From positions 1-64,000 of the forward strand of contig NZ_CADCXN010000058.1 of assembly GCF_902806695.1 (NCBI RefSeq): a DNA stretch of 64,000 nucleotides, given 5' to 3'. The position numbers and the translations under genes were made by a program. Shown here piece by piece: positions 1 to 64,000 of the stretch. How positions within the stretch are numbered: the first letter of the stretch is position 1; every line of letters starts with the position of its first letter. Under the pieces are notes generated by a model that was not told the origin of the DNA, searched no databases, and saw only the letters and a list, made by a program, of their open reading frames with translations. This DNA comes from Candidatus Methylobacter favarea (GTDB lineage Bacteria; Pseudomonadota; Gammaproteobacteria; Methylococcales; Methylomonadaceae).

Positions 1-114
1 TTCCTTGCCAGGTTGCGCCGCAAGTCAAAATGCTACAGCAAGTGCCAAAAGATGTTGGAATATTCCGTAAGGCTTCTGATGGCTAAAAGAAATAATGAGA
101 TTATCTATAGTTAA
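1..114 (+). mobile_element. IS1-family transposase, C-terminal end (cut by window edge)
   Basis: The frame starting at base 1 is open for 37 codons and ends in TAA at 112-114. It reads with the RLRRKSKCYSK pattern and then a short helix. This resembles the C-terminus of IS1-type InsB transposases (R-L-x-R-K-[ST]-x-C-[FY]-S). The catalytic DDE region would lie left of the window. The repeat cluster that follows fits a mobile or junk-accumulating boundary of the glycan cluster. The call rests on one short motif, so another transposase family is possible. Confidence 0.5.
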
Positions 115-155
115 TTAGCAATACCTGCCTTATTATTAAGGAATCCCTGATTAAG

Positions 156-342
156 TCCTTCGACAGGCTTCCTTCGACAGGCTTCCTTCGACAGGCTCAG
201 GACGAACGGTTTGTGTTGATTCGGCTCGTAGCAAGTCTTTTGTCTACGCTCAGAATAGCCCTGTCGAAGCCGTTCGCGGTGAGCCTGTCGAAGCCGTTCG
301 TGGTGAGGCTGTCGAAGCCGTTCGTGGTGAGCCTGTCGAACC
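156..342. repeat. Cluster of REP-like repeats (CTTCGACAGGCTCAGGACGAACGG type)
   Basis: The left part (156-210) has three head-to-tail copies of a CTTCGACAGGCT unit, the last extended to CAGGACGAACGG. The right part (261-342) has three copies of the inverted unit, GTCGAAGCCGTTCGTGGTGAGCCT. The two halves therefore form an imperfect inverted array that could fold into a large hairpin. This sequence family is a widespread extragenic repeat in proteobacterial genomes. A minus-strand open frame through it gives a low-complexity RLRQ-HxER repeat peptide, which is an artefact of the repeat. No spacer regularity of a CRISPR array is seen. Confidence 0.8.
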
Positions 343-416
343 ATGAGTAGAATCAACTTATTCATAGATTCCTTAAAGGCCTCAGACAGGATAGCCTGGC
401 CTGGCGGATTAGCTGA

Positions 417-680
417 AACTCCCTGCTAATCAGGAATTGGTATGAGCCGGAGCAAAACAATGGTGCAGCTTTCTTTCGCTGGAGCGGCCCGAATGACTTA
501 TCAAGTATTGAATGGCCGATTAGCAGCGAAGAGGGAAGCTTTCTCATGCTGGAACTGTTGCCGCGACAGGGCGATAATTTGCTGGAGTCGCTGACGGTTG
601 AGGTGGATGGACAGTCAGTGCCTTTGGTTAGTGGTAGTAACTGCATAAGTCTCTCAATCCCCTTGAAAAAAACAAAGTAA
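417..680 (+). pseudogene. 3' remnant of a glycan-cluster protein (beta-sandwich type C-terminus)
   Basis: After an in-frame TGA at 414-416 the frame is open for 87 codons to TAA at 678-680. The translation has the composition of a real protein, with WYEPEQ, FRWSGPND, WPIS and a VEVDGQSVPL segment. It recalls the small sugar- or lipid-binding domain attached to some glycosyltransferases and methyltransferases of O-antigen clusters. No start codon precedes the conserved WYEPE part, and the repeat array lies immediately upstream. The 5' end therefore seems to have been lost by insertion or deletion. The opposite-strand frame (362-700) is judged to be a shadow. Confidence 0.45.
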
Positions 681-1019
681 GTGAAATCAAGAGATTTCAT
701 CAGATTTTATTTCACCATAGAAATAACAACTTGCCTGTTAGTGAATCAGGGGATTTGCGTGGCCTTCGCTTTTTGCCTGGGTCTATCAGAGTGGAAAAGC
801 ATATAAACAATGATTGAAAAGAAAGAGGATGTAATAATCTTCAGCAATAAAAATGCTCCGATTGAGCAGTCAGCGATGAAATACGGGATCGCATTATGAG
901 CCAATCCAGGAGGGAAAAGCTGGGAACCGAATGCCTATATAATTGATGCGCCTTGGCATTGCCAACACAAAAACAGGTCATATATGCCGCTTGACCCCAA
1001 AACCTGATTCTTCGGTCTT
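681..1019. other. Intergenic stretch, no supported gene
   Basis: This stretch lies between the remnant and the glycosyltransferase. The only ATG-started plus-strand frame noticed is 29 codons long (810-899) and has no family resemblance. No clear hairpin or promoter was identified. Confidence 0.4.
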
Positions 1020-1991
1020 TTGAACACGTCTATATCACTGATTATCGTCAACTGGAACTCCTGGGATATGCTATCGCATTGCCTGGAAAAGCTTCAGAAC
1101 CAGACATTCCGGGATTTCAAGGTGCTGGTCATTGATAATGCCAGCGATCAACCGCCCCTCCTTGATCTATGTGTGCGTTATACGAATGTAACGCTGGTTC
1201 AGAATCAGGCTAATCTAGGTTTTGCCGCGGCGAACAACCAGGCCATAAAGTTGCTTGATGAATCTGATTGGGTGGGCTTGCTTAATCCTGATGCTTTCCC
1301 CGATCCGGATTGGCTGGAGCAATTAATAAACGCCGTTAAAAACTATCCGGGCTATACGATGTTTGCGAGCCGGCAGTTAATGGAGGGGAACAGTAAGCTT
1401 TTGGATGGTGATGGCGATATCTACCATATCAGCGGTTTGGTTTGGCGCAAAGGGCATGGCCAGCCTGTTTATGAGGCCGCACTTGAGCCGCAAGAAGTTT
1501 TCTCACCCTGTGCGGCGGCGGCGCTTTATAAAAGAGAAGCACTTCTATCAGTCGGAGGTTTTGACGAGGATTTCTTTTGTTATGTCGAAGATGTTGATTT
1601 AAGCTTTCGCTTGCGGTTACTGGGTCATCGCTGTTTGTTAGTGCCTGATGCCGTGGTGCATCATGTCGGATCAGGGACGACGGGCGGCCGGCACAGTGAT
1701 TTTTCAGTCTATCACGGCCATCGCAATCTGGTCTGGACTTTTGTAAAGAATATGCCGGGCGCCTTGTTCTGGATGCTGCTGCCTCTGCAATTGCTGCTTA
1801 ACGTAGTCACTATCGTGGTATTCATGGCGCGCGGACAAGGCGGCGTGATTCTGCGCGCCAAGAAGGATGCGGTAAAAGGCTTGCCTCAGGCGTGGGCAAA
1901 GCGCCAACAGATCCAGAACAGCCGGAAAGCATCCGTAAGCGAGATTTGGCGGGTGCTGGATAAGCGCCTGTTCCGGAGTATGCGCCGGTAG
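1020..1991 (+). CDS. Family 2 glycosyltransferase (rhamnosyltransferase-like)
   Basis: This is a 323-residue GT-A-fold enzyme expected to move a sugar from a nucleotide donor to a growing glycan at the cytoplasmic face of the inner membrane. The N-terminus has the beta-strand SLIIVNWNS, then VIDNASD and NLGFAAANNQ. The NPDAF motif (about residue 91) replaces the usual DxD metal site. A D-E-D-F-F-C-Y-x-E-D-V-D-L-S pattern near 180-195 is typical of the WcaA/RfbF-type branch. A hydrophobic stretch near 245-265 probably sits on the membrane. The start is TTG at 1020; the next ATG would remove the VNWNS strand. It sits upstream of the arabinose-donor genes, and the acceptor is unknown. Confidence 0.85.
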   Translation: MNTSISLIIVNWNSWDMLSHCLEKLQNQTFRDFKVLVIDNASDQPPLLDLCVRYTNVTLVQNQANLGFAAANNQAIKLLDESDWVGLLNPDAFPDPDWLEQLINAVKNYPGYTMFASRQLMEGNSKLLDGDGDIYHISGLVWRKGHGQPVYEAALEPQEVFSPCAAAALYKREALLSVGGFDEDFFCYVEDVDLSFRLRLLGHRCLLVPDAVVHHVGSGTTGGRHSDFSVYHGHRNLVWTFVKNMPGALFWMLLPLQLLLNVVTIVVFMARGQGGVILRAKKDAVKGLPQAWAKRQQIQNSRKASVSEIWRVLDKRLFRSMRR

Positions 1992-2214
1992 ACTGGCGGG
2001 CGCGGATAATTTACGCCGGGTTCGCTTCAAAAATGAGGTAGACTGGATAAATAATACCTTAAGAATGCTTTAGAAAAATTTCATCTGGAGACGGCGGCTG
2101 ATTTTTGATCCGCTTGCCTGATTATTCTTGGGCCAGGACCTGTTTTTACCGTTTTTGATCCAATTCAGCACTTTAATTAATTAGGGCAAGCAGGAAGGAA
2201 GTACCTATTAGGTT

Positions 2215-2243
2215 TTTAAACAGCGGGGAGTTTTTGCTATGAT
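2215..2243 (+). promoter_or_regulatory. Possible promoter with extended -10 upstream of the arabinose-donor genes
   Basis: TATGAT at 2238-2243 is preceded by TGC, making an extended -10. TTTAAA at 2215-2220 lies 17 bases upstream as a weak -35. The site is about 50 bases before the ATG of the HAD-UbiA gene. The rest of the 303-base gap (1992-2294) shows no gene. This is an inference from consensus only. Confidence 0.3.
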
Positions 2244-2294
2244 GGTTTGTGGATTTTATGTAGCGGCAGTCAAAAAGAGTGATATTCACTTGCT

Positions 2295-3743
2295 ATGCGG
2301 GAGGGAATTTTGAGCTTGCATCCTCTTGTGGTTGACCTGGATGGAACGCTGATCCACACAGACATGCTGCATGAATCCGCATTGAGAGCCCTGCGCGATA
2401 ACCCGTTTGACACCTTGCGCATTCCCTTTTGGTTATTGAAAGGCAAGGCATCGCTCAAGAAGAATCTGGCCGACCGCACTGATTTTGACGCGACTTCCCT
2501 GCCCTATAATCAGGATTTGTTAGACTGGTTAAAGCAGCAGCGGGCTCACGGTCGAAAGTTGATCTTGTGCACCGCTTCTGATCACTCCATCGCCACTGCA
2601 ATTGCGGAGCACCTCGGTATTTTTGACGAAGTAATGGCAAGCGATGGCGCCACAAATCTGGCTGGAAAACACAAGGCCGAAACCCTTGAAGAACGTTTTG
2701 GCCATGCCGGTTTTGATTATGTGGGCAACTCGCGCGCAGATCTGGCGGTGTGGCAATGCGCCAGAAGGGCAGTGGTCGTCAATGGGTCTGCGAATCTGGC
2801 CCGCAAAGCGGGAGGTTACTGTGAGGTGACACACGTGCTCCCTTCGCCTGGCCGTGGCTTTACAACCTGGTGCCGGGTGCTGCGTGTGCACCAGTGGATG
2901 AAGAACTTATTGTTGTTCATCCCCTTATTCGCGGCGCATCAATTCACCAGCCCCGATACCTGGCTGACGCTCTTTCTGGCTTTTATCTCATTCAGCTTAT
3001 GTGCCTCAGCGGTTTATATCGCCAATGACCTGCTGGATCTGGAGAGTGACCGGCAGCATCCGCGCAAATGCAAAAGACCCTTTGCCTCAGGTCTGGTTCC
3101 GGCCTGGATAGGCGTGGCCCTGGCGCCCCTGTTACTGCTTGCCAGTCTGACATTGGCTCAACATGCAGGAGGCGACTTTTTACCATGGCTGCTGTTTTAT
3201 TTTGTCGTGACCTGTGGGTACTCCTGGGGGCTCAAGCGTATAATTCTCGTGGACTGCCTGATTCTGGCGATGCTTTATACCTTGCGCATTGTCGCCGGCG
3301 CCGCCGCTGCGGGCATGGGTCTGTCATTCTGGCTGCTTGCGTTTTCGGTTTTTCTGTTTTTATCGCTGGCCTTCGTCAAACGCTATGCAGAGCTGGAGGT
3401 GCAGTTGTTGAATGGCAAGCAAAAGACGCACGGACGCGGTTATTACTCCTCAGATGCCCCGCTGGTGCAGACGCTGGGCATCGCTTCCGGCTACGCCGCC
3501 GTACTGGTGCTGGCGCTTTATCTTAATAGCGATGCTGTCGTGAAGCTGTATCGAGCCCCGGAATTCGTATGGGGCGCGGTGCCTGTCATGCTGTTCTGGG
3601 TGAGCTGGATGTGGATGCGGGCCCATCGGGGCGAAATGCATGATGATCCCCTGGTCTTTGCCGTAAAAGACAAAGCCAGCCTGCTGGCAGGAATAGTGTT
3701 TGCAGGCGTCTTGGCAATCGGTACGGTCGGTTGGCCATGGTAG
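2295..3743 (+). CDS. HAD phosphatase-UbiA prenyltransferase fusion (DPPR synthase/phosphatase-like)
   Basis: A 482-residue two-domain protein. Residues about 8-185 form a HAD-type phosphatase: nucleophile motif D14-L-D16-G-T, T93 in LCTASD, K125/K127 and a GNSRAD variant (144-149) of the usual GDxxxD. From about 195 to the end is a multi-membrane UbiA domain with N244-D-x-x-D248-x-x-x-D252, followed by a second conserved membrane-loop segment (WGLKRI). UbiA enzymes of this branch, such as mycobacterial Rv3806c, put 5-phosphoribose from PRPP onto polyprenyl phosphate. I infer that the HAD part removes the 5-phosphate, a step done by a separate phosphatase in mycobacteria. The 3' end overlaps dprE1 translationally, and dprE1/dprE2-like genes follow directly, which supports the pathway. 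The substrate is not proven. Confidence 0.85.
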   Translation: MREGILSLHPLVVDLDGTLIHTDMLHESALRALRDNPFDTLRIPFWLLKGKASLKKNLADRTDFDATSLPYNQDLLDWLKQQRAHGRKLILCTASDHSIATAIAEHLGIFDEVMASDGATNLAGKHKAETLEERFGHAGFDYVGNSRADLAVWQCARRAVVVNGSANLARKAGGYCEVTHVLPSPGRGFTTWCRVLRVHQWMKNLLLFIPLFAAHQFTSPDTWLTLFLAFISFSLCASAVYIANDLLDLESDRQHPRKCKRPFASGLVPAWIGVALAPLLLLASLTLAQHAGGDFLPWLLFYFVVTCGYSWGLKRIILVDCLILAMLYTLRIVAGAAAAGMGLSFWLLAFSVFLFLSLAFVKRYAELEVQLLNGKQKTHGRGYYSSDAPLVQTLGIASGYAAVLVLALYLNSDAVVKLYRAPEFVWGAVPVMLFWVSWMWMRAHRGEMHDDPLVFAVKDKASLLAGIVFAGVLAIGTVGWPW

Positions 3744-5035
3744 CGGTTTCGTCGTGGGGACGATTGAGCAAGCGGCAGCACGAGGTTGTGGCTCTATCTG
3801 ATCGCGATCATGTAATTCAGCAACTGAAAAGCAGCCGGTCAGGTATTGCTCACGGCATGGGGCGCAGCTATGGCGACGTCTGCCTGAATCCGGATGGCGT
3901 TTTGTGGAATACCACTGGATTAGATCGCTTTATCAGCTTTGATGAGAGCACGGGCCTGCTTGCGTGTGAAGCAGGCGTGCTGTTGCGTGACATTCAACGA
4001 TTAGTCATGCCGCAAGGCTGGACTCTTCCGGTTACTCCGGGAACGCAACTAGTAACAGTGGGCGGCGCCATCGCCAACGATGTGCACGGCAAGAATCATC
4101 ATGTTTTAGGTAGCTTTGGCGATCACGTTCAACGGATCAAGCTGATCCGTACCAACGGTGCAGCCACTGAATGCGGACCTGATCTTCTGCCCGACTGGTT
4201 TTCCGCTACCGTAGGCGGTCTCGGTCTGACCGGCGTCATCACTGAAGCCGAAATTCAACTGCGCCGGGTGCCGGGCCCCTGGCTGGCTACCGAAACCGTG
4301 CCGTATGGGAATCTGGACGAGTTTTTCCGTCTGGCTGACGATTCAGAAGCTGACTGGGAACATACTGTTTCCTGGGTAGACTGCATTTCTGGAGAAGTTG
4401 GACGCGGGATCTTCATGCGCGGCAATCCCGCCCATGTAGATCATCGCCCGGAGCCAAAAAACCGCAAGCTGACTATGCCTTTGGTGCCGCCGATATCCCT
4501 GGTTAATAGGCTTTCCCTGCGGCCTTTCAACATGGCCTATTTCAATCTGAAAAAAAGGCAAGCGGGCAGCGGCATCGCTCATTACGAATCCTTCTTTTAC
4601 CCGCTCGACAACCTCTTGGAATGGAATCGAATGTATGGCCCCAAGGGCTTCTTTCAGTACCAGAGTGTTGTCCCTCGTGAGGTTGGACGCGAAGCGGTGC
4701 GGGCTATGCTGGGCGAAATCGCCCGTTCCGGCGAGGGGTCATTCCTGGCCGTGCTGAAAACCTTCGGTAATCGTCAGGCTGTGGGCATGATGAGCTTTCC
4801 GCAGCTTGGCGTGACTCTGGCCCTGGACTTTCCAAACCAGGGTGAGCGAACGCTGAAGCTTTTCGAGCGGCTGGACGCCATCGTCCGTGAGGCCCGGGGG
4901 CGGATATACCCGGCCAAGGACGCGCGTATGCCGCGCGACCTTTTTGAGTCAGGCTATCCTCGCCTAAAAGAATTTATTCAATACCGTGACCCGGGCATTA
5001 GCTCAGCCTTCTCAAGGCGCTTGATGGAAAACTAA
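3737..5035 (+). CDS. dprE1: DprE1-like FAD-dependent polyprenyl-phospho-ribose 2'-oxidase
   Basis: 432 residues of the VAO/GMC-like FAD oxidase fold. The FAD-binding motif GMGRSYGD is at residues 40-47. The G-G-A-I-A-N-D-V-H-G-K-N-H-H segment (about 109-122) and a later Q-Y-Q motif and Y-P-A-K-D motif match recalled active-site stretches of mycobacterial DprE1. The Tb Cys387 position, target of benzothiazinones, is alanine here (about residue 362, in LALDF). DprE1 oxidises C2' of the ribosyl lipid to a keto intermediate. I chose ATG 3737 rather than TTG 3731; it overlaps the upstream gene by 7 bases. The next gene is the partner reductase, 2 bases away, so the three are probably one transcript. 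Confidence 0.88.
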   Translation: MVAVSSWGRLSKRQHEVVALSDRDHVIQQLKSSRSGIAHGMGRSYGDVCLNPDGVLWNTTGLDRFISFDESTGLLACEAGVLLRDIQRLVMPQGWTLPVTPGTQLVTVGGAIANDVHGKNHHVLGSFGDHVQRIKLIRTNGAATECGPDLLPDWFSATVGGLGLTGVITEAEIQLRRVPGPWLATETVPYGNLDEFFRLADDSEADWEHTVSWVDCISGEVGRGIFMRGNPAHVDHRPEPKNRKLTMPLVPPISLVNRLSLRPFNMAYFNLKKRQAGSGIAHYESFFYPLDNLLEWNRMYGPKGFFQYQSVVPREVGREAVRAMLGEIARSGEGSFLAVLKTFGNRQAVGMMSFPQLGVTLALDFPNQGERTLKLFERLDAIVREARGRIYPAKDARMPRDLFESGYPRLKEFIQYRDPGISSAFSRRLMEN

Positions 5036-5037
5036 AC

Positions 5038-5793
5038 ATGACAGACAATAAAAAAAAAATCGTCATCGCGGGCGCAACCTCGGCCATTGCTGAGCACTGC
5101 GCGCGTTTATGGGTGAGTGAAGCAGCAGTAGATCTGACGCTAATCGGTCGAAATTCAGACAGAACAGAGCGAGTGGCAGCCGATCTGCGCGTACGCAGTC
5201 CGCAATCCGTTTTTCGTATACTTGAAGCAGACTTCATTGATCCGCTCGCCATTCGCCAACTGGTTGATGGCATTGTTGCCGAAGGGTCCGTAGACATCGT
5301 ACTAATCGCCCATGGTTCATTGCCTGATCAGGCTGTTTGCCAGCAGGACTTGACTGCATGCCATGAGGCGCTGACCGTGAATGGAATCTCTCCCGTACTA
5401 TTTGCCGAAGCATTTGCCGGACATATGCAAAAAGCCAATCGTGGAACCTTGGCGATGATCGGCTCGGTGGCGGGTGACAGAGGGCGCAAGTCAAATTATG
5501 TCTATGGCGCAGCCAAGGGCTTGGTTACACGCTACGCGCAGGGGCTGCAGCACCGTCTGGCAAATACCGGCGTTAAGGTAGTTCTCATCAAGCCTGGGCC
5601 GACAGATACGCCAATGACCGCGCATTTAAAACAGCAAGGCGCCCGTCTTGCCAGTGTAGAGAATGTTGCTCAGTTAATTGTTAAAGGAATCACTCAAGGC
5701 AAACCGGTTGTGTATGTACCGGCTAAATGGGCATTGATCATGATGGTAATTCGTCACCTGCCCCGCTTTGTTTTCAATAAACTGGAAATCTGA
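5038..5793 (+). CDS. dprE2: DprE2-like short-chain reductase (keto-ribosyl to arabinosyl lipid)
   Basis: 251 residues of a classical Rossmann SDR. The cofactor motif is GATSAIA (12-18), N115 fits the structural Asn, S143 is in IGSVAG, and Y156-x-x-x-K160 is the catalytic pair. The C-terminus (MMVIRHLPR then FNKLEI) closely resembles the end of mycobacterial Rv3791, which is unusual for generic SDRs and supports the specific call. It would reduce the DprE1 product to polyprenyl-phospho-D-arabinofuranose using NADH or NADPH. The last residues are basic and hydrophobic, fitting membrane association. It is followed at once by a GT-C-like membrane protein. Confidence 0.87.
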   Translation: MTDNKKKIVIAGATSAIAEHCARLWVSEAAVDLTLIGRNSDRTERVAADLRVRSPQSVFRILEADFIDPLAIRQLVDGIVAEGSVDIVLIAHGSLPDQAVCQQDLTACHEALTVNGISPVLFAEAFAGHMQKANRGTLAMIGSVAGDRGRKSNYVYGAAKGLVTRYAQGLQHRLANTGVKVVLIKPGPTDTPMTAHLKQQGARLASVENVAQLIVKGITQGKPVVYVPAKWALIMMVIRHLPRFVFNKLEI

Positions 5794-5794
5794 G

Positions 5795-7945
5795 ATGCCT
5801 GCGCCTGACGCAATAATGAATAAATTCAGCTCAGGAAAATTAGACTCAACAGTTAACGCCATTTTATGGCTGGTGTTACTGCTTACAATCATTGCTGTAT
5901 TTGTGCCATTTTCTCCTCTAATGTCGGCGGCCGGTTTTGATCCGTCGTGGGTATTGGGAATGAATCAGGCAACGGCTCAGCGGCTTTCCTTTGGCAAGGA
6001 AATCATCTATACCTTTGGCCCCTATGCGTCTATTTTCACGAAGTCATACCACCCCTCCACTGATTTTATGATGGTTAGCGGAACTTTGTATTTGGCTTTG
6101 TCCTACTGGGCCTGTATTGTTCTGTTGATGAAAAAGGTTCAATGGCGCTGGGTACTGGCTTTTTGCGCCGTCTTAGTATTGATGGACTCAAGAGACCAGA
6201 GAGACTCTTTGCTATTTTCATATCCCCTTCTTGTTGCATTAGCCAGCTTCAAGATGATGCATCCAGAAGATACTATGGCGGCCGTAAGGAAATATTCTCC
6301 ACTTGTGGCGGCATTACTGTTTGCACCATTCGGTTTGCTTACCCTGGTCAAAGGATCAGTCCTTACTTTGTGCGCTGCTATCGCTGTACTATGTTCTGTA
6401 TTTTTTATCCTCAGCAAAAGAAAATTTCTTGCATTAATTTGCCTCGCATCCCCTGTGATGTCCATGCTTCTATTGTGGATAGCCTCTGGGCAGTCTGCAG
6501 CAACCCTGCCAGATTATTTTATTAATATGAAGCCCATAATCTCGGGCTACACCGAAGCTATGGGCACTGAAGGCTTCATTCATGAAGTGTTTCTGTACCT
6601 GGTCATAACTTCTCTGCTTTTGTTAGCGGTATTTAATGAGAGAAAAATAAACAGCATTTCAAGACTGTTTTTACTCTGCGCTTTTTCTGTTTTTTTATTT
6701 ATTGCTTTTAAGGCGGGATATGTACGCCACGGGGATCATGGATTAATTGCGTCTAATGCATTACTTTTTGGTTCGTTATTTCTACTTTTTTTTGCAGAAA
6801 GCGAGGACTGGAACACTAAAAAGACCTTTTCCATTGCGGTAATCAGCGTCTTTTTTTACCTGCTTACAAATTTAACATATAGCATCCCAGGTGTATTTTT
6901 CCAGGATAAATTAATTGAGAAAAAATTAGATATTAATACTCCAGGATCGCTCAGCAGATACAGCCAAGCTCTCCAGATTTATAATGTCATTGGACTGGAA
7001 AGTTTTATTCAGCTTTTAATTGCTTCTCAAAACATTCACCTTCCTTATTCCCCAGCATGGCACGGCATTAAAAACAGACTGGAAAACAAAAACTGGCCAA
7101 GGCTTGATTACGATGCCGCAGTAACCTCCCTTCGGGAGCAGGCATCCTTTCCTGTTTTGCCAGGCACTACCGATATCTACTCCTTCAACCAAGCCTATTT
7201 GATTGCTTCGGGAAACACGTGGTCGCCTCGCCCCATATTTCAGAGTTTAGGCGCTTATACACCCGCATTGGCTGAGATAAATAGACAGCATCTCTTGGGG
7301 AACCGGGCACCAGATAATATTATTTTTAGAGTGGAACCGATTGATGGAAGACTTCCTTCAATTGAAGACGGGGCAAGCTGGCCAATACTGGTGATTAATT
7401 ATCAGCCATCCTTCATGGAAAATAATTTTTTATTCCTCCGAAAAAAAGAAAGCATCGACGAAATTGAAGAACCATTGAATCTCACAAGTGAAAAACATGT
7501 TTTTGGAGAAAGTGTTAATTTACCGCACTCAAGCCAACCCATATTTGCTCAGATCGAGATTAAATCAACTATTCTGGGGCGTTTAGCTAGTATTTTTTTC
7601 AAGCCAAGTCAACTGCAAATAGAAATTGAACTGAAAAATGGTCTGATAAAACAGTACCGGATCATTGCCGGTATGGCGAAATCGGGTTTTTTAATATCGC
7701 CGCTCATCGAAAATACCGCCGAGTTTCTCAAGTTATATGGCGAAAAAGGATTTCTGGCTGGCAAGCTGGTTAAGGCGATAGCAATTGTGCCGCGTGATGG
7801 CAGAACCAGCCTTTGGAACGATGAATATACTGTTACATTCAATCAAATCAAACGTCCTGCTCCAATCGATATCTCTAAAATCTATAAACTTGATGGATTT
7901 GATGACGAGTTGCCTGCTTCCAGGATAACAATGGCAGAAAAATGA
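5795..7945 (+). CDS. Large multi-membrane protein, GT-C glycosyltransferase-like
   Basis: 716 residues from ATG 5795. The longer start at 5768 would lie inside the upstream gene. About ten hydrophobic segments fill the first 400 residues, followed by a mainly soluble C-terminal third. The first predicted periplasmic loop carries DPSW (about residue 49) and a FGPYAS segment. An acidic residue in that loop is the usual catalytic base or metal site of GT-C enzymes using lipid-phosphate sugars. I therefore infer a glycosyltransferase using the polyprenyl-phospho-arabinose made by the three upstream genes. No sequence family is recognised with certainty. The TGA stop is followed in the same frame by a remnant of a domain also found in the next gene. 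Confidence 0.6.
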   Translation: MPAPDAIMNKFSSGKLDSTVNAILWLVLLLTIIAVFVPFSPLMSAAGFDPSWVLGMNQATAQRLSFGKEIIYTFGPYASIFTKSYHPSTDFMMVSGTLYLALSYWACIVLLMKKVQWRWVLAFCAVLVLMDSRDQRDSLLFSYPLLVALASFKMMHPEDTMAAVRKYSPLVAALLFAPFGLLTLVKGSVLTLCAAIAVLCSVFFILSKRKFLALICLASPVMSMLLLWIASGQSAATLPDYFINMKPIISGYTEAMGTEGFIHEVFLYLVITSLLLLAVFNERKINSISRLFLLCAFSVFLFIAFKAGYVRHGDHGLIASNALLFGSLFLLFFAESEDWNTKKTFSIAVISVFFYLLTNLTYSIPGVFFQDKLIEKKLDINTPGSLSRYSQALQIYNVIGLESFIQLLIASQNIHLPYSPAWHGIKNRLENKNWPRLDYDAAVTSLREQASFPVLPGTTDIYSFNQAYLIASGNTWSPRPIFQSLGAYTPALAEINRQHLLGNRAPDNIIFRVEPIDGRLPSIEDGASWPILVINYQPSFMENNFLFLRKKESIDEIEEPLNLTSEKHVFGESVNLPHSSQPIFAQIEIKSTILGRLASIFFKPSQLQIEIELKNGLIKQYRIIAGMAKSGFLISPLIENTAEFLKLYGEKGFLAGKLVKAIAIVPRDGRTSLWNDEYTVTFNQIKRPAPIDISKIYKLDGFDDELPASRITMAEK

Positions 7946-8104
7946 GACGGCTCTATTGATGCAGTTAACAATATGTCGGCCGTCCCTAAGCAATTTTCAG
8001 TATCAAATTTGTTAGAAGTTAATGACTGGCTCGCTGCTTCTGTGGATAAGGCAACTCTGCCCGAGGCTGTCTATAAGGCAAATATACTCTCGGTCTTGCT
8101 ATAA
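7946..8104 (+). pseudogene. In-frame remnant of the C-terminal domain shared by the GT-C-like proteins
   Basis: Directly after the TGA at 7943-7945 the same frame stays open to TAA at 8102-8104. It reads DGSIDAVN, then SNLLEVNDWLAAS, then LPEAVY. The next gene has the same pattern near its C-terminus: EGSIDVAG, then NYLNIAGWTTIS, then LSEKVYVTL. This region is therefore either the severed end of the upstream protein (nonsense mutation) or a leftover of a deleted neighbour. The rest of the gap to 8263 shows no gene. Confidence 0.5.
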
Positions 8105-8263
8105 AAATGTCCGGCGAGCTACAAATTTGCCCGCAATTTAAAATTCCGGTAACTATTACAAGATAAATTGGAAAACAAAACATTAATATTGTCCCGGCAT
8201 CTGGAAAAAGTAGTTTTAAGTGCTACACGAATCGTTCCGTAAATATAAACTTAGGATATTCAT

Positions 8264-10264
8264 ATGAAGCCACATGAATTTTTCTTATCGATGAATACAA
8301 TATATAAATTAAAAAACATCTCTGCGAGCGAGATATTGATAGTTTTGCTTGCCATATTTTGTTTTTCATACTCGCTATACGTCGCCATCAACTATGCGAC
8401 CCAGATTCCTCTCGACTTACATTCTTTTAGACAAACGCAGACAGCGCTGACTGCGTATTGGCTTGTAAAAAACGGTTTTAGTTTTGCATATGAAACCCCG
8501 GTAGCAGGCCCGCCCTGGAGCATCCCCTTTGAGTTCCCCCTCTATCAGTACATAGTTGCGTTGGCATCCCAGATAACGAAGTATTCATTAAACGCCACAG
8601 GGCGTGTTGTAAGCTTTTTATTTTTAGCTCTCTGCCTTATTCCAGCCCGATCCATTACAAAAAATCTGAATCTTTCTCAATGGGTTTTTTATATTTTTGC
8701 AGCACTGCTCTTTTCCAGTCCCTTATATCTTTATTGGGGACGTACTTTTATGATCGAAACAGCGGCAGTCTTTTTCTCCATAGCCGCCATAAAATATTTT
8801 ATTGATATAGTTCAAGCAAAAAATACATTAAAGAATTCCTTTCTCTTTTTGGGCTTTATTTCGTTGAGCATTCTGCAGAAAGCAACAACCGGCTTGCCTG
8901 TATTGGCTTTACTGAGTTTTGCTTATGTACTCTTAAACATTAAAGACGCCGAATCCTTAAAGGCTTTTTTACTGTCAAAAAAAATCATGTTGGCATTGGT
9001 TTATTTTGGCATCCCGCTGCTTATTGGAATTGCTTGGACCTTATATACCGACCAGATCAAGTCACTGAATGATCTTGGTATAGAATTGACTTCCAGCGCG
9101 CTCACCACGTGGAATTGGGGCAGCATGAGCCAAAGGCTGTCAACTAGCCTTTACAGCGAAGTTATCGGGAAAAGATTATTTGAGCGGAATTTATCCGGAG
9201 CGCTGGGCATAGCGATTCTGATGATTGCACTGTTTTCACATGCCAAAAAATCAGTAAAATCAATAATTGCAATTTCAATTCTAATGGGGTTACTTCCTTT
9301 ATTTCTATTCACTAATCTTCATATTGTCCATACCTACTATCAAACAGGAAATTTAATATTTATCATATATGCGGTCTCAGTAGCTATAGGCCACATATTA
9401 ATGAGTTATTTTGAAAAGAAAATCATCTTATTTATACTAGCCGCAATCATGGTAGCGTCCAATTATTTCTGGTTTTCCAAGGACTATCTGGCCATTATTA
9501 AAACAGAATTTAATAAAGCGAATTCGCGCGATTATGCCGTTTCGGAAATATTAAAGAGAGAAATACCTGAAGAAAAATATTTTGTTGCTTTCGGCAATAG
9601 GTGGAGCTCGTCATTTGCTTACCTTGCAGAACGAAAATCTTTTACCGTACCGGAATCCTTTAAGCAATATGAAAAGATATCCCTTAATCCAGAATACTTC
9701 ATCAAAGAAACACAACTGGGCGGCATTGTTGTATGTCTTACGGGTGTGGCCCCAAATCTTCTTGATACCCTCATACAAAATCTTGATAGCCTCATACAGT
9801 GGTCGTCAAACAATAGGCATTGGAAAATCGGACAGACTCATGGTTGTTTTCTGGCGTTTCCTGAAGCAGTAGCATTAAATCCATCTTTAAAGCTTTCATC
9901 TACAAAATGTGAAGGCAGTATTGATGTTGCCGGTGAGTCACAGGCTGGCAAACGTAACTATTTAAATATTGCCGGTTGGACGACCATATCAGGAAAGCAA
10001 GGAATTCTCTCCGAAAAAGTTTACGTCACATTAACAAAAAATAGCGAACCTGTTTTTTTTGAGACAGTGCAAGTAAATCGTCCTGATGTCAATACCCATT
10101 TCGGCCGACCCAATTTAGATTACAGCGGATTTTCAAGAATAATAAATACGAATTCTCTTGCTGGTGAATATGTTGTAGGTGTCGCCAGATTAAACCAAGG
10201 TTTTCTGGAGCAATGCCAGTTTCAAAAGAAAGTTTCATTAAACAATAAAGGCTTCAATGAATAA
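8264..10264 (+). CDS. GT-C-like integral membrane glycosyltransferase with C-terminal beta domain
   Basis: 666 residues. About eleven membrane spans lie within residues 20-420. The first periplasmic loop has D51-L-H53-S-F-R56-Q57-T-Q59-T-A, a pattern seen in GT39/GT83-type and related GT-C transferases in which the Asp is catalytic. After residue about 420 there is a soluble part. It ends in a domain (about 540-660) with EGSID, GW, VYV and a RPDV-FGRPNLDYSGF segment. A TAGGAT ribosome site lies just before ATG 8264. It likely attaches a lipid-linked sugar, plausibly arabinofuranose, in the periplasm. The acceptor is unknown. It overlaps the next gene by 8 bases. Confidence 0.65.
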   Translation: MKPHEFFLSMNTIYKLKNISASEILIVLLAIFCFSYSLYVAINYATQIPLDLHSFRQTQTALTAYWLVKNGFSFAYETPVAGPPWSIPFEFPLYQYIVALASQITKYSLNATGRVVSFLFLALCLIPARSITKNLNLSQWVFYIFAALLFSSPLYLYWGRTFMIETAAVFFSIAAIKYFIDIVQAKNTLKNSFLFLGFISLSILQKATTGLPVLALLSFAYVLLNIKDAESLKAFLLSKKIMLALVYFGIPLLIGIAWTLYTDQIKSLNDLGIELTSSALTTWNWGSMSQRLSTSLYSEVIGKRLFERNLSGALGIAILMIALFSHAKKSVKSIIAISILMGLLPLFLFTNLHIVHTYYQTGNLIFIIYAVSVAIGHILMSYFEKKIILFILAAIMVASNYFWFSKDYLAIIKTEFNKANSRDYAVSEILKREIPEEKYFVAFGNRWSSSFAYLAERKSFTVPESFKQYEKISLNPEYFIKETQLGGIVVCLTGVAPNLLDTLIQNLDSLIQWSSNNRHWKIGQTHGCFLAFPEAVALNPSLKLSSTKCEGSIDVAGESQAGKRNYLNIAGWTTISGKQGILSEKVYVTLTKNSEPVFFETVQVNRPDVNTHFGRPNLDYSGFSRIINTNSLAGEYVVGVARLNQGFLEQCQFQKKVSLNNKGFNE

Positions 10265-11195
10265 GAAAAGAATCATCCTCCCCGGCGGCGCCGGCCTTGT
10301 TGGACAAAATCTTGTGGCCCGTTTAAAGGCCAAAGGCTATAAAAATATAGTTGTTCTCGACAAGCATCGAACCAATCTGGCCGTCCTGAAACAGGTTCAG
10401 CCGGATATCACGGTTGAGTATGCCGACTTGGCCGAGCCCGGTGACTGGCAGCGGCATTTTATTGATGCTGAAGTTGTAGTGATGTTGCAGGCTCAAATCG
10501 GCGGCAATGATTATCAGGAATTTGTCCGCAACAATCTGGATTCTACTCGTTTAATTCTTGATGCCGTCAAAATCAACAAGGCGCCCTACTTGGTTCATAT
10601 CAGTTCTTCGGTAGTGGAATCGGTCGCCGATGATTTCTACACCAATACCAAGAAGGAGCAGGAGCGCAGGGTGCTGGAAAGCGGCATTTCTTGCCCGATA
10701 TTGCGCCCGACCTTGATGTTCGGCTGGTTTGATCGCAAGCATCTGGGCTGGCTTTCCCGTTTCATGAAGAAGGCGCCGGTCTTCCCGATACCGGGGCACG
10801 GCCGCTATATGCGCCAGCCGCTTTATGTTGGAGACTTTTGCAACATCATCATCAGCTGCATTGAAAATAGAATTGCCGGCGGCATTTACAATATTTCCGG
10901 CCATGAGAAGGTTGATTACATCGATATTATTCGCGAGATAAAGCATGCGACTGGTGCAAGGGCTCTGATTGCCAAGATTCCCTATAGCCTGTTTTATACG
11001 TTGCTTTGGATTTGGGGGCTTTTTGACAAAAATCCGCCGTTCACTACCCAACAACTTGCCGCGCTCGGCGCCAAAGATGAATTTGAAGTAATCGACTGGC
11101 CCGGTATTTTTGGCGTGCCTTATACGCCTTTCGCCAAAGCCATCGATGAAACTTTTAACGATCCGACTTACGGCAAAGTGGTCCTGGAGTTTTGA
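10257..11195 (+). CDS. NAD-dependent epimerase/dehydratase family protein (extended SDR)
   Basis: 312 residues. The N-terminal nucleotide motif is G10-G-A-G-L-V-G. SSS at 116-118 and Y128-T-N-T-K132 give the catalytic Ser-Tyr-x3-Lys set of extended SDRs. Members act on nucleotide sugars or on steroid-like and lipid-linked substrates; the exact reaction cannot be read here. It overlaps the upstream GT-C gene by 8 bases, and the downstream FAD gene begins about 2 bases after its stop, so it belongs to the same transcript. A pairing of such an SDR with an FAD oxidoreductase and GtrA is a recurrent layout in glycan clusters. Confidence 0.8.
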
Positions 11196-11197
11196 AT

Positions 11198-12484
11198 ATG
11201 AAGCAGCGTATTGCCGTACTTGGCGCAGGGCCCATGGGCCTGGCTGTAGCGTACCAATTGGCCCGCGATGGCCATCAGCCGATTGTCTTTGAAGCCGATG
11301 ACAGGGTGGGAGGAATGACCGCTGCGTTTGATTTTTCCGGCTTGACTATCGAACGCTATTACCATTTTCATTGCATCTCCGACCATGCTTTCCTGGCCGT
11401 ACTGGACGAATTGGCCTTGGCCGGCAAGATGCGCTGGGTAGAAACGAAGATGGGTTACTGGTATCAGGGCCAACTGCAGCCTTGGGGCAATCCCATCGCT
11501 CTCCTCAAGTTCCGGGGGTTAAGTCTTATTGCCAAACTCCGCTATGGTCTTCATGCTTTTATGTCGACCAAACGCAATGACTGGAAGCCGCTGGATTATG
11601 TCGAAGCTGTTGGCTGGATCAAGCGCTGGGTGGGCAAGGAGGCTTACGAGGTCATGTGGCGCCGGTTGTTCGACTACAAGTTTTACGAATACACTGACAA
11701 TCTGTCAGCGGCCTGGATATGGAGCCGGATTCGGCGCATCGGGCGGTCGCGCTACAGTCTGTTCCGCGAGAAACTGGGCTATCTGGAAGGCGGTTCGGAA
11801 ACCCTGCTTCAAGCCATGCGCGCCGATATTGAAGCGCATGGCGGCGAAATTCGCCTCAAATCTCCGGTTAGCAAAGTTGTCATCGATGAAGGCAAAGTAC
11901 AGGGCGTGGAAATGGCAGGACAAGTCGAAATTTTCGACAAGGTGATCAGTACTATTCCCCTGCCCTATGTATCCCGGCTGATGCCCGATTTGCCGGTCGA
12001 CGTTCTGCAGCGTTTTCAGGCTATCAAGAATATCGCGGTGGTCTGTGTGATCGTCAAATTGCGCAAGGCCGTGACCGGGAACTTCTGGTTGAACACCAAT
12101 GACCCGGAGATGGATATTCCCGGCCTCGTGGAGTACACCAATTTGCGGCCGCTCGATCAGCACATCGTCTATGTGCCATTTTACATGCCGGGCGAGCACC
12201 CGAAATTTGCTGAACCGGATCAAGCCTTCCTCGACAAGGTGCGCCGCTACTTGAAGAAGATCAATCCTGATCTATGCGATGAAGATTTCATCGACCTGCG
12301 CGCCAGCCGTTACCGCTATGCGCAGCCGATTTGCGATCCTGGCTATCTGGATAAACTGCCTCCGGTTGCGCTGCCCGTTAAAGGCTTATGGGTGGCTGAT
12401 ACCTCTTATTACTATCCTGAGGATAGAGGAATATCCGAGAGTATTGGCTTTGGTCGAGGATTGGCTAGGGAAGCGGTGGTATGA
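11198..12484 (+). CDS. FAD-dependent oxidoreductase (amine oxidase/protoporphyrinogen oxidase-like)
   Basis: 428 residues from ATG 11198 (a TTG at 11192 is possible). The dinucleotide-binding motif GAGPMG (9-14) is followed by the E-A-D-D-R-V-G-G-M segment typical of phytoene desaturase/amine oxidase flavoproteins. A central [13 protein letters not shown] segment marks the second FAD contact. The C-terminus closes with a [19 protein letters not shown] motif. Relatives occur in polysaccharide clusters beside epimerases, where they may oxidise a sugar or act on a lipid carrier. The function here is not known. The 3' end (GFGRGLA) is duplicated downstream at 12906-12951. It overlaps gtrA by 4 bases (ATGA). 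Confidence 0.78.
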
Positions 12485-12882
12485 TTCGGCAATTTATATC
12501 GCGGCAGTTTCTGTTTTTTTTGCTGACTGGGGGGACTGCCGCAGCAGTCAATTTTGGCTCCAGAATTATGTACAGTCAGTGGCTGAATTTTTCTACTTCC
12601 GTGCTTCTTGCCTTTATCACAGGGATGATTACCGCCTTCGTACTGGCCAAGCTTTTTGTATTCAAGGCGAGCCAACAATCAATACGTCGTTCTGCTGCTT
12701 TTTTTATTCTGGTGAATCTGGTTGCAGTACTGCAAACTTGGATCATCAGCATGGGCTTGGCGTATTATCTCTTGCCATCGCTGGAGGTAAAGTTATTCGT
12801 GCCAGAAATCGCCCATGCGGTCGGTGTAGTTGTACCCGTGTTCACCAGTTACATTGGCCACAAGCGTTGGTCGTTCCGATAA
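12481..12882 (+). CDS. GtrA-family four-helix membrane protein (putative lipid-linked sugar flippase)
   Basis: 133 residues with four hydrophobic segments and the family pattern: [18 protein letters not shown] at the N-terminus, the charge-flanked helix pairs in between, and GHKRWSF at the end. GtrA proteins are thought to help move polyprenyl-phosphate sugars across the inner membrane. In mycobacteria a GtrA-type protein, Rv3789, is encoded next to dprE1-dprE2, so the position here fits flipping or delivery of the arabinosyl lipid. It overlaps the FAD gene (ATGA). A second, damaged copy follows. Confidence 0.85.
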
Positions 12883-12905
12883 GGCCCTGTTAATGAAAAT
12901 CAGGC

Positions 12906-12951
12906 ATGCTCTATGGGCTTTGGTCGAAGGCTAGCGAAGACAGGCGATTTT
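12906..12951 (+). repeat. Diverged duplicate of the 3' end of the FAD oxidoreductase gene
   Basis: The bases GGCTTTGGTCGAAGGCTAGC match GGCTTTGGTCGAGGATTGGC at the end of the FAD gene with few changes. Both sites sit immediately before a GtrA ATG. Translated, GFGRRLAKTGDF mirrors [12 protein letters not shown]. The second GtrA gene therefore arrived or arose together with the tail of a second oxidoreductase copy. Confidence 0.6.
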
Positions 12952-13366
12952 ATGATCAAGTATTTTTTTTACCAGACAGTTTCTGGGATTTCTTGCTGTA
13001 AGAGGTCTGGCTGCGCTTCTACATTGGCTGGCGCGCATGTTCTTGAGCATTTGGATGCCTTTTTCCTGGGCGGTTATTAGTGCCTATATTGTTGGAATGA
13101 CGGTGGCCTTTCTGTTAAACAGCGTCTTTATATTTCCAAAATCAGAAAAAGCAATGCACACACAAGCTCGAGATTTTGTTTTGGTGAATTTATCGTTTTT
13201 CCCATTGATCTGGCTGGTTTCAGTAAAAGTTAATAATTGGCTGAAAACTGTTGGAATGACAAGTCATTCTGAAGGATTGGCACATGCTATTGCTATTTCA
13301 TTGCCTATGCTTGCCACGTTTCTGATATATAAATTTTTTGCTTTCAAGGAGAGGCGTTATGAATAG
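12952..13366 (+). pseudogene. Second GtrA-like gene, frameshifted at a T8 run
   Basis: ATG 12952 starts MIKYFF, but the frame is wrong after the T run at 12963-12970. Removing one T gives RQFLGFLAVRGLAALLHWLAR, which continues without a stop into the open frame ending at 13366. The result is a normal GtrA protein of about 137 residues with a YKFFAFKERR end. As written, only the part from ATG 13037 could be made, lacking the first helix. It may be a true pseudogene, a phase-variable tract or a homopolymer base-call error. The sequence is only distantly similar to the copy at 12481-12882. Confidence 0.7.
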
Positions 13367-14024
13367 CACTGAGTTGTCTGAGCTGTATAAAATACGCTTT
13401 GCCCAGGATCAATTGCCGCGCAAAAAAGCGATCTGGCAAGTGATATGTCGAAGCTTTCTTCAGCGTTTTATAAAAGCATCGGATACCGTTGTAGATGTAG
13501 CATGCGGTTATGGCGAGTTCCTTAACAATATCTCGGCAAATAAAAAAATTGCTGTGGACTTGAATGCTGATGCCTTGAAGTTTTTGGACGCCGATATCGA
13601 ATTTCATCAGTGCAAAGCTACAAGTTTGGGCTCGGTAATCGCAGGGAGAGCGGATGCTGTATTCACCTCTAATTTTTTAGAGCATTTGCCAGATAAGAAA
13701 ACCTTGGACGAATTTCTGGATCAAGTGATGATTGCTCTCAAACCGGGTGGAAAATATCTTGTCCTGGGGCCTAATTTGCGGTATTTGCCCGGTCAATACT
13801 GGGATTTCTATGACCACCATTTGGGGCTGACTCATCTATCATTAAGTGAAGCTTTGCAGCTAAAAGGGTTTAACATACGCCTCTGTATTGATCGCTTTTT
13901 GCCCTTTACCACTCAAGGCGCCCTGCCAACCCACCCCTGGTTGGTTTGGCTTTACCTAAAAATGCCTTTCGCCTGGAGATTTCTGGGCAAGCAGTTTTTT
14001 ATTGTCGCTCAAAAACCCTTCTGA
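13359..14024 (+). CDS. Class I SAM-dependent methyltransferase
   Basis: 221 residues from ATG 13359, which has an AGGAG site about 7 bases upstream; the TTG at 13338 is less likely. Motif I is VVDVACGYGEF (about 41-51), followed by FTSNFLEHLP and the LKPGGKYLVLGP loop of small-molecule methyltransferases. It overlaps the GtrA-like gene by 8 bases and closes the glycan cluster. A role in capping or modifying a sugar is inferred from position only. Confidence 0.82.
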   Translation: MNSTELSELYKIRFAQDQLPRKKAIWQVICRSFLQRFIKASDTVVDVACGYGEFLNNISANKKIAVDLNADALKFLDADIEFHQCKATSLGSVIAGRADAVFTSNFLEHLPDKKTLDEFLDQVMIALKPGGKYLVLGPNLRYLPGQYWDFYDHHLGLTHLSLSEALQLKGFNIRLCIDRFLPFTTQGALPTHPWLVWLYLKMPFAWRFLGKQFFIVAQKPF

Positions 14025-14227
14025 TTGATTGGCGCAATCACGACCTTTTATTTAATCCCGATGCAAGCTCGGATCTTCAATAGAAGCTGCCAATCAGGAC
14101 TACAAAGCGGAAGTAAGCCAGGCATTCGGCTCTTTCCGTTACCTTGCCCTACCTGCTCCATTTAATATAAAGTTAAGAGTGTATTTTGCTATAGTGAAGC
14201 TTATTGATTGGCAGTGAGGTTTGGAAG

Positions 14228-14587
14228 ATGGCATTGGCTCAGGAAGATATCGAACAGATTCAGGACTTGATCAAAAAGGTGATGGCCCAGGCGCCTGAAG
14301 CCGTGAATGCCAATGTGCGCTATGAGCTGGAGGTGCGGGAACGGGTCATTCGCGTGGAAGAAGAGCTCAAGCACCAGCGCGAGTTGATGAGTGAAGGCTT
14401 CCGGCAAATGGAAAAGCGTTTTGAGCAGGTCGACAAGCGCTTTGAACAGGTCGACAAGCGCTTTGAACAGATGCATCAGGAAATCTTGGGTGTGCATCAG
14501 GAAATCAGGCAGTTAATACGCTGGAGCTTCGGTACATTGCTGGCTATCGGCGGTCTGATTGTGGCGGTTCTGCGTTTGGTTGCCTAG
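14228..14587 (+). CDS. Small coiled-coil protein with C-terminal membrane helix
   Basis: 119 residues from ATG 14228 (TTG 14204 also possible). Residues about 30-95 are strongly heptad-like and charged, with three near-identical KRFEQVD units, one of them ending KRFEQMH. The last about 22 residues are hydrophobic. The layout resembles the DUF1640/CCDC90-like and other tail-anchored coiled-coil proteins of bacteria. The function is unknown. The gene stands alone between the methyltransferase and a convergent lipoprotein gene. Confidence 0.6.
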   Translation: MALAQEDIEQIQDLIKKVMAQAPEAVNANVRYELEVRERVIRVEEELKHQRELMSEGFRQMEKRFEQVDKRFEQVDKRFEQMHQEILGVHQEIRQLIRWSFGTLLAIGGLIVAVLRLVA

Positions 14588-14698
14588 CCCCGATGCTTGC
14601 CAGGAAAGATGGCGGGAAAAGCTCCAAAGCCAAAGGGTCAGAAATTTCAAAGGGCGGCTGGCAGCTAATGCCAGCGATCAACTTCCTGAATCAGGCGT

Positions 14699-14947
14699 TT
14701 ATTCCCCATCGTCAGTTACGGATTTCACGGCTTCCTTTGTGCCTTTTCCTATCGCCTTGACAGTATCCCGAGTGCCATGACCAATCGTTCGGGTTACATC
14801 TCGCGTGCCATGGCCGATTTCTCTCGCGACATTTCGCGTCGTATGACCAATTGTTTTTCCCGCATCCTTGACTTCAGCGCAAGCGCACAATAGCGCAAGA
14901 TATAACAAAGCCAATAACGCCAAAAATTTCCTGGTTAATTTCATCAT
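14699..14947 (-). CDS. Small lipoprotein with four 11-residue amphipathic repeats
   Basis: 82 residues. A basic N-terminus and hydrophobic stretch end in LLCAC, a plausible lipobox. The mature part is built of consecutive 11-residue units around IGHTTRNVA, IGHGTRDVT, IGHGTRDTV and IGKGTKEAV. Such undecads favour amphipathic helices, as in LEA-like proteins, and the repeats are also visible in the DNA. Entericidin-like small lipoproteins are the nearest thing I recognise, but the repeats are distinctive. A role in envelope or stress protection is a guess. Confidence 0.6.
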   Translation of the reverse strand: MMKLTRKFLALLALLYLALLCACAEVKDAGKTIGHTTRNVAREIGHGTRDVTRTIGHGTRDTVKAIGKGTKEAVKSVTDDGE

Positions 14948-15399
14948 GTTGGTATTATTTTAAAGGTCTTGGCTTAAGGTAAGTGATAGGCAAAATCAGG
15001 AGGGGCGGATTGCATAATAGTTCAGCCAGCTGATGAAAGTCTAGCATGGGTCCGGCAACTACCAGCAATATCGATGAAAGCAATTTTAATAGCCAATAAA
15101 ATACAGGACATCTTCAACCTATTGTTAAATGGAAGTGTCTGAGGCTTACTTAATGTTTATAAATTAGGTAAAATCATAAGCTTTATATTTAACGTCTATA
15201 AGATTTAAAAAATCCACCACTTAACATGATACAGGCGTATTTAAAGTTGGGTTTGCCGATGCTGTAGAATTATTCGCTATATTTTTCTTTATCTGCCTCT
15301 GCAAAAATAATAAACAAAGCTTCGTTCATTCATTTATCCCCGTTTAGCGGGCATTCTTTTTGTTATGTACCTGTTAGTGTACATATTTATTTATAAAAC
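14948..15399. other. Upstream region of prfC with hairpin-forming sequences
   Basis: No gene is seen in these 452 AT-rich bases. Near the right end is CCCG-TTTAG-CGGG (15339-15351) followed by a T-rich stretch (15353-15361), a weak terminator-like hairpin. Just before the prfC start is the perfect inverted repeat ATGTAC-N8-GTACAT (15365-15384). Confidence 0.4.
15365..15384. promoter_or_regulatory. Inverted repeat ATGTAC-N8-GTACAT before prfC
   Basis: Two perfect 6-base arms with an 8-base spacer end 15 bases before the prfC ATG. The site could be an operator or an RNA hairpin in the leader. No regulator family is recognised. Confidence 0.3.
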
Positions 15400-16986
15400 A
15401 TGTCAAGCACTGAAATAGCCGCGGAAATAAAACGCCGCCGAACTTTTGCCATTATTTCTCATCCTGACGCAGGAAAAACCACGCTTACCGAAAAACTCCT
15501 GCTGTTCGGCGGCGCGATTCAGCTTGCCGGCTCGGTAAAGGGGCGTAAGGCCGCGCGTCATGCGACCTCCGACTGGATGGAAATGGAAAAGGAGCGGGGT
15601 ATATCGGTGACGACTTCAGTGATGCAGTTTGAGCATAAAGACTGCCTGATTAATCTGCTCGATACGCCGGGGCATGAGGATTTTTCCGAGGATACGTATC
15701 GAACATTAACCGCAGTCGATTCCGCGCTGATGGTAATTGACGTCGCCAAGGGCGTTGAAGAAAGGACGATTAATTTAATGGAAGTCTGCCGTTTGCGCAC
15801 TACCCCTATTCTTACTTTCATTAATAAGCTGGACAGGGAAGGCAGGGAGCCGATCGAGCTGATGGATGAGGTCGAGGCTGTCCTGAAAATTAAATGCGCG
15901 CCCATGACCTGGCCAATCGGCATGGGCAAGCGCTTTAAGGGTGTTTATCATTTATATAAAGATGAAATTCATTTGTTCAGTGCGCAGCATGGCGGGAAAA
16001 TAGCAGCTGCTGAGATTATCCGCGGATTGAATAACCCAAAGCTGGATGAATTGCTAAAAGACCAGGCTGAAGAATTAAGGGATGAGATTGAATTAGTCAA
16101 AGGCGCCAGCCATGAATTTGATCTTGACGACTATCTGGCCGGCAATTTAACGCCGGTTTTCTTTGGTTCGGCGATTAACAATTTCGGGATTATTGAATTG
16201 CTTGATGCTTTTGCTGAATATGCGCCTTCGCCAAGACCCAGGCAGGCAGAACAGCGCACGGTATTGCCCGAGGAAGATAAATTTTCCGGTTTTGTGTTTA
16301 AGGTTCAGGCCAATATGGATCCGGCGCATAGAGACCGGGTGGCGTTTTTACGCATTTGTTCGGGCAAATTTGATAAAGGCATGAAAATCTATCAGGTGCG
16401 CATCGGCAAGAATACCCAGGTCGCCAATGCGATCACTTTTCAGGCCGACACGAGAAAAAACGTGGAAGAAGCCTACCCCGGCGATATTATCGGCTTGCAC
16501 AATCATGGCACGATTCAGGTAGGCGATACTTTCACGCAGGGCGAAACGCTTAAATACGGCGGCATTCCTTATTTTGCCCCGGAACTATTCCGCCGGGTGG
16601 TATTAAAAGATCCGTTAAGGTCCAAAGCGTTGCAAAAAGGTCTGGTGCAACTGACCGAGGAAGGCGCGACGCAGTTATTCCGGCCGCTGAAGAATAATGA
16701 TCTTATACTGGGCGCGGTAGGCGTTCTGCAGTTTGATGTCACTGCCTTCCGGCTTAAAGGGGAATATAATGTTGAATGCGTTTATGATACTGTTCCCATT
16801 TCAACGGTGCGCTGGGTGAGCTCGGACAAACCGGCCAAACTTGAAGAATTCAGGAAAAGAGCCTTTGATAATCTGGCTGAGGATGGCGGCGGCTATCTGG
16901 TTTATCTGCCCAATAGCCGGGTGAACCTGCAACTGACCGAAGAACGCTGGCCGGATATTAAATTCAGCGCGACGCGGGAACTGTAA
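15400..16986 (+). CDS. prfC: Peptide chain release factor 3
   Basis: 528 residues, full length for RF3. The GTPase domain has HPDAGKTT (21-28), the switch-region [25 protein letters not shown] and NKLDRE. This SED-TYR signature after DTPGH separates RF3 from EF-G. Domains II and III follow, with [13 protein letters not shown]3 uses GTP to free RF1/RF2 from ribosomes after termination, in the cytoplasm. The start at 15400 gives the conserved [22 protein letters not shown] beginning. It is followed 47 bases later by thiD, possibly in the same transcript. Confidence 0.97.
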
Positions 16987-17033
16987 GTAATAGAATATCA
17001 GGCAGGCTGACTGCCATAGAAAGGTAATATACG

Positions 17034-17825
17034 ATGATCCGCCCCCGCCCTGCCGTTCTCTCATTCTCAGGCCATGATCCCAGCGGCGGCGCCGGCGTGC
17101 AGGCGGATATTGAGACTCTGGCCAGCCATCACTGTCATGCCGCGAGCGTTATTACTGCATTAACGGAACAGGATACGCGGAATGTAAAAAAACTCATTCC
17201 TCAACATCCGGAAGACATCGTCAGTCAGGCGAACACCCTATTAAATGATTTGCAGGTCAGCGCTTTCAAGATCGGTTTAATCGGGCATGATGAAACCGCA
17301 ATAGCCATTCATTCCCTATTAAAACAATACCCCCTTATTCCGGTGATTCTGGATCCGGTTCTGGCTGCGGGCGGCGGCGCCGAGCTTTCAAATGACCGGC
17401 TTATTGCTGCTATTATTGACCTGCTTTTGCCCTGTACGACCGTGTTAACGCCGAACAGTGAAGAAGCCCGTAAACTTGCAGGCTTTGATGACTTGAATGA
17501 ATGCGGCCTGGCATTGCTGGAAAAAGGCTGTAATTACGTGCTGATTAGCGGTACTCATGAAACGACACCCGCCGTCAGCAACCGGCTCTTCCATGATCAT
17601 CGCTGCCTGGAAACATTCACCTGGGACAGGCTGCCGGCCAGTTATCATGGTTCCGGCTGTACGCTGGCCGCCAGTATTGCGGCTTTAATTGCGCATGGGC
17701 TGGAGCCTTTTCAAGCAGTTACCGAAGCTCAGGAATATACCTGGAATTCCTTAAACAGCGCTTTTCAGCCGGGCAAAGGCCAACATATTCCCAATCGTTT
17801 TTTCTGGATGGAGGAAGACCCATGA
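17034..17825 (+). CDS. thiD: Hydroxymethylpyrimidine/phosphomethylpyrimidine kinase
   Basis: 263 residues of the ribokinase-like fold. GHDPSGGAGVQADIETL (14-30) is the HMP-binding start and HGSGCTLAA (about 204-212) is the anion hole with catalytic Cys region. LTPNSEEA is the ATP-side motif. ThiD phosphorylates hydroxymethylpyrimidine twice for thiamine synthesis. It overlaps thiE (ATGA), so both are made together. No TPP riboswitch motif is visible upstream. Confidence 0.95.
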   Translation: MIRPRPAVLSFSGHDPSGGAGVQADIETLASHHCHAASVITALTEQDTRNVKKLIPQHPEDIVSQANTLLNDLQVSAFKIGLIGHDETAIAIHSLLKQYPLIPVILDPVLAAGGGAELSNDRLIAAIIDLLLPCTTVLTPNSEEARKLAGFDDLNECGLALLEKGCNYVLISGTHETTPAVSNRLFHDHRCLETFTWDRLPASYHGSGCTLAASIAALIAHGLEPFQAVTEAQEYTWNSLNSAFQPGKGQHIPNRFFWMEEDP

Positions 17826-18439
17826 AATTTCCAGCCCGCGGCTTGTATGCAATCACCCAGACTGAAAATAAATCCGGCGATACTATAATTGATGAAGTTG
17901 CATCTGCCGTTCGGGGCGGGGCAGTCATAGTGCAGTACCGCGATAAAAATCCCACTGACGCGCCCTTTATTGCCAGAGAGTTAATTAAAATCTGTCATCA
18001 AACGAATGTCCCGCTAATTATTAATGACGATATCGAGCTGGCTGCAAACACAGGCGCTGACGGCGTGCATATCGGCAGAGGAGACGTAGATACTGCTCAG
18101 GCAAGAAAGTTTTTAGGCGCTGGCGCTATCATCGGCGTTTCCTGCTATAACTTTATCGAACTGGCTGTAGAGGCGCAAGCGCGCGGCGCAAGCTATATTG
18201 CGTTCGGGCGTTTCTTTCCTTCTTCCTCAAAACCCATGGCTGCACCTGCCCATATTGAAACGCTGAAAAAAGCTAAACTTGCGCTAAAGATTCCGATTGT
18301 CGCCATAGGCGGAATTCTGCCGACTAACGGGGCGCCATTAATTGCCGCAGGAGCAGATTTTTTAGCGGTTATCGGAGGAATATTTGACGCTCAGCCCGAG
18401 CAATCGGCCCGGGCTTATCAGGCATTGTTTATATCGTAG
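17822..18439 (+). CDS. thiE: Thiamine-phosphate synthase
   Basis: 205 residues, normal size. TIM-barrel motifs of ThiE are present: VQYRDKN (about 38-44), LIINDDIELAANTGADGVHIG, a SSSKP loop, and IGGI followed by AVIGGIF. The enzyme joins HMP-pyrophosphate with the thiazole phosphate to give thiamine phosphate. It overlaps thiD by 4 bases. The convergent phosphohexomutase gene ends 33 bases downstream. Confidence 0.95.
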   Translation: MKFPARGLYAITQTENKSGDTIIDEVASAVRGGAVIVQYRDKNPTDAPFIARELIKICHQTNVPLIINDDIELAANTGADGVHIGRGDVDTAQARKFLGAGAIIGVSCYNFIELAVEAQARGASYIAFGRFFPSSSKPMAAPAHIETLKKAKLALKIPIVAIGGILPTNGAPLIAAGADFLAVIGGIFDAQPEQSARAYQALFIS

Positions 18440-18472
18440 ATTCTTGCTTGGCTTTTGACCGACGCGGCATAT

Positions 18473-20215
18473 TTAGCGAACATAAGCTGCCAGGCGCCGC
18501 AAAAGTCCGTCAGGTTCGGCGATAGCCATGGCGGCGATTTTATCGGCGCGACCCTGAGTATCCGCGACTGCATAAATTCTCAGTTCGTCAGCATTGCCTG
18601 AAGGGCGCAAATGCGCCAAGTCGCCGTTACTGAAGTACATCCGCACGCCATCGACATAATTAATGCGTTCTATCTTTCCGAAGCCGAGCTCCGGCGAGAA
18701 AAAAACTTCCAGCTCTTGCCTGATCGTCTCTAAAGCTTTTTTTTGCACGGTATCCGCTGCTATTTCCTTATTATTTTCATTCATGAAAACGATTTTATCA
18801 TCGGACAAAAAAGCTGCCGTCTGAATAGCTTCATCAGACGGGGAAAAGCGTTTCACGATCTCCAGGCCCAGTGTTCTTGGAAACTGCTTGATAAGCGCCG
18901 CCCGGCTATAGCGCTTCGGCAAACGCGTAAAGATTTCAGTCAAGGGCGCACCATCCCGCCGGGCAATAAACAGCACGGCCAAAATGGGCAGAACCGCATC
19001 ACGCGTGGGCAGGGCGGTTAATACTTGGCCATTCAGGAATATATCGGAACCGGTGAGAAAGCCGCCGTTAGCCTCCCAGCCGCAAACCGCTTTTTTACCC
19101 CGAGCCAACGCCTTTTCCATGCCGGCAATCACATAGGGCGAACCGATTCGCGTTTTGGCTTCGATAATATCTTTCAGCTTGCCGCGATCAATGCCGTCAT
19201 TGCTGCTTATCGGCACTACCACGGCATCGGCGCCTAATAGTTCCGCTGTCAGCATGCCTATCAGGTCGCCGCCAAAAAAATGTACGGTAGCCGTTTCAGC
19301 TTCCACGCCGAGTATCAGCGGACGATCGCTGTCGCCGTCCGTGGAAACAACGGCATCAAACTGGCCGTATTGAGCAGCCTCCTCATCGTACAATTTCTGA
19401 ATGACGGCAAGCTGCCCTGCGTCCATGTTTTCGGTATCGATAGGCACGAAGGTTTCGCTGCGCCCGGCAATAACGACTTCTGCTCCCAAGGCGCGGAGAA
19501 TATCAACCAGCATATCGCGCCCGACTGCTGAATGCTGATAGGTTAACAGCCGCATTCCGGCCAGCGCTTGTTTTCCGAAAAAATCGACATAGCGCTGGAT
19601 ATAAGCCGAAGCCGCTTCACGGCGTTCAACAGATAATGCCCTTGAACCGGTTTTAAAAAGCCCGTCTGCCCCGAATAGCGAATCATCGAACGGCTGCTCG
19701 TAAAACCTCTGCCTGACTTCTTTAACTTTTTCGTTGACGGGTCTTTCATGCTGCTTGAGCAATTCGCCCCGCGACGTATTGGTTTTATAACCGTTGCGGT
19801 CAAACGGAATATGACTCCCCGTCACCATCATGCTGCCCTTGCCCTGCGCCAGGGCATAATGGGTAAGCGCGGGGGTCGGAATCATGCCTTCATTTACCGG
19901 TATCATTCCCGCATAGAGAATGGCCTGCTCAATGGCCTGGGCCAGTTCGCCCCGCCCCTGCTGTTCGGCAACATAAGCGCTGGAACTGGGCCGCAAATCA
20001 CGGGCGTAAAAGAATTCCTCACCCCGCGCTATGCCGCCTTCGGCTTTAGACAGCGATTGAAGAAACTCCAGTTCTGCCACTGCATTGATAAAGACTTCCA
20101 GTTGCGTTAAATGAACAACTTCTCCCCTTCGGCCGCTGGTTCCAAATTGTAATTCCCGAGGTTCATAGGCAAGACATTGGCGTAGAGACTTTTGTTGGTT
20201 TGGGCGCATTGGCAT
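18473..20215 (-). CDS. Phosphoglucomutase/phosphomannomutase family protein, divergent
   Basis: 580 residues, longer than typical bacterial PMM/PGM (about 450-550). The phosphoserine loop is V-T-G-S134-H-I-P instead of the common TASHNP. The metal loop is D293-G-D-S-D297-R. GWEANGGF (about 380) and a C-terminal phosphate-binding PSGNADELRIY segment complete the four-domain fold. It should interconvert hexose 1- and 6-phosphates. Next to gmd-fcl, mannose 1-phosphate supply for GDP-mannose is a reasonable guess. Start MPMRPNQ at 20215; an internal Met two residues in is equally possible. Confidence 0.85.
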   Translation of the reverse strand: MPMRPNQQKSLRQCLAYEPRELQFGTSGRRGEVVHLTQLEVFINAVAELEFLQSLSKAEGGIARGEEFFYARDLRPSSSAYVAEQQGRGELAQAIEQAILYAGMIPVNEGMIPTPALTHYALAQGKGSMMVTGSHIPFDRNGYKTNTSRGELLKQHERPVNEKVKEVRQRFYEQPFDDSLFGADGLFKTGSRALSVERREAASAYIQRYVDFFGKQALAGMRLLTYQHSAVGRDMLVDILRALGAEVVIAGRSETFVPIDTENMDAGQLAVIQKLYDEEAAQYGQFDAVVSTDGDSDRPLILGVEAETATVHFFGGDLIGMLTAELLGADAVVVPISSNDGIDRGKLKDIIEAKTRIGSPYVIAGMEKALARGKKAVCGWEANGGFLTGSDIFLNGQVLTALPTRDAVLPILAVLFIARRDGAPLTEIFTRLPKRYSRAALIKQFPRTLGLEIVKRFSPSDEAIQTAAFLSDDKIVFMNENNKEIAADTVQKKALETIRQELEVFFSPELGFGKIERINYVDGVRMYFSNGDLAHLRPSGNADELRIYAVADTQGRADKIAAMAIAEPDGLLRRLAAYVR

Positions 20216-20462
20216 AAGTGTTAACTTTGCTCTGTCAGAGTGGTGAAAAATAATCAGGCATTGCCCGGTTTTTGCTCCATTGCCTGAGCTAATACTTATA
20301 ACTTGAGGGCAGTCTTACAAGGTAAGGCAGGTTGCGGCGGTCCGGCTGGAATATATCAGCAAGGCCTTTCGAGGTAAGGCGCCGCTCTTCAAGTTTGACC
20401 AACGGAAAAGAGGTATACTTTATAAAAATCGCCCCGGAGCGCTATTACTGTATGCTGGAAAG

Positions 20463-21434
20463 TTAAGCTCTAAATTCATTCTGGTGTTCAACAAACCACC
20501 GGTAAGTGCTGGATAGACCTTCCTTTAATGGTATTTGCGGACGCCAGCCAAGCGATTTAAGCTTTGAGACATCCATTAATTTTCTGGGCGTACCATCGGG
20601 CTTGCTGCTATCCCAAATGATTTTGCCTTGATAGCCGACCACGTCCTGTATGGTTTCTGCGAGTTCCGAGATAGTTACATCTTCGCCTGTTCCCACATTC
20701 AGGTGGGAAAGCATCGGTTCGGTGCAGGCTTGATAATGTTCTTTTGATAATCCCATCACATGCAGGCAGGCGGCGGCCATATCATCGACATGCAAAAATT
20801 CGCGCATCGCCTTGCCGCTGCCCCACACAGTAACCGTGGGTGAGTTTTCTGTTTTGGCTTGATGAAATTTCCTTATTAAGGCCGGTATAACATGGCTGTT
20901 TTCCAGATGGAAATTATCATTCCGGCCATACAGGTTGGTTGGCATGACAGAACGGAAATCCGTGCCATATTGGCGGTTGTAGGATTCGCACAGCTTGATG
21001 CCGGCAATTTTTGCAATGGCATACGGTTCGTTGGTTGATTCCAGTGTCCCGGTCAGCAAGGCCTTTTCACTCATGGGCTGTGCTGCCAGTTTTGGATAAA
21101 TGCAGGAGCTGCCCAGAAAAAGCAGTTGATTACAACCGGAAGCCCATGCCTGATGAATCACATTGGCTTCAATCAACAGGTTCTGGTAAATAAACTCTGC
21201 GGGATATTCATTGTTGGCATGAATCCCCCCTACTTTAGCTGCTGCCAGAATCACATAAGCGGGCTTTTCGCTCTGCATAAATTGCCGTACTGCCGCCTGG
21301 TCGGTGAGGTCCAGTTCGGCATGCGTGCGCACTACAATATTTTCAAAGCCGGCATTATTCAGCTGCCGCATTATGGCTGAACCCACCATGCCGCGATGTC
21401 CGGCCAGATAGATTTTAGTCTGTTTTTCCAGCAT
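20463..21434 (-). CDS. fcl: GDP-L-fucose synthase
   Basis: 323 residues from ATG 21434, which lies 4 bases after the gmd stop; the longer frame to 21530 would overlap gmd and has no family support. N-terminal [11 protein letters not shown] (about 9-19), SSCIYP, and Y-A-I-A-K catalytic pair are diagnostic of GDP-4-keto-6-deoxymannose 3,5-epimerase/4-reductase. The MPTNLYG, HVDD and GTGEDVTI segments also fit. It makes GDP-L-fucose from the GMD product with NADPH. It forms an operon with gmd. Confidence 0.95.
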
Positions 21435-21438
21435 ACTA

Positions 21439-22563
21439 TTATTCCCGCGTAATTGAAACGTTATACCCCTGTTTTTTAAGAAGGGCATGTTTTTTGGACT
21501 GCTCAAGATCATGAGCGACCATTTCAACAATCATTTCCTGCAAGGTTATCTGCGGCGTCCAGCCCAGCTTTTCTTTAGCGTAACCGGGATCGCCCAGCAG
21601 GGTTTCCACTTCTGACGGCCGAAAATAGCGCGGATCAATGGCGATTATATTCTGGCCGATTTTCAGGCCGGGCGCCTTGTTACCTTCTATTGCTTCAACA
21701 TAGCCCTTTTCATTAACGCCTGAGCCTTCCCAGCGCAGCGTTAGGCCCAGTTCCCTGGCCGACATTTCTATAAACTGCCGTACTGAATACTGCACGCCGG
21801 TGGCAATAACGAAATCTTCGGCTTGCTCCTGTTGCAGCATCATCCATTGCATGCGCACATAATCCTTGGCATGCCCCCAGTCTCTGAGTGAATCCATATT
21901 ACCCATGAACAAACAGGGTTCCAGTCCCAGGGCTATATTGCAAAGGCCGCGAGTTATTTTGCGGGTTACGAAGGTTTCGCCGCGGCGCGGGGATTCATGG
22001 TTAAAAAGAATGCCGTTGCAGGCATACATGCCATAGGCCTCCCGGTAATTCACTGTAATCCAGTAAGCATACAGCTTGGCTGCCGCATAGGGTGAACGCG
22101 GATAAAACGGCGTGGTTTCCTTTTGCGGTATTTCCTGCACCAATCCATAGAGTTCCGAAGTAGAGGCCTGATAAAACCGGGTTTTCTTCTCCATCTTCAG
22201 AAATCTTATCGCCTCCAGCAGGCGCAGAGTACCGAGCCCATCAACATCGGCCGTGTATTCGGGCGATTCAAAAGAAACCGCCACATGGCTCATGGCGCCG
22301 AGATTGTAGACTTCATCAGGCTGAGTTTCGCTCAAAATGCGGGTTAAATTCGAACTATCGGAGAGATCGCCGTAATGTAAATAAAATGCCGCGCTGGTTA
22401 TGTGCGGATCCTGATAAATATGATCAACCCGTTCAGTATTGAAAAGGGAGGAGCGCCGTTTGATGCCGTGTACTTCATAGCCTTTTTGCAATAAAAATTC
22501 AGCAAGGTAAGAGCCATCCTGCCCTGTTATGCCGGTTATTAATGCTCTTTTTCTCTCTGCCAT
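21439..22563 (-). CDS. gmd: GDP-mannose 4,6-dehydratase
   Basis: 374 residues, full length. [19 protein letters not shown] (7-25) binds NADP. GIKRRSS, STSELYG and Y-A-A-A-K give the catalytic Thr/Ser-Glu-Tyr-Lys set, followed by [15 protein letters not shown] and the [11 protein letters not shown] tail. It converts GDP-mannose to GDP-4-keto-6-deoxymannose, the first step to GDP-fucose or related sugars. Directly upstream of fcl. The donor probably feeds surface glycan synthesis. Confidence 0.97.
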
Positions 22564-22836
22564 TCCAGCTCCATTTTATTTGGGGTTTTAGAAGTGTTGA
22601 TTAATATTCAAGCTCAGTTAGAAGCGGGTTTATTATTACATTAAGATTGTAAAATTTCTTATTTTCAGCAGGAAGGAAGAAAATCTTTGCGTATCCGGAA
22701 TAATTTTTATCGGGCTTGAAAATATTGCAATGCCATAGATCCAGCGCTTATTAACAGCAAAACCATAACTAGCGGTTTGGTATGAACTATCCCGGCTGTC
22801 CCTTGCTTTACGAGAGCTGTTCATTTCTCAGGGATT

Positions 22837-23010
22837 TTAATCAGATGGCCTCGCGTTGCAGAGGTAAAAATAGAAGCGCCCTACCGCCAGTCCGGCATAG
22901 GCTTCTTGCCAAGGGATCGAAGCGCCGGTGGCATCCATCACCTTGACGGCCTCGTCCATATTGGCCGGCTCAATCCCATCGCCTTTTGGCAGTGTAACTA
23001 GGTGCAGTTA
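22837..23010 (-). pseudogene. Remnant of an NAD(P)-dependent isocitrate/isopropylmalate dehydrogenase N-terminus
   Basis: On the minus strand, a frame ending at TAA 22837-22839 reads VTLPKGDGIEPANMDEAV, then VMDATGASIPW and AYAGLAVG. This follows the conserved beginning VTLIPGDGIGPE...A...ATGA..I.W....AGLAA of isocitrate dehydrogenase relatives. There is no start codon in place, a stop lies just upstream, and the body of the enzyme is missing. It is a short decayed gene. Confidence 0.5.
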
Positions 23011-23040
23011 TGGCTACATACCCCAAGATCAGCTTTTTAA

Positions 23041-23082
23041 GGCAAAAAAAAGCGCATTAACCCGCCGAAAGGGTAATGCGCC
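23041..23082 (-). terminator. Rho-independent terminator reading on the minus strand
   Basis: On the minus strand GCGCATTA-CCC is followed by TTTCGGC and then GGGTTAATGCGC, an 11-base stem with a one-base bulge. Eight T residues follow. This is a textbook intrinsic terminator. No intact minus-strand gene ends just before it, so it seems to be left from a lost gene. Confidence 0.7.
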
Positions 23083-24040
23083 GGTGCTTATATTAAAGCA
23101 GGTATGTCACACGAGGAGGTCAAACACGCCGGTATTGCGTTTACTATAAGTGAAGCATTTACAGGGCCAACTAATGTTAAATATATAAATTAATTTAAAA
23201 TTTATTTAATATCAGTCAGTTATATTATTATTGTCGTTAAGGCTAAGCAAGCGGCATGGCTAATTAAGCCATTATGTGCACCAAATAAAATCAAAATTAC
23301 CAAATTATTCCCTATAGTTGTGCATATTAAGCAAAAAAGTTGTAATTACACAACGTATTTATTGGTAAGTCTGATTTTTTGACATTATTGAATGCACTGT
23401 TAAGGTGCATAAAAATAAATGCTTTAAGATTATTATAAATAAAAAGTAAATTTAAATGTATGCCAAAATAAAAAATCTTATAATTTACAATAGCTTGTTA
23501 GTTATGAGATTTTAATGTGATTTTGGTGTGCTACTTGCTTGTCTATTTAAAGAACTTTTACAATATCTTATGAACTTTACTTATCCTTATTTTCCCGCCT
23601 GGGCAAAAAAGAGCAGTTATTCGCCTTTAGCGAATAGATGGTTAAACTGCCTGAAGACTGCGGTATCCTATGGCAATCTCTCAAAGCCTTCTCCCGCGCT
23701 GCCTGCTGTTGTTGCTCATATTGTGAAAGTTCCGGGAGTTAACGTAAAAATCCCGAGGATCAGGCCGCCTGTGACACCGTGCCCGATGCCGGGGCAGCAG
23801 AAATGGTTAGGTGCAATGCTTTGTACGGATTTTGGGGCTTTTTCCAATAAAAAATACAGCGGAATTAACTCATGAAGAAAAGGATTCACTAAAAGTGACA
23901 AGAATGCAGACTGAAGTAAAGAAAACTGTTAAGGTTTAATTACCCGGGCTAACTAGGTATTCATGAAGACCAGGAAATTTGCAGCAAGCTGAACTGCGGC
24001 AAATAAGACTCACAAACAAACGGCAACAGGTATAATTATT
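23083..24040. other. AT-rich non-coding stretch
   Basis: About 950 bases with a very AT-rich core (23160-23520). Open frames exist on both strands around 23528-23901 but neither resembles a protein family or has a convincing start. Together with the remnant and terminator to the left this looks like a gene-loss zone. The plus-strand promoter for the transglutaminase operon should lie at its right end, but I could not fix it. Confidence 0.4.
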
Positions 24041-27000
24041 ATGACAATTCGTGTGGCACTTCGTCACCAAACTGTATACAACTTCGATAGACCGGTAACC
24101 CTGTCGCCTCATGTCTTTCGCTTGCGTCCTGCGGTCCATAGTCGGACGCCGATTAAAAGCTATGCATTGCGCATTGAGCCGAAAAATCATTTCATCAACT
24201 GGCAGCAGGATCCGTTTGGCAATATTCTTGCCCGCGTGGTATTTCCTGAAAAATGCCAAAAACTCAGCGTTGAGGTTGAAGTGATTGCCGATTTGACTGT
24301 AATCAACCCCTTTGATTTTTTTGTTGAGGAGTATGCGGAAAAATATCCATTTAAATATGATTCGCAAACACTCAAGGAACTGCAACCCTATCTGGAAATT
24401 ACTGAAAACGACCCCTTATTAAAAAGATGGATTAAAAATCTTGATATCAGCGAGCGTACTATTAATGACTTTCTGGTAGATGTTAATCGCCAGGTCTTTG
24501 AAGACATTGGCTATAATATCCGCATGGAAGTGGGCATTCAAAGCTGCGCGGAAACCTTGCAAAAACGCAGCGGGTCGTGTCGTGATTCGGCCTGGCTGCT
24601 GGTACAAATACTTCGTCATCTGGGGCTGGCCGCGCGTTTCGTTTCCGGCTATCTCGTGCAACTGTCTGCAGATATAAAGTCGCTGGACGGACCTTCAGGG
24701 CCGGAACAGGACTTTACTGATTTGCATGCCTGGGCCGAAGTTTACATTCCCGGCGCCGGCTGGATAGGTTTGGATCCAACATCGGGCCTGCTTGCCGGCG
24801 AAGGCCATATTCCACTGGCTTGTACGCCGAATCCGGCCAGTGCGGCTCCGGTTACCGGCAGCACCGACAAATGCGAGGTAGAATTTGAATTTAGCAATAC
24901 CGTGGAACGACTGCATGAAGATCCGCGCGTCACTAAACCTTATACCGATGAGCAATGGTATTATATTGATGCCCTGGGACAGCAAATCGACAAGCAGTTA
25001 ATTGAGGATGATGTCCGGTTAACCATGGGCGGCGAGCCTACCTTTGTGTCCGTCGATGACATGGAGGGCGAGGAATGGAATACCGATGCTGACGGCCAGC
25101 ATAAACGCGATCGTGCGCAGGCATTGACCAAACGCCTGCGTGACGTATTTGCAGCAGGCGCCATGCTGCACTATGGCCAAGGCAAATGGTACCCTGGCGA
25201 GCCCTTGCCGCGCTGGCAATACGGCATTTTCTGGCGCAAGGATAATATTCCCGTTTGGCGGAATCCGAAACTGCTGGCTGAAATTACTCAGGATTATGGC
25301 TATACCGTTAACCATGCGCACCAATTTATCAATCAGGTCACCCATAGGTTAGGCATTCCGCTTCGGCATGTCACTACCGCCTTTGAAGACAGCTTTTATT
25401 ATTTATGGCAGGAAGGCACGTTACCGGAAAATCTGGATCCTCTAAAAGCCAATCTGAAAGATTCAATTGAGCGCAAAACGCTTGCCCAATTATTGGATGC
25501 CAATTTAGGTCAGCCGGCCGGATTTGCACTGCCGGTCAAGTGGAACTGGTCAGAGCAATGCTGGCAAAGCGGCCCCTGGAATTTTCGCCGCGGCCAGATG
25601 TTTCTGATTCCCGGCAATTCACCCATGGGTATGCGCCTGCCGCTGGGCAGCCTGCCCTGGATTGCACCCGATAAAATCGATATAGAGGAACCTCAAAGCC
25701 TGTTTGAAGAGCTTCCCGAACTCGGCGAATATTATGGTGAAGTGGCGCGCCGTTATAGTCATTTTGAAAAAAATCCCGAAGAGCATTCGGAAATTTTCAC
25801 CCAGGAGCCGGGCGATGAAACAATACAGGTTGAAGTGCCGCATACGGCGCTGTGCATAGAAGCCCGAGATGGCCGTCTGCATATTTTTATGCCGCCCCTT
25901 ACACTGCTGGAGCATTATCTTGAACTGATTGCCGTCATTGAAGCAACGGCAGAAAACCTCGCAATGACAGTGGTGCTTGAAGGCTACGAACCTCCGCGCG
26001 ATTATCGTATGGAACGGCTGATGGTTACGCCGGACCCCGGCGTCATTGAAGTTAATATTCATCCGTCCAAAAGCTGGCCGGAGCTGGTAGAAAAAACCAC
26101 CATCCTCTATGAACAGGCGCATCAGGTCAGACTGGGTACGGAAAAATTCATGCTGGACGGCCGCCATACCGGCACCGGCGGGGGCAACCATATCACTATG
26201 GGCGCTGATACGCCGATCAACAGCCCGTTGTTACGCCGTCCAGATTTGCTGCGCAGTTTGATCACTTACTGGCAGCATCATCCCGGTTTGTCCTATTTAT
26301 TTTCCGGCATGTTTATCGGCCCTACCAGCCAGGCGCCGCGCGTCGATGAAGGCAGAGATGAAAAACTTTATGAGCTGGAAATCGCTTTTCAGCAAGTGCC
26401 CGAAGGCGAAGTGCCCGAACCCTGGCTGGTTGATCGTTTGCTGCGCCATTTATTGACCGATGTTACAGGCAATACGCATCGATCCGAGTTTTGCATCGAC
26501 AAGCTGTATTCGCCGGACAGTTCGGCAGGAAGGCTGGGTCTATTGGAACTCAGAGCCTTTGAAATGCCGCCGCATGCGCGTATGGCTCTGGTGCAAACCT
26601 TATTGCTGCGCTCACTGATAGCCTGGTTTTGGCGGGAACCGTATAAACACGATCTGGTGCGCTGGGGAACGGAATTGCATGATCGTTTCATGCTGCCGCA
26701 TTATGTGCGGGAAGATATGAAGGACGTCATCAAAGATCTGCGCCGAGCCGGTTATGACTTTGAACTGGAATGGCTGGAGCCGTTTTTTGAATTCCGCTTT
26801 CCGCGTTACGGCAATACGCTGGTTGACGGCATTGATCTGGAACTGCGCTTTGCTATTGAACCCTGGCATGTACTGGGTGAGGAAGTAAGCAGTACCGGTA
26901 CCGCCCGGTATGTGGATTCTTCAGTAGAGCGCTTGCAGGTTAAAGTGAGCGGATTTACTGAAGGCCGCTATGTAATAACTTGCAACAACCGGCGTCTGCC

Positions 27001-27436
27001 ATTGCGGGCTACCGGCCGCAAAGGTGAGTTTGTTGCCGGTGTGCGGTATCGCGCCTGGCAGCCCCCTTCGGCCTTGCACCCGACCATTAGCCCGCATGTG
27101 CCTTTAGTAATTGATGTGATCGATACCTGGAACGGACATTCCGTGGGCGGCTGTACTTATTATGTAGCTCATCCAGGCGGCCGCAGTTATGATGCTTTTC
27201 CAGTGAACAGTTTCGAAGCGGAAGCGCGGCGCATTACCCGGTTTTGGGATTATGGACATACCCCGGGTCCTGTAAGTCGTGCTCCCATTGCACCGTCTCC
27301 CGTGTCGCCTTCCGATAACCCGGCCGTGGCAAAATTTATTGTAAAGGACGAAGCGCCACGCCCTATGGCGCCTCCGGCAGAAGAATTGAGCGAAGAATAT
27401 CCTTTTACCCTGGATTTGCGGCATCGCCGTCATTAA
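24041..27436 (+). CDS. Transglutaminase-like protein with C-terminal DUF2126
   Basis: 1131 residues in two parts. Residues 1-90 are the bacterial transglutaminase N-terminal beta region (HQTVYNF). The papain-like core follows with C180 in GSCRD, H229 in LHAW and D245 in LDPTSG. From about residue 290 to the end is the large DUF2126-type region, which contains GGEPTF, a long central part, and GGNHITMG with LRRPDLLRSL. Family members are thought to act as peptidases or amide-bond remodelling enzymes paired with ATP-grasp amidoligases. It starts the plus-strand module and is followed 124 bases later by the ATP-grasp-alpha-E gene. No signal peptide is seen, so a cytoplasmic location is likely. 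Confidence 0.88.
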   Translation: MTIRVALRHQTVYNFDRPVTLSPHVFRLRPAVHSRTPIKSYALRIEPKNHFINWQQDPFGNILARVVFPEKCQKLSVEVEVIADLTVINPFDFFVEEYAEKYPFKYDSQTLKELQPYLEITENDPLLKRWIKNLDISERTINDFLVDVNRQVFEDIGYNIRMEVGIQSCAETLQKRSGSCRDSAWLLVQILRHLGLAARFVSGYLVQLSADIKSLDGPSGPEQDFTDLHAWAEVYIPGAGWIGLDPTSGLLAGEGHIPLACTPNPASAAPVTGSTDKCEVEFEFSNTVERLHEDPRVTKPYTDEQWYYIDALGQQIDKQLIEDDVRLTMGGEPTFVSVDDMEGEEWNTDADGQHKRDRAQALTKRLRDVFAAGAMLHYGQGKWYPGEPLPRWQYGIFWRKDNIPVWRNPKLLAEITQDYGYTVNHAHQFINQVTHRLGIPLRHVTTAFEDSFYYLWQEGTLPENLDPLKANLKDSIERKTLAQLLDANLGQPAGFALPVKWNWSEQCWQSGPWNFRRGQMFLIPGNSPMGMRLPLGSLPWIAPDKIDIEEPQSLFEELPELGEYYGEVARRYSHFEKNPEEHSEIFTQEPGDETIQVEVPHTALCIEARDGRLHIFMPPLTLLEHYLELIAVIEATAENLAMTVVLEGYEPPRDYRMERLMVTPDPGVIEVNIHPSKSWPELVEKTTILYEQAHQVRLGTEKFMLDGRHTGTGGGNHITMGADTPINSPLLRRPDLLRSLITYWQHHPGLSYLFSGMFIGPTSQAPRVDEGRDEKLYELEIAFQQVPEGEVPEPWLVDRLLRHLLTDVTGNTHRSEFCIDKLYSPDSSAGRLGLLELRAFEMPPHARMALVQTLLLRSLIAWFWREPYKHDLVRWGTELHDRFMLPHYVREDMKDVIKDLRRAGYDFELEWLEPFFEFRFPRYGNTLVDGIDLELRFAIEPWHVLGEEVSSTGTARYVDSSVERLQVKVSGFTEGRYVITCNNRRLPLRATGRKGEFVAGVRYRAWQPPSALHPTISPHVPLVIDVIDTWNGHSVGGCTYYVAHPGGRSYDAFPVNSFEAEARRITRFWDYGHTPGPVSRAPIAPSPVSPSDNPAVAKFIVKDEAPRPMAPPAEELSEEYPFTLDLRHRRH

Positions 27437-27560
27437 TAGCTTATTCGGGCAGACAGCGCAAAGACATGAAAAAATTCCTGTGCTGTGAGTGGTTTTGCGC
27501 TTATTGGAATATTAACCATGTCAACGCCATCATCAAATGAATAGCTTTAAGGACTGACTT

Positions 27561-30131
27561 GTGCGCAATACAGAGGCATCCACCAGCGATATTGGCGTGC
27601 AGTATTATGCGACACAACTCGGCACATATGATGAGATGTATGCGACCGAAGATAAAGTTCTGCCGTATTGGGAGCGCTTTCTCAGCGCGCTCGAAAGTAT
27701 GGGCAGTGAAGAACTTGAGCTTCGGCGCAGGGAAGCCCAGCGTTTGCTGCGCGAAAATGGGGTTACCTATAATGTTTATGGGGATTTGCAAAAATTAGCC
27801 AGACCCTGGAAGCTTGATCCTGTTCCCTTACTGATCAGCAACGAACAATGGACTGTTATCGAAGCCGGCCTTAAGCAGCGAGCCAGGCTGCTCGATCTGA
27901 TCTTGAAAGATGTTTATGATCAACAAATACTGCTGAAAAAAGGCTTGTTGCCGGTTGAGCTGGTTTATGGCCATGAAGGTTTCCTGCATCCGTGTGTCGG
28001 GGCATTGCCAGAACAGCAGCGGCAACTGATTATTTATTCAACGAATCTTGCTCGCGGCCCAAACGGCCGCATGTGGGTACTGGATGATCGCACCCAGGCG
28101 CCTTCCGGCTCGGGATATGCCTTGGAAAACCGGACAGTGATGACCCGGGTCTTGCCCGATATCTTTGCTGCCACTCAGGTGCATCGGCTATCGGGCTTTT
28201 TCAAGGCCTTGCGCAGAGGCCTTGCTGATATTGCGCCGCATAACAAGGAAGATCCCTGCATTGTTGTGCTGACGCCGGGTTCGCTTAATGAAACTTATTT
28301 TGAACATGCCTACCTGGCCTCCTACCTTGGCTATACCCTGGTTCAGGGCGGGGATTTGACTGTTCGGGACGGCCGTGTATGGCTCAAATCCTTGCAAGGT
28401 TTGCAACAGATCGATGTTATTTTGCGCCGCGTCGATGATTCTTTTTGCGATCCGCTGGAATTGCGCAGCGGTTCCAGGCTGGGCATTGCGGGCCTCCTTG
28501 AAGCTGTACGGCGCGGCAATGTGGCTATCGCCAATCCGTTGGGCAGCAGTATTCTGGAAAATCCCGCACTTCTTGCTTTTTTGCCCCGACTGGCCCGCTA
28601 TTTTTTAAATCAGGAGCTGATTCTGCCTTCGGTTGCAACCTGGTGGTGCGGGCAACGGCGCGAACGCGAGTTTGTCCTGCTCAACCTTGAGCGTCTGATT
28701 ATTAAGCCGATCAACCGTAGCCAGGCCAATGAAGTCGTGTTTGGCAACCTGCTTAACAGTAAAGAAAAAGAATTGTTGCGTGCAAAAATTATTGCCAAAC
28801 CGCATTTATATGTAGGACAGGAACAGGTCAGTTTTTCTACGGTGCCGGCATTTATTGATCAGCATATAGAACCGCGGAACGCAGTCTTGCGTAACTTTAT
28901 TGTCGCTGGAAGAGATGATTATGAAGTGATGCCGGGCGGCCTGACGCGTATTGCCCGCGAGAAAGATAACTTTGTAGTGTCGAATCAGGCGGGCGGCATC
29001 AGTAAAGATACGTGGGTATTAGCTAGCGAACCTGAAAAACATGTGAGTTTATGGTCACAGACGGGGCGCAATTTTGTCAGCGAGGCAGTCAGTGAGTCGC
29101 TTCCAAGCCGCGCGGCTGACAACTTGTTTTGGGTCGGGCGTCATCTTGAGCGCATGGAAGCGGCAACACGGCTGTTGCGAACGGTGTTATTGAAATTAAG
29201 GGAAACACTTGAATTTAAAACTCCTGTTGATACCGAGTGCCTGGCAGTATTGTTGCGTTCCATCACTCATGTAACCGGCACCTATCCGGGCTTTGTCAGA
29301 GGCAACCTGCAAAACCTGAAAGCCTCTCAGAGCGAACTGTTATCGCTGGCTAAAGATATTAACCGCTCAGGCTCGCTGGCAGCAAATATACAGGCCTTTT
29401 CTCAAGCCGCATTCAACATACGCGATTTGTGGTCTCTGGATATTTGGCGCAGCATCGATAATATACAGCGAAGATGGCAGCAGCGCGTCATTAATCATGA
29501 CTGTAATATCGATCAGTTACAGAATAGTCTTGACGAATTGATTACCCATATTGTCGCCTTTACAGGCTTGACCAGCGAGAGCATGACCCGTGAAGCGGGG
29601 TGGTTAATGCTGGATTGCGGACGCAGGCTGGAGCGCGCGCTGGCGCTTATTGCATTGCTCCGCTCAACACTGGTGTTAAAACACGAGAACGCTTTACAGA
29701 ATCAGGTGCTTGAGGCAGTTTTGTTTGCAACTGACAGCTTGAGCATTTATCAAAAACGCTATCGTTCATTTATCCAGCTGCCGATGGTGCTGCAATTATT
29801 GCTGATGGATGAAACCCATCCGCGTTCGCTCGCTTACCAGCTTCATCAATTATCCCGGCATCTCGGCGCCTTGCCTAAAGGCAAAAGCACGGGCCCTTTA
29901 AGTGAGGAAGATCGGTTAATTTTAAAAGCTTATACTGATCTACGAGTCATCAAGGTGCTTGAATTAACCCAACTCAATGACAATGCCGCTATTTATACTG
30001 ATCTTGACAGGCTGCTTGCAAATACAGCTGATTTGTTAAAACAAATTTCAGAAGTGATAGGACAGGCCTATTTTAGTCATTCTCAGGTGTCACAGATCAT
30101 GACGCCTATTGCAGTTGAGGATGAATTGTGA
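27561..30131 (+). CDS. Circularly permuted ATP-grasp fused to alpha-E domain
   Basis: 856 residues, GTG start with AAGGA 7 bases upstream. Residues about 1-480 are the type-2 circularly permuted ATP-grasp: YDEM near the start, RTQAPSGSGYALENR, VVLTPG with YFEHAYLA, and the GGL-TRIA and GG-SKDTW end motifs. From about 510 the alpha-E helical domain begins (LPSRAADNLFWVGRHLERMEA). In many genomes these are separate neighbours; here they are fused, while the minus-strand module has them apart. ATP-grasp enzymes of this type are predicted to ligate an amino group to a carboxylate, making a peptide-like product. It overlaps the next gene by 4 bases (GTGA). Confidence 0.88.
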   Translation: MRNTEASTSDIGVQYYATQLGTYDEMYATEDKVLPYWERFLSALESMGSEELELRRREAQRLLRENGVTYNVYGDLQKLARPWKLDPVPLLISNEQWTVIEAGLKQRARLLDLILKDVYDQQILLKKGLLPVELVYGHEGFLHPCVGALPEQQRQLIIYSTNLARGPNGRMWVLDDRTQAPSGSGYALENRTVMTRVLPDIFAATQVHRLSGFFKALRRGLADIAPHNKEDPCIVVLTPGSLNETYFEHAYLASYLGYTLVQGGDLTVRDGRVWLKSLQGLQQIDVILRRVDDSFCDPLELRSGSRLGIAGLLEAVRRGNVAIANPLGSSILENPALLAFLPRLARYFLNQELILPSVATWWCGQRREREFVLLNLERLIIKPINRSQANEVVFGNLLNSKEKELLRAKIIAKPHLYVGQEQVSFSTVPAFIDQHIEPRNAVLRNFIVAGRDDYEVMPGGLTRIAREKDNFVVSNQAGGISKDTWVLASEPEKHVSLWSQTGRNFVSEAVSESLPSRAADNLFWVGRHLERMEAATRLLRTVLLKLRETLEFKTPVDTECLAVLLRSITHVTGTYPGFVRGNLQNLKASQSELLSLAKDINRSGSLAANIQAFSQAAFNIRDLWSLDIWRSIDNIQRRWQQRVINHDCNIDQLQNSLDELITHIVAFTGLTSESMTREAGWLMLDCGRRLERALALIALLRSTLVLKHENALQNQVLEAVLFATDSLSIYQKRYRSFIQLPMVLQLLLMDETHPRSLAYQLHQLSRHLGALPKGKSTGPLSEEDRLILKAYTDLRVIKVLELTQLNDNAAIYTDLDRLLANTADLLKQISEVIGQAYFSHSQVSQIMTPIAVEDEL

Positions 30132-31054
30132 AATACCGGATTACCCATACGACTATTTATAATTACAGCCAGGCGGTAGGTCTGTGCCAAAATGAAGCAA
30201 AGCTGCAACCGCGTGATTTCTGGCGCCAGCAATGTCAATCCAGTCGCTTTGAAATTACGCCCACGCCTGCGGATTTCCGCGAGCGCACTGATTTTTTCGG
30301 CAACCGGTTAGCTTATTTTGCTATTCAGCAGCCGCATAAGCAGCTGACTGTAACTGCCATTAGTGAAGTAATGCTCTTCCCCAGGCAAAATACGATGGAT
30401 TTGGATAATCAGGTAGCTTGGGAACAAGTGCGCGATATGTTACAGGAGTCGCCGAATCAAATCCAGACTCAGGCCCAGAGCCAATTCCAGAGTCAGAACC
30501 TGGGTGTGGAATTACTTGATGCCCGGCAATATATTTTTGATTCCCCGATGGCGACGACTAGCCCGGAGCTTGCAGACTATGCCAAGAATTCATTCCTGCC
30601 GAATCGTCCCCTGGTTGAAGTCGTGCGCGATTTAATGCAGCGTATTTACACCGATTTTATTTATGATCCAACCTTTACTACTATCGCTACGCCGCTGTCT
30701 GACGTTTTGGCTCACCGGCGCGGCGTTTGTCAGGATTTTGCGCATCTGGCTATCGCCGGCCTGCGCGCTTACGGCATCGCATCCCGTTATATCAGCGGCT
30801 ATATTGAAACGGCAACTCAGCCCGGCAAGCTGCGTCTGGTGGGAGCAGACGCTTCGCATGCCTGGTTTGCGGTTTATCTTCCGGGAAGCGGCTGGCTGGA
30901 GTTTGATCCAACCAATAATAAATTGCCGCATGATCAGCATATCACGCTGGCCTGGGGGCGGGATTATTCAGATGTCACCCCTCTTAAAGGCATAGCTTTC
31001 GGCGGCGGCCAGCATACCTTGTCCGTATCGGTTGATGTGCTAAGGCTTGCATGA
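30128..31054 (+). CDS. Transglutaminase-like cysteine protein
   Basis: 308 residues, GTG start overlapping the preceding stop. An N-terminal beta region (YRITHTTIYNYS) precedes a papain-like core with C201 in GVCQDFAHL, H244 in ASHAWF and D260 in FDPTNN. A low-complexity Q-rich linker sits near 115-130. It probably cleaves or transfers amide bonds formed by the ATP-grasp partner. Last gene of the operon, followed by a terminator. Confidence 0.88.
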   Translation: MKYRITHTTIYNYSQAVGLCQNEAKLQPRDFWRQQCQSSRFEITPTPADFRERTDFFGNRLAYFAIQQPHKQLTVTAISEVMLFPRQNTMDLDNQVAWEQVRDMLQESPNQIQTQAQSQFQSQNLGVELLDARQYIFDSPMATTSPELADYAKNSFLPNRPLVEVVRDLMQRIYTDFIYDPTFTTIATPLSDVLAHRRGVCQDFAHLAIAGLRAYGIASRYISGYIETATQPGKLRLVGADASHAWFAVYLPGSGWLEFDPTNNKLPHDQHITLAWGRDYSDVTPLKGIAFGGGQHTLSVSVDVLRLA

Positions 31055-31089
31055 CTTAATAAATTGCACCAAGAGCACAAAGTTTTTTC

Positions 31090-31111
31090 GCGCCCTGTGG
31101 GGCGTTCTTTT
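31090..31111 (+). terminator. Rho-independent terminator after the transglutaminase operon
   Basis: CGCCC-TGTG-GGGCG (31091-31104) followed by TTCTTTT. It lies 36 bases after the stop and separates the amidoligase operon from the ParA-like gene. Confidence 0.6.
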
Positions 31112-31139
31112 AAATTTAGTACCTTAAAACTGGAGTTGT

Positions 31140-31835
31140 ATGACTACTATTCATTTTATTGGCGGCGAGAAAGGCGGAGTCGGTAAATCCGTCGTTGCGC
31201 GGGTGTTGGCTCAATATATGATTGACAATGAAATACCGTTTACCGGTTTTGATACGGATCGCTCGCACGGCGCGCTGCTGCGTTTTTACTCGGACTATGC
31301 ATCGCCTACCATTATCGATAATTACCAAAGTCTGGATGCCATTATGGAAACGGCTTCAGCGAACCCTGAACAGCGCATCCTGGTTGACCTTGCGGCTCAA
31401 ACGCATCATCCCTTGGAGCAATGGATAGATGAGTCGGGCGTACTGGAACTGGCTGATGAACTGGGGATTTCCTTATGCTATTGGAATGTGATGGATTCGG
31501 GCAAGGATTGCGTGGATTTGCTCAACAAATTGCTCGACCAATATGGCACAAATTTCAATTATATAGTGGTCCGGAACCAGCTTCGCGATGATAATTTTAC
31601 TATCCTGGAAACCTCGGGTGTAAAGGACCGCGCCCTGGCTTTTGGTGCCAAAATTATTACCTTAAAGAAGCTGCATGCCCCGGTAATGACGAAAATTGAC
31701 GGTAACAGTTCGAGTTTCTGGGCGGCAAAAAATAAAGATACAGACAATCTCAACGCCTTGGGTTTGCTGGAACGGCAACGCGTGAAAATCTGGCTGAGAC
31801 ACGCTTATAGTGAGATTGAATCCGTAGGTTTGTAA
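31140..31835 (+). CDS. ParA/MinD-like P-loop ATPase
   Basis: 231 residues. The deviant Walker A motif GGEKGGVGKS (8-17) and the FDTDRSHG segment (about 38-45) place it in the ParA/SIMIBI group. VDLAAQ (about 82-87) is the Walker B-like strand. No ParB partner is nearby. Such single ATPases position or load partner proteins. The position between the amidoligase operon and Anbu may be meaningful or accidental. It has a GGAG ribosome site before ATG 31140. The specific role is unknown. Confidence 0.75.
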   Translation: MTTIHFIGGEKGGVGKSVVARVLAQYMIDNEIPFTGFDTDRSHGALLRFYSDYASPTIIDNYQSLDAIMETASANPEQRILVDLAAQTHHPLEQWIDESGVLELADELGISLCYWNVMDSGKDCVDLLNKLLDQYGTNFNYIVVRNQLRDDNFTILETSGVKDRALAFGAKIITLKKLHAPVMTKIDGNSSSFWAAKNKDTDNLNALGLLERQRVKIWLRHAYSEIESVGL

Positions 31836-31850
31836 TGATTTTCCTGTTAA

Positions 31851-32012
31851 GCACAAATTTATCTTCACCTTCCTGGGTTGAATAAATCCCCCGGGCCGCA
31901 CCTGCTTGCAACAGCTGGGTTTAATGCTGCTGCTTTAAAGGCTGATCTGACCGTTTTTAACACTCTGGACGGTCGGGTCAATTTACCGGATAATTATAAA
32001 ATTATCCCTTGA
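31851..32012 (+). other. Open 53-codon stretch without start, possible gene fragment
   Basis: Between stops the frame reads IYLHLPGLNKSPG, then HLLATAGFNAAAL and LDGRVNLPDNYKIIP before TGA. Composition looks protein-like but no ATG is present and no family is recognised. It may be a decayed gene end in the 286-base gap before the Anbu gene. Confidence 0.2.
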
Positions 32013-32121
32013 ATAAATTAACCTTAAAAAAGTTTATTGTTTACCGCTATGGTTGTATTTCTGGATCAGAAAGATGAGGTGGGATAAGATATTGTAAATT
32101 TTTGCCTTGCTTTTTTAATTT

Positions 32122-32877
32122 ATGACTTATTGTATTGCCGCCTCTATAAATGAAGGACTGATACTGGTTTCTGATTCACGGACCAATGCAGGCATTGATA
32201 ATGTCAGCACGCATGGCAAAATGCATGCCTTTAATACCACGAGCGATCGTAAGATTGTTTTATTATGCGCAGGCAATCTCGCCACTACTCAGGCAGTTTT
32301 AGAGCAATTGCACCGCGATAAACTCAAAAATACACCCATCAATTTTAATACTGTCGACTGCTTGTCGGCAGCGGCGGCTTATTTAGGTCATGTCAGTGTT
32401 GAAAAGCAAAAGCAGCATATAAATGCCGAGGGACAATCCGCATTTAACCCGTCGGCGAGCTTTATATTAGCGGGGCAAATCGGTGATGAACCTCATGGCG
32501 CTTTCATGGTTTACGCCGAAGGCAACAGTATAACTACTTCTGCTAATACGCCTTTTTTACAGATCGGCGAGAGCAAGTACGGCAAACCGATACTGGATCG
32601 TTTTCTCAGGCTTGGCAATTCAATAGACGAGGCGGCGCGATGCTGCCTGGTTTCAATGGACTCTACCATTCGCAGTAATGCCAGTGTCGGGCCGCCGGTA
32701 GAATTGCTGATTTACCGTAAGGACAGCTTTAGCCTTGACGAGTATTACTCTTTTGAAGGCGATGATGATTATATGTTGCAGCTGCGGCGCTGCTGGGAAA
32801 ATAAGTTGCGCGAGGCGATTGCCGCCTTACCTGATTTAGATAAGGAATCAGCTAAATCTATGCAGATTGATCTATAA
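32122..32877 (+). CDS. Anbu-type proteasome-like peptidase
   Basis: 251 residues. After Met removal the N-terminus is T2-Y-C-I-A, with D18 and K33 in proteasome-like positions, so the Ntn-hydrolase site appears intact. VLLCAGNLA and FILAGQIG strands and a GPPVELL segment near 195 match the Anbu (COG3484) family, the simple bacterial relative of 20S proteasome beta subunits. Anbu genes are known to occur with ATP-grasp, alpha-E and transglutaminase genes, as here. It may process products or tagged proteins made by that system. A good ribosome site is not obvious. Confidence 0.88.
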   Translation: MTYCIAASINEGLILVSDSRTNAGIDNVSTHGKMHAFNTTSDRKIVLLCAGNLATTQAVLEQLHRDKLKNTPINFNTVDCLSAAAAYLGHVSVEKQKQHINAEGQSAFNPSASFILAGQIGDEPHGAFMVYAEGNSITTSANTPFLQIGESKYGKPILDRFLRLGNSIDEAARCCLVSMDSTIRSNASVGPPVELLIYRKDSFSLDEYYSFEGDDDYMLQLRRCWENKLREAIAALPDLDKESAKSMQIDL

Positions 32878-32939
32878 GCATACTGCCGTGTCTTCAGGAC
32901 ATGAAAATTTTCAGGTTTGGGCCTCCTGGAACAGAAGCT

Positions 32940-33917
32940 TTATAAATTAAAATAATTTATGGCGCCTATCAACGGCGTGCGGGGGTTTAAGCATAGTTTA
33001 ACCGGGACTTTATCAAGCAAGGGAAGAAGTCGGCCTTTGGCTTTAAAGACCTGCATAAATTTACCGTCAGCCATTGCCGGCAGGATCTTTGGCGCTATAC
33101 CTCCGCCGATAAACACCCCGCCGATAGCCAATGCTTTCAAGGCCAAATTGCCCGCTTCAGCCCCGTAAATTTCCACAAAAATTCTTACTGCTTCGGCGCA
33201 TAATGGATCTTCCCCGGAAATACCCAACCGGGAAATAACGGCATTTCTATCGATATCGCTATTTACAGAAGGAACGGCAAGGCATGCAGGCGCAAATTTA
33301 TGTGCACAGAGGAAATCATAAAGATGACCTAAGCCGTCGCCGGATAAAATGCGTTCATAACTGATATGATCAGAGTACTTTTTCCTAAGATAGGCCACTA
33401 ATAAATCCTGGTCGGCATTTTGAGCGGCGAAGTCGCAGTGGCCCCCTTCAGTAGCCATAAGATGATGTTTAGCGCCATCCCAATACAGAATGGCTTCGCC
33501 AAGCCCGGTGCCGGCAGCGATAACGGCGATATTTCCTGGCTGAATTTCTGCGTTGGTATTTAGCTCTACCAGATCCTTTTCAGACAAATACAACATGCCC
33601 AGCGCCATGGCTTCAAGATCATTTAAAAGTTTTACTTTATCGGCTATTCCCAGTTTGATTTTGAGCTCTTCAGAATCGAGAAACCAGGGCAGGTTGGTCG
33701 TTTGAACACGTTGTTTTACGACCGGCCCGGCAACGCCAAAACAGGCTGAATCAAGGCTAGCGCCGCTGGGCAAAAAAATGGCCAATATCTCATCAAATTC
33801 CTTATATTCGCGGCTTGCGAAAGAGTGTTCCCGAGTGCAAATAAATGAGCCGTCAACCCCCTTGTCCCACAGAGATAAAACTGTTTTTGTTCCTCCTATA
33901 TCACCTGCCAGAATCAT
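32940..33917 (-). CDS. glk: Glucokinase
   Basis: 325 residues, full length for the bacterial Glk family. N-terminal phosphate loop AGDIGGTKT (3-11). The catalytic Asp is in LLNDLEAMA, then AAGTGLGEA and EGGHCDFA, which are glucokinase signatures rather than ROK ones (no zinc motif). It phosphorylates glucose with ATP in the cytoplasm. Its start overlaps the end of the phosphorylase-kinase-like gene by 17 bases, so it is translated from the same message. That coupling links glucose use with the minus-strand module. Confidence 0.95.
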   Translation of the reverse strand: MILAGDIGGTKTVLSLWDKGVDGSFICTREHSFASREYKEFDEILAIFLPSGASLDSACFGVAGPVVKQRVQTTNLPWFLDSEELKIKLGIADKVKLLNDLEAMALGMLYLSEKDLVELNTNAEIQPGNIAVIAAGTGLGEAILYWDGAKHHLMATEGGHCDFAAQNADQDLLVAYLRKKYSDHISYERILSGDGLGHLYDFLCAHKFAPACLAVPSVNSDIDRNAVISRLGISGEDPLCAEAVRIFVEIYGAEAGNLALKALAIGGVFIGGGIAPKILPAMADGKFMQVFKAKGRLLPLLDKVPVKLCLNPRTPLIGAINYFNL

Positions 33918-36900
33918 AGGCTATTTCCTTGTTTTGAGGTTTGTTATTATCAAGCAGATGTAATAAGGCATCCAGTATAGCGGCGGCCACATTATAGGGG
34001 GGCAGGTGATAGAAGGCTTGCCATGCCAGGGCCGTATTTTCATCGTAATTTTCCCTGTATTCCGGATGAGACTGAAGCCAGCAAATTTTTACTGCATGAC
34101 CAATAATTATATCAGTCACCAATGTGTCATCTATATGCAATGATGAACTGCTGCGAAAAATAGAAGCTATTGCTTTTAGAGTTTCTACGGTTAACTGTCG
34201 ATAGACAGGCGCTTGAATCTTATTGAGCAAGTGGTTGACCAGCAATTTGAAGCTTTGTTCGCCAGAAGTCATTTGAGAAAGCGTGGCTTCGCTATCCAGA
34301 CGTCTGTTACTGTCGAGTTTTTCACCTATCGTTAATCCCCGGCAGTGATGCAGAATATCCCAGACACAGGCAAAAAAGGCAGTATTTTCTCTGCCCACAC
34401 TGCCTTTTTGCTCGCGCCATTCATACCAGTCCATCGTCTCTTCGCTCGCCATGGGCTCCAGGGTTTTTGGCGACCATGTTTTCGCCAGTTTCTGGTAGTC
34501 GCCTTCAAAGTGTAGTGTTTCTGCCAGATCCAGCTGGCTTTCCGTATTACTGTAGTCTTCCAGGGTTTCCTGGACTTTTTTGGATAATTGATAAGGCGGT
34601 AAAGACATAATCAGGGTAAAGGCCTGATCCAGCGTGCAGCTTGCTTCCCGCTTTTGTCTGACTATGATTAACTGAAGTATGTGACCTACTCTTACGGTAT
34701 ACATATCCGCGAACAGTTCGGGTTTTGATTTGATTAACAGGCCCAGGTAAATGATCAATTCCTGAATAATGATGCGTTCACTGGCATCGTTATTGTTGTA
34801 GGTACGGATGGTTTGAAGAATCTCCGAAGAATCAGCCGGACGCCTTAAGGTAGCTCGGCCGCTGTAAGCCCGGCCCACCGTCAAGGCATGCTGCCGAATC
34901 AGTATCTCATTAGCCGTCTGTTCCAGATTTATATCGTATTTGCCCAGTAAACCGGCACAGCGCCTGACTATGTACCAGGCATGCTGATCTCCTGCCCGCT
35001 CATAAATTTCTTCCAGCAGGTCGCGCACGGTGCAGATTTTTCCATCAGCTGTTACTAAACCGGTGTCATACTCCAAACCATGACGATTACTCAGCAGATT
35101 TAGTGCTTCGAGCTGGGCATAAAGATTGGAATTATTTTTCAGTTGCTCAATGAGTAGAGCATCTTCACTGATTTCCCATTCAGTCAGTAACCGGGGACTC
35201 AATGGTATGGATATGGCATTACTGACAGGCAAGGCCTGAAAACAGGGTCGCTGAGTTTCTTGCCAGGATGCTTTGGAGAACTTAAAGTCATGCAAATAGT
35301 TGATTTTTTCATAACTTGAGCTTGCTTCGAAATCGGCAAGCTTTCCGACTTGCAAGGAAATACCTTGAGCGGTGCCTTGCTGCAGTTCCTTGATAAATTC
35401 AATAAGAATTTCCCGATTATGGCTGCCCAGCATATTATGTTTTATGGTCATGATTAACAATGGGTTACCCCGCCTATCCCAATGTTTGTAAAGATATGCA
35501 AATTCGAGGCGCAGACGCTGTATCAGTAAACGGTTGTCCATCGCCAGATAAAAGCCTTTCTGATTGAGACATTGCGGTAAAAAAAGCAGACGCTCACCCG
35601 CCAGTATATACATCTTGGAGGTTGCCAGGGTTCTAAGCTGCCGCAACGGGCGGCCTGTCAAGCCGATACGGTCATTTCTGCCTACATGCGTATAGGCCTC
35701 GGCGAGTTCATTGGCTTCCCTTATTTGAACAGGGGCTATTTCAGCCAGGATCTGAGTGCAAATGCCGTCTTCCCTCAGGCTGGATTGTACGGCTTCATCC
35801 TGCGCCAGCAACAAAACTTGCAGTGTGCAATCCGGGTTTTGCTTGATAATCTTGTGTCGTCCCAAGGGGTCTATGTCATCACAACTCAGCAAACCATCCT
35901 GAATAAGACTAGCCAATATAAAAAGGCTTTGCGCCCAAACCAAAGGGATATTGTCATTGGGAACACGTTCCTGGCTATGAGGCCTGGCTTTTTCTGCGTC
36001 AATCGAAGCTATTGGAACACTATACAGTTCCGGTAATAATTGCTGACCATTTTGTTCAATGACTAGGCTTTCCAGTTTACTGTGGTAGTGCAAAGCGGCT
36101 TCGTTATCGCCTTTGAACAGATTGGCAAGCAGTAAATAGGTAAAAAACAATGGCCATTCACATTCAATATCGGTGAATTGTTTTAATTCATAGGGATCGT
36201 AATAATGGCGATAATGGTCTTCTATTGCTGTTTGATGACCGTCTAGCAAGAAGCGTTTGCAGCCATACCGGCCTTCCAGTTTTTCGCAAATAATCGCTTC
36301 TGTTTCTGCCCGAATGGCCTGATTATCAACCGCGAAAGCGGGAAATCCGGTGATGCTCAAAAGGGCTGAATCCGTCTCTTTGGAAATGGATTCTCTGGGC
36401 AAAAGGGATTCCAGGGTAATCCGCGTCCTGGCGACATCATCACTGATAACATGGACAACAGACGCTTGACCGCCTTCCTGTCCAAATAAATTAAAACCGG
36501 ACAAGGCTTCCAATGCCGCTTTTGCCATGCCGATCGAACTGGCGTTTAACTCGGCGATGCCATGATTGGTTTTATGGCCGCGCTCCCAGATGCCGTAGTC
36601 AGGGGTGCGATAGGTACGACTGATATAATGCACCAGATTTTGCACAAAATTGACTTCATCAATGGTAAAGACAATACGCAGACCCGAGGCGATCATTTGC
36701 GCCAGCATCAGCAGAAATAAAGAGGTTGCGTCGAGTTGCAAGTGCCCCCACTCCTGATCGCCAACGACGCAAGCTCCCGATTTTGTATCGTATTTTGCAT
36801 GCAAGGCGTCCAGCGGATTCTGGGTATGCTTGAATTTTTCAACTTTAGGCGCCTGCCGCATCATAGCTGTCAGCAGGCCGCGCATCAATTTAACAACGCT

Positions 36901-37143
36901 TTGCTCCAGAAGATAAGTTCGTCCGTTCGCCTCGCCGTCGCGTCGATAAGCCAGGGCTAAACCCCACGCCGCCAGAATGCTGTAGACATTATCCCTTACC
37001 CAGGCATCGTTATAATTGCCATGCACGTTGACAGCTGTACTCGCGGGAAGCAAACCGCTTACCCAATCCTGTCTGTTGAGAATGATTTCCTGCACCTGCC
37101 GGTAATAATTTTCCAGCTTGTCATGTGGGCTGTTCAGTTTCAT
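33901..37143 (-). CDS. Phosphorylase-kinase alpha/beta-like (GH15-like) protein
   Basis: 1080 residues from ATG 37143; a GTG at 37239 would overlap the alpha-E gene. The first about 430 residues form a GH15-like alpha/alpha barrel with strong likeness to eukaryotic PHKA/PHKB: VRDNVYSILAAWGLALAY, PDYGIWERG-KTN-GI-ELNASS, and GRYGCKRFL-DG. The same part continues with IECEWPLFFTY and LLPELYSVP. The rest is also of the phosphorylase-kinase type, with helical segments and a C-terminal part. In animals these subunits are regulatory and inhibit or sense calcium and phosphorylation. Bacterial homologues have no agreed role. Here it is between alpha-E and glucokinase in one operon. Confidence 0.85.
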   Translation of the reverse strand: MKLNSPHDKLENYYRQVQEIILNRQDWVSGLLPASTAVNVHGNYNDAWVRDNVYSILAAWGLALAYRRDGEANGRTYLLEQSVVKLMRGLLTAMMRQAPKVEKFKHTQNPLDALHAKYDTKSGACVVGDQEWGHLQLDATSLFLLMLAQMIASGLRIVFTIDEVNFVQNLVHYISRTYRTPDYGIWERGHKTNHGIAELNASSIGMAKAALEALSGFNLFGQEGGQASVVHVISDDVARTRITLESLLPRESISKETDSALLSITGFPAFAVDNQAIRAETEAIICEKLEGRYGCKRFLLDGHQTAIEDHYRHYYDPYELKQFTDIECEWPLFFTYLLLANLFKGDNEAALHYHSKLESLVIEQNGQQLLPELYSVPIASIDAEKARPHSQERVPNDNIPLVWAQSLFILASLIQDGLLSCDDIDPLGRHKIIKQNPDCTLQVLLLAQDEAVQSSLREDGICTQILAEIAPVQIREANELAEAYTHVGRNDRIGLTGRPLRQLRTLATSKMYILAGERLLFLPQCLNQKGFYLAMDNRLLIQRLRLEFAYLYKHWDRRGNPLLIMTIKHNMLGSHNREILIEFIKELQQGTAQGISLQVGKLADFEASSSYEKINYLHDFKFSKASWQETQRPCFQALPVSNAISIPLSPRLLTEWEISEDALLIEQLKNNSNLYAQLEALNLLSNRHGLEYDTGLVTADGKICTVRDLLEEIYERAGDQHAWYIVRRCAGLLGKYDINLEQTANEILIRQHALTVGRAYSGRATLRRPADSSEILQTIRTYNNNDASERIIIQELIIYLGLLIKSKPELFADMYTVRVGHILQLIIVRQKREASCTLDQAFTLIMSLPPYQLSKKVQETLEDYSNTESQLDLAETLHFEGDYQKLAKTWSPKTLEPMASEETMDWYEWREQKGSVGRENTAFFACVWDILHHCRGLTIGEKLDSNRRLDSEATLSQMTSGEQSFKLLVNHLLNKIQAPVYRQLTVETLKAIASIFRSSSSLHIDDTLVTDIIIGHAVKICWLQSHPEYRENYDENTALAWQAFYHLPPYNVAAAILDALLHLLDNNKPQNKEIAYDSGR

Positions 37144-37213
37144 ATTCAGGCAAAGTTTAGGTGTTAGGGATTTATTGGCTCTAGTTAAAATACCCTGGCT
37201 AATTAACTTGAGT

Positions 37214-38161
37214 CTATACTGGTTCCTCGGCCACTGCACTTAAAAACCAGTTGGCGGTAATCTGAATATGCAGCTCGCCCAATTTATTTTGTAAATCATC
37301 GAGTATGGCTCGTAATTGCAGTTGCGTAGCCCGCCGGGTATCTATTGCCTGTACATACGTTTTCAGTTCCATAAGTTTTTCCGGCAAAAGATCATGGTTG
37401 GGCAGTCTGTTAATACAATCTGCTATTTCAACAATACAACATGCTACCGAACGCGGCAGGTTGGTATCAAGGAGAAGAAAATTCAGGACATCATCGCCAT
37501 TAACACGGCTTCGAAAATGCAGTCGATACATTAACAAGGCATTCAGGGATTTTAGAATATTCATCCATAAAATGGTCTCGTACTGACGCATTTCAGCGCT
37601 GCGCGATTCTGCTAGCAGTAAGGAAGCCAAATCAAGAATCCGACTGGTCATATCGGCACGTTCAAGGTTTCTTCCCAGCCGGATAAACCGGTAGGGATGA
37701 TTATGGCTCATATACCCTGATAATAAGCCGGTGAAACGCTGACAGCCTTTTAAAATCTCATTTACAAACAAGACCCTGCTGTGGCGGCTGGCGATGGCAT
37801 CGAGATTATTTTTGGCGAACAGGTACATTTCGTTGACCTGCTCCCAGGCTTCATCGGGCAATAGTTCCCGCGATGTGCGAATATTTTCTCTGGCGGAGCT
37901 TAATGATGAGATTAGTGAGCCCGGATAGCTTAAATCGGTTAGCAGAAAACGCGTTACATTGCGCTCGTTTACAAGTTTATTTCTTTCATTAAAATCTCTT
38001 TCCGAAGCATTAATGCGGATCAGTTGCTGCCAGCCCATTTCAACACCTCTGGGTAGGTCCAAAAGTAAATTCATGTGCACACTGACCAGTCTGGCGATGT
38101 TTTCAGTACGTTCCAGATAGCGCGCCAACCAATACAGGCGTTCCGCAGAACGCGATAACAT
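37214..38161 (-). CDS. Alpha-E domain protein
   Basis: 315 residues from ATG 38161, which overlaps the ATP-grasp stop by one base (TGATG). N-terminal LSRSAERLYWLARYLERTENIARL is the alpha-E signature, followed by an all-helical body with R-L-G-R-N-L-E-R-A-D-M-T-S in the middle. Alpha-E proteins (COG2307) accompany type-2 ATP-grasp amidoligases and may form part of the active complex. It is the stand-alone counterpart of the fused alpha-E domain on the plus strand. Confidence 0.9.
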   Translation of the reverse strand: MLSRSAERLYWLARYLERTENIARLVSVHMNLLLDLPRGVEMGWQQLIRINASERDFNERNKLVNERNVTRFLLTDLSYPGSLISSLSSARENIRTSRELLPDEAWEQVNEMYLFAKNNLDAIASRHSRVLFVNEILKGCQRFTGLLSGYMSHNHPYRFIRLGRNLERADMTSRILDLASLLLAESRSAEMRQYETILWMNILKSLNALLMYRLHFRSRVNGDDVLNFLLLDTNLPRSVACCIVEIADCINRLPNHDLLPEKLMELKTYVQAIDTRRATQLQLRAILDDLQNKLGELHIQITANWFLSAVAEEPV

Positions 38162-39612
38162 CAAGCGTTCTCCATATTAATAATCCAGGTATCCTTACTG
38201 CCGCCGCCCTGTGATGAATTAACGACTAATGAACCTTTTTTCAGCGCCACGCGGGTTAAGCCGCCGGCGGTCACAAAGGTATTAGCGCCTTGCAAAATGA
38301 AGGGCCGCAGGTCTATATGCCGGGGCTCCAGCCGGCCTTTGCACAAGGTGGGAGAAGTCGAAATTGCCAAGGTCGGCTGAGCGATATAATTGCGGGGATT
38401 TGCTTGAATGACCTTGCGGAACGCCGCTATTTCCTTTGCCAACGCATGAGGCCCTACCAGCATTCCGTAACCGCCCGACTCATTCGCCGGTTTAATGACC
38501 AGTTCGGCGATATGTTCAAGAACATAGGCGAGATGGTCTTCATTACTGCACAAGTATGTCGGCACATTTGGAATAATCGGCTCTTCATTCAAATAGTAGC
38601 GGATCATTTCCGGTACATAGGCATACACGACTTTATCATCTGCCACGCCTGCGCCCGGCGCATTAGCCAGGGCGACATTGCCAGCTTTCCATGCGCGCAT
38701 CAAACCGCGCACTCCCAATGCAGAATCTTTACGAAATACCTCCGGATCAAGAAAATCATCGTCTATGCGCCGGTAAATAACATCAACCTGCTCCAGCCCT
38801 TCAATCGTGCGCATATAGACGCGGTCATCGTCATTGACTATGAGGTCGCTGCCTTCGACAAGTTGAGCGCCCATTTGCTGAGCCAAATAGGCGTGCTCAA
38901 AATAAGCGGAATTGTAGATGCCGGGTGTTAGCACAACAACATGCGGATTATGGTTCTGGTTATAGGCTATTGATGAGAGCATGTCATGCAGTTGAGTGGG
39001 GTAATCATCAATGGGCAGAATATCGGTGTCCTGCAGCAGTTCCGGAAAAACCCGCTTGGTAATAACCCGGTTTTCAAGCATATAGGAAACGCCCGAAGGC
39101 ACGCGCAGGTTGTCTTCCAAAACATACATGACACCGTCTACATCGCGCACCAGATCCGTGCCGCAAATGTTGGCCCAGGCATTATGGCGTGGCTTCATGC
39201 CCACGCATTCCTTGCGAAAGTTTTTCGAGCTGTTAATGATCTCGCCCGGAATCTTGCCTTCCTTGATAAAGGCTTGTTCGCCATACACATCATTGATAAA
39301 ACAGTTTAAAGCGGTTAACCGCTGTTTTAGCCCTTTCTCTATGACCCGCCATTCTCTAGCGTCAATAATGCGCGGAATGATGTCGAAAGGCCAGGCTCTA
39401 TCTATATTGCCTTCATCACTATAAATAGTGAAGCTGATGCCCATTTCCATAATTGCCAGCTCAGCCGCGATTTTACGCTTATCTATATCATTCTTATTAA
39501 GGGAATTTAAATACTGGCACAAGCCGTGACTAACCCGGCGCGGTTGAAATTCTGAGTGCATGAGCTCATCGTACGCGCCCTCTGTTTTATATTTTTCCCA
39601 GATTGATTTCAT
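38161..39612 (-). CDS. Circularly permuted type-2 ATP-grasp protein
   Basis: 483 residues. YDELMH near the N-terminus, LEDNLRVPSGVSYMLENR (about 164-181), VVVLTPGIYNSAYFEHAYLA, RRIDDDFLDP, VIKPANESGGYGM and the GGSKDTW end are the family's ATP and metal motifs. It is a paralogue of the N-terminal half of the 856-residue fusion encoded on the other strand. It should form amide bonds in a small peptide or tag. First gene of the minus-strand operon, with the long gap 39613-40315 upstream for its promoter. Confidence 0.92.
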   Translation of the reverse strand: MKSIWEKYKTEGAYDELMHSEFQPRRVSHGLCQYLNSLNKNDIDKRKIAAELAIMEMGISFTIYSDEGNIDRAWPFDIIPRIIDAREWRVIEKGLKQRLTALNCFINDVYGEQAFIKEGKIPGEIINSSKNFRKECVGMKPRHNAWANICGTDLVRDVDGVMYVLEDNLRVPSGVSYMLENRVITKRVFPELLQDTDILPIDDYPTQLHDMLSSIAYNQNHNPHVVVLTPGIYNSAYFEHAYLAQQMGAQLVEGSDLIVNDDDRVYMRTIEGLEQVDVIYRRIDDDFLDPEVFRKDSALGVRGLMRAWKAGNVALANAPGAGVADDKVVYAYVPEMIRYYLNEEPIIPNVPTYLCSNEDHLAYVLEHIAELVIKPANESGGYGMLVGPHALAKEIAAFRKVIQANPRNYIAQPTLAISTSPTLCKGRLEPRHIDLRPFILQGANTFVTAGGLTRVALKKGSLVVNSSQGGGSKDTWIINMENA

Positions 39613-40315
39613 AGCATTTCGGTTTTATATTAAATTTATAATGCACCAGCATAAATAATGCCATTCTTGAGAAATTTTCTTTAATAGAATACTTCGTTTC
39701 TATTTTATAAAATAACATAACCCGCTTTATCTAATGTAGAAAAGACGGGGGGTGTTTAAAATTTTCATAAAATTATTTTTGTACCCGGCCATTAGGAAAT
39801 AGCACTATGTAATCTTTCCAGCGAAATTACCAAGTGAATATAATTTATTGGAAATGCCCTATTTTGGGGTGTCACGCATTAAATTGGTGCAAAAAGGAAG
39901 CGCTAATTTCTGAAGTTATTTAGGTCAGGGTAATTAAATTGATTTAATTATATAATTATTTCCTGCTCATTATGCTCACTATTAAGACCTTAGTAGAAAG
40001 TCCCTAAATTAATTTTAGATACGGAAAGCGGCAACAGAAGGAAGATAAGGCATTGCAGCGCTGCAATGTGGTGATAACTCCCAAAAGCAAGCTTGGATGT
40101 GTCAAAAATAAAACGGATAAAGCAGGGAGAACCAGATAGTTTTTAATAGTAATATTTTTATTATTTATCAAGAATCAGCTAACTAAATCAGAAAAATATT
40201 CATATTTTCTATCACCCTTATATTTAATGCCATGATTGCCTAAACATGAATAAAAAGCGCAAAAATTCTTCCCATTCGATATTCTCGCCATACGGCAAAT
40301 TAACCTTAAGCTGAG
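39613..40315. other. AT-rich non-coding stretch between the ATP-grasp operon and the EAL gene
   Basis: 703 bases with no supported frame. It has a TGTCACGCATTAAATTGGTGCA segment around 39872-39893 that weakly resembles half of an NtrC-type site. No promoter could be assigned with confidence. Confidence 0.35.
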
Positions 40316-41488
40316 CTAAGTCCATTCCGCCATGATATCAATCAGCAAGATACGTTCGCCGTCGAGTCTGAGCGCCAGCGTTTTGCAAAGCAGATCCGTG
40401 TTAAAGTCCCTATAGCGTTCAGAAGTCACGAGGCGATAGCAATCCTGGGTATCTTCAAGCGCCAGCAGTTGGTAAAAATAAGGCCGCCATGACCAGTTAA
40501 AACCGATTGTCCTGGGTTCTTCGAACCATTCCCCGCCGGCAAAATTAAAGTTTGAGGAAATTTGTTCGCCCTTGTTGTTGCATAAGTAAAATCTTAGCAC
40601 CCCGCTTTTTTCAAAGGGATGAGCAGACAGTTCATTTAAATTGAAGTCCGTTTCGAGGGCTTTCTGTAGCAGTCCAATCAAGCCCTTAACTTTGCCGATA
40701 TATTGAATTTTATCGCGTTCCTTAAGCAGGGTTTTTTGCAGAAATCTATTTCTTAATAGGTTAATACGCCCTCGATAATATGTTGAATCCTTGAAGTCGG
40801 CTTCGGCCGGCGCAAACAGGTAGCCTTGCATATACTGGGCTCCGCAGTTTAATCCAAAAAGAAATTCATTATCTGTTTCCACCCCTTCACAAACAACACG
40901 ACAGCCGGTGCGTTTGCCCAAACGGGTTAATAGATGCACTATATCACTGGCAATGCCGCCTTCGGTTGCCTTTTGAAATAACTGCATATCCAGCTTGATG
41001 ATGTCCGGACGTATGGCCATGACTCTTTCCAGCTGTGAAAAGCCCGCGCCAAAATCATCAATGGCTACTTTCAAGCCATGTTTCCGGTATATCCGGACCA
41101 CTTTCGTCAGCTTGTCCAGATCGCCTTTTGATTCAGTTATTTCAATGATAATGCGGTCTCTATCGATGTTAAGCTCATCGATCATTCGTATGGTTGGCAA
41201 TGAATTGATATCCGAAACATAGTCAATCCATGCCGCCGATATATTAAGGTTTAAATAACCGCTGTAATTTAACCGGCTGAATCGCTGCAGCGCCTGACGC
41301 CGGATAATGCGGTCCCATTCAATCAATTGTTCAGCAGGAAGCTCTCGGGAAGAAAATAATTTGCCGGCAGAGATAATCTGGCCCATTTCATTATATTGCC
41401 GGGCTAACGCTTCATAGCCGATAACATAGCCGCTGGCAACGCAAACTATGGGCTGAAAATAAGGAAACAGTTTTTTTTCCGGGTTCAT
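40316..41488 (-). CDS. EAL-domain cyclic-di-GMP phosphodiesterase with C-terminal sensor part
   Basis: 390 residues. The EAL domain covers about 5-240 with a full catalytic set: E26 in YEALAR, LNLNIS, IEITES, IDDFGAG, IKLD, VCEGVET and QGYLFA. It is therefore probably active, degrading c-di-GMP. Residues about 250-390 look like the EAL-associated signalling domain of YkuI-type proteins, without membrane segments. No GGDEF domain. It stands alone; the ligand of the C-terminal part is unknown. Confidence 0.9.
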   Translation of the reverse strand: MNPEKKLFPYFQPIVCVASGYVIGYEALARQYNEMGQIISAGKLFSSRELPAEQLIEWDRIIRRQALQRFSRLNYSGYLNLNISAAWIDYVSDINSLPTIRMIDELNIDRDRIIIEITESKGDLDKLTKVVRIYRKHGLKVAIDDFGAGFSQLERVMAIRPDIIKLDMQLFQKATEGGIASDIVHLLTRLGKRTGCRVVCEGVETDNEFLFGLNCGAQYMQGYLFAPAEADFKDSTYYRGRINLLRNRFLQKTLLKERDKIQYIGKVKGLIGLLQKALETDFNLNELSAHPFEKSGVLRFYLCNNKGEQISSNFNFAGGEWFEEPRTIGFNWSWRPYFYQLLALEDTQDCYRLVTSERYRDFNTDLLCKTLALRLDGERILLIDIMAEWT

Positions 41489-41834
41489 ATCAGAATGTTA
41501 TTGAAGGGGTTCTGATATACATGCAATATTTTTGCCATTGACGGGAGAGCAAGACAGCGCTGCTTTGCCTGTTTTTGAAAGTCCAGGCTAAGGACTATTT
41601 TCTCTAAAGATAAAAGCTTTATCTAAAAAGCTCGCCTTCAGGTCTAGCGGTTCGCGCTCTTAGAGTCAAACCGGTGGATTGGGCCAACTTGGCAGCTTTC
41701 GCCCCATAAAAGGGCGTCTTCTGAGTATTGCCGGTTAGCCGTCAGCAATTTATAAATGGGGGGAACCTGGAGTAAAAGCCCTTTTCTGGCTAATTGCCTG
41801 TTTGAGGAATATGAAAATTTTGGCGCTAATGGAA
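41489..41834. other. Gap between EAL gene and fusA, no supported gene
   Basis: A perfect short inverted repeat AGATAAA-AGC-TTTATCT is at 41608-41624, upstream of the EAL gene, possibly an operator. A minus-strand frame (41644-41874) has no family likeness and covers the fusA hairpin, so it is not accepted. Confidence 0.35.
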
Positions 41835-41870
41835 ATGTATGCCGGGCAAAAAGTTCGGCCCGGCATACAT
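41835..41870 (-). terminator. Strong hairpin just after fusA
   Basis: ATGTATGCCGGGC (41835-41847) and GCCCGGCATACAT (41858-41870) form a perfect 13-base stem with a 10-base loop. It starts 6 bases beyond the fusA stop. The T tract after it is weak on the minus strand, so it may serve as RNA 3'-end protection as much as termination. Confidence 0.6.
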
Positions 41871-41875
41871 TCAAA

Positions 41876-43960
41876 TTACTTCTTTTTATTGCGTTCCGTC
41901 ACTTCCTTGATGACTTCTTCAGCTACATTTTTCGGGCATGGCAAATAGTGCGAAAATTCCATGGAGAACTGGCCGCGACCTGAGGTCATGGTGCGCAGGT
42001 CGCCAATGTAGCCGAACATTTCGCTCAACGGAACATCTGCCTTGACACGAACGCCGGTAACACCTGGCTCCTGGGATTTAATCAGGCCGCGACGCCGGTT
42101 AAGATCGCCGATCACATCGCCGACATGGGCTTCCGGAGTAAAAGTGTCAACCTTCATGATCGGTTCAATCAATTGCGGGCCTGCCTTTGGGATCGACTGG
42201 CGGAACGCCGCTTTTGCAGCAATTTCGAAAGCGATAGCGGATGAGTCAACTGCGTGGAAAGCGCCGTCTGTCAGAATGACTTTAAAGTCCAGACACGGGA
42301 AGCCGGCCAAAACGCCTTTATCCAGCATGCTTCTGAAACCTTTTTCGACCGCAGGCCAGTATTCCCTGGGCACATTACCCCCGGTGACCGCCGATTCAAA
42401 GGCAAAGCCGCTGCCGGGTTCGCCGGGCTCGATAATATAGTTGATTTTACCGTATTGGCCTGAACCGCCTGATTGCTTCTTGTGGGTATATTCGTCTTCA
42501 ACGCGTTGGGTGATGGTTTCACGGTAGGCAACCTGCGGCTTGCCCACAATTACATCAACGCCATGCGTACGTCTGAGAATATCAACCTTAATGTCAAGAT
42601 GCAGCTCGCCCATGCCCTTAAGAATGGTTTCACCGCTGTCTTCATCGGTTTCAACATGGAAGGAAGGATCTTCCTGGATCATTTTACCCAGGGCGATGCC
42701 CATTTTTTCAGACGCGCCCTTGTCTTTAGGCGTAATAGCCAGTGAGATAACCGGATCCGGGAATACCATCGGTTCCAGGGTAGCGGGGAATTTTGGATCG
42801 CACAGCGTATGACCAGTCTGTACATTCTTCATGCCGAGAACCGCCACGATATCACCTGCCTGTGCAGAATCCAGTTCATTACGGGCATCGGCATGCATTT
42901 CCACAATACGGCCGATACGCTCGGTCTTGCCGGTAAAGGTATTCAATACTGATGTGCCTTTTTCCAGCTTGCCGGAATAAAGGCGCAAGAAGGTCAGGGC
43001 GCCAAAGCGGTCGTCCATAATTTTAAAGGCCAGAGCGCGTAGCGGTTTATCCGCATCGACTATAGCGAACTTACCTGTTGGATGGCCTTCCAGATCAACT
43101 TCCGGCTGCGGTTTGACTTCCGTAGGGTTAGGCAAATAATCCACCACGCCATCAAGCACCAGTTGCACGCCCTTGTTTTTGAAGGATGAACCGCAGTAAG
43201 TCGGGAAGAAATTCAGATTAATCGTACCCTTGCGTATGCAGCGCTTGAGGGTGTCAATATCGGGCTCTTCGCCGTCAAGGTATTTTTCCATGACATCGTC
43301 ATATTGATCAGCGACTTCATCAATTAGTTTTTCGCGCCATTTTTCCACATCCGCCGCCATATCGGCGGGCACGTCTTCTATTTTATAATTCATCGGATCG
43401 CCGGAATCATCCCATATCCAGGCTTTGCGGGTCAGTATATCAACGACGCCGGAGAAGCGGTCTTCAGTACCAATGGGCAGCGTCATCACCAGCGGTTTGG
43501 CGCCCAGCACCTCTTCAACCTGTTTCACGACGCGATAAAAATCGGCGCCGACGCGATCCAGTTTGTTAACATAGATAACCCTGGCAACTTCAGAATCGTT
43601 GGCGTAGCGCCAGTTGGTTTCTGATTGGGGCTCAACGCCGCCTGAACCGCAGAAAACGCCGATGCCGCCGTCAAGAACTTTAAGCGAACGATAAACTTCG
43701 ATGGTAAAATCAACGTGTCCGGGCGTATCAATAATATTAAAACGATAGTTTTTCCAGAAACAGGTGGTTGCAGCCGATTGAATGGTAATGCCGCGCTCCT
43801 GCTCCTGTTCCATGAAGTCAGTCGTCGCCGCGCCGTCATGTACTTCGCCAATTTTATGAATTTTACCGGTAAGTTTTAATATCCGCTCGGTAGTCGTGGT
43901 TTTGCCGGCATCAACGTGGGCAAATATACCGATGTTTCTGTAAAGGGTTAAATCTGTCAT
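41876..43960 (-). CDS. fusA: Elongation factor G (stand-alone copy)
   Basis: 694 residues, full length. G1 [15 protein letters not shown] (14-28), [13 protein letters not shown]3 [16 protein letters not shown] and G4 NKLDR are present. Domains II-V continue to the [20 protein letters not shown] end. It moves tRNAs and mRNA through the ribosome with GTP. It is not in a str operon with rpsL-rpsG, so it may be a second EF-G like the EF-G2 forms of marine gammaproteobacteria. Whether another copy exists cannot be seen in this window. Confidence 0.95.
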
Positions 43961-44468
43961 GTTTGTACTCTAAAGTTAGGCATAAAAAACTTTTCAGGTA
44001 ACCATGTCTGAGAAACTCAGGCATGGTTCGCCGGGGCACAGGGCTACAGACAACCAGCCGCAGTCACCCATCTAAGACCGCAGGAGCTGATAAGCCATCG
44101 GTTTGAATGAACTACGTCGGGATAGGCAGGTAGCTCAAAGCCAAGCGAGCCAAAGTACGTTTAAAATACCATCGCTTCTCACTTCTCCAGCTTTAACCCG
44201 CCATTTTACCTCATAAACGGGTAAAAAATACAGGAAGTTGATTAATTTCTATGGAATAACTTAAAAATGCTGAAATTAAAGGAAAGAGAGAAATTAAAAC
44301 CATATAAAATTCTGAATTTGACCTGATATGTATATAGATTTGGTTTAAATCCAACTGATGCTACGAACTTAATTTGCGGATTGACCGACAAGCCCTGCAA
44401 CAAGCCGGCCAAAACCCAGTGACACGTCAGTGTCACAAAAGCCCTGGAATTTTATTTTGATTCAAGCC
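43961..44468. other. Gap left of the genomic island, no gene seen
   Basis: Apart from the fusA leader on the minus strand there is one clear structure, GTGACAC-GTCA-GTGTCAC at 44419-44436, a perfect 7-base inverted repeat close to the left island boundary. No coding frame is supported. Confidence 0.4.
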
Positions 44469-44521
44469 AAGTGCTTGATTTTTATGGTGGCGATGGGTGG
44501 GAGCGAACCACCGACCTTGGG
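44469..44521 (-). repeat. Left attachment repeat: truncated 3' part of tRNA-Met
   Basis: 44486-44521 copies the tRNA-Met 3' part (variable loop, T arm, acceptor strand, CCA) with one change (G for T at 44503, in the T loop). 44469-44485 copies the flanking AAGTGCTTGATTT block. Beyond 44521 similarity to the tRNA stops, so no tRNA can be made from here. Confidence 0.75.
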
Positions 44522-44688
44522 ATATATAACCCCAATAATTATAATATTAAGTTATTGTATTTATTTATTTTTTATTTATAAAGATTCTGATATGGAACAC
44601 TCAAGGGGCAGTTGAAAACAAAAACCGCTTAAATGGCTATTTTTTAGCCCGACAAAGGAATTGTTGTTTGAAGGTGAATGTTTTAAAT

Positions 44689-44952
44689 TTATCTGTTTTC
44701 ACTGGTAAAAGTGTTCCAGGGCACAGCATTCATCAAACACTTCCCCTCAATAAACGCCTTAATCTTATCGGCCACCCGTTCAATAATTGACTTACGTTGC
44801 AGCATTTTCGGTTTAAAGCTGAGTGCGCTAACAATCTCTTGCTCGCGGGGTAAGCGGTTGGCAAGGTACCGGGCAAGGCCGAAAAACACCGAACTTTCGG
44901 TATTTTGAAGGCATTGGCTGAGCTGGACTTTATTCAAACTTGCGAGGTTCAA
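44689..44952 (-). CDS. Hypothetical protein, uncertain
   Basis: An open frame of 87 codons starting with TTG 44952, just downstream of hsdR in the same direction. It is rich in charged helix-like segments (LARYLANRLPREQE, RKSIIERVADKIKAF). No family is recognised and no ribosome site is seen. It may be a fragment of a larger lost gene. A near-palindrome TTGTGT-TTACACAA sits in front of it at 44969-44982. Confidence 0.25.
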   Translation of the reverse strand: MNLASLNKVQLSQCLQNTESSVFFGLARYLANRLPREQEIVSALSFKPKMLQRKSIIERVADKIKAFIEGKCLMNAVPWNTFTSENR

Positions 44953-44990
44953 TTTGTGCTGTTTCTAATTGTGTTTACACAACGAATTGG

Positions 44991-47900
44991 CTAATACCGG
45001 CCGTAAACACTCATTCCTCCACCATAATATTGATGTTTTAAATGCTCATATACCATGTTCGTCTTTAAATCAATGTCGGCTTTTTGATAAGTCGGGTAAG
45101 GCAAATCTTCAAAGAGCGTCTTATCAACATAATTAAAAACCGCTGCTGCCGTTAATGTCTTTTCTGCCCAATGCTGAACTTTTAATTTTTCTTCTTTCAG
45201 TTCTTGAAGTAACTCAACCGCTATTTTCTTTATCTCATTCTTCTCTTTTTCTTCCAGTACTTTACCTTGCCTTAAAATGTCAAAGATTGCTTTCTGCTCG
45301 TCTGTAAGTCCTTCTCGTTTGGTGTCGGCTTCTTCTTGTGTAAGGGAATTAACCAGTTCAAGTAATTTTCTGAAAGTCTCTTTAATGGTCACTTCGTCTT
45401 TGCCCCGATTGTATTCCTCAATGATTTCCTGATAGCGTTTGTAAAAATCAACGGTTAAGGGATTGCGTTCAACCATTTGTTTGAGTCGCTTTTCAACTTT
45501 ATCTTTCAGTGACTGTACGGCAGCATTCTTATTTTGGGTCTTCATAAAATACTGCACAAGCAGCTCAAAGTTTAGCCCGCTTAAATCAATGGCCTTGCCT
45601 GCATTGTGGCTCGGTTCAGAAACCGTATTTTCAATGGAGCCGTCAACCACGCTCTGGATTTTCATCATGATGTCCGCCACATCAGCACTTTCTACTTTAT
45701 CTTCAATGGCTGTGTAAATGACATCAATCGCATTTTTTCTCGCCTCATATTGCCTTAATGCTTTGTCTGGCTGTAAGGCTTTGAATTTTTTGAAAACCTC
45801 CCTGGCTAAAATTTGATACTTCCGCCTGGTTTCGTCATTGGTGTAAACTGCATTTATCGCTTTTTCCATTGCCGATAATTTATGCAAGCCCTCAGCTTTG
45901 ATTAATTCCTGCAAATCGAAATTTACTTCGTCTTGCAAAAATATTTCAGTAGCCTCCAAAGTTTCTTCTAACAGGCTAATCAGTTCTTCCTTGGGTTTTA
46001 CGGGGGGTTCAGGCTTATCGCCTCCGTTTCCACCCGTCCCATAAATTGCCAAAGCCTCTAATAATGCGGTGTACGTTTCAATATAATCAACTATCAAGCC
46101 ATTATTTTTGCCTTCACTAATACGGTTTGCTCTGGCAATGGCTTGCATAAGCGTATGGGATTTCAAAGGCTTGTCTATATACATAGTTGAAAGTGAAGGC
46201 ACATCAAATCCGGTAATCCACATGGCGCAAACAATGACAAAACGGAAAGGGTCATCTTCATCCTTAAACCGTGTTTCAAGGTCTTGGTTGTTCATTTTTT
46301 CCCGGTGCGGCTCAATGTCTAAAGCCCATTTCTGAAACTTCTGGATTTCATTTTGCTCCGAACTGACCACTACACAGATTTCTGTTTCCTTTATCCATTG
46401 CAGTTCCCGGCTTTTTTCCAATAATTCCTGGTCGCCGAATTTTCCTTTCGCAATGTCTTTTTCTAAATGCTCAACCGTCAGCTTCTTATGATGGGAGATC
46501 AAATCATACATTTTGACGGCGGTGAGCTTATCCAGGGCGATAAACATGCCTTTGCCTTTGTAGCCGCGATTGCAGAAATGCCAAACGGCATCTTTGGCAA
46601 TGGCGTCTAATCTTTTCCTGGCAGTCAGTATTGGATATTCCCTTGCGAAAAGCTGTTCAACCTTGCTGCGTTGGTCGGTATCCAAATCTTCACTTTCAGC
46701 ATCAATAATGGCTCTTATCTGTTCATTGATAACGGGGTTTTTTAAGCCCAGATATTCGCCTCGGTTTTCGTAATAAAGCGGCACCGTTGCGCCGTCATCA
46801 ACGCTGCGTTTAAAGTCGTAACGGGAGACATAATCACCGAAAATCCGTTTGGTGATTTCATCATCTTTAAACAGCGGTGTTCCTGTAAACCCTATAAAAG
46901 AAGCATGGGGCAAGGCATTGCGTAAATTCATCGCCAAACTACCGCCTTGAGTCCGGTGGGCTTCATCTGAAATAACGATGATGTTTTCACGCGGTGTAAT
47001 GACGTCTGCAAAATTGAATTTATGAATGAGTGTAAACAAATACCGGTGTTCCGCACTCAACAACTCCTTTAAATGTTTGCCGCTATTGGCTTTCAAAGAC
47101 TTTTTTGCTCCGGCTTTTACTTGCGGCACAGCGCCTACGCCGCTAAACGCGCCATAAATCTGCGTGTCTAATTCGTTGCGGTCGGTAACGACTAAAAACG
47201 TATAGCTGCCTGTAAACTTGTGGTGAATCTTTTGGCAAAAGAACACCATGGAATACGACTTTCCGCTGCCTTGGGTATGCCAAAACACCCCAAGCTTTTG
47301 CTTTTCTTCCAGGCTGATTTTGCCCAGCTTATACAATTGATCTTTGTGGCGGATATTTTCAATGGCTTTGTTTACGCCAATGAATTGATGGTTTCGGGCA
47401 ATCAGTTTTACGACTTTGCCCAGGGAGTTATCAAACAGAATGAAGTTTTCAAACAAATCTAAAAAACGGTTCTTTTCACAAACGCCTACAATAATTCTAT
47501 CCAGAGCAACAATGCCGTCGTCTTCTTCTGTGATGCGTTTCCATTCATGAAAGTGCTGATACTGGCCGGTCACGCTGCCAATGCGGCTTTCAATGCCGTT
47601 GCTTAATAACACAAAAGCGTTGTAATAAAACAGCTTCGGGATAACGTCTTTGTAATCGGTGAAATTATCGTTATAGGCGTTTTCCAATTTGCGGTGGGCG
47701 GCTTTCAGCTCAATAAACAGCAGAGGAACACCGTTTACAAAACCGATAATATCGGGACGGCGTTCCCGATTGCTTTTGCCTTGCAGCCAAAGCTGGCGCA
47801 CGGCTAAAAAGTTATTATTGTCTGCTTTATCAAAGTCAAAAATCTTCAGGGTTTTGTTTTTTACCGGCTCGCCTTTGTCATTGATAAAGTCAACAGCAAT

Positions 47901-48206
47901 GCCGTTTCTGAGGAGTTGATATTTCTCATAATTGATTTCAGCCAACGACTTGGCGCTGCTTTCTTCGATGAGTTTGTCGTAGGCTTGCCTGTAGGCCTGG
48001 TCGGGTAAGCCGGGATTAAACTGTTTAAGTTTCGCCAGGACTGTTTTTTTAAGAATCACTTCTTTTTTGTTGAGTCTGCCTAACGTGCTGTCTTCGCCAA
48101 AGCCTTCATTGTTGTAAGCCAGCAGCGTATCCCAACCCAGTTGATTAAAAAACAGATCAATCGCGGTTTGCTCAATCAAATTATCTTCTGAATATTCCCT
48201 GGTCAT
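44991..48206 (-). CDS. hsdR: Type I restriction enzyme subunit R
   Basis: 1071 residues. The N-terminal nuclease has RPDIIGFVNG followed by FIELKAA, the PD-ExK site (about 153-170). The SF2 motor has Walker A TQGSGKS (about 310), DEAH in ISDEAHRTQGG, TGTP, and later ITGFDVPSLSTMY and QAIARANR. The C-terminal helical region likely docks to HsdM. It translocates and cuts unmodified DNA at random places. It is separated from hsdS by three small toxin-antitoxin-type genes. Confidence 0.95.
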   Translation of the reverse strand: MTREYSEDNLIEQTAIDLFFNQLGWDTLLAYNNEGFGEDSTLGRLNKKEVILKKTVLAKLKQFNPGLPDQAYRQAYDKLIEESSAKSLAEINYEKYQLLRNGIAVDFINDKGEPVKNKTLKIFDFDKADNNNFLAVRQLWLQGKSNRERRPDIIGFVNGVPLLFIELKAAHRKLENAYNDNFTDYKDVIPKLFYYNAFVLLSNGIESRIGSVTGQYQHFHEWKRITEEDDGIVALDRIIVGVCEKNRFLDLFENFILFDNSLGKVVKLIARNHQFIGVNKAIENIRHKDQLYKLGKISLEEKQKLGVFWHTQGSGKSYSMVFFCQKIHHKFTGSYTFLVVTDRNELDTQIYGAFSGVGAVPQVKAGAKKSLKANSGKHLKELLSAEHRYLFTLIHKFNFADVITPRENIIVISDEAHRTQGGSLAMNLRNALPHASFIGFTGTPLFKDDEITKRIFGDYVSRYDFKRSVDDGATVPLYYENRGEYLGLKNPVINEQIRAIIDAESEDLDTDQRSKVEQLFAREYPILTARKRLDAIAKDAVWHFCNRGYKGKGMFIALDKLTAVKMYDLISHHKKLTVEHLEKDIAKGKFGDQELLEKSRELQWIKETEICVVVSSEQNEIQKFQKWALDIEPHREKMNNQDLETRFKDEDDPFRFVIVCAMWITGFDVPSLSTMYIDKPLKSHTLMQAIARANRISEGKNNGLIVDYIETYTALLEALAIYGTGGNGGDKPEPPVKPKEELISLLEETLEATEIFLQDEVNFDLQELIKAEGLHKLSAMEKAINAVYTNDETRRKYQILAREVFKKFKALQPDKALRQYEARKNAIDVIYTAIEDKVESADVADIMMKIQSVVDGSIENTVSEPSHNAGKAIDLSGLNFELLVQYFMKTQNKNAAVQSLKDKVEKRLKQMVERNPLTVDFYKRYQEIIEEYNRGKDEVTIKETFRKLLELVNSLTQEEADTKREGLTDEQKAIFDILRQGKVLEEKEKNEIKKIAVELLQELKEEKLKVQHWAEKTLTAAAVFNYVDKTLFEDLPYPTYQKADIDLKTNMVYEHLKHQYYGGGMSVYGRY

Positions 48207-48303
48207 GATTTTAACTAACGCTGATTTTTAGATTCAATGCGGCTTGCTTTAATATATTGACTTTGCTCATCAGGCACTTTTAAATGATTAATCAATAACT
48301 TGG

Positions 48304-48642
48304 CTAGATTAGTTCGAGCAGCCGTTCTCCGGCCAATATTTTTTCTTCAATAAGCGGTAGCAATCGTTCAAACCACTCCAGTAAATCTTTACGGCGAGTA
48401 TTGCCCACTCTTATCCAGCAAAGTACGCAAGGATTGTCGTCAGCGTTATGTAAAATGACAAAATCTTCGTCTTTACTAATGATGACGCTTTGATTTTGTT
48501 TGGCCCATGCGTAAATTTCCCTGTCTGGAGTCTGCATCATTTTTAAATCGTCCACATGGAAAGATTCGTGACCCTGTTGCTGCAACATACGAGCTAAACC
48601 AATGGGTAATTGCGCATCGACTAAAAAACGCACGCTAGGCAA
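48304..48642 (-). CDS. DUF5615 PIN-like toxin-type nuclease
   Basis: 112 residues. FLVDAQLP near the start, then DREIYAWAKQ, and VIISKDEDF are the acidic motifs of the PIN-like/Mut7-C fold (D9, D54-E region, D80). Partners of DUF433 proteins, these are thought to be RNases of a VapBC-like toxin-antitoxin unit. It overlaps its upstream DUF433 gene by 8 bases, so they are co-translated. Whether it is toxic has not been tested for this form. Confidence 0.8.
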   Translation of the reverse strand: MPSVRFLVDAQLPIGLARMLQQQGHESFHVDDLKMMQTPDREIYAWAKQNQSVIISKDEDFVILHNADDNPCVLCWIRVGNTRRKDLLEWFERLLPLIEEKILAGERLLELI

Positions 48643-48859
48643 CGCTTAATACGGGATGATCAATTGAGTGTGCAGCATAGGCAAGAGAGGCGGTAATATC
48701 TTCCGGTTCAAGATAGGGATAATCTTCCAGGATTTCTGCGGCGCCGGCGCCCGACGCCAATAAATCAAGTATATCTTTTACTCTAATCCGCATATTACGA
48801 ATACAGGGGCGTCCACCGCATATTTGCGGATCAATGGTGATTCTGTTTAATGTATTCAT
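48635..48859 (-). CDS. DUF433 antitoxin-type DNA-binding protein
   Basis: 74 residues. ITIDPQICGGRPCIRNMRIRVKDILDLLASG is the DUF433 signature, with an AEILEDYPYLEPEDITASLAYA helix-turn-helix-like second part. Such proteins pair with DUF5615 proteins as probable antitoxins and autoregulators. First gene of the pair, starting at ATG 48859. Confidence 0.85.
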   Translation of the reverse strand: MNTLNRITIDPQICGGRPCIRNMRIRVKDILDLLASGAGAAEILEDYPYLEPEDITASLAYAAHSIDHPVLSVA

Positions 48860-48953
48860 GGGTAATAATGGTTTTTTTAAAAGTAACAGCGTAAGGCGAG
48901 TTTAGCATAACCCCTTAGCGCACTATGTGGATAAAAGTCAGGTTAAAAGATTG

Positions 48954-49175
48954 TTAATAGGTCTTCTCCCGGCCTTCGCCGGAGCGTAACTCTTCTGCAA
49001 AAGGCACATCTTGCCATGAACCCGCTAACGCTTTAACCGAATCAGGCCATGAGCTGACGGTTTTTTCATCAATAATGCGCTTTAACCATTGCTGAGCAGA
49101 AAGCCCTGCTGTTTTGGCGGCTATGATAATTCTGGCTTCAGTCGTTTCGTCTATTTCTACAATAAGTTGTTTCAT
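48954..49175 (-). CDS. Small antitoxin-like protein without visible toxin
   Basis: 73 residues from ATG 49175, preceded by AGAGGT at good distance; the ATG at 49199 has no such site. KQLIVEIDETTEARI is a beta-strand start like that of ribbon-helix-helix antitoxins (FitA/VapB type), followed by AQQWLKRIIDEK. The C-terminal tail with SW and FAEELRSGEGR looks like a toxin-wrapping segment. No PIN gene follows; the next frame downstream belongs to the DUF433/DUF5615 pair. Confidence 0.6.
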   Translation of the reverse strand: MKQLIVEIDETTEARIIIAAKTAGLSAQQWLKRIIDEKTVSSWPDSVKALAGSWQDVPFAEELRSGEGREKTY

Positions 49176-49274
49176 TTTTACCTCTGTATTAATCGACAAG
49201 AAAAATTACTTTTCTTCTTTATAAAACTCTCATTATTATCAAACCGGATATATGAGGTGATTTTATTGGCCATT

Positions 49275-50351
49275 TTAGACTTCAATTTGTCCGTTCATTA
49301 GCTTGGGCAATAAAATATCCCGCGCTTCTCGGAGTTTGGTGTTTTGTTTTTGTAAAATTAATATCATTTTGAAAGGTGCTTCAAACTCACCCGCAAATTC
49401 ATTTAATACTTTTTTATTGGGAACAAGCACTTCCATATTTTCAAATTTATTCTTATTTACATTTGTGAAAGTTGAACCATTGCTTCCTAAAGCATCAAGT
49501 TGTTCTTTCATTTTCGACATCAATGCATAAAAGTAATAAACGTTTCTCGGTTCAAAGAAAACGATTGAATTGAGTTGCTGATTTGTTTGGCTTGGTCTTG
49601 AAGTTATTCCTACAACACCAGCAGTTCCAATACAACTAACACATAAACTCAATGGTGGTAGAAATTTTTTCTCTTGCGATTTTGCACCCAATTCACTTAA
49701 GTTTTGAACTGTATTCTCAATAAAAATTTGATTGTGCATATCTGGAGTTTTTATAAAGGGAACATCATCGCCAAAATAATCTAAGACAATAGTAGATGGA
49801 GTTTTTCCAGTTATAATCTCTCCAAAGTTAGACAAGATATTTTTCTCCAACTTCTCACTTCGCACAATCTCTGAATACTTCAAAAACGCCGACTCCTCCA
49901 ACAACTTTATCCGCTTCAAATTGTTTTCTATCAAATCATCATAAGCCGATAAGATGGAGGCGATTTTGCGTTGAGTGGGGAGTGGGGGAAGTTGAAATGG
50001 TAAAGGTTTTAAAACTGTTTGAGTAATTAGAGGTTGTGCTGCACCTCCTGCATAATTATTAAGCGGGAAATTTTTCAATAAATAGTAAAGGAAAATTAAA
50101 TCTGCATTGGATTTAGGTTTCACTACAATAGTATTGTCTGAAGCCCAAAAATTTGTTTTAGAAATTTCTACTGCTCCACAATAAGCTCCAACTCTTCCAA
50201 GAATAATCCCATCGGTATAAAGAAAATTTTCTGAGTATCCTATTAAGCCATTTGAACCAAAAGCAGGATATTCCCCAATTCCATGAGGCTTAATTGATTT
50301 CCCATTAAAAAAATCTACAAAATTTCCTAAGTCAACTCTCTCCCAGTTCAT
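49275..50351 (-). CDS. hsdS: Type I restriction specificity subunit S
   Basis: 358 residues with two target-recognition domains. Each is followed by a helical spacer: LPPLPTQRKIASILSAYDDLIENN (about 117-140) after the first and ILQKQNTKLREARDILLPKLMNGQIEV at the end. The recognition sequence cannot be deduced. It is AT-rich relative to neighbours. It overlaps hsdM by 4 bases. Confidence 0.93.
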   Translation of the reverse strand: MNWERVDLGNFVDFFNGKSIKPHGIGEYPAFGSNGLIGYSENFLYTDGIILGRVGAYCGAVEISKTNFWASDNTIVVKPKSNADLIFLYYLLKNFPLNNYAGGAAQPLITQTVLKPLPFQLPPLPTQRKIASILSAYDDLIENNLKRIKLLEESAFLKYSEIVRSEKLEKNILSNFGEIITGKTPSTIVLDYFGDDVPFIKTPDMHNQIFIENTVQNLSELGAKSQEKKFLPPLSLCVSCIGTAGVVGITSRPSQTNQQLNSIVFFEPRNVYYFYALMSKMKEQLDALGSNGSTFTNVNKNKFENMEVLVPNKKVLNEFAGEFEAPFKMILILQKQNTKLREARDILLPKLMNGQIEV

Positions 50352-52420
50352 ATCAGAACCGTTTTAAAATTCTCAGCAATAGCATTTGCCAAAGCAATCG
50401 CTTCTTCATTCAATCCTTCCAGCTCAATATGTATTTCATTAAGCCGCTCTTCGTAATCAAAATTATCATCGGCGGCGGTATCAACGCCGACATACCTGCC
50501 TGGGCTAAGGCTCCAGTCTTTGGCTGCAATTTCTTGCTTATTGACGACTTTGCATAAGCCTTTCACATCGTTATAAATACCATCGGGGAAGCGGCTTTGC
50601 AGCCAGTGGGCTTGTTTCAAGAAATATTCGGTTTCGTGCAGCAGGCCGGGTTCGCCTTCATTGGGGTTGCCGCTGAGTTGTTGTTGCAGGGCCTTCAGTC
50701 GGTCGAGCTGTTTTTTCAGGTTAAGGTCTTTCCAGTCTTTGTTTTTGTTGAGCTGGTATTCCTTGGCGGCAGCGGCTATGACATCCAGCAATTGCTTAAT
50801 GAGTTTGTCTTGGGGTTTGCGTAAGGCTTTGCACAAATGGGCAATGCTTTCCAAACCCTCACTATGGGCGATTGCATTGCCGGCATCGGCTATCAGTGTG
50901 TTTTGCTGCTCGACAACACTGGCGATTTCTTCAATGTTCAAGGCATCGGCAAACACGACGGCTGCCTTGTTTTCCTGCGCATACTGAGCGGCAAAATGGC
51001 TGACAGTTTTATGCGCTTTCTGAAATAGCTTTTGCAGTTCTGCAGCGGCCTCGGCGGTTTCTTTGGCTAAGGCGGCCGACCTTTCCAGATAGCTGTTTAC
51101 AGCGGCTGCAAACTTTGCGGTATTGCCTCTATACAGATTGACGATGCAAATCAGGTTTTGCAATTGTTCGGGGCTAAAGTCGTTCACCTTGCTGGTCACC
51201 TTGCGGTAAATTTTTCGGGCATCCAGCATCAAAACCTTATCGCTTTGGCTTGCGTCCTGTTCCTTGGCGCGATCAAAAAACCATAAAGTGCAAGGCAATG
51301 AACGGGTATAGAAAAAGTTGTTGCCAATCGCCATCATGACATCAACCGAGCCTGTTTTTACCAGTTTTTCCCGAATGTCTTTTTCGCTGTGTCCGGCATC
51401 GCTGGCAGACGAAGCCATGACAAAACCTGCTCTACCGCTTGGTTTCAGGTAATTGTAGAAATACTGTATCCATAAATAATTGGCGTTGTCGTTTTTCGGA
51501 AGGTTGACTTTGCCGTCAAGCATCAAACGAGGGTCTTTTTTTACAGCATCTTTCGCTTTGTCCACGCCGTCGACATTAAAGGGCGGATTCGCCATGACAA
51601 AATCAGCGCCGCCGACAAGGTTATGTTTGTCTTCGTAAAAAGTGTTGCCTTCTTTTATATTGCCTTCCAATCCGTGAACGGCGAGGTTCATTTTGGCTAA
51701 CCTGGTATTGATCTCTGCTTTTTCTTGTCCGTAAAAAGTCACTTTCTCGGCAGGCTTCAAGCCTTCGCTTTCTATAAAATAACCGGTTTGCACAAACATT
51801 CCGGCACTGCCGCAGGCAGGGTCAAAGACAATGCCATGGTCAGGTTCAATCACATTGACGATGGTTTGCACCAGGCTCATCGGCGTAAAAAATTCGCCGC
51901 CTTCCTGGGCGCCGGTCATGGCAAATTTGCCAAGAAAGTATTCGTAAATCTTGCCGAACAAATCGCCTTCGGCTTTTTGCAGCACTTCTTTATTGAAAAT
52001 ACGCAGTAATTCCCGCAACAAGTCTTTACTGAAAATGGAAAAGTTTTTCGGCAATACCCCTTTGAGGTTATCGTACTCGTCCTCAATAAGTTTCATTGCG
52101 TTATCAATGGCTTCGCCTATGTCGGCGCTTTCCGGCAATGCCGCCGAATAATCAAACTGTGCTTCATCGGGCAGGAACATGGCGTTCTGTTCTTCAAAAT
52201 CCTTTTTGGTCAACGCCCGTCTGCCTCGTTGCGGGTGAGAAGGCAAGGTAAGTTCAACTTCGGCTTTTACTTTCTGAAAGCGATTGTAAGCGTGTCGTAA
52301 AAATATCAAGCCCAGCACCGGCATTGAGTATTCTGATGCAGTCAGTTTACTGTTTGCCCGTAACTGGTCTGCTGCTCTCCAAAGTTCAGCTTCTAATTTT
52401 CTAAGTTGTATTCCTTGCAT
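50348..52420 (-). CDS. hsdM: Type I DNA methyltransferase subunit M
   Basis: 690 residues, longer than the usual 500. An N-terminal helical domain (LEAELWRAADQLR) precedes the N6-adenine methylase with VFDPACGSAGMF (about 200, SAM binding) and MANPPFNV (about 277, catalytic NPPF). The last about 200 residues are an extra helical and coiled-coil part (LQKLFQKAHKTVSHFA), a variant seen in some type I M subunits. It methylates adenine in the site chosen by HsdS and is needed for restriction. First gene of the operon. Confidence 0.94.
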   Translation of the reverse strand: MQGIQLRKLEAELWRAADQLRANSKLTASEYSMPVLGLIFLRHAYNRFQKVKAEVELTLPSHPQRGRRALTKKDFEEQNAMFLPDEAQFDYSAALPESADIGEAIDNAMKLIEDEYDNLKGVLPKNFSIFSKDLLRELLRIFNKEVLQKAEGDLFGKIYEYFLGKFAMTGAQEGGEFFTPMSLVQTIVNVIEPDHGIVFDPACGSAGMFVQTGYFIESEGLKPAEKVTFYGQEKAEINTRLAKMNLAVHGLEGNIKEGNTFYEDKHNLVGGADFVMANPPFNVDGVDKAKDAVKKDPRLMLDGKVNLPKNDNANYLWIQYFYNYLKPSGRAGFVMASSASDAGHSEKDIREKLVKTGSVDVMMAIGNNFFYTRSLPCTLWFFDRAKEQDASQSDKVLMLDARKIYRKVTSKVNDFSPEQLQNLICIVNLYRGNTAKFAAAVNSYLERSAALAKETAEAAAELQKLFQKAHKTVSHFAAQYAQENKAAVVFADALNIEEIASVVEQQNTLIADAGNAIAHSEGLESIAHLCKALRKPQDKLIKQLLDVIAAAAKEYQLNKNKDWKDLNLKKQLDRLKALQQQLSGNPNEGEPGLLHETEYFLKQAHWLQSRFPDGIYNDVKGLCKVVNKQEIAAKDWSLSPGRYVGVDTAADDNFDYEERLNEIHIELEGLNEEAIALANAIAENFKTVLI

Positions 52421-52488
52421 GTATGTCTAATGTCCTGGTGTAATTGTTTTATTCAATGAGCTGCTGGTGAAATTGAAAACCAAAGCTT

Positions 52489-52617
52489 TTATATCAAAAG
52501 AACGCTTTTAACTGTGTGGCATTTAAACGAATAATGCGTTAGCCCCATCTTGATGCGCAAAGTGTCGGCTATATTCGAAAGCGGTTGCAGTAATTGTCGG
52601 CGTTGCTCTTCTGACAT
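52489..52617 (-). CDS. Possible small protein upstream of hsdM
   Basis: A 42-codon frame from ATG 52617 begins MSEEQRRQLLQPLSNIAD, which looks like a helix-forming start. A weak TTAGGG-type site lies a few bases before the ATG. No family is recognised. It may be the remnant of a longer gene near the right end of the island. The remaining part of the 52421-52773 gap shows nothing else coding. Confidence 0.3.
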   Translation of the reverse strand: MSEEQRRQLLQPLSNIADTLRIKMGLTHYSFKCHTVKSVLLI

Positions 52618-52773
52618 TTATTCCCTAACGTTTAAAAGTCCGATTATTACAATAAAAATTGTAGTAAGGCGCTGAATAATTTTTGGATTTTTGTTGCGAT
52701 TTGTTGTGATGAGTTATTTTGAAGTGTCCCGCCAGTGTCCCTCAGGCATAAAAAAAGCACTTCAATTTCTCGT

Positions 52774-52826
52774 AAGTGCTTGATTTATTTGGTGGCGATG
52801 GGTGGGATCGAACCACCGACCTTGGG
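52774..52826 (-). repeat. Right attachment repeat overlapping the intact tRNA-Met
   Basis: This is the right-hand copy of the 53-base repeat. It covers the 17 bases beyond the tRNA 3' end and about 36 bases of the tRNA itself, up to the anticodon stem. Confidence 0.75.
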
Positions 52827-52867
52827 GTTATGAATCCCACGCTCTAACCGGACTGAGCTACATCGCC
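52790..52867 (-). tRNA. tRNA-Met (anticodon CAT)
   Basis: 78 bases including encoded CCA. Acceptor GGCGATG pairs with CATCGCC, the D arm is GCTC-loop-GAGC, and the T arm is GGTGG-TTCGATC-CCACC. The anticodon loop is TTCATAA. The anticodon stem TGGGA/CCCCA has an A-C mismatch at its last pair (31-39). The standard 1-72 pair (G-C) says it is not the initiator. A tRNA-Ile2 with lysidine at C34 is an alternative, but the elongator Met reading is more likely. Confidence 0.93.
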
Positions 52868-52919
52868 TTTAGGCAGTTCTTTGAAGAGCAGGAATTATAA
52901 GTACCGGCCCCCCGCTTTG

Positions 52920-54011
52920 TCAAACGTTGAATCTAAAATGCATGACATCGCCGTCCTTGACTATGTAATCCTTGCCTTCCAGCCGCCATTTTCCGGCATC
53001 CTTGGCGCCCTGCTCGCCTTTATGGGCAATAAAATCCTGGTATGAAATGACTTCAGCGCGAATAAATCCTCTTTCAAAATCGGTATGAATAACGCCGGCA
53101 GCCTCGGGAGCGGTAGCGCCAAGGGGAATAGTCCAGGCTCTGACTTCCTTTACGCCGGCGGTAAAATAGGTGGCCAGATTCAATAAGGTGTAACCTGCCC
53201 TTACTACGCGATTAAGTCCGGGCTCCTCCAGCCCAAGGTCATCAAGAAACTCCTTTTTTTCATCGTCTTCCAACTGGGCTATTTCAGCTTCTATTGCCGC
53301 GCATATAGGCACCACAATTGCCCCTTCCTTATCGGCAAGCGCCTGTACTTTATCGAGCAAGGGATTATTGTCAAAACCGTCATCCTGAACATTGGCAATG
53401 TACATGGTCGGCTTGATCGTTAACAGGCAAAGCTCCTTAATCAAGGCTTTTTCATCGTCTGTCAAAGCCAGTGCCCGCACCGGCTCGCCTTTATCAAGCT
53501 GCTGGAAAACTTTTTCCAGCAGCTGTTTTTTCGCCAATTCCTCTTTATTGCCGGATTTGGATGCCTTTGCCGCTCTCATTAAGGCTTTTTCAACAGAAGC
53601 CATATCGGCAAGCGCCAATTCAGTATTGATGACTTCAATATCCGATACAGGATCGATTTTCCCGGCGACGTGAATGACGTTATCATCCTGAAAGCAACGC
53701 ACAACATGAGCTATCGCATCGGTTTCCCGTATATTGCCCAGAAACTGATTGCCCAATCCTTCGCCTTTTGAGGCGCCGGCGACAAGGCCGGCTATATCGA
53801 CAAATTCTATTGTCGTTGGCAAGACGCGTTCAGGTTTTACAATTTCAGCCAGCTTTTCCAAGCGAATGTCAGGGACAGGGACTACGCCGACATTCGGATC
53901 TATAGTGCAGAACGGATAATTTTCGGCGGCAATTTTCGCACGGGTTAAGGCGTTAAACAGGGTTGATTTTCCAACATTGGGTAAACCAACGATTCCACAA
54001 TACAGGGCCAT
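52920..54011 (-). CDS. ychF: Obg-like ATPase YchF
   Basis: 363 residues, full length. GLPNVGKST (8-16) is the P-loop, [20 protein letters not shown] is the switch II and G3 region, and NVQD takes the place of NKxD, which makes YchF prefer ATP. The TGS-like C-terminus holds [31 protein letters not shown]. It acts in translation and stress or redox response in the cytoplasm. Single gene. Confidence 0.97.
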
Positions 54012-54115
54012 AGTGTTCTTTTGAAAATTTCAAGGTAAAAGGTTCAGCCTGCCGGCCGAAATAAGAAAGGGATTATACAAGCTATGGCTTTAATCTAAAA
54101 AGCAGGATTAATATT

Positions 54116-55306
54116 TTATTGTCCGTGCATTTCAGCTGAAAAAAACACCACCCTGTTTCTACCGGCTGCTTTTGCAGCATAAAGAGCCTGATCCGCATAA
54201 TGAAGGAACGTATCAATATCAAACTCGGGTTGCTCAAGCGCTTCGCCATACAAACAATAAACACCGATACTGGCAGTTATTTTGACCTCTCGCTCCTCAA
54301 CTTTCAAGGCTAACGAGGCAATTCTTTGCCGGATACGCTCAGCAAATAATTTGCCTTTGGCGCTTTCAATATCGGTGAATACGATGACGAATTCTTCACC
54401 GCCAAAACGCACACAAATGTCGGATTCACGAATTTCTTCCCTGATTGAGCCAGCTACATCCCTGAGCACAATGTCGCCAAAGCCATGCCCGTAAGTATCG
54501 TTGATTAGCTTGAAATTATCCAGATCCAGCACCAGCAGGCAAAGCGGCTGATTGTAGCGTTTCGCACGCGCCAGGGCCGCTTCAATTTGCGTATAAAAGT
54601 AGCGGCGATTGTAAGAGGCGGTCAATTCATCCCGCATGGACATGCTTTCATGATATTCTTTCAATTTTCTTATATCGTCCAGCGCTGCTTCAAGATTTTT
54701 TGTCCTGACGGCAATTTGTTCTTCCATTTTTTTAAGCAGCCGGTAATTAGTAATCAATTCCCCCATCATGTTTTTATAGATATGCAATAAACGAATATGC
54801 CATTCGGAAAAGTAGGCAGCCTCAGGATGAGAAATATTTATGACGCCTATTAATTCCTTAGCCGCTATAACCGGCACACTAATCAGCGATCCTGGCAAAG
54901 AGTCAAGAGAATGCTGAAGGTTATTATTTATAAATCGCGCATCTGTCTTGCAATTTTTGCAATACTGTATTTCCCCGGTTAGCGCCGCCAAACCAATAAT
55001 GCCCTGGCCGATTTTAAATGTTAAAGACTTCTTTTTTATTCTTTCCGCGCCAAAAAGCTCGCTAGTGCTTAGTCCGGTTAAATTAACCAGATCCTTATCT
55101 TCATTCAATATAAAAAAGGAGCATCGCTCCATATCCTGATTTTGAATCAAGACCGACAAGGCTTTGGAAATGAGTTCTTTTTCATTCCCTGCCTGAGGAT
55201 TTAACTCGGAAAGCGCTCTTACGGCGGACAGCGAATTCAGTAACTCTATAATAATGTCCTGTATGTTGAATGGCTGTGCGCCGCCCTTTATGTCAGCCTT
55301 TGGCAT
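54116..55306 (-). CDS. GAF-GGDEF diguanylate cyclase
   Basis: 396 residues from ATG 55306; the frame runs open to 55339 but that would extend into the HDOD gene. A GAF sensor (about 25-165, with SLISVPVIA and GVINISHPEA) and a short coiled coil lead to a GGDEF domain. The cyclase site is FGGEEF (about 302), with LVLDLDNFKLINDTYGHGFGD for substrate and metal. It is probably active, making c-di-GMP. It overlaps the upstream HDOD gene by 14 bases, suggesting joint control. The GAF ligand is unknown. Confidence 0.88.
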   Translation of the reverse strand: MPKADIKGGAQPFNIQDIIIELLNSLSAVRALSELNPQAGNEKELISKALSVLIQNQDMERCSFFILNEDKDLVNLTGLSTSELFGAERIKKKSLTFKIGQGIIGLAALTGEIQYCKNCKTDARFINNNLQHSLDSLPGSLISVPVIAAKELIGVINISHPEAAYFSEWHIRLLHIYKNMMGELITNYRLLKKMEEQIAVRTKNLEAALDDIRKLKEYHESMSMRDELTASYNRRYFYTQIEAALARAKRYNQPLCLLVLDLDNFKLINDTYGHGFGDIVLRDVAGSIREEIRESDICVRFGGEEFVIVFTDIESAKGKLFAERIRQRIASLALKVEEREVKITASIGVYCLYGEALEQPEFDIDTFLHYADQALYAAKAAGRNRVVFFSAEMHGQ

Positions 55307-56171
55307 GGCTATTTCTCGTAATGGCAAGCGCGGCTGCATAGATATTGTCTTTTCTGGCCAAAATCCGCTTGATAACAGGCTTCACCACAGATGCAGAAAG
55401 TCCGAATGATTTCAGCTTTGTTATTAATGGCGGCAGTTCCTCATGCCGGTCAGAGAGAATTTTTTTTGCCAACGCAAAACATAGCGCCAATAAATCAATC
55501 ATTTTCTTTTCCTCGCCGCAGTAGGCGCTATTTTTAAACTCCTTAATTGCTGTCACATAGGTTGAAGGTAAATGCCAATGCGCCAGTAATAATCCACCCA
55601 GTTCATATTGATTTTTTCCTAGCAGGCAAGTCATTTCCGTGGCTACTGAGGTTGAATTTTTCCGGCTGTTTAACAGGACTCTATTGGCATCTTCCGGCAG
55701 CAGGTAAACAGCCGCTATCAAGCCGATGTTTAACAATAAACCGGCTGTATGCAATGTTGACGGAGCCAGGGCCTCATCATGGAGAAGCGTGCTGAATTGC
55801 TGGCTTAAGGTCGCGGTTAACAGCGCATCCATCCAAAACCTCTCGCTGTTAAACTCACTGCATTTACGCGTATCCAGCGCCAGGTTCAAGACTACTCCCA
55901 TAGCCAGGCTTTTAACGAGGTCAAGCCCCAGCACGCGTATGATGGCAATGCGCAAGTCGCTGATGTTGCCGGCACAACCGAAATAGGCGGAATTGGCCAG
56001 GCCTAATAATCGACCCACCAGCACAGGCGAAACGGAAATGGCAGCTGTCAGGTTATTAATTGAAATATCCGGATCATTCATCGCCTCAATAATTTTCAGA
56101 TTGGCGGCCGGCAGGTCAGGCAGATTTTTTATCGTTGAAATTTTAAGATTAATTCTATCCACAGGCGTCAT
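55293..56171 (-). CDS. HDOD-domain protein
   Basis: 292 residues. NLPDLPAANLKIIEAMNDPDISINNLTAAIS and VLVGRLLGLANSAYFG are the HDOD core segments. RIAIIRVLGLDLVKSLAMG and a GLLLNIGLIA segment (degenerate HD site) follow. HDOD proteins are signalling scaffolds without proven hydrolase activity. Coupled to the GGDEF gene downstream. A second HDOD gene lies about 1.6 kb to the right on the other strand. Confidence 0.88.
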   Translation of the reverse strand: MTPVDRINLKISTIKNLPDLPAANLKIIEAMNDPDISINNLTAAISVSPVLVGRLLGLANSAYFGCAGNISDLRIAIIRVLGLDLVKSLAMGVVLNLALDTRKCSEFNSERFWMDALLTATLSQQFSTLLHDEALAPSTLHTAGLLLNIGLIAAVYLLPEDANRVLLNSRKNSTSVATEMTCLLGKNQYELGGLLLAHWHLPSTYVTAIKEFKNSAYCGEEKKMIDLLALCFALAKKILSDRHEELPPLITKLKSFGLSASVVKPVIKRILARKDNIYAAALAITRNSHAKG

Positions 56172-56179
56172 GCTTGCCT

Positions 56180-56602
56180 CTATTCGGTAATGGATGTTTT
56201 CAGCATAACGATAAGACGCCGATAATCATCCTCGCTCAACGCATCGTTTAAAACAAGAATAGCCTGTTTATCTGCATTTTGCCTTTTAATATGCAGCCAT
56301 ATGGCAAATATTGTAATGACCGTTGAATTCAGAATAATGACAGGGTTAAAGTCTTTTCCTACCGATATTTCCCAGCCGAACGCTTCAGTATGCCGGATTT
56401 TATACCGCTCGGTTTTTAAACAATTCAGAACAAACCCCAGATGCAGGACAATGCCTGCAAGCAGGCCAAACCTGACAGTAAGAGGCAAGTCATTCATTAT
56501 ACAAGCGCCTAAGGCCAGCACATGCGCAAAAGCCATCAGCTGTCCTAATCGTCTCGGAGGTTTAAGTTCCAGTATAAACTCGGGTTCGTGTTTTTTTGCC
56601 AA
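56180..56602 (-). CDS. YgfX/CptA-like small membrane protein
   Basis: 140 residues. Basic LKPPRRLGQLMAFAHVLAL start, two close hydrophobic segments (about 20-60), and a soluble C-terminus with a LNDALSEDDYRRLIVML end. This matches the layout of YgfX (CptA, PF07254 type). In E. coli ygfX sits beside sdhE and near ygfZ; here ygfZ is the divergent neighbour, but sdhE is not present next to it. The role in the membrane is not settled. Confidence 0.6.
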   Translation of the reverse strand: MAKKHEPEFILELKPPRRLGQLMAFAHVLALGACIMNDLPLTVRFGLLAGIVLHLGFVLNCLKTERYKIRHTEAFGWEISVGKDFNPVIILNSTVITIFAIWLHIKRQNADKQAILVLNDALSEDDYRRLIVMLKTSITE

Positions 56603-56699
56603 GAAAACTCTGCCAGATTAATAGTGGAATGCCGATGACATACGCTTCAATAAAGCCCCAGGTATTTTTATTGCGGTATTTATTAAGCACCCTGTGTTC

Positions 56700-56726
56700 T
56701 TGCCTTTGCCAAAAGCGCGATATAAT
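56700..56726 (+). promoter_or_regulatory. Possible promoter for ygfZ
   Basis: TATAAT at 56721-56726 is a perfect -10 hexamer. TTGCCT at 56700-56705 is a moderate -35 with a short 15-base spacer. It lies 36 bases before the chosen ygfZ start. Confidence 0.4.
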
Positions 56727-56762
56727 TTAAAACTGTCTTACACTTATTTGTTATGTTTATTT

Positions 56763-57761
56763 ATGAATCAGCACTGGAAAAACTTTCTGCTCTCCGGAAC
56801 TGCAATATTGGGAAAAGACGATTGCATTGTCTTTCCAGAACCCCTGATTGAAAGTAACAAGAATATTTATGCAATTTCACAGCTGGCTGTTTTGGAAATT
56901 TCCGGAAAAGATGCTGCGGCATTATTGCAGGGGCAAATCACCTGTAATATCAATGATATTACTGAGAGTAAAAGCAGTCCAGGCGCTCTGTGCAATCCCA
57001 AAGGTAGAGCAATAGCGACTTTTTTACTGATAAAAAAAATGGACGCTTTTCTTTTGGTTCTGCCTGCACAACTGGTGACACCTGTTAAAAAAAGACTGCA
57101 AATGTATATTCTGCGATCCGATGTAGATTTAACTGACAGCAGCAATAAACTTTGCCTGATCGGATTATACCATCCGGATTCGCAGTTAAGCGGACTCCAT
57201 CCACCCGAAAATTTATTTGCCACAACTCAGAACGACTATATTTCCGTCGATTTTTCGTCAATGCAGACTCCGAATCGCTATCTGATTATCGCTGAAGCAG
57301 ACAAAGCTATCGCAATCTGGTCGGAACGAGTAGGCAATCAGGGTTTTCAGCCTGAAAATTCAGAGCAATGGCGGTATCTTGATATTATCTCCGGCATACC
57401 CTGGCTTACTGCGGAAACGTCGGAAGAGTTCATTCCGCAAATGCTCAATCTTGACAAGCTGGGCGGCATCAGTTTCAACAAGGGCTGTTACACGGGCCAG
57501 GAAATTGTCGCCCGCACCCATTATCTCGGCACCGCCAAAAGGGCAATGTTTCTTGCCGAATGCGTTACAGAAGCTGCGCCTGAACCCGGTTCCGCCATCA
57601 TCGATTGTAATACCGGCCAAACGGCAGGCAAAGTATTGCTGGCCCAAAACCAAGGGTCTATTTGTAAAATGCTGATTGTTCTCCAACTGTCGGAGACGAA
57701 GACATACAATCTCAAATTAATGGGTCAGAACCAGGGCAAAGTCAAGCTATTAACGCTATAA
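56763..57761 (+). CDS. ygfZ: Folate-binding protein YgfZ (iron-sulfur cluster assembly factor)
   Basis: 332 residues from ATG 56763 (MNQHWKNF); upstream codons to GTG 56694 overlap a promoter-like sequence. ALLQGQITCNI and the signature KGCYTGQEIVART (about 239-251) with the conserved Cys are diagnostic. The fold is GcvT-like. It binds tetrahydrofolate and helps build or repair [4Fe-4S] proteins. Monocistronic or with the HDOD gene 37 bases downstream. Confidence 0.93.
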   Translation: MNQHWKNFLLSGTAILGKDDCIVFPEPLIESNKNIYAISQLAVLEISGKDAAALLQGQITCNINDITESKSSPGALCNPKGRAIATFLLIKKMDAFLLVLPAQLVTPVKKRLQMYILRSDVDLTDSSNKLCLIGLYHPDSQLSGLHPPENLFATTQNDYISVDFSSMQTPNRYLIIAEADKAIAIWSERVGNQGFQPENSEQWRYLDIISGIPWLTAETSEEFIPQMLNLDKLGGISFNKGCYTGQEIVARTHYLGTAKRAMFLAECVTEAAPEPGSAIIDCNTGQTAGKVLLAQNQGSICKMLIVLQLSETKTYNLKLMGQNQGKVKLLTL

Positions 57762-57798
57762 TTCCAGGCCTATAATTTTCAACCCGAATTCGACAATA

Positions 57799-58641
57799 AT
57801 GCAATTCACTTCAGTGCAGAGCTTTCTCGATCATGTTCAGGAAGAACTCGATGCAAACCGGCTGGTTTTGCCTACCTTGCCTGACATTGCTTTAAAAGTC
57901 AGGGATGCTGCATCCAGAGGCGATGCTTCGGCCAGGGAATTAGCGGAAATGATAGCGACCGACGCCTCGCTGTCGACCCGCCTGATCTATGTCGCAAACA
58001 GTCCTTTATACCGCGGCGCCACGGGAATTAATACGATACAGATGGCTGTTTTGAGGCTGGGCAATAATACTGTCGGGGCTCTGATTACCAGCCTGGCAAT
58101 GAAGCAAATGTTTAAGCCGAAATCAAGGCTTTTGGAACACTATTTCAGAAAAATCTGGGAACACAGCATTAACGTGTCTTCTATCAGCCGGGCGCTGGCT
58201 GCATTTGCTCCTCATTTAAATCGCGATGAAGCCATGCTTGCAGGCCTTATCCATCAAATAGGCAAGCTTCCCATTCTGGCTCTGGCCGAGAATATTGCGG
58301 AATTCCGGGACAGTCCATCACGAATGGATATATTGCTTGAAAAAGCCCATTCGGCTATCGGCAAGCTTATAATGGACTCCTGGAATTTTCCGCAAGCATT
58401 AAAGTCCGTAGCTTCGTCTTATGTTAACTTTCGCTACGACTCAGCCGTCCATGCGGATTATGTCGATGTGGTGCAAGTCGCCTTCCTGCAGAGCATCGCG
58501 GGAAGCGATCACCCGGCCTGCCGCGTCGATTGTTCGAAGGTGCTTTCCTTCGCCAAGCTCGGGCTTGCAGCAAATACCGACGTACTGGAAATCGAAGGGA
58601 TTTCCGATGACGTCGAATTAGCACGAAGCATGCTTTCATAA
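57799..58641 (+). CDS. HDOD-domain protein (second copy)
   Basis: 280 residues, one HDOD domain: LPTLPDIALKVRDAA, LSTRLIYVANSPLYRG, IQMAVLRLGNNTVGALI and MLAGLIHQIGKLPILAL. The HD pair is degenerate (HQ). No receiver or GGDEF part. Probably a signalling scaffold. It precedes the heme A synthase gene by 21 bases and may be co-transcribed with it. Confidence 0.9.
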   Translation: MQFTSVQSFLDHVQEELDANRLVLPTLPDIALKVRDAASRGDASARELAEMIATDASLSTRLIYVANSPLYRGATGINTIQMAVLRLGNNTVGALITSLAMKQMFKPKSRLLEHYFRKIWEHSINVSSISRALAAFAPHLNRDEAMLAGLIHQIGKLPILALAENIAEFRDSPSRMDILLEKAHSAIGKLIMDSWNFPQALKSVASSYVNFRYDSAVHADYVDVVQVAFLQSIAGSDHPACRVDCSKVLSFAKLGLAANTDVLEIEGISDDVELARSMLS

Positions 58642-58662
58642 CCGGCCAAAACCTATTTTACT

Positions 58663-59655
58663 ATGATTGATACCCAGGCCGCCTTGCGTTTTCGACGTCT
58701 AGGCACGCTTACAATTTTCGCCGTTTATTTCGTCATTCTTGTGGGCGGGATTGTACGGGCTTCAGGCGCAGGCATGGGATGCCCGGACTGGCCGACCTGC
58801 TTCGGGCAATGGTTTCCTCCCACAGATGAATCTCAATTGCCAGCCAATTATCATGAGATTTATGCGCAGCGCGGCTATGAAAATACCCATTTTAATCCGG
58901 TAAAAACCTGGACTGAATATACCAATCGACTGGTCGGCGTAACCATCGGCTTGTTAATTTTTCTGACCGCATGGGCATCGCGCATCTACCTCAAGACCGA
59001 CAAGACCATCTTTTATTTATCCGTAAGCGCTTTTTTTCTGGTGGCCTTTCAAGGCTGGCTGGGTTCGACGGTTGTCGCAAGCAACCTGAAACCCTTCATG
59101 ATTACTTTACATATGCTGCTGGCTTTATTCATTGTCGCCTTGCTTATTTATACGATTGCCCGCTCGCAGCGGCATTTTATCGGTCAAATTGATACGCGTT
59201 TACTGCCCGCTAAATTTAAAGCCGTTTTAATCGTCGCCATGATCATGACCTTGCTGCAAGTCGCGATGGGCACGCAAGTCAGAGAAGCGGTGGATTTTAT
59301 TGCTCACGAACACGCCTATATTGATCGCCGCTACTGGCGTGATGACTTTCCGGTAATCTTTTATATACACAGATCGTTCTCCTCCGTCATTCTGTTTACC
59401 AATCTTTGGCTGGCCTGGAAAATTTATCAGGCTGCTGACAAGAAAAGTCTGCTATTCCGGGCCGGCCTGGCCCTTGCCGCATTGATAATTATCGAGATCA
59501 TCGCAGGGATTACCCTGGATAGGCTTGGCGTGCCGCCTATTGTTCAGCCTGTTCATTTATTAATGGCCAACCTGATTTTTGGCTTGCAGTTTTTTATTTT
59601 TATTTGTCTGAGTTACTCTTCAGGAACTCAGCCCCGGACTGAAGAACGAGCTTAA
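58663..59655 (+). CDS. ctaA: Heme A synthase (CtaA/Cox15)
   Basis: 330 residues with eight membrane spans. GGIVRASGAGMGCPDWPTCFGQW (28-50) with the C40/C46 pair is the family start. Haem-binding histidines are present in TLHMLLAL, YIHRSF and PVHLLMANLIFG. At the first site E85-Y-T-N88-R, the expected His is Asn. A similar ExxNR form is, as I recall, normal in the Bacteroidetes-type branch. The enzyme oxidises haem O to haem A for cytochrome c oxidase. No ctaB is visible nearby. Confidence 0.9.
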   Translation: MIDTQAALRFRRLGTLTIFAVYFVILVGGIVRASGAGMGCPDWPTCFGQWFPPTDESQLPANYHEIYAQRGYENTHFNPVKTWTEYTNRLVGVTIGLLIFLTAWASRIYLKTDKTIFYLSVSAFFLVAFQGWLGSTVVASNLKPFMITLHMLLALFIVALLIYTIARSQRHFIGQIDTRLLPAKFKAVLIVAMIMTLLQVAMGTQVREAVDFIAHEHAYIDRRYWRDDFPVIFYIHRSFSSVILFTNLWLAWKIYQAADKKSLLFRAGLALAALIIIEIIAGITLDRLGVPPIVQPVHLLMANLIFGLQFFIFICLSYSSGTQPRTEERA

Positions 59656-59707
59656 AACAGCCTCCGAGAAAATACTTTTACTATTCAGAATTGCATAAAA
59701 AAGTAAA

Positions 59708-60601
59708 TTATTTTTTATTGGCAATGCCATGCGGCACATGCGCGGATGTAACATGCCTGGCCGCAGATTCACAATGCCCCTGCTGATCATCAAAGAAAAT
59801 ATCGGCGCCGAATGCCTTTAAAAAGGCGCCTTTAGCCATACCGCCCAAAAACAGCGCTTCATCAATGCGAATACCCCAGGTCCGCAAGGTTCTGACTACC
59901 CGCTCATGAGCGGGGGCTGCACGCGCAGTCACCAATGCTGTTCTGATCGGTGAGGACTGTGAATCAAATTGCGTTTGAATATGATGCAGGGCGCTCAAAA
60001 ACTCCTTGAAAGGTCCGCCGGGCAATGGGGTTTTGGCTTCTTTACGCTCATTTTCGGTAAATACAACCAGGCCGCCTTGTTGATAAATTCTTTCCGACTC
60101 ATCGGAAAACACCACGGAATCGCCGTCAAAGGCTATGCGCAACTGGCTGGCATGGCAGGTTATCGAAGAACCGCAAAGAATCGTTGCCGCAGCAAAACCG
60201 GCATTCAATGCCTTGGCGACATCATCGGCATTTATCGATAAAAACAGATGCGCACCAAATGCCGGAATATAACTGTAAGGCGATACGCCGCTGGTAAAAG
60301 CCGCGCGAGTAATATTTAAGCCGTGGTGGGCAATCGAGTTGAAAATCCTCAAGCCTGTATCAGCGCTGTTTTGCGAAAGCAGGATAATTTCCACGAGAGG
60401 ATCATCCAGGCGGCTTTCATTCAAGCTCAGGAATTTTTTGACCAGCGAAAAACCGTAGCCCGGCTCCAGAATTTCATCTTCATGATCTATTTGATAGCGG
60501 CAGAAGGCCTCTTTGCCTTTGGCTTCAAATATGGCATGCGAATCATCCAGATTAAATAATGCTCTGGAAGAAACTGCCACCACGAGTTTTTGTTTTTTCA
60601 T
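59708..60601 (-). CDS. Cytosolic 5'-nucleotidase family protein
   Basis: 297 residues. The N-terminus KLVVAVSSRALFNLD and the GVSPYSYIPAFGAHLFLS region match the 5'-nucleotidase (NT5C1-like) family. IAFDGDSVVFSDESE and LVTARAAPAHERVVRTLR, with a FLGGMAKGAFL end, also fit it. FDGD and the FFDD near the end supply HAD-like acidic residues. It should remove phosphate from nucleoside monophosphates. Small gap to the SPOR-domain gene. Confidence 0.85.
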   Translation of the reverse strand: MKKQKLVVAVSSRALFNLDDSHAIFEAKGKEAFCRYQIDHEDEILEPGYGFSLVKKFLSLNESRLDDPLVEIILLSQNSADTGLRIFNSIAHHGLNITRAAFTSGVSPYSYIPAFGAHLFLSINADDVAKALNAGFAAATILCGSSITCHASQLRIAFDGDSVVFSDESERIYQQGGLVVFTENERKEAKTPLPGGPFKEFLSALHHIQTQFDSQSSPIRTALVTARAAPAHERVVRTLRTWGIRIDEALFLGGMAKGAFLKAFGADIFFDDQQGHCESAARHVTSAHVPHGIANKK

Positions 60602-60648
60602 AAGGTCTTTAGGTTATGGATTTTATATATTGCCCACCCAAGTCGCAC

Positions 60649-62264
60649 TCAGATTAAGCGCTTTTTTACCCTTGCTGAATGGGAAGTCGCTTGTTCCTTA
60701 TTTCTAAAGCCGTTCACCCGCAGCCGATACCAGCTGGCGCCATCAATATTGACTGCTATAACTTCGGCAGGGATGCCTTTTTGGACAAACTCGTCCGCCT
60801 TGCTTTTGGCGTACCTTTGCTGTTTAAAAGCCACGAGATTTACCGACCAGTCCGCGCCAAGGTGTGTTTTTTTAATTTTTCCGCTTGCTTTTTTACAGGC
60901 GCGGTTTTGGCAAGCGGCCGTAGAGATTTTTTCACTGCTGCCCTTTTGGTCCTGGTATTCTGGATATCGGTTGAGTTGTTTATAGTTTCGGCTTTCGCGG
61001 CGCTAGCTGGTGTTGCATTGTTCAATAAATCAGCGGCAGCGCCGTATTTTTCCGATGATTTTCGCTTTTCCAGCACATCGATTTTAGTTTGCAGATGCTC
61101 AAGCGCTTTGGATAAGGCTTCCTGCTTCGCTATCACATTCATTATCTCATCCGTTACTCTATCTGTTGGCGACCGGGATTTTACTTGCCATTGCTCTTGC
61201 AATTCATCCACCTTCTCGTTTAACTGTTCAATGGATAAATTATTACTGTTGGCTTGCCTGGCGGCATTTTCTCCGCCACCGGCTCCCATATCTTCGGTAA
61301 TAACTGCGACTAATTTCGTCAATTTTGCAACTTCAGTTTTCGCATTATAGGTAATCCATCCCAGTCTGATTGCAGCACACAGGGCAGCAATACCAAAACC
61401 CAGCGCTGCGTAAGTAAAAACCGCTGTTTTTTTAATTTTATTTTCATACTCCTTTAGCAGTTTTTCCTGTTCGGACCTGAACCGGTTCAATAAAGCATCA
61501 GTGTTATTTATAACAGCGCCATGATGAGCGGAAATTTGTTCAGGCTCAATGTCTTCGGCGGTCGCACTGATGTAGCTGTCCGCTTTTACTTCTTCCTCTA
61601 TCGATTTTTCGGCCACGGCATCCTTTGCCCCTGACCCATCCTCTTCAATGTTCGGATGGATACCCATACCGGAAAGGCCGGCATCAGAAGTAATATTTAA
61701 ATCAGCCAAAAGAAAATCATCATCCTGATATTCCCTTGACGATGCCTCAGTGTCCGCTGGTTGCTTTATCGGGTTAACGGGTTCAACAACATACCTATCA
61801 TTCTGCGGCTCGACAAAATCATCAACAAATTCATCAATTTCCTTCCCGCCTTGATCCTCCCTCGTTAACTCGCCTGTTATTTCAGCACCTGTATCAGCAA
61901 TAAAAGCGGCTTGCTGAACAGCTTTAATAAATTCCGCTGCGTCAGCGGCAATCCGGTCATCCTTTTCAACAGCCAAGGCCTGAAGTGTTTCAAGTTGCGC
62001 TGCCCTACTCTGCTGGTCAAACCCGGAAACATCATCAAATCCATCCTCTGAAATATCTTCAACAATTGCATATTTATCAGCTGCCTGCCCGGCTTCAGGC
62101 AAATCAAAGCCATCATTTCTGAGCAGTCTGTCGATAGCGTCTTCTTCATCCAGCCATTCATTTCCAGGCCTGAGGGATAAGTCTCCTTGATCGAGGATTG
62201 CATTCAAATTATCATCGTTGTTATTTTGTTTCTCTCGTGGCTTTCTATGTATGGGATCTGTCAT
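60649..62264 (-). pseudogene. SPOR-domain membrane protein split by a frameshift at an A7 run
   Basis: The 474-codon frame (60840-62264) has a long acidic N-terminal cytoplasmic part, a basic stretch and one membrane span (about 280-300). A periplasmic coiled coil and a Lys-rich linker follow. It ends in the wrong frame at the SPOR boundary. The SPOR domain itself (WSVNLVAFKQQRYA to RVKKRL) is in the -1 frame, ending at 60649. The shift point is TTA AAA AAA C, with seven A on the coding strand (60867-60873 on plus). Slipping back one base there restores the domain. It may be a pseudogene, a base-call error or programmed frameshifting. DamX/FtsN-type SPOR proteins act in cell division. Confidence 0.75.
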
Positions 62265-62425
62265 TTGGGCTCTTGACTGGAAGTATGATAAACATAAAGC
62301 TTAGCTATGGTAGTGGTTGTATGCCGGCCTTAACACAATTTTCTTTATTTTAATGGCTGTAAAGCTTAATGTTCGTAACGAGTTATTCATTAATGATAAA
62401 CTTCCAAAAAATTTAAAAAATAATA

Positions 62426-62950
62426 ATGCAAATAACCATCACTGCCTTAGGTAACATTCAGAGTAATTTTATTGCCGAAATATTGCCGGCCATACGCGAC
62501 TGTAAATGCGCGATTCTGGAAATAAGATTATCCCGGCTGGCTCAGTCTACTGCCGCCTATCTGCTTGTTCAGGGCAACTGGAATCAGGTCGCCAAGCTTG
62601 AAAACACCCTCGATTCCATCCAGAAACGCCTGGAAATCAAAATTCATACTTTCCGGCCCGAGCAAAAAGATAAAGGCAAGGAGTGCATTCCCTATTCATT
62701 GGAAACAATATCGCTGGATCGCTGCAACGTTACTGAATCCATTACCTCTTTTCTGTTTGACCGGGACATAGAGATTGAGGAAATTTCGGGCAGCTGCTAC
62801 CAAGCTCCCTATATTCAAACGTCAGTATTTTCGACCAAGTTTATCATTTTAATCCCTCCCCAACTCCCGTTGCTTTCATTGCGGGAAGAATTTTTGGAAT
62901 TTTGCGATCACTCCAATATAGACGCCATTCTTGAACCCATAAAACGATAA
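62426..62950 (+). CDS. gcvR: GcvR-like ACT-domain regulator
   Basis: 174 residues with two ACT-like repeats. The first begins ITALGNIQSNFIAEILPAI and the second SLETISLDRCNVTESITSFLF. E. coli gcvR, the partner repressor of GcvA for the glycine cleavage operon, is likewise placed directly before bcp, 7 bases away here. Ligand residues diverge, so the sensed molecule is uncertain. Confidence 0.75.
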   Translation: MQITITALGNIQSNFIAEILPAIRDCKCAILEIRLSRLAQSTAAYLLVQGNWNQVAKLENTLDSIQKRLEIKIHTFRPEQKDKGKECIPYSLETISLDRCNVTESITSFLFDRDIEIEEISGSCYQAPYIQTSVFSTKFIILIPPQLPLLSLREEFLEFCDHSNIDAILEPIKR

Positions 62951-62957
62951 ACTATTA

Positions 62958-63434
62958 ATGACCTCAATAAATATCGGCAGTACCGTACCTGATTTTGAAG
63001 TTCCGTCCACCGGCAATAAAATAATTAAGCTGACTGAATACCTGGGCAAATACCTGATTCTTTATTTTTACCCCAAAGACAATACCTCCGGCTGTATTCA
63101 GGAAGGCCAGGGTTTTCGTGACCTTATGGAAAAGTTCGAGGCATTAAATGCGGTCATATTAGGCGTCTCTCGTGATACTGTGCGCAGCCATGAAGGCTTT
63201 AAAAGCAAACAGCAACTGCCTTTTGATCTTTTGTCAGATCAGGATGAAAAGCTGTGCCGAGCATTTGCTGTTATCAAAACGAAAAACATGTACGGCAGGC
63301 AGGTTCAGGGAATAGAGCGCAGCACCTTTCTGGTCGGCCCGGACGGCCGGCTTGTTCATGAATGGCGCAAAGTAAACGTTAAAATCCACAGTGCAGAAGT
63401 TCTGCAAGCTTTAAATAAACTCAAAGGCAACTAG
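62958..63434 (+). CDS. bcp: Peroxiredoxin Bcp/PrxQ
   Basis: 158 residues. FYPKDNTSGCIQEG holds the peroxidatic C46 with the T43-x-x-C pattern. The usual resolving Cys five residues later (C50 in E. coli) is Q51, and the alternative helix-3 site is Lys. The remaining C100 may serve or the enzyme may work as 1-Cys. It reduces hydroperoxides with thioredoxin or another thiol. Behind gcvR, before the PhoH gene. Confidence 0.93.
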   Translation: MTSINIGSTVPDFEVPSTGNKIIKLTEYLGKYLILYFYPKDNTSGCIQEGQGFRDLMEKFEALNAVILGVSRDTVRSHEGFKSKQQLPFDLLSDQDEKLCRAFAVIKTKNMYGRQVQGIERSTFLVGPDGRLVHEWRKVNVKIHSAEVLQALNKLKGN

Positions 63435-63438
63435 ATCG

Positions 63439-64000
63439 TGATGAATATTCAAACAACGCCGGATAAGAAGCTGTTTGTTTTAGATACCAATATCCTCATG
63501 CATGATCCTGCCGCTATTTTCCGCTTCCAGGAGCATGATATTTTTATTCCGATGATTGTTCTGGAAGAACTGGATCATTACAAAAAAGGCTTAACCGAAG
63601 TAGCCCGCAATGTAAGACAAGTCAGCCGATTCCTCGATGAATTAATCAGGGATGCGAATCAGCAAACTCTCAAGGATGGCTTGCCCTTGTCACGCCTGGA
63701 CTATGGAGCGAATACCGAGGCCGCTAACAGTGCCGGACGTTTGTATTTTCAAACCAGCGTTATGACTTCGCTGCTTCCCGACAGCATGCCGGGTAATCTC
63801 GCCGATAACTCGATACTCAATGTGGTTCTGGCTCTCACCAAGGAACTGCCTGAAATAAAAGTTATTCTGGTATCCAAAGACATCAATATGCGCATCAAGG
63901 CAGCCACTTTGGAACTGCCTGCCGAAGATTATTATAATGATCAGACAATTGACGACATAGACTTGCTGTATAGCGGCGCTACAGCCCTGGACAAGGATTT
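63439..64000 (+). CDS. PIN-PhoH family ATPase (cut by window end)
   Basis: The frame from GTG 63439 (or ATG 63442) is open to the window end, 187 codons. KLFVLDTNILMHDP and VLEELDHYKKGL are the PIN-domain start. DNSILNVVLAL with LVSKDINMRIKA supplies the second acidic cluster. The layout is that of PIN-PhoH proteins (YlaK type), whose ATPase part would lie to the right. They probably act on RNA. The C-terminus is missing only because of the window boundary. Confidence 0.9.

Follow-up and report, generated by a model that had tools for sequence, protein, structure and literature searches.

In the window, as we call the full 64,000-nucleotide stretch of DNA that was analyzed, a run of genes probably encodes a lipid-linked pentose donor cassette with periplasmic glycosyltransferases, in which an SDR and an FAD enzyme convert polyprenyl-phosphate-D-arabinofuranose (D-Araf) further. 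The Gram-negative HAD-UbiA/DprE1/DprE2 route is already known; what is added here is the SDR–FAD pair as a conserved partner of DprE1 and DprE2. The run lies on one strand, at the coordinates given by an earlier sequence-only reading. The window starts at base 1 of its contig, which leaves the upstream limit of the locus out of view. The host of the cassette is a relative of methane-oxidizing bacteria. The genes are as follows.

1020..1991, + strand: GT2-family glycosyltransferase (Pfam Glycos_transf_2, 70.7 bits)
2295..3743, + strand: HAD phosphatase–UbiA fusion (NF006088/PRK08238, 693.6 bits, cut-off 351)
3731..5035, + strand: DprE1-like FAD oxidase (PDB match DprE1 4aut, 258.5 bits)
5038..5793, + strand: DprE2-like SDR reductase (PDB match DprE2 21gq_C, 110.9 bits)
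5768..7945, + strand: GT-C 1, membrane, candidate pentosyltransferase (predicted GT-C-like fold)
7946..8163, + strand: remnant of a GT-C 1 C-terminal domain, in two frames (tblastn, C-terminus of the L102 relative as query)
8264..10264, + strand: GT-C 2, membrane, PMT-like (Pfam PMT PF02366, 25.4 bits, cut-off 22.7)
10257..11195, + strand: extended SDR, NAD-dependent epimerase type (Pfam Epimerase, 64.2 bits)
11192..12484, + strand: FAD enzyme, PRK07233 (576.7 bits, cut-off 252)
12481..12882, + strand: GtrA 1, membrane, predicted lipid-sugar flippase (Pfam PF04138, 50.6 bits)
12952..13366, + strand: GtrA 2, with a frameshift in a T-run close to its start (PF04138, 41 bits for 12959-13363)
13359..14024, + strand: class I SAM methyltransferase (Pfam Methyltransf_23, 36.4 bits)

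The HAD-UbiA fusion is predicted to be a polyprenyl-phosphate phosphoribosyltransferase and 5'-phosphatase. It belongs to the curated NF006088/PRK08238 family by both score and motifs, and its UbiA part matches the decaprenyl-phosphate phosphoribosyltransferase structure 8j8j with 100 bits in a one-way PDB search. The motifs DLDGT (HAD nucleophile), NDLLDLESD (UbiA aspartate) and KRYAEL are kept. The best PDB match of the DprE1-like protein is DprE1, at 258.5 bits compared to 34.5 for the best non-DprE1 protein (one-way search). It is named DprE1-like because its score lies under the NF053785 equivalog cut-off (358.2 versus 500 bits). GRSYGD, HGKNHH, QYQ and the lysines of VLKTFG and AKDAR are common to it and DprE1, and these residues presumably act on FAD or substrate. 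The similarity, far above that to other FAD_binding_4 oxidases, and the kept motifs suggest that it works like DprE1. Its GVTLALDFP segment has an alanine at the candidate benzothiazinone site, a position that we take to be that of the benzothiazinone-binding cysteine of DprE1. The DprE2-like protein retains YxxxK and best matches DprE2 (110.9 bits, next SDR 51.7; one-way search); its name likewise reflects a score under the NF053786 equivalog cut-off (172.7 versus 250 bits), and it scores 249.6 bits against PRK07102 (cut-off 267). The resemblance of the donor genes to Rv3806c, DprE1 and DprE2, as first proposed, is thereby borne out: they match these far better than other solved proteins and keep the active-site motifs, and in the one-way PDB search the best matches of the DprE-like proteins fall inside DprE1 and DprE2, with other families far behind.

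These assignments fit a five-step scheme. The HAD-UbiA protein would move ribose-5-phosphate from PRPP onto polyprenyl phosphate and then strip the 5'-phosphate, chemistry that has been published for a Citrobacter protein of the same kind (PMC11127046). The DprE1-like and DprE2-like proteins would then invert C2 to give polyprenyl-P-D-Araf, with 2'-oxidation of polyprenyl-P-ribose by the DprE1-like enzyme, as expected by homology. The SDR and FAD enzyme would convert this product, most simply to a pentose epimer or ring form, a step that we infer from their dependence on the presence of DprE1 or DprE2. GtrA would carry the product across the membrane, and one or both GT-C enzymes may then link the sugar to a glycan or protein at the cell surface. 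Since the SDR and FAD enzyme are placed after DprE1/DprE2, the pentose on the donor that is flipped has probably been converted beyond plain D-Araf.

The dependence was seen in several samples. In the class sample (369 genomes), 69 genomes have DprE1, and all 13 with the SDR, the window's own included, also have the FAD enzyme and DprE1 (hypergeometric 6.8e-10 for SDR with DprE1, counting the 12 other genomes and ignoring relatedness). All seven plasmids with the SDR also carry DprE1. Among the 80 closest of at least 506 SDR loci, a set that is not a random draw, DprE1 lies within the locus in 69; it is elsewhere in the genome in 10 of the remaining 11, while the 11th has no DprE1 match and a DprE2 at the contig edge. 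On the opposing side, three of the 13 class genomes have the genes dispersed: the SDR–FAD pair is 1.3 Mb from DprE1 in G343 and on a different contig in G403, and DprE1, SDR and FAD are on three contigs in G092. Every SDR-bearing genome or plasmid that was examined had DprE1 or, once, the contig-edge DprE2, so the pair does not look like a bystander. Dependence on UbiA alone was rejected: an NF006088 match occurs without DprE1 in 20 class genomes, all of which lack both the SDR and the FAD enzyme (neighborhoods were inspected for 10 of the 20, at 11 loci).

The association does not extend to every FAD homologue. In the phylum sample of 219 genomes, 5 of 6 genomes with PRK07233 have DprE1 (in G566 on another contig). 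The idea that the FAD enzyme invariably accompanies DprE1 was rejected, as G066 and G574 have PRK07233 without it; so do two archaea among 14 control genomes. Two such genes, at L194 and L221, adjoin GtrB/PgfS-type polyprenyl-P-sugar synthases, a connection between the FAD family and sugars carried on lipids. No SDR match was found in G066, and none was recognized among the open frames read near the FAD gene at L221. As the open-frame picker errs in GC-rich loci such as L221, absence claims rest on whole-genome searches where present.

The leading alternative is that DprE1 and DprE2 complete a plain D-Araf donor while the SDR and FAD enzyme supply the same surface glycan with a separate, unrelated component. 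DprE1 without the SDR is indeed common (56 of the 69 class genomes), D-Araf glycans occur on pilins of Pseudomonas paraeruginosa (PMC12369383) and in Devosia (PMC8707391), and at L030 a 39% identical GT-C 1 homologue adjoins DprE1/DprE2 and GtrA without SDR or FAD, its genome, G022, giving no SDR match. However, the 56 genomes are also the asymmetry expected if the SDR step follows DprE1/DprE2, and an unrelated module should sometimes occur without DprE1/DprE2, which none of the 13 class genomes or seven plasmids shows. We regard this alternative as unlikely. The original proposal of a D-Araf donor thus holds for the homology of the donor enzymes but probably not for D-Araf as the pathway end, given an SDR always found with DprE1 or DprE2.

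The SDR has GGAGLVG (GGxxGxxG) and YTNTK (YxxxK), motifs compatible with an active SDR. Among PDB profiles it matches a nucleotide-sugar dehydratase best, closely followed by an epimerase and NDUFA9-type complex I proteins. The FAD enzyme scores above the curated PRK07233 (NF005560) cut-off. Its AF2 model (pLDDT 86) is nearest to phytoene desaturase (Z 31.2), protoporphyrinogen oxidase (29.1) and UDP-Galp mutase (26.8), and hhalign to E. coli Glf gave a probability of 87.5 over aligned residues 7-218 only. It was not filed as a UDP-galactopyranose mutase, as the first two are nearer, and that mutase is absent among the 60 listed of 128 profile matches. In one specific version, which we consider speculative and unlikely, the FAD enzyme is a furanose-to-pyranose mutase and the SDR inverts C4 of D-arabinopyranose to yield polyprenyl-P-L-xylopyranose; alternatively, the end is D-lyxofuranose, in neither case D-Araf. 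The former would be a route from PRPP to L-xylose, the latter a C2 plus C3 inversion. L-Xylose is a substoichiometric terminal side chain of the Ralstonia solanacearum O-antigen (PMC10450222). D-Lyxofuranose is in no solved carbohydrate structure according to Kelly et al. (PMC11127046), and a literature search on titles and abstract starts gave no bacterial glycan among the matches listed.

The nearness of the FAD enzyme to phytoene desaturase and protoporphyrinogen oxidase, in sequence as well as fold, is a counterpoint to a sugar role, and the scores of the DprE-like proteins under their equivalog cut-offs also weigh against the preferred scheme. Its closest solved relative by both measures, phytoene desaturase, is a long-isoprenoid enzyme, and PRK07233 genes also adjoin GtrB-type synthases, which use a polyprenyl phosphate carrier. 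The pair could therefore alter the polyprenyl chain (desaturation, saturation or isomerization) instead of the sugar. Restriction to DprE1/DprE2 systems would then be unexpected, yet the SDR is so restricted where examined, and its sugar-enzyme profile match also argues against this reading, which we hold to be quite improbable.

Conversion of the sugar by the SDR–FAD pair, the reading we prefer, would concern many genomes. At least 506 database stretches contain relatives of the SDR. UbiA, DprE1, DprE2 and FAD lie beside it in 56 of 58 loci with enough flank, and 53 of those 56 complete loci share one order on one strand, UbiA DprE1 DprE2 SDR FAD GtrA, which places the layout beyond chance. 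The order was thus recovered in the neighborhoods of other genomes, and the layout, at first thought less familiar, is a widespread cassette, UbiA-DprE1-DprE2-(GT-C)-SDR-FAD-GtrA. A genus search found the SDR in 5 of 60 Cupriavidus genomes. Pantoea SDR–FAD DNA had no match in E. coli genomes, DprE1 had none in phages, and no paper was recognized as describing the SDR–FAD pair in the portions of the literature searched. Among the best 80 of at least 506 loci, the best GtrA match is GtrA1-type in 66 and GtrA2-type in 8, and matches were found to GT-C 1 in 18, the methyltransferase in 12 and GT2-type proteins in 11, the last sometimes away from the cassette; the window's GT2 gene may belong to this surface-glycan locus as well.

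The pair also travels across donor sets. In 19 of 65 complete loci, UbiA, DprE1 and DprE2 are only 37-49% identical to those of the window, while mean identities of SDR and FAD (78.4% and 80.9%) are the same as in the other 46. Donor-set type changes once on the DprE1 tree versus seven times on the SDR tree, with starred branches forcing two of the seven; both trees come from FastTree alone and carried long-branch warnings. The 107 rows of the DprE1 tree are the window, 68 of the 69 DprE1 proteins of L100-L179 (a single fragment was excluded on length) and 38 further sequences, 21 of them SDR-negative; its class genomes are loci from the 30 best-scoring of 69, the window's own included. On these identities and trees, the SDR–FAD pair is combined with divergent DprE sets.

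GT-C 1 had no match in Pfam or NCBIfam. Its AF2 model (5804-7942, pLDDT 80.5), compared to structures via Z scores, gave 10.9 for ALG3, 9.4 for Pmt4 and 8.1 for AftA, and on this model it is a candidate GT-C type membrane pentosyltransferase. GT-C 2 has nine hydrophobic segments. The methyltransferase adjoins or is fused with GtrA in relatives; at L023 a single 356-aa frame spans GtrA2 and the methyltransferase.

Two cluster genes of this genome, GtrA 2 and GT-C 1, look damaged. In the GtrA 2 frame (12959-13363) no ATG, GTG or TTG lies ahead of 13037, and relatives at several loci are open across the corresponding region. The expectation of paired GtrA genes is consequently only partly right, as there are two GtrA-type genes but the second is frameshifted near its start. 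GT-C 1 ends at a stop where some relatives continue into a C-terminal domain, and the remnant aligns to the L102 C-terminus at 63% over 73 aa in a match that crosses the stop, and continues in another frame at 65.5% over 29 aa. This frameshift and truncation make local activity of the cluster uncertain. That the cluster is decaying here and makes no modified glycan is nevertheless very doubtful: the UbiA, DprE1, DprE2, GT-C 2, SDR, FAD and GtrA1 frames are full-length, several GT-C 1 relatives likewise stop ahead of the C-terminal domain, and indel errors are conceivable in a draft assembly.

Should polyprenyl-P-arabinose be the substrate of the SDR–FAD pair, an as yet undescribed pentose donor would be made in many proteobacteria. 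This would extend a recently described lipid-linked pentose pathway, suggest a possible origin for a rare surface sugar, and make DprE1/DprE2 an entry point to several sugars beyond arabinan. DprE1, a drug target, has many non-mycobacterial relatives, and the operon is simple enough for rebuilding in E. coli K-12.

The mycobacterial decaprenyl-phosphoryl-arabinose pathway consists of Rv3806c, Rv3807c, DprE1, DprE2, Rv3789 and the Emb/Aft enzymes. The window has the corresponding UbiA, DprE1-like, DprE2-like, GtrA-type and GT-C proteins, AftA being among the structures matched by GT-C 1. The phosphatase of the mycobacterial-type pathway first envisaged is present, but as the HAD domain fused to UbiA and not as a separate Rv3807c (the cluster Pfam scan gave no PAP2 match). 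The SDR and FAD enzyme are additional, and no arabinan polymerase was recognized in the cluster. The L194 and L221 loci share with the window an FAD enzyme above the same curated cut-off that adjoins polyprenyl-P-sugar synthesis; unlike the window, their genomes gave no DprE1 match.

Gram-negative precedents are published, as anticipated. P. paraeruginosa PSPA7_6245-6251 and TfpW are D-Araf pilin glycosylation genes (PMC12369383), a likeness to the window in donor genes; there, type IV pilins are decorated with D-Araf in alpha-1,5 linkage, and homologous systems are reported in P. syringae pathovars. Kelly et al. 2024 (PMC11127046) characterized a HAD-UbiA synthase and the three-component pentofuranose addition systems of Citrobacter youngae O1/O2, assigned DprE1/E2 homologues to Araf-containing glycans, and left unassigned "multiple candidate epimerases or GT-Cs" in Xanthomonas and Bacillus. 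Features predicted for the window are found in C. youngae: a HAD-UbiA fusion that serves as both polyprenyl phosphoribosyl synthase and phosphatase, additional epimerases that alter the pentose, and a GT-C enzyme with an extracytoplasmic domain. The window differs in adding DprE1/DprE2 and the SDR–FAD pair, and in a GT-C 1 that matches no curated family. The GT-C of the three-component systems belongs to GT136; in the window, GT-C 1 has a GT-C-like predicted fold and GT-C 2 is a PMT match. It also has GtrA where Citrobacter has a MATE flippase, a family without Pfam match among the cluster genes scanned. The cassette is therefore not filed with the three-component pentofuranose systems, though by analogy it may work like their prototype.

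The ten cluster genes form a single run on one strand, confirming what had been noticed from the sequence alone, and a second group of sugar genes lies beyond them on the other strand:

2295-14024, plus strand: cluster genes, mostly overlapping or abutting, in the order HAD-UbiA, DprE1-like, DprE2-like, GT-C 1, GT-C 2, SDR, FAD enzyme, GtrA, a further GtrA (GtrA2) and methyltransferase
18473-22563, minus strand: phosphomannomutase-like, GDP-L-fucose synthase and GDP-mannose 4,6-dehydratase genes, ~4.4 kb past the methyltransferase

The second group shows a GDP-fucose supply near the cassette; nucleotide-sugar genes are thus close by, and the acceptor is not indicated by them. The window begins where its contig begins, and short tandem repeats at 156-340 (14-bp x3 and 24-bp x3.4), near the contig start, may be the reason for the assembly break. 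Another tandem repeat (21 bp, 2.7 copies; 14414-14470) lies within a small open frame at 14204-14587, where a KRFEQVD stretch is repeated. Further along, 24041-39612 holds a DUF2126/transglutaminase gene and another transglutaminase gene. The same stretch has two ATP-grasp genes of the circularly permuted type, at 27561-30131 and 38161-39612, and a GH15/phosphorylase-kinase-like protein is encoded between these two. Type I restriction genes occupy 44991-52420: HsdR (44991-48206) scores 468.6 bits, over its cut-off, and an HsdM-like gene (50348-52420) scores 100.7 bits, below its cut-off, and lies ~370 bp from a tRNA-Met gene (52790-52867).

The proposal that the first three genes make a D-arabinofuranose (D-Araf) donor is well supported as homology, both by structure-database matches and by the motifs that are kept. 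In one-way PDB searches, the UbiA part scored 100 bits against structure 8j8j, a decaprenyl-phosphate phosphoribosyltransferase, the DprE1-like protein matched DprE1 at 258.5 bits (next family, 34.5) and the DprE2-like protein matched DprE2 at 110.9 bits (next SDR, 51.7). Neither the curated DprE1 cut-off nor that for DprE2 was reached by the window proteins, which are therefore named DprE1-like and DprE2-like. Motifs are present for the HAD nucleophile, the Asp-rich loop of UbiA, the loops of DprE1 that serve FAD and substrate, and the YxxxK typical of an SDR; the conserved DprE residues are ones with functional roles in those enzymes. The DprE1-like protein (3731-5035) has Ala at the position aligned with what we take to be the benzothiazinone-binding Cys of DprE1.

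Where examined, the extended SDR came with DprE1 or DprE2, and DprE1 often occurred without it. Of 369 genomes sampled from the class, 69 had DprE1 (E <= 1e-40), 13 the SDR (E <= 1e-40) and 14 the FAD enzyme (E <= 1e-60). Each of the 13 genomes with the SDR, one of them the window's own, also carries DprE1 and the FAD enzyme; the fourteenth FAD genome, G066, has a copy that is 30% identical and lacks DprE1. If the genes were independent, and with relatedness ignored, all 12 other SDR genomes would fall within the 68 other genomes that have DprE1 with a probability of 6.8e-10. In 10 of these 13 genomes, DprE1, SDR and FAD share a contig and are within ~10 kb of one another; SDR-FAD and DprE1 are split over two contigs in genome G403, the three genes over three contigs in G092, and ~1.3 Mb separates SDR-FAD from DprE1 in G343. 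The HAD-UbiA family NF006088 matched 85 of the 369 class genomes, 45 over cut-off, and among 14 control genomes only Corynebacterium glutamicum, below cut-off. Neither SDR nor FAD occurred in any of the 20 class genomes among those 85 that lack DprE1. The SDR was also present in 3 of 61 relatives, the same three whose loci hold the full set. Within a phylum sample of 219 genomes, the FAD enzyme's family, PRK07233, was over cut-off in six, five of them with DprE1; a DprE1 search of the sixth, G574, gave no match. This asymmetric dependence, in which the SDR needs DprE1 and not the reverse, is as expected of a later step in one pathway.

An SDR alignment scan returned at least 506 relatives, and the best 80, which are the closest relatives and not a random sample, include Methylococcales, Pseudomonas, Erwiniaceae, Oxalobacteraceae, Comamonadaceae, Dyella, Legionellaceae and Bordetella, among others. 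Their loci hold FAD in 78 cases, DprE2 in 72, DprE1 in 69 and HAD-UbiA in 67, and the two FAD-less loci end at or near the SDR. Whole-genome searches recovered DprE1 in 10 of the 11 genomes whose SDR locus lacks it; there was no match anywhere in the eleventh, G435, whose locus starts inside DprE2. Fifty-eight loci had enough flank, with >= 8 kb on the upstream side of the SDR and >= 3 kb on its downstream side; UbiA, DprE1, DprE2 and FAD are all present in 56 of them, and 53 of these 56 share the order UbiA DprE1 DprE2 SDR FAD GtrA on one strand. The layout, which the sequence-only reading had called less familiar, is therefore widespread and not unusual. The gap between DprE2 and SDR is < 200 bp in 17 loci and >= 1 kb in 39, and the longer gaps leave space for GT-C genes such as those of the window. 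On plasmids, again among closest relatives and not a random sample, the SDR occurs in seven records, all with DprE1 (annotated examples are Agrobacterium salinitolerans, Rhodobacteraceae SC52 and Burkholderia stagnalis), and DprE1 occurs in 63.

Of 65 complete loci, 19 carry UbiA, DprE1 and DprE2 with just 37-49% identity to those of the window. The SDR and FAD enzyme of those 19 loci average 78.4% and 80.9% identity to the window's, and those of the other 46 loci 78.5% and 78.1%. Donor-set type requires one change on the DprE1 tree versus seven on the SDR tree, two of the seven forced by starred branches, and SDR presence requires nine changes on the DprE1 tree, seven of them forced. Divergent donor sets beside equally close SDR and FAD genes, together with these tree changes, indicate that the pair has been combined with different donor sets. 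Where examined, it was still not found without one.

The model of the FAD enzyme (pLDDT 86) is nearest in fold to phytoene desaturase (Z 31.2, rmsd 3.4, 418 aligned), followed by protoporphyrinogen oxidase (Z 29.1) and UDP-galactopyranose mutase (Z 26.8); hhalign to E. coli Glf covered residues 7-218 with probability 87.5. The modelled fold does not settle the reaction. The FAD enzyme is a PRK07233 member, and this family was also found in Haloferax volcanii and Methanosarcina acetivorans in a control search. The two PRK07233 genes found without DprE1 in the class and phylum samples, in locus L194 of G066 and locus L221 of G574, adjoin PgfS/ArnC-type polyprenyl-phosphate-sugar synthases (275 and 277 bits to PgfS, missing the cut-off of 500), which suggests a link between this family and lipid-linked sugars. 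This second context spans 7526-9770 in L194 and 7356-10741 in L221, with a flippase-like protein nearby. The NAD and YxxxK motifs of the SDR are complete. From the dependence of the SDR on DprE1/DprE2, this genomic context and the complete SDR motifs, we infer that the pair would convert polyprenyl-phosphate-linked Araf further, into another pentose. Candidate conversions are a second epimerisation to D-Lyxf, or a ring change with C4 epimerisation to L-Xyl.

For the transfer step, none of the curated families matched GT-C 1. The protein as modelled (pLDDT 80.5) resembles ALG3 (Z 10.9), Pmt4 (9.4) and AftA (8.1, 404 aligned), as well as OST and ArnT, all weak matches under the guideline of Z < ~13 for helical proteins, and Foldseek alone found no match to it at E <= 0.001. 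Because 16 of its 17 top structural matches are GT-C glycosyltransferases or oligosaccharyltransferases, the modelled protein likely has a GT-C fold. Genes of its family occur in 18 of the 80 loci (best 80 of at least 506), and a homologue adjoins DprE1/DprE2 in the related locus L030, which lacks SDR and FAD and whose genome lacks the SDR. GT-C 2 is matched by the Pfam family PMT. Its C-terminus has ~120 residues (~30%) in common with a C-terminal stretch, at ~8700-9078 of locus L102, of a GT-C that is otherwise dissimilar; the common stretch is possibly a carbohydrate-binding domain.

GT-C 1 stops at a TGA, and relatives such as that in L102 continue into a C-terminal domain, remnants of which persist 3' of the stop in two frames (63% and 65.5% identical). 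Several relatives stop near the same place, so this domain may be dispensable. GtrA2 has a frameshift in a T-run near its start, through which relatives read. Either lesion may be an assembly error. In Methylovulum (locus L023, 3808-4878), GtrA and the methyltransferase share a single 356-aa frame, which suggests a fused flippase-methyltransferase.

Among the closest described systems are those of Kelly et al. 2024. There, a Citrobacter HAD-UbiA fusion yields polyprenyl-phosphate-linked ribofuranose, with farnesyl-phosphate used as the acceptor, a GT-C transfers the ribofuranose, and the SDR epimerase ORF13 determines the sugar (PMC11127046). The paper also describes DprE1/E2 homologues accompanying Araf-containing glycans, and more complex systems in which several epimerases or several GT-Cs occur, whose significance is said to warrant investigation (PMC11127046). 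Gram-negative D-Araf donor genes are reported in P. paraeruginosa (PMC12369383), and Devosia submarina has a polysaccharide that contains D-Araf (PMC8707391). The R. solanacearum O-antigen carries a terminal, substoichiometric beta-L-xylopyranose (PMC10450222), as one would expect if side chains are added in the periplasm. Open-licence papers yielded no assigned role for the SDR and FAD pair, whose dependence on DprE1/DprE2 is the point that appears new.
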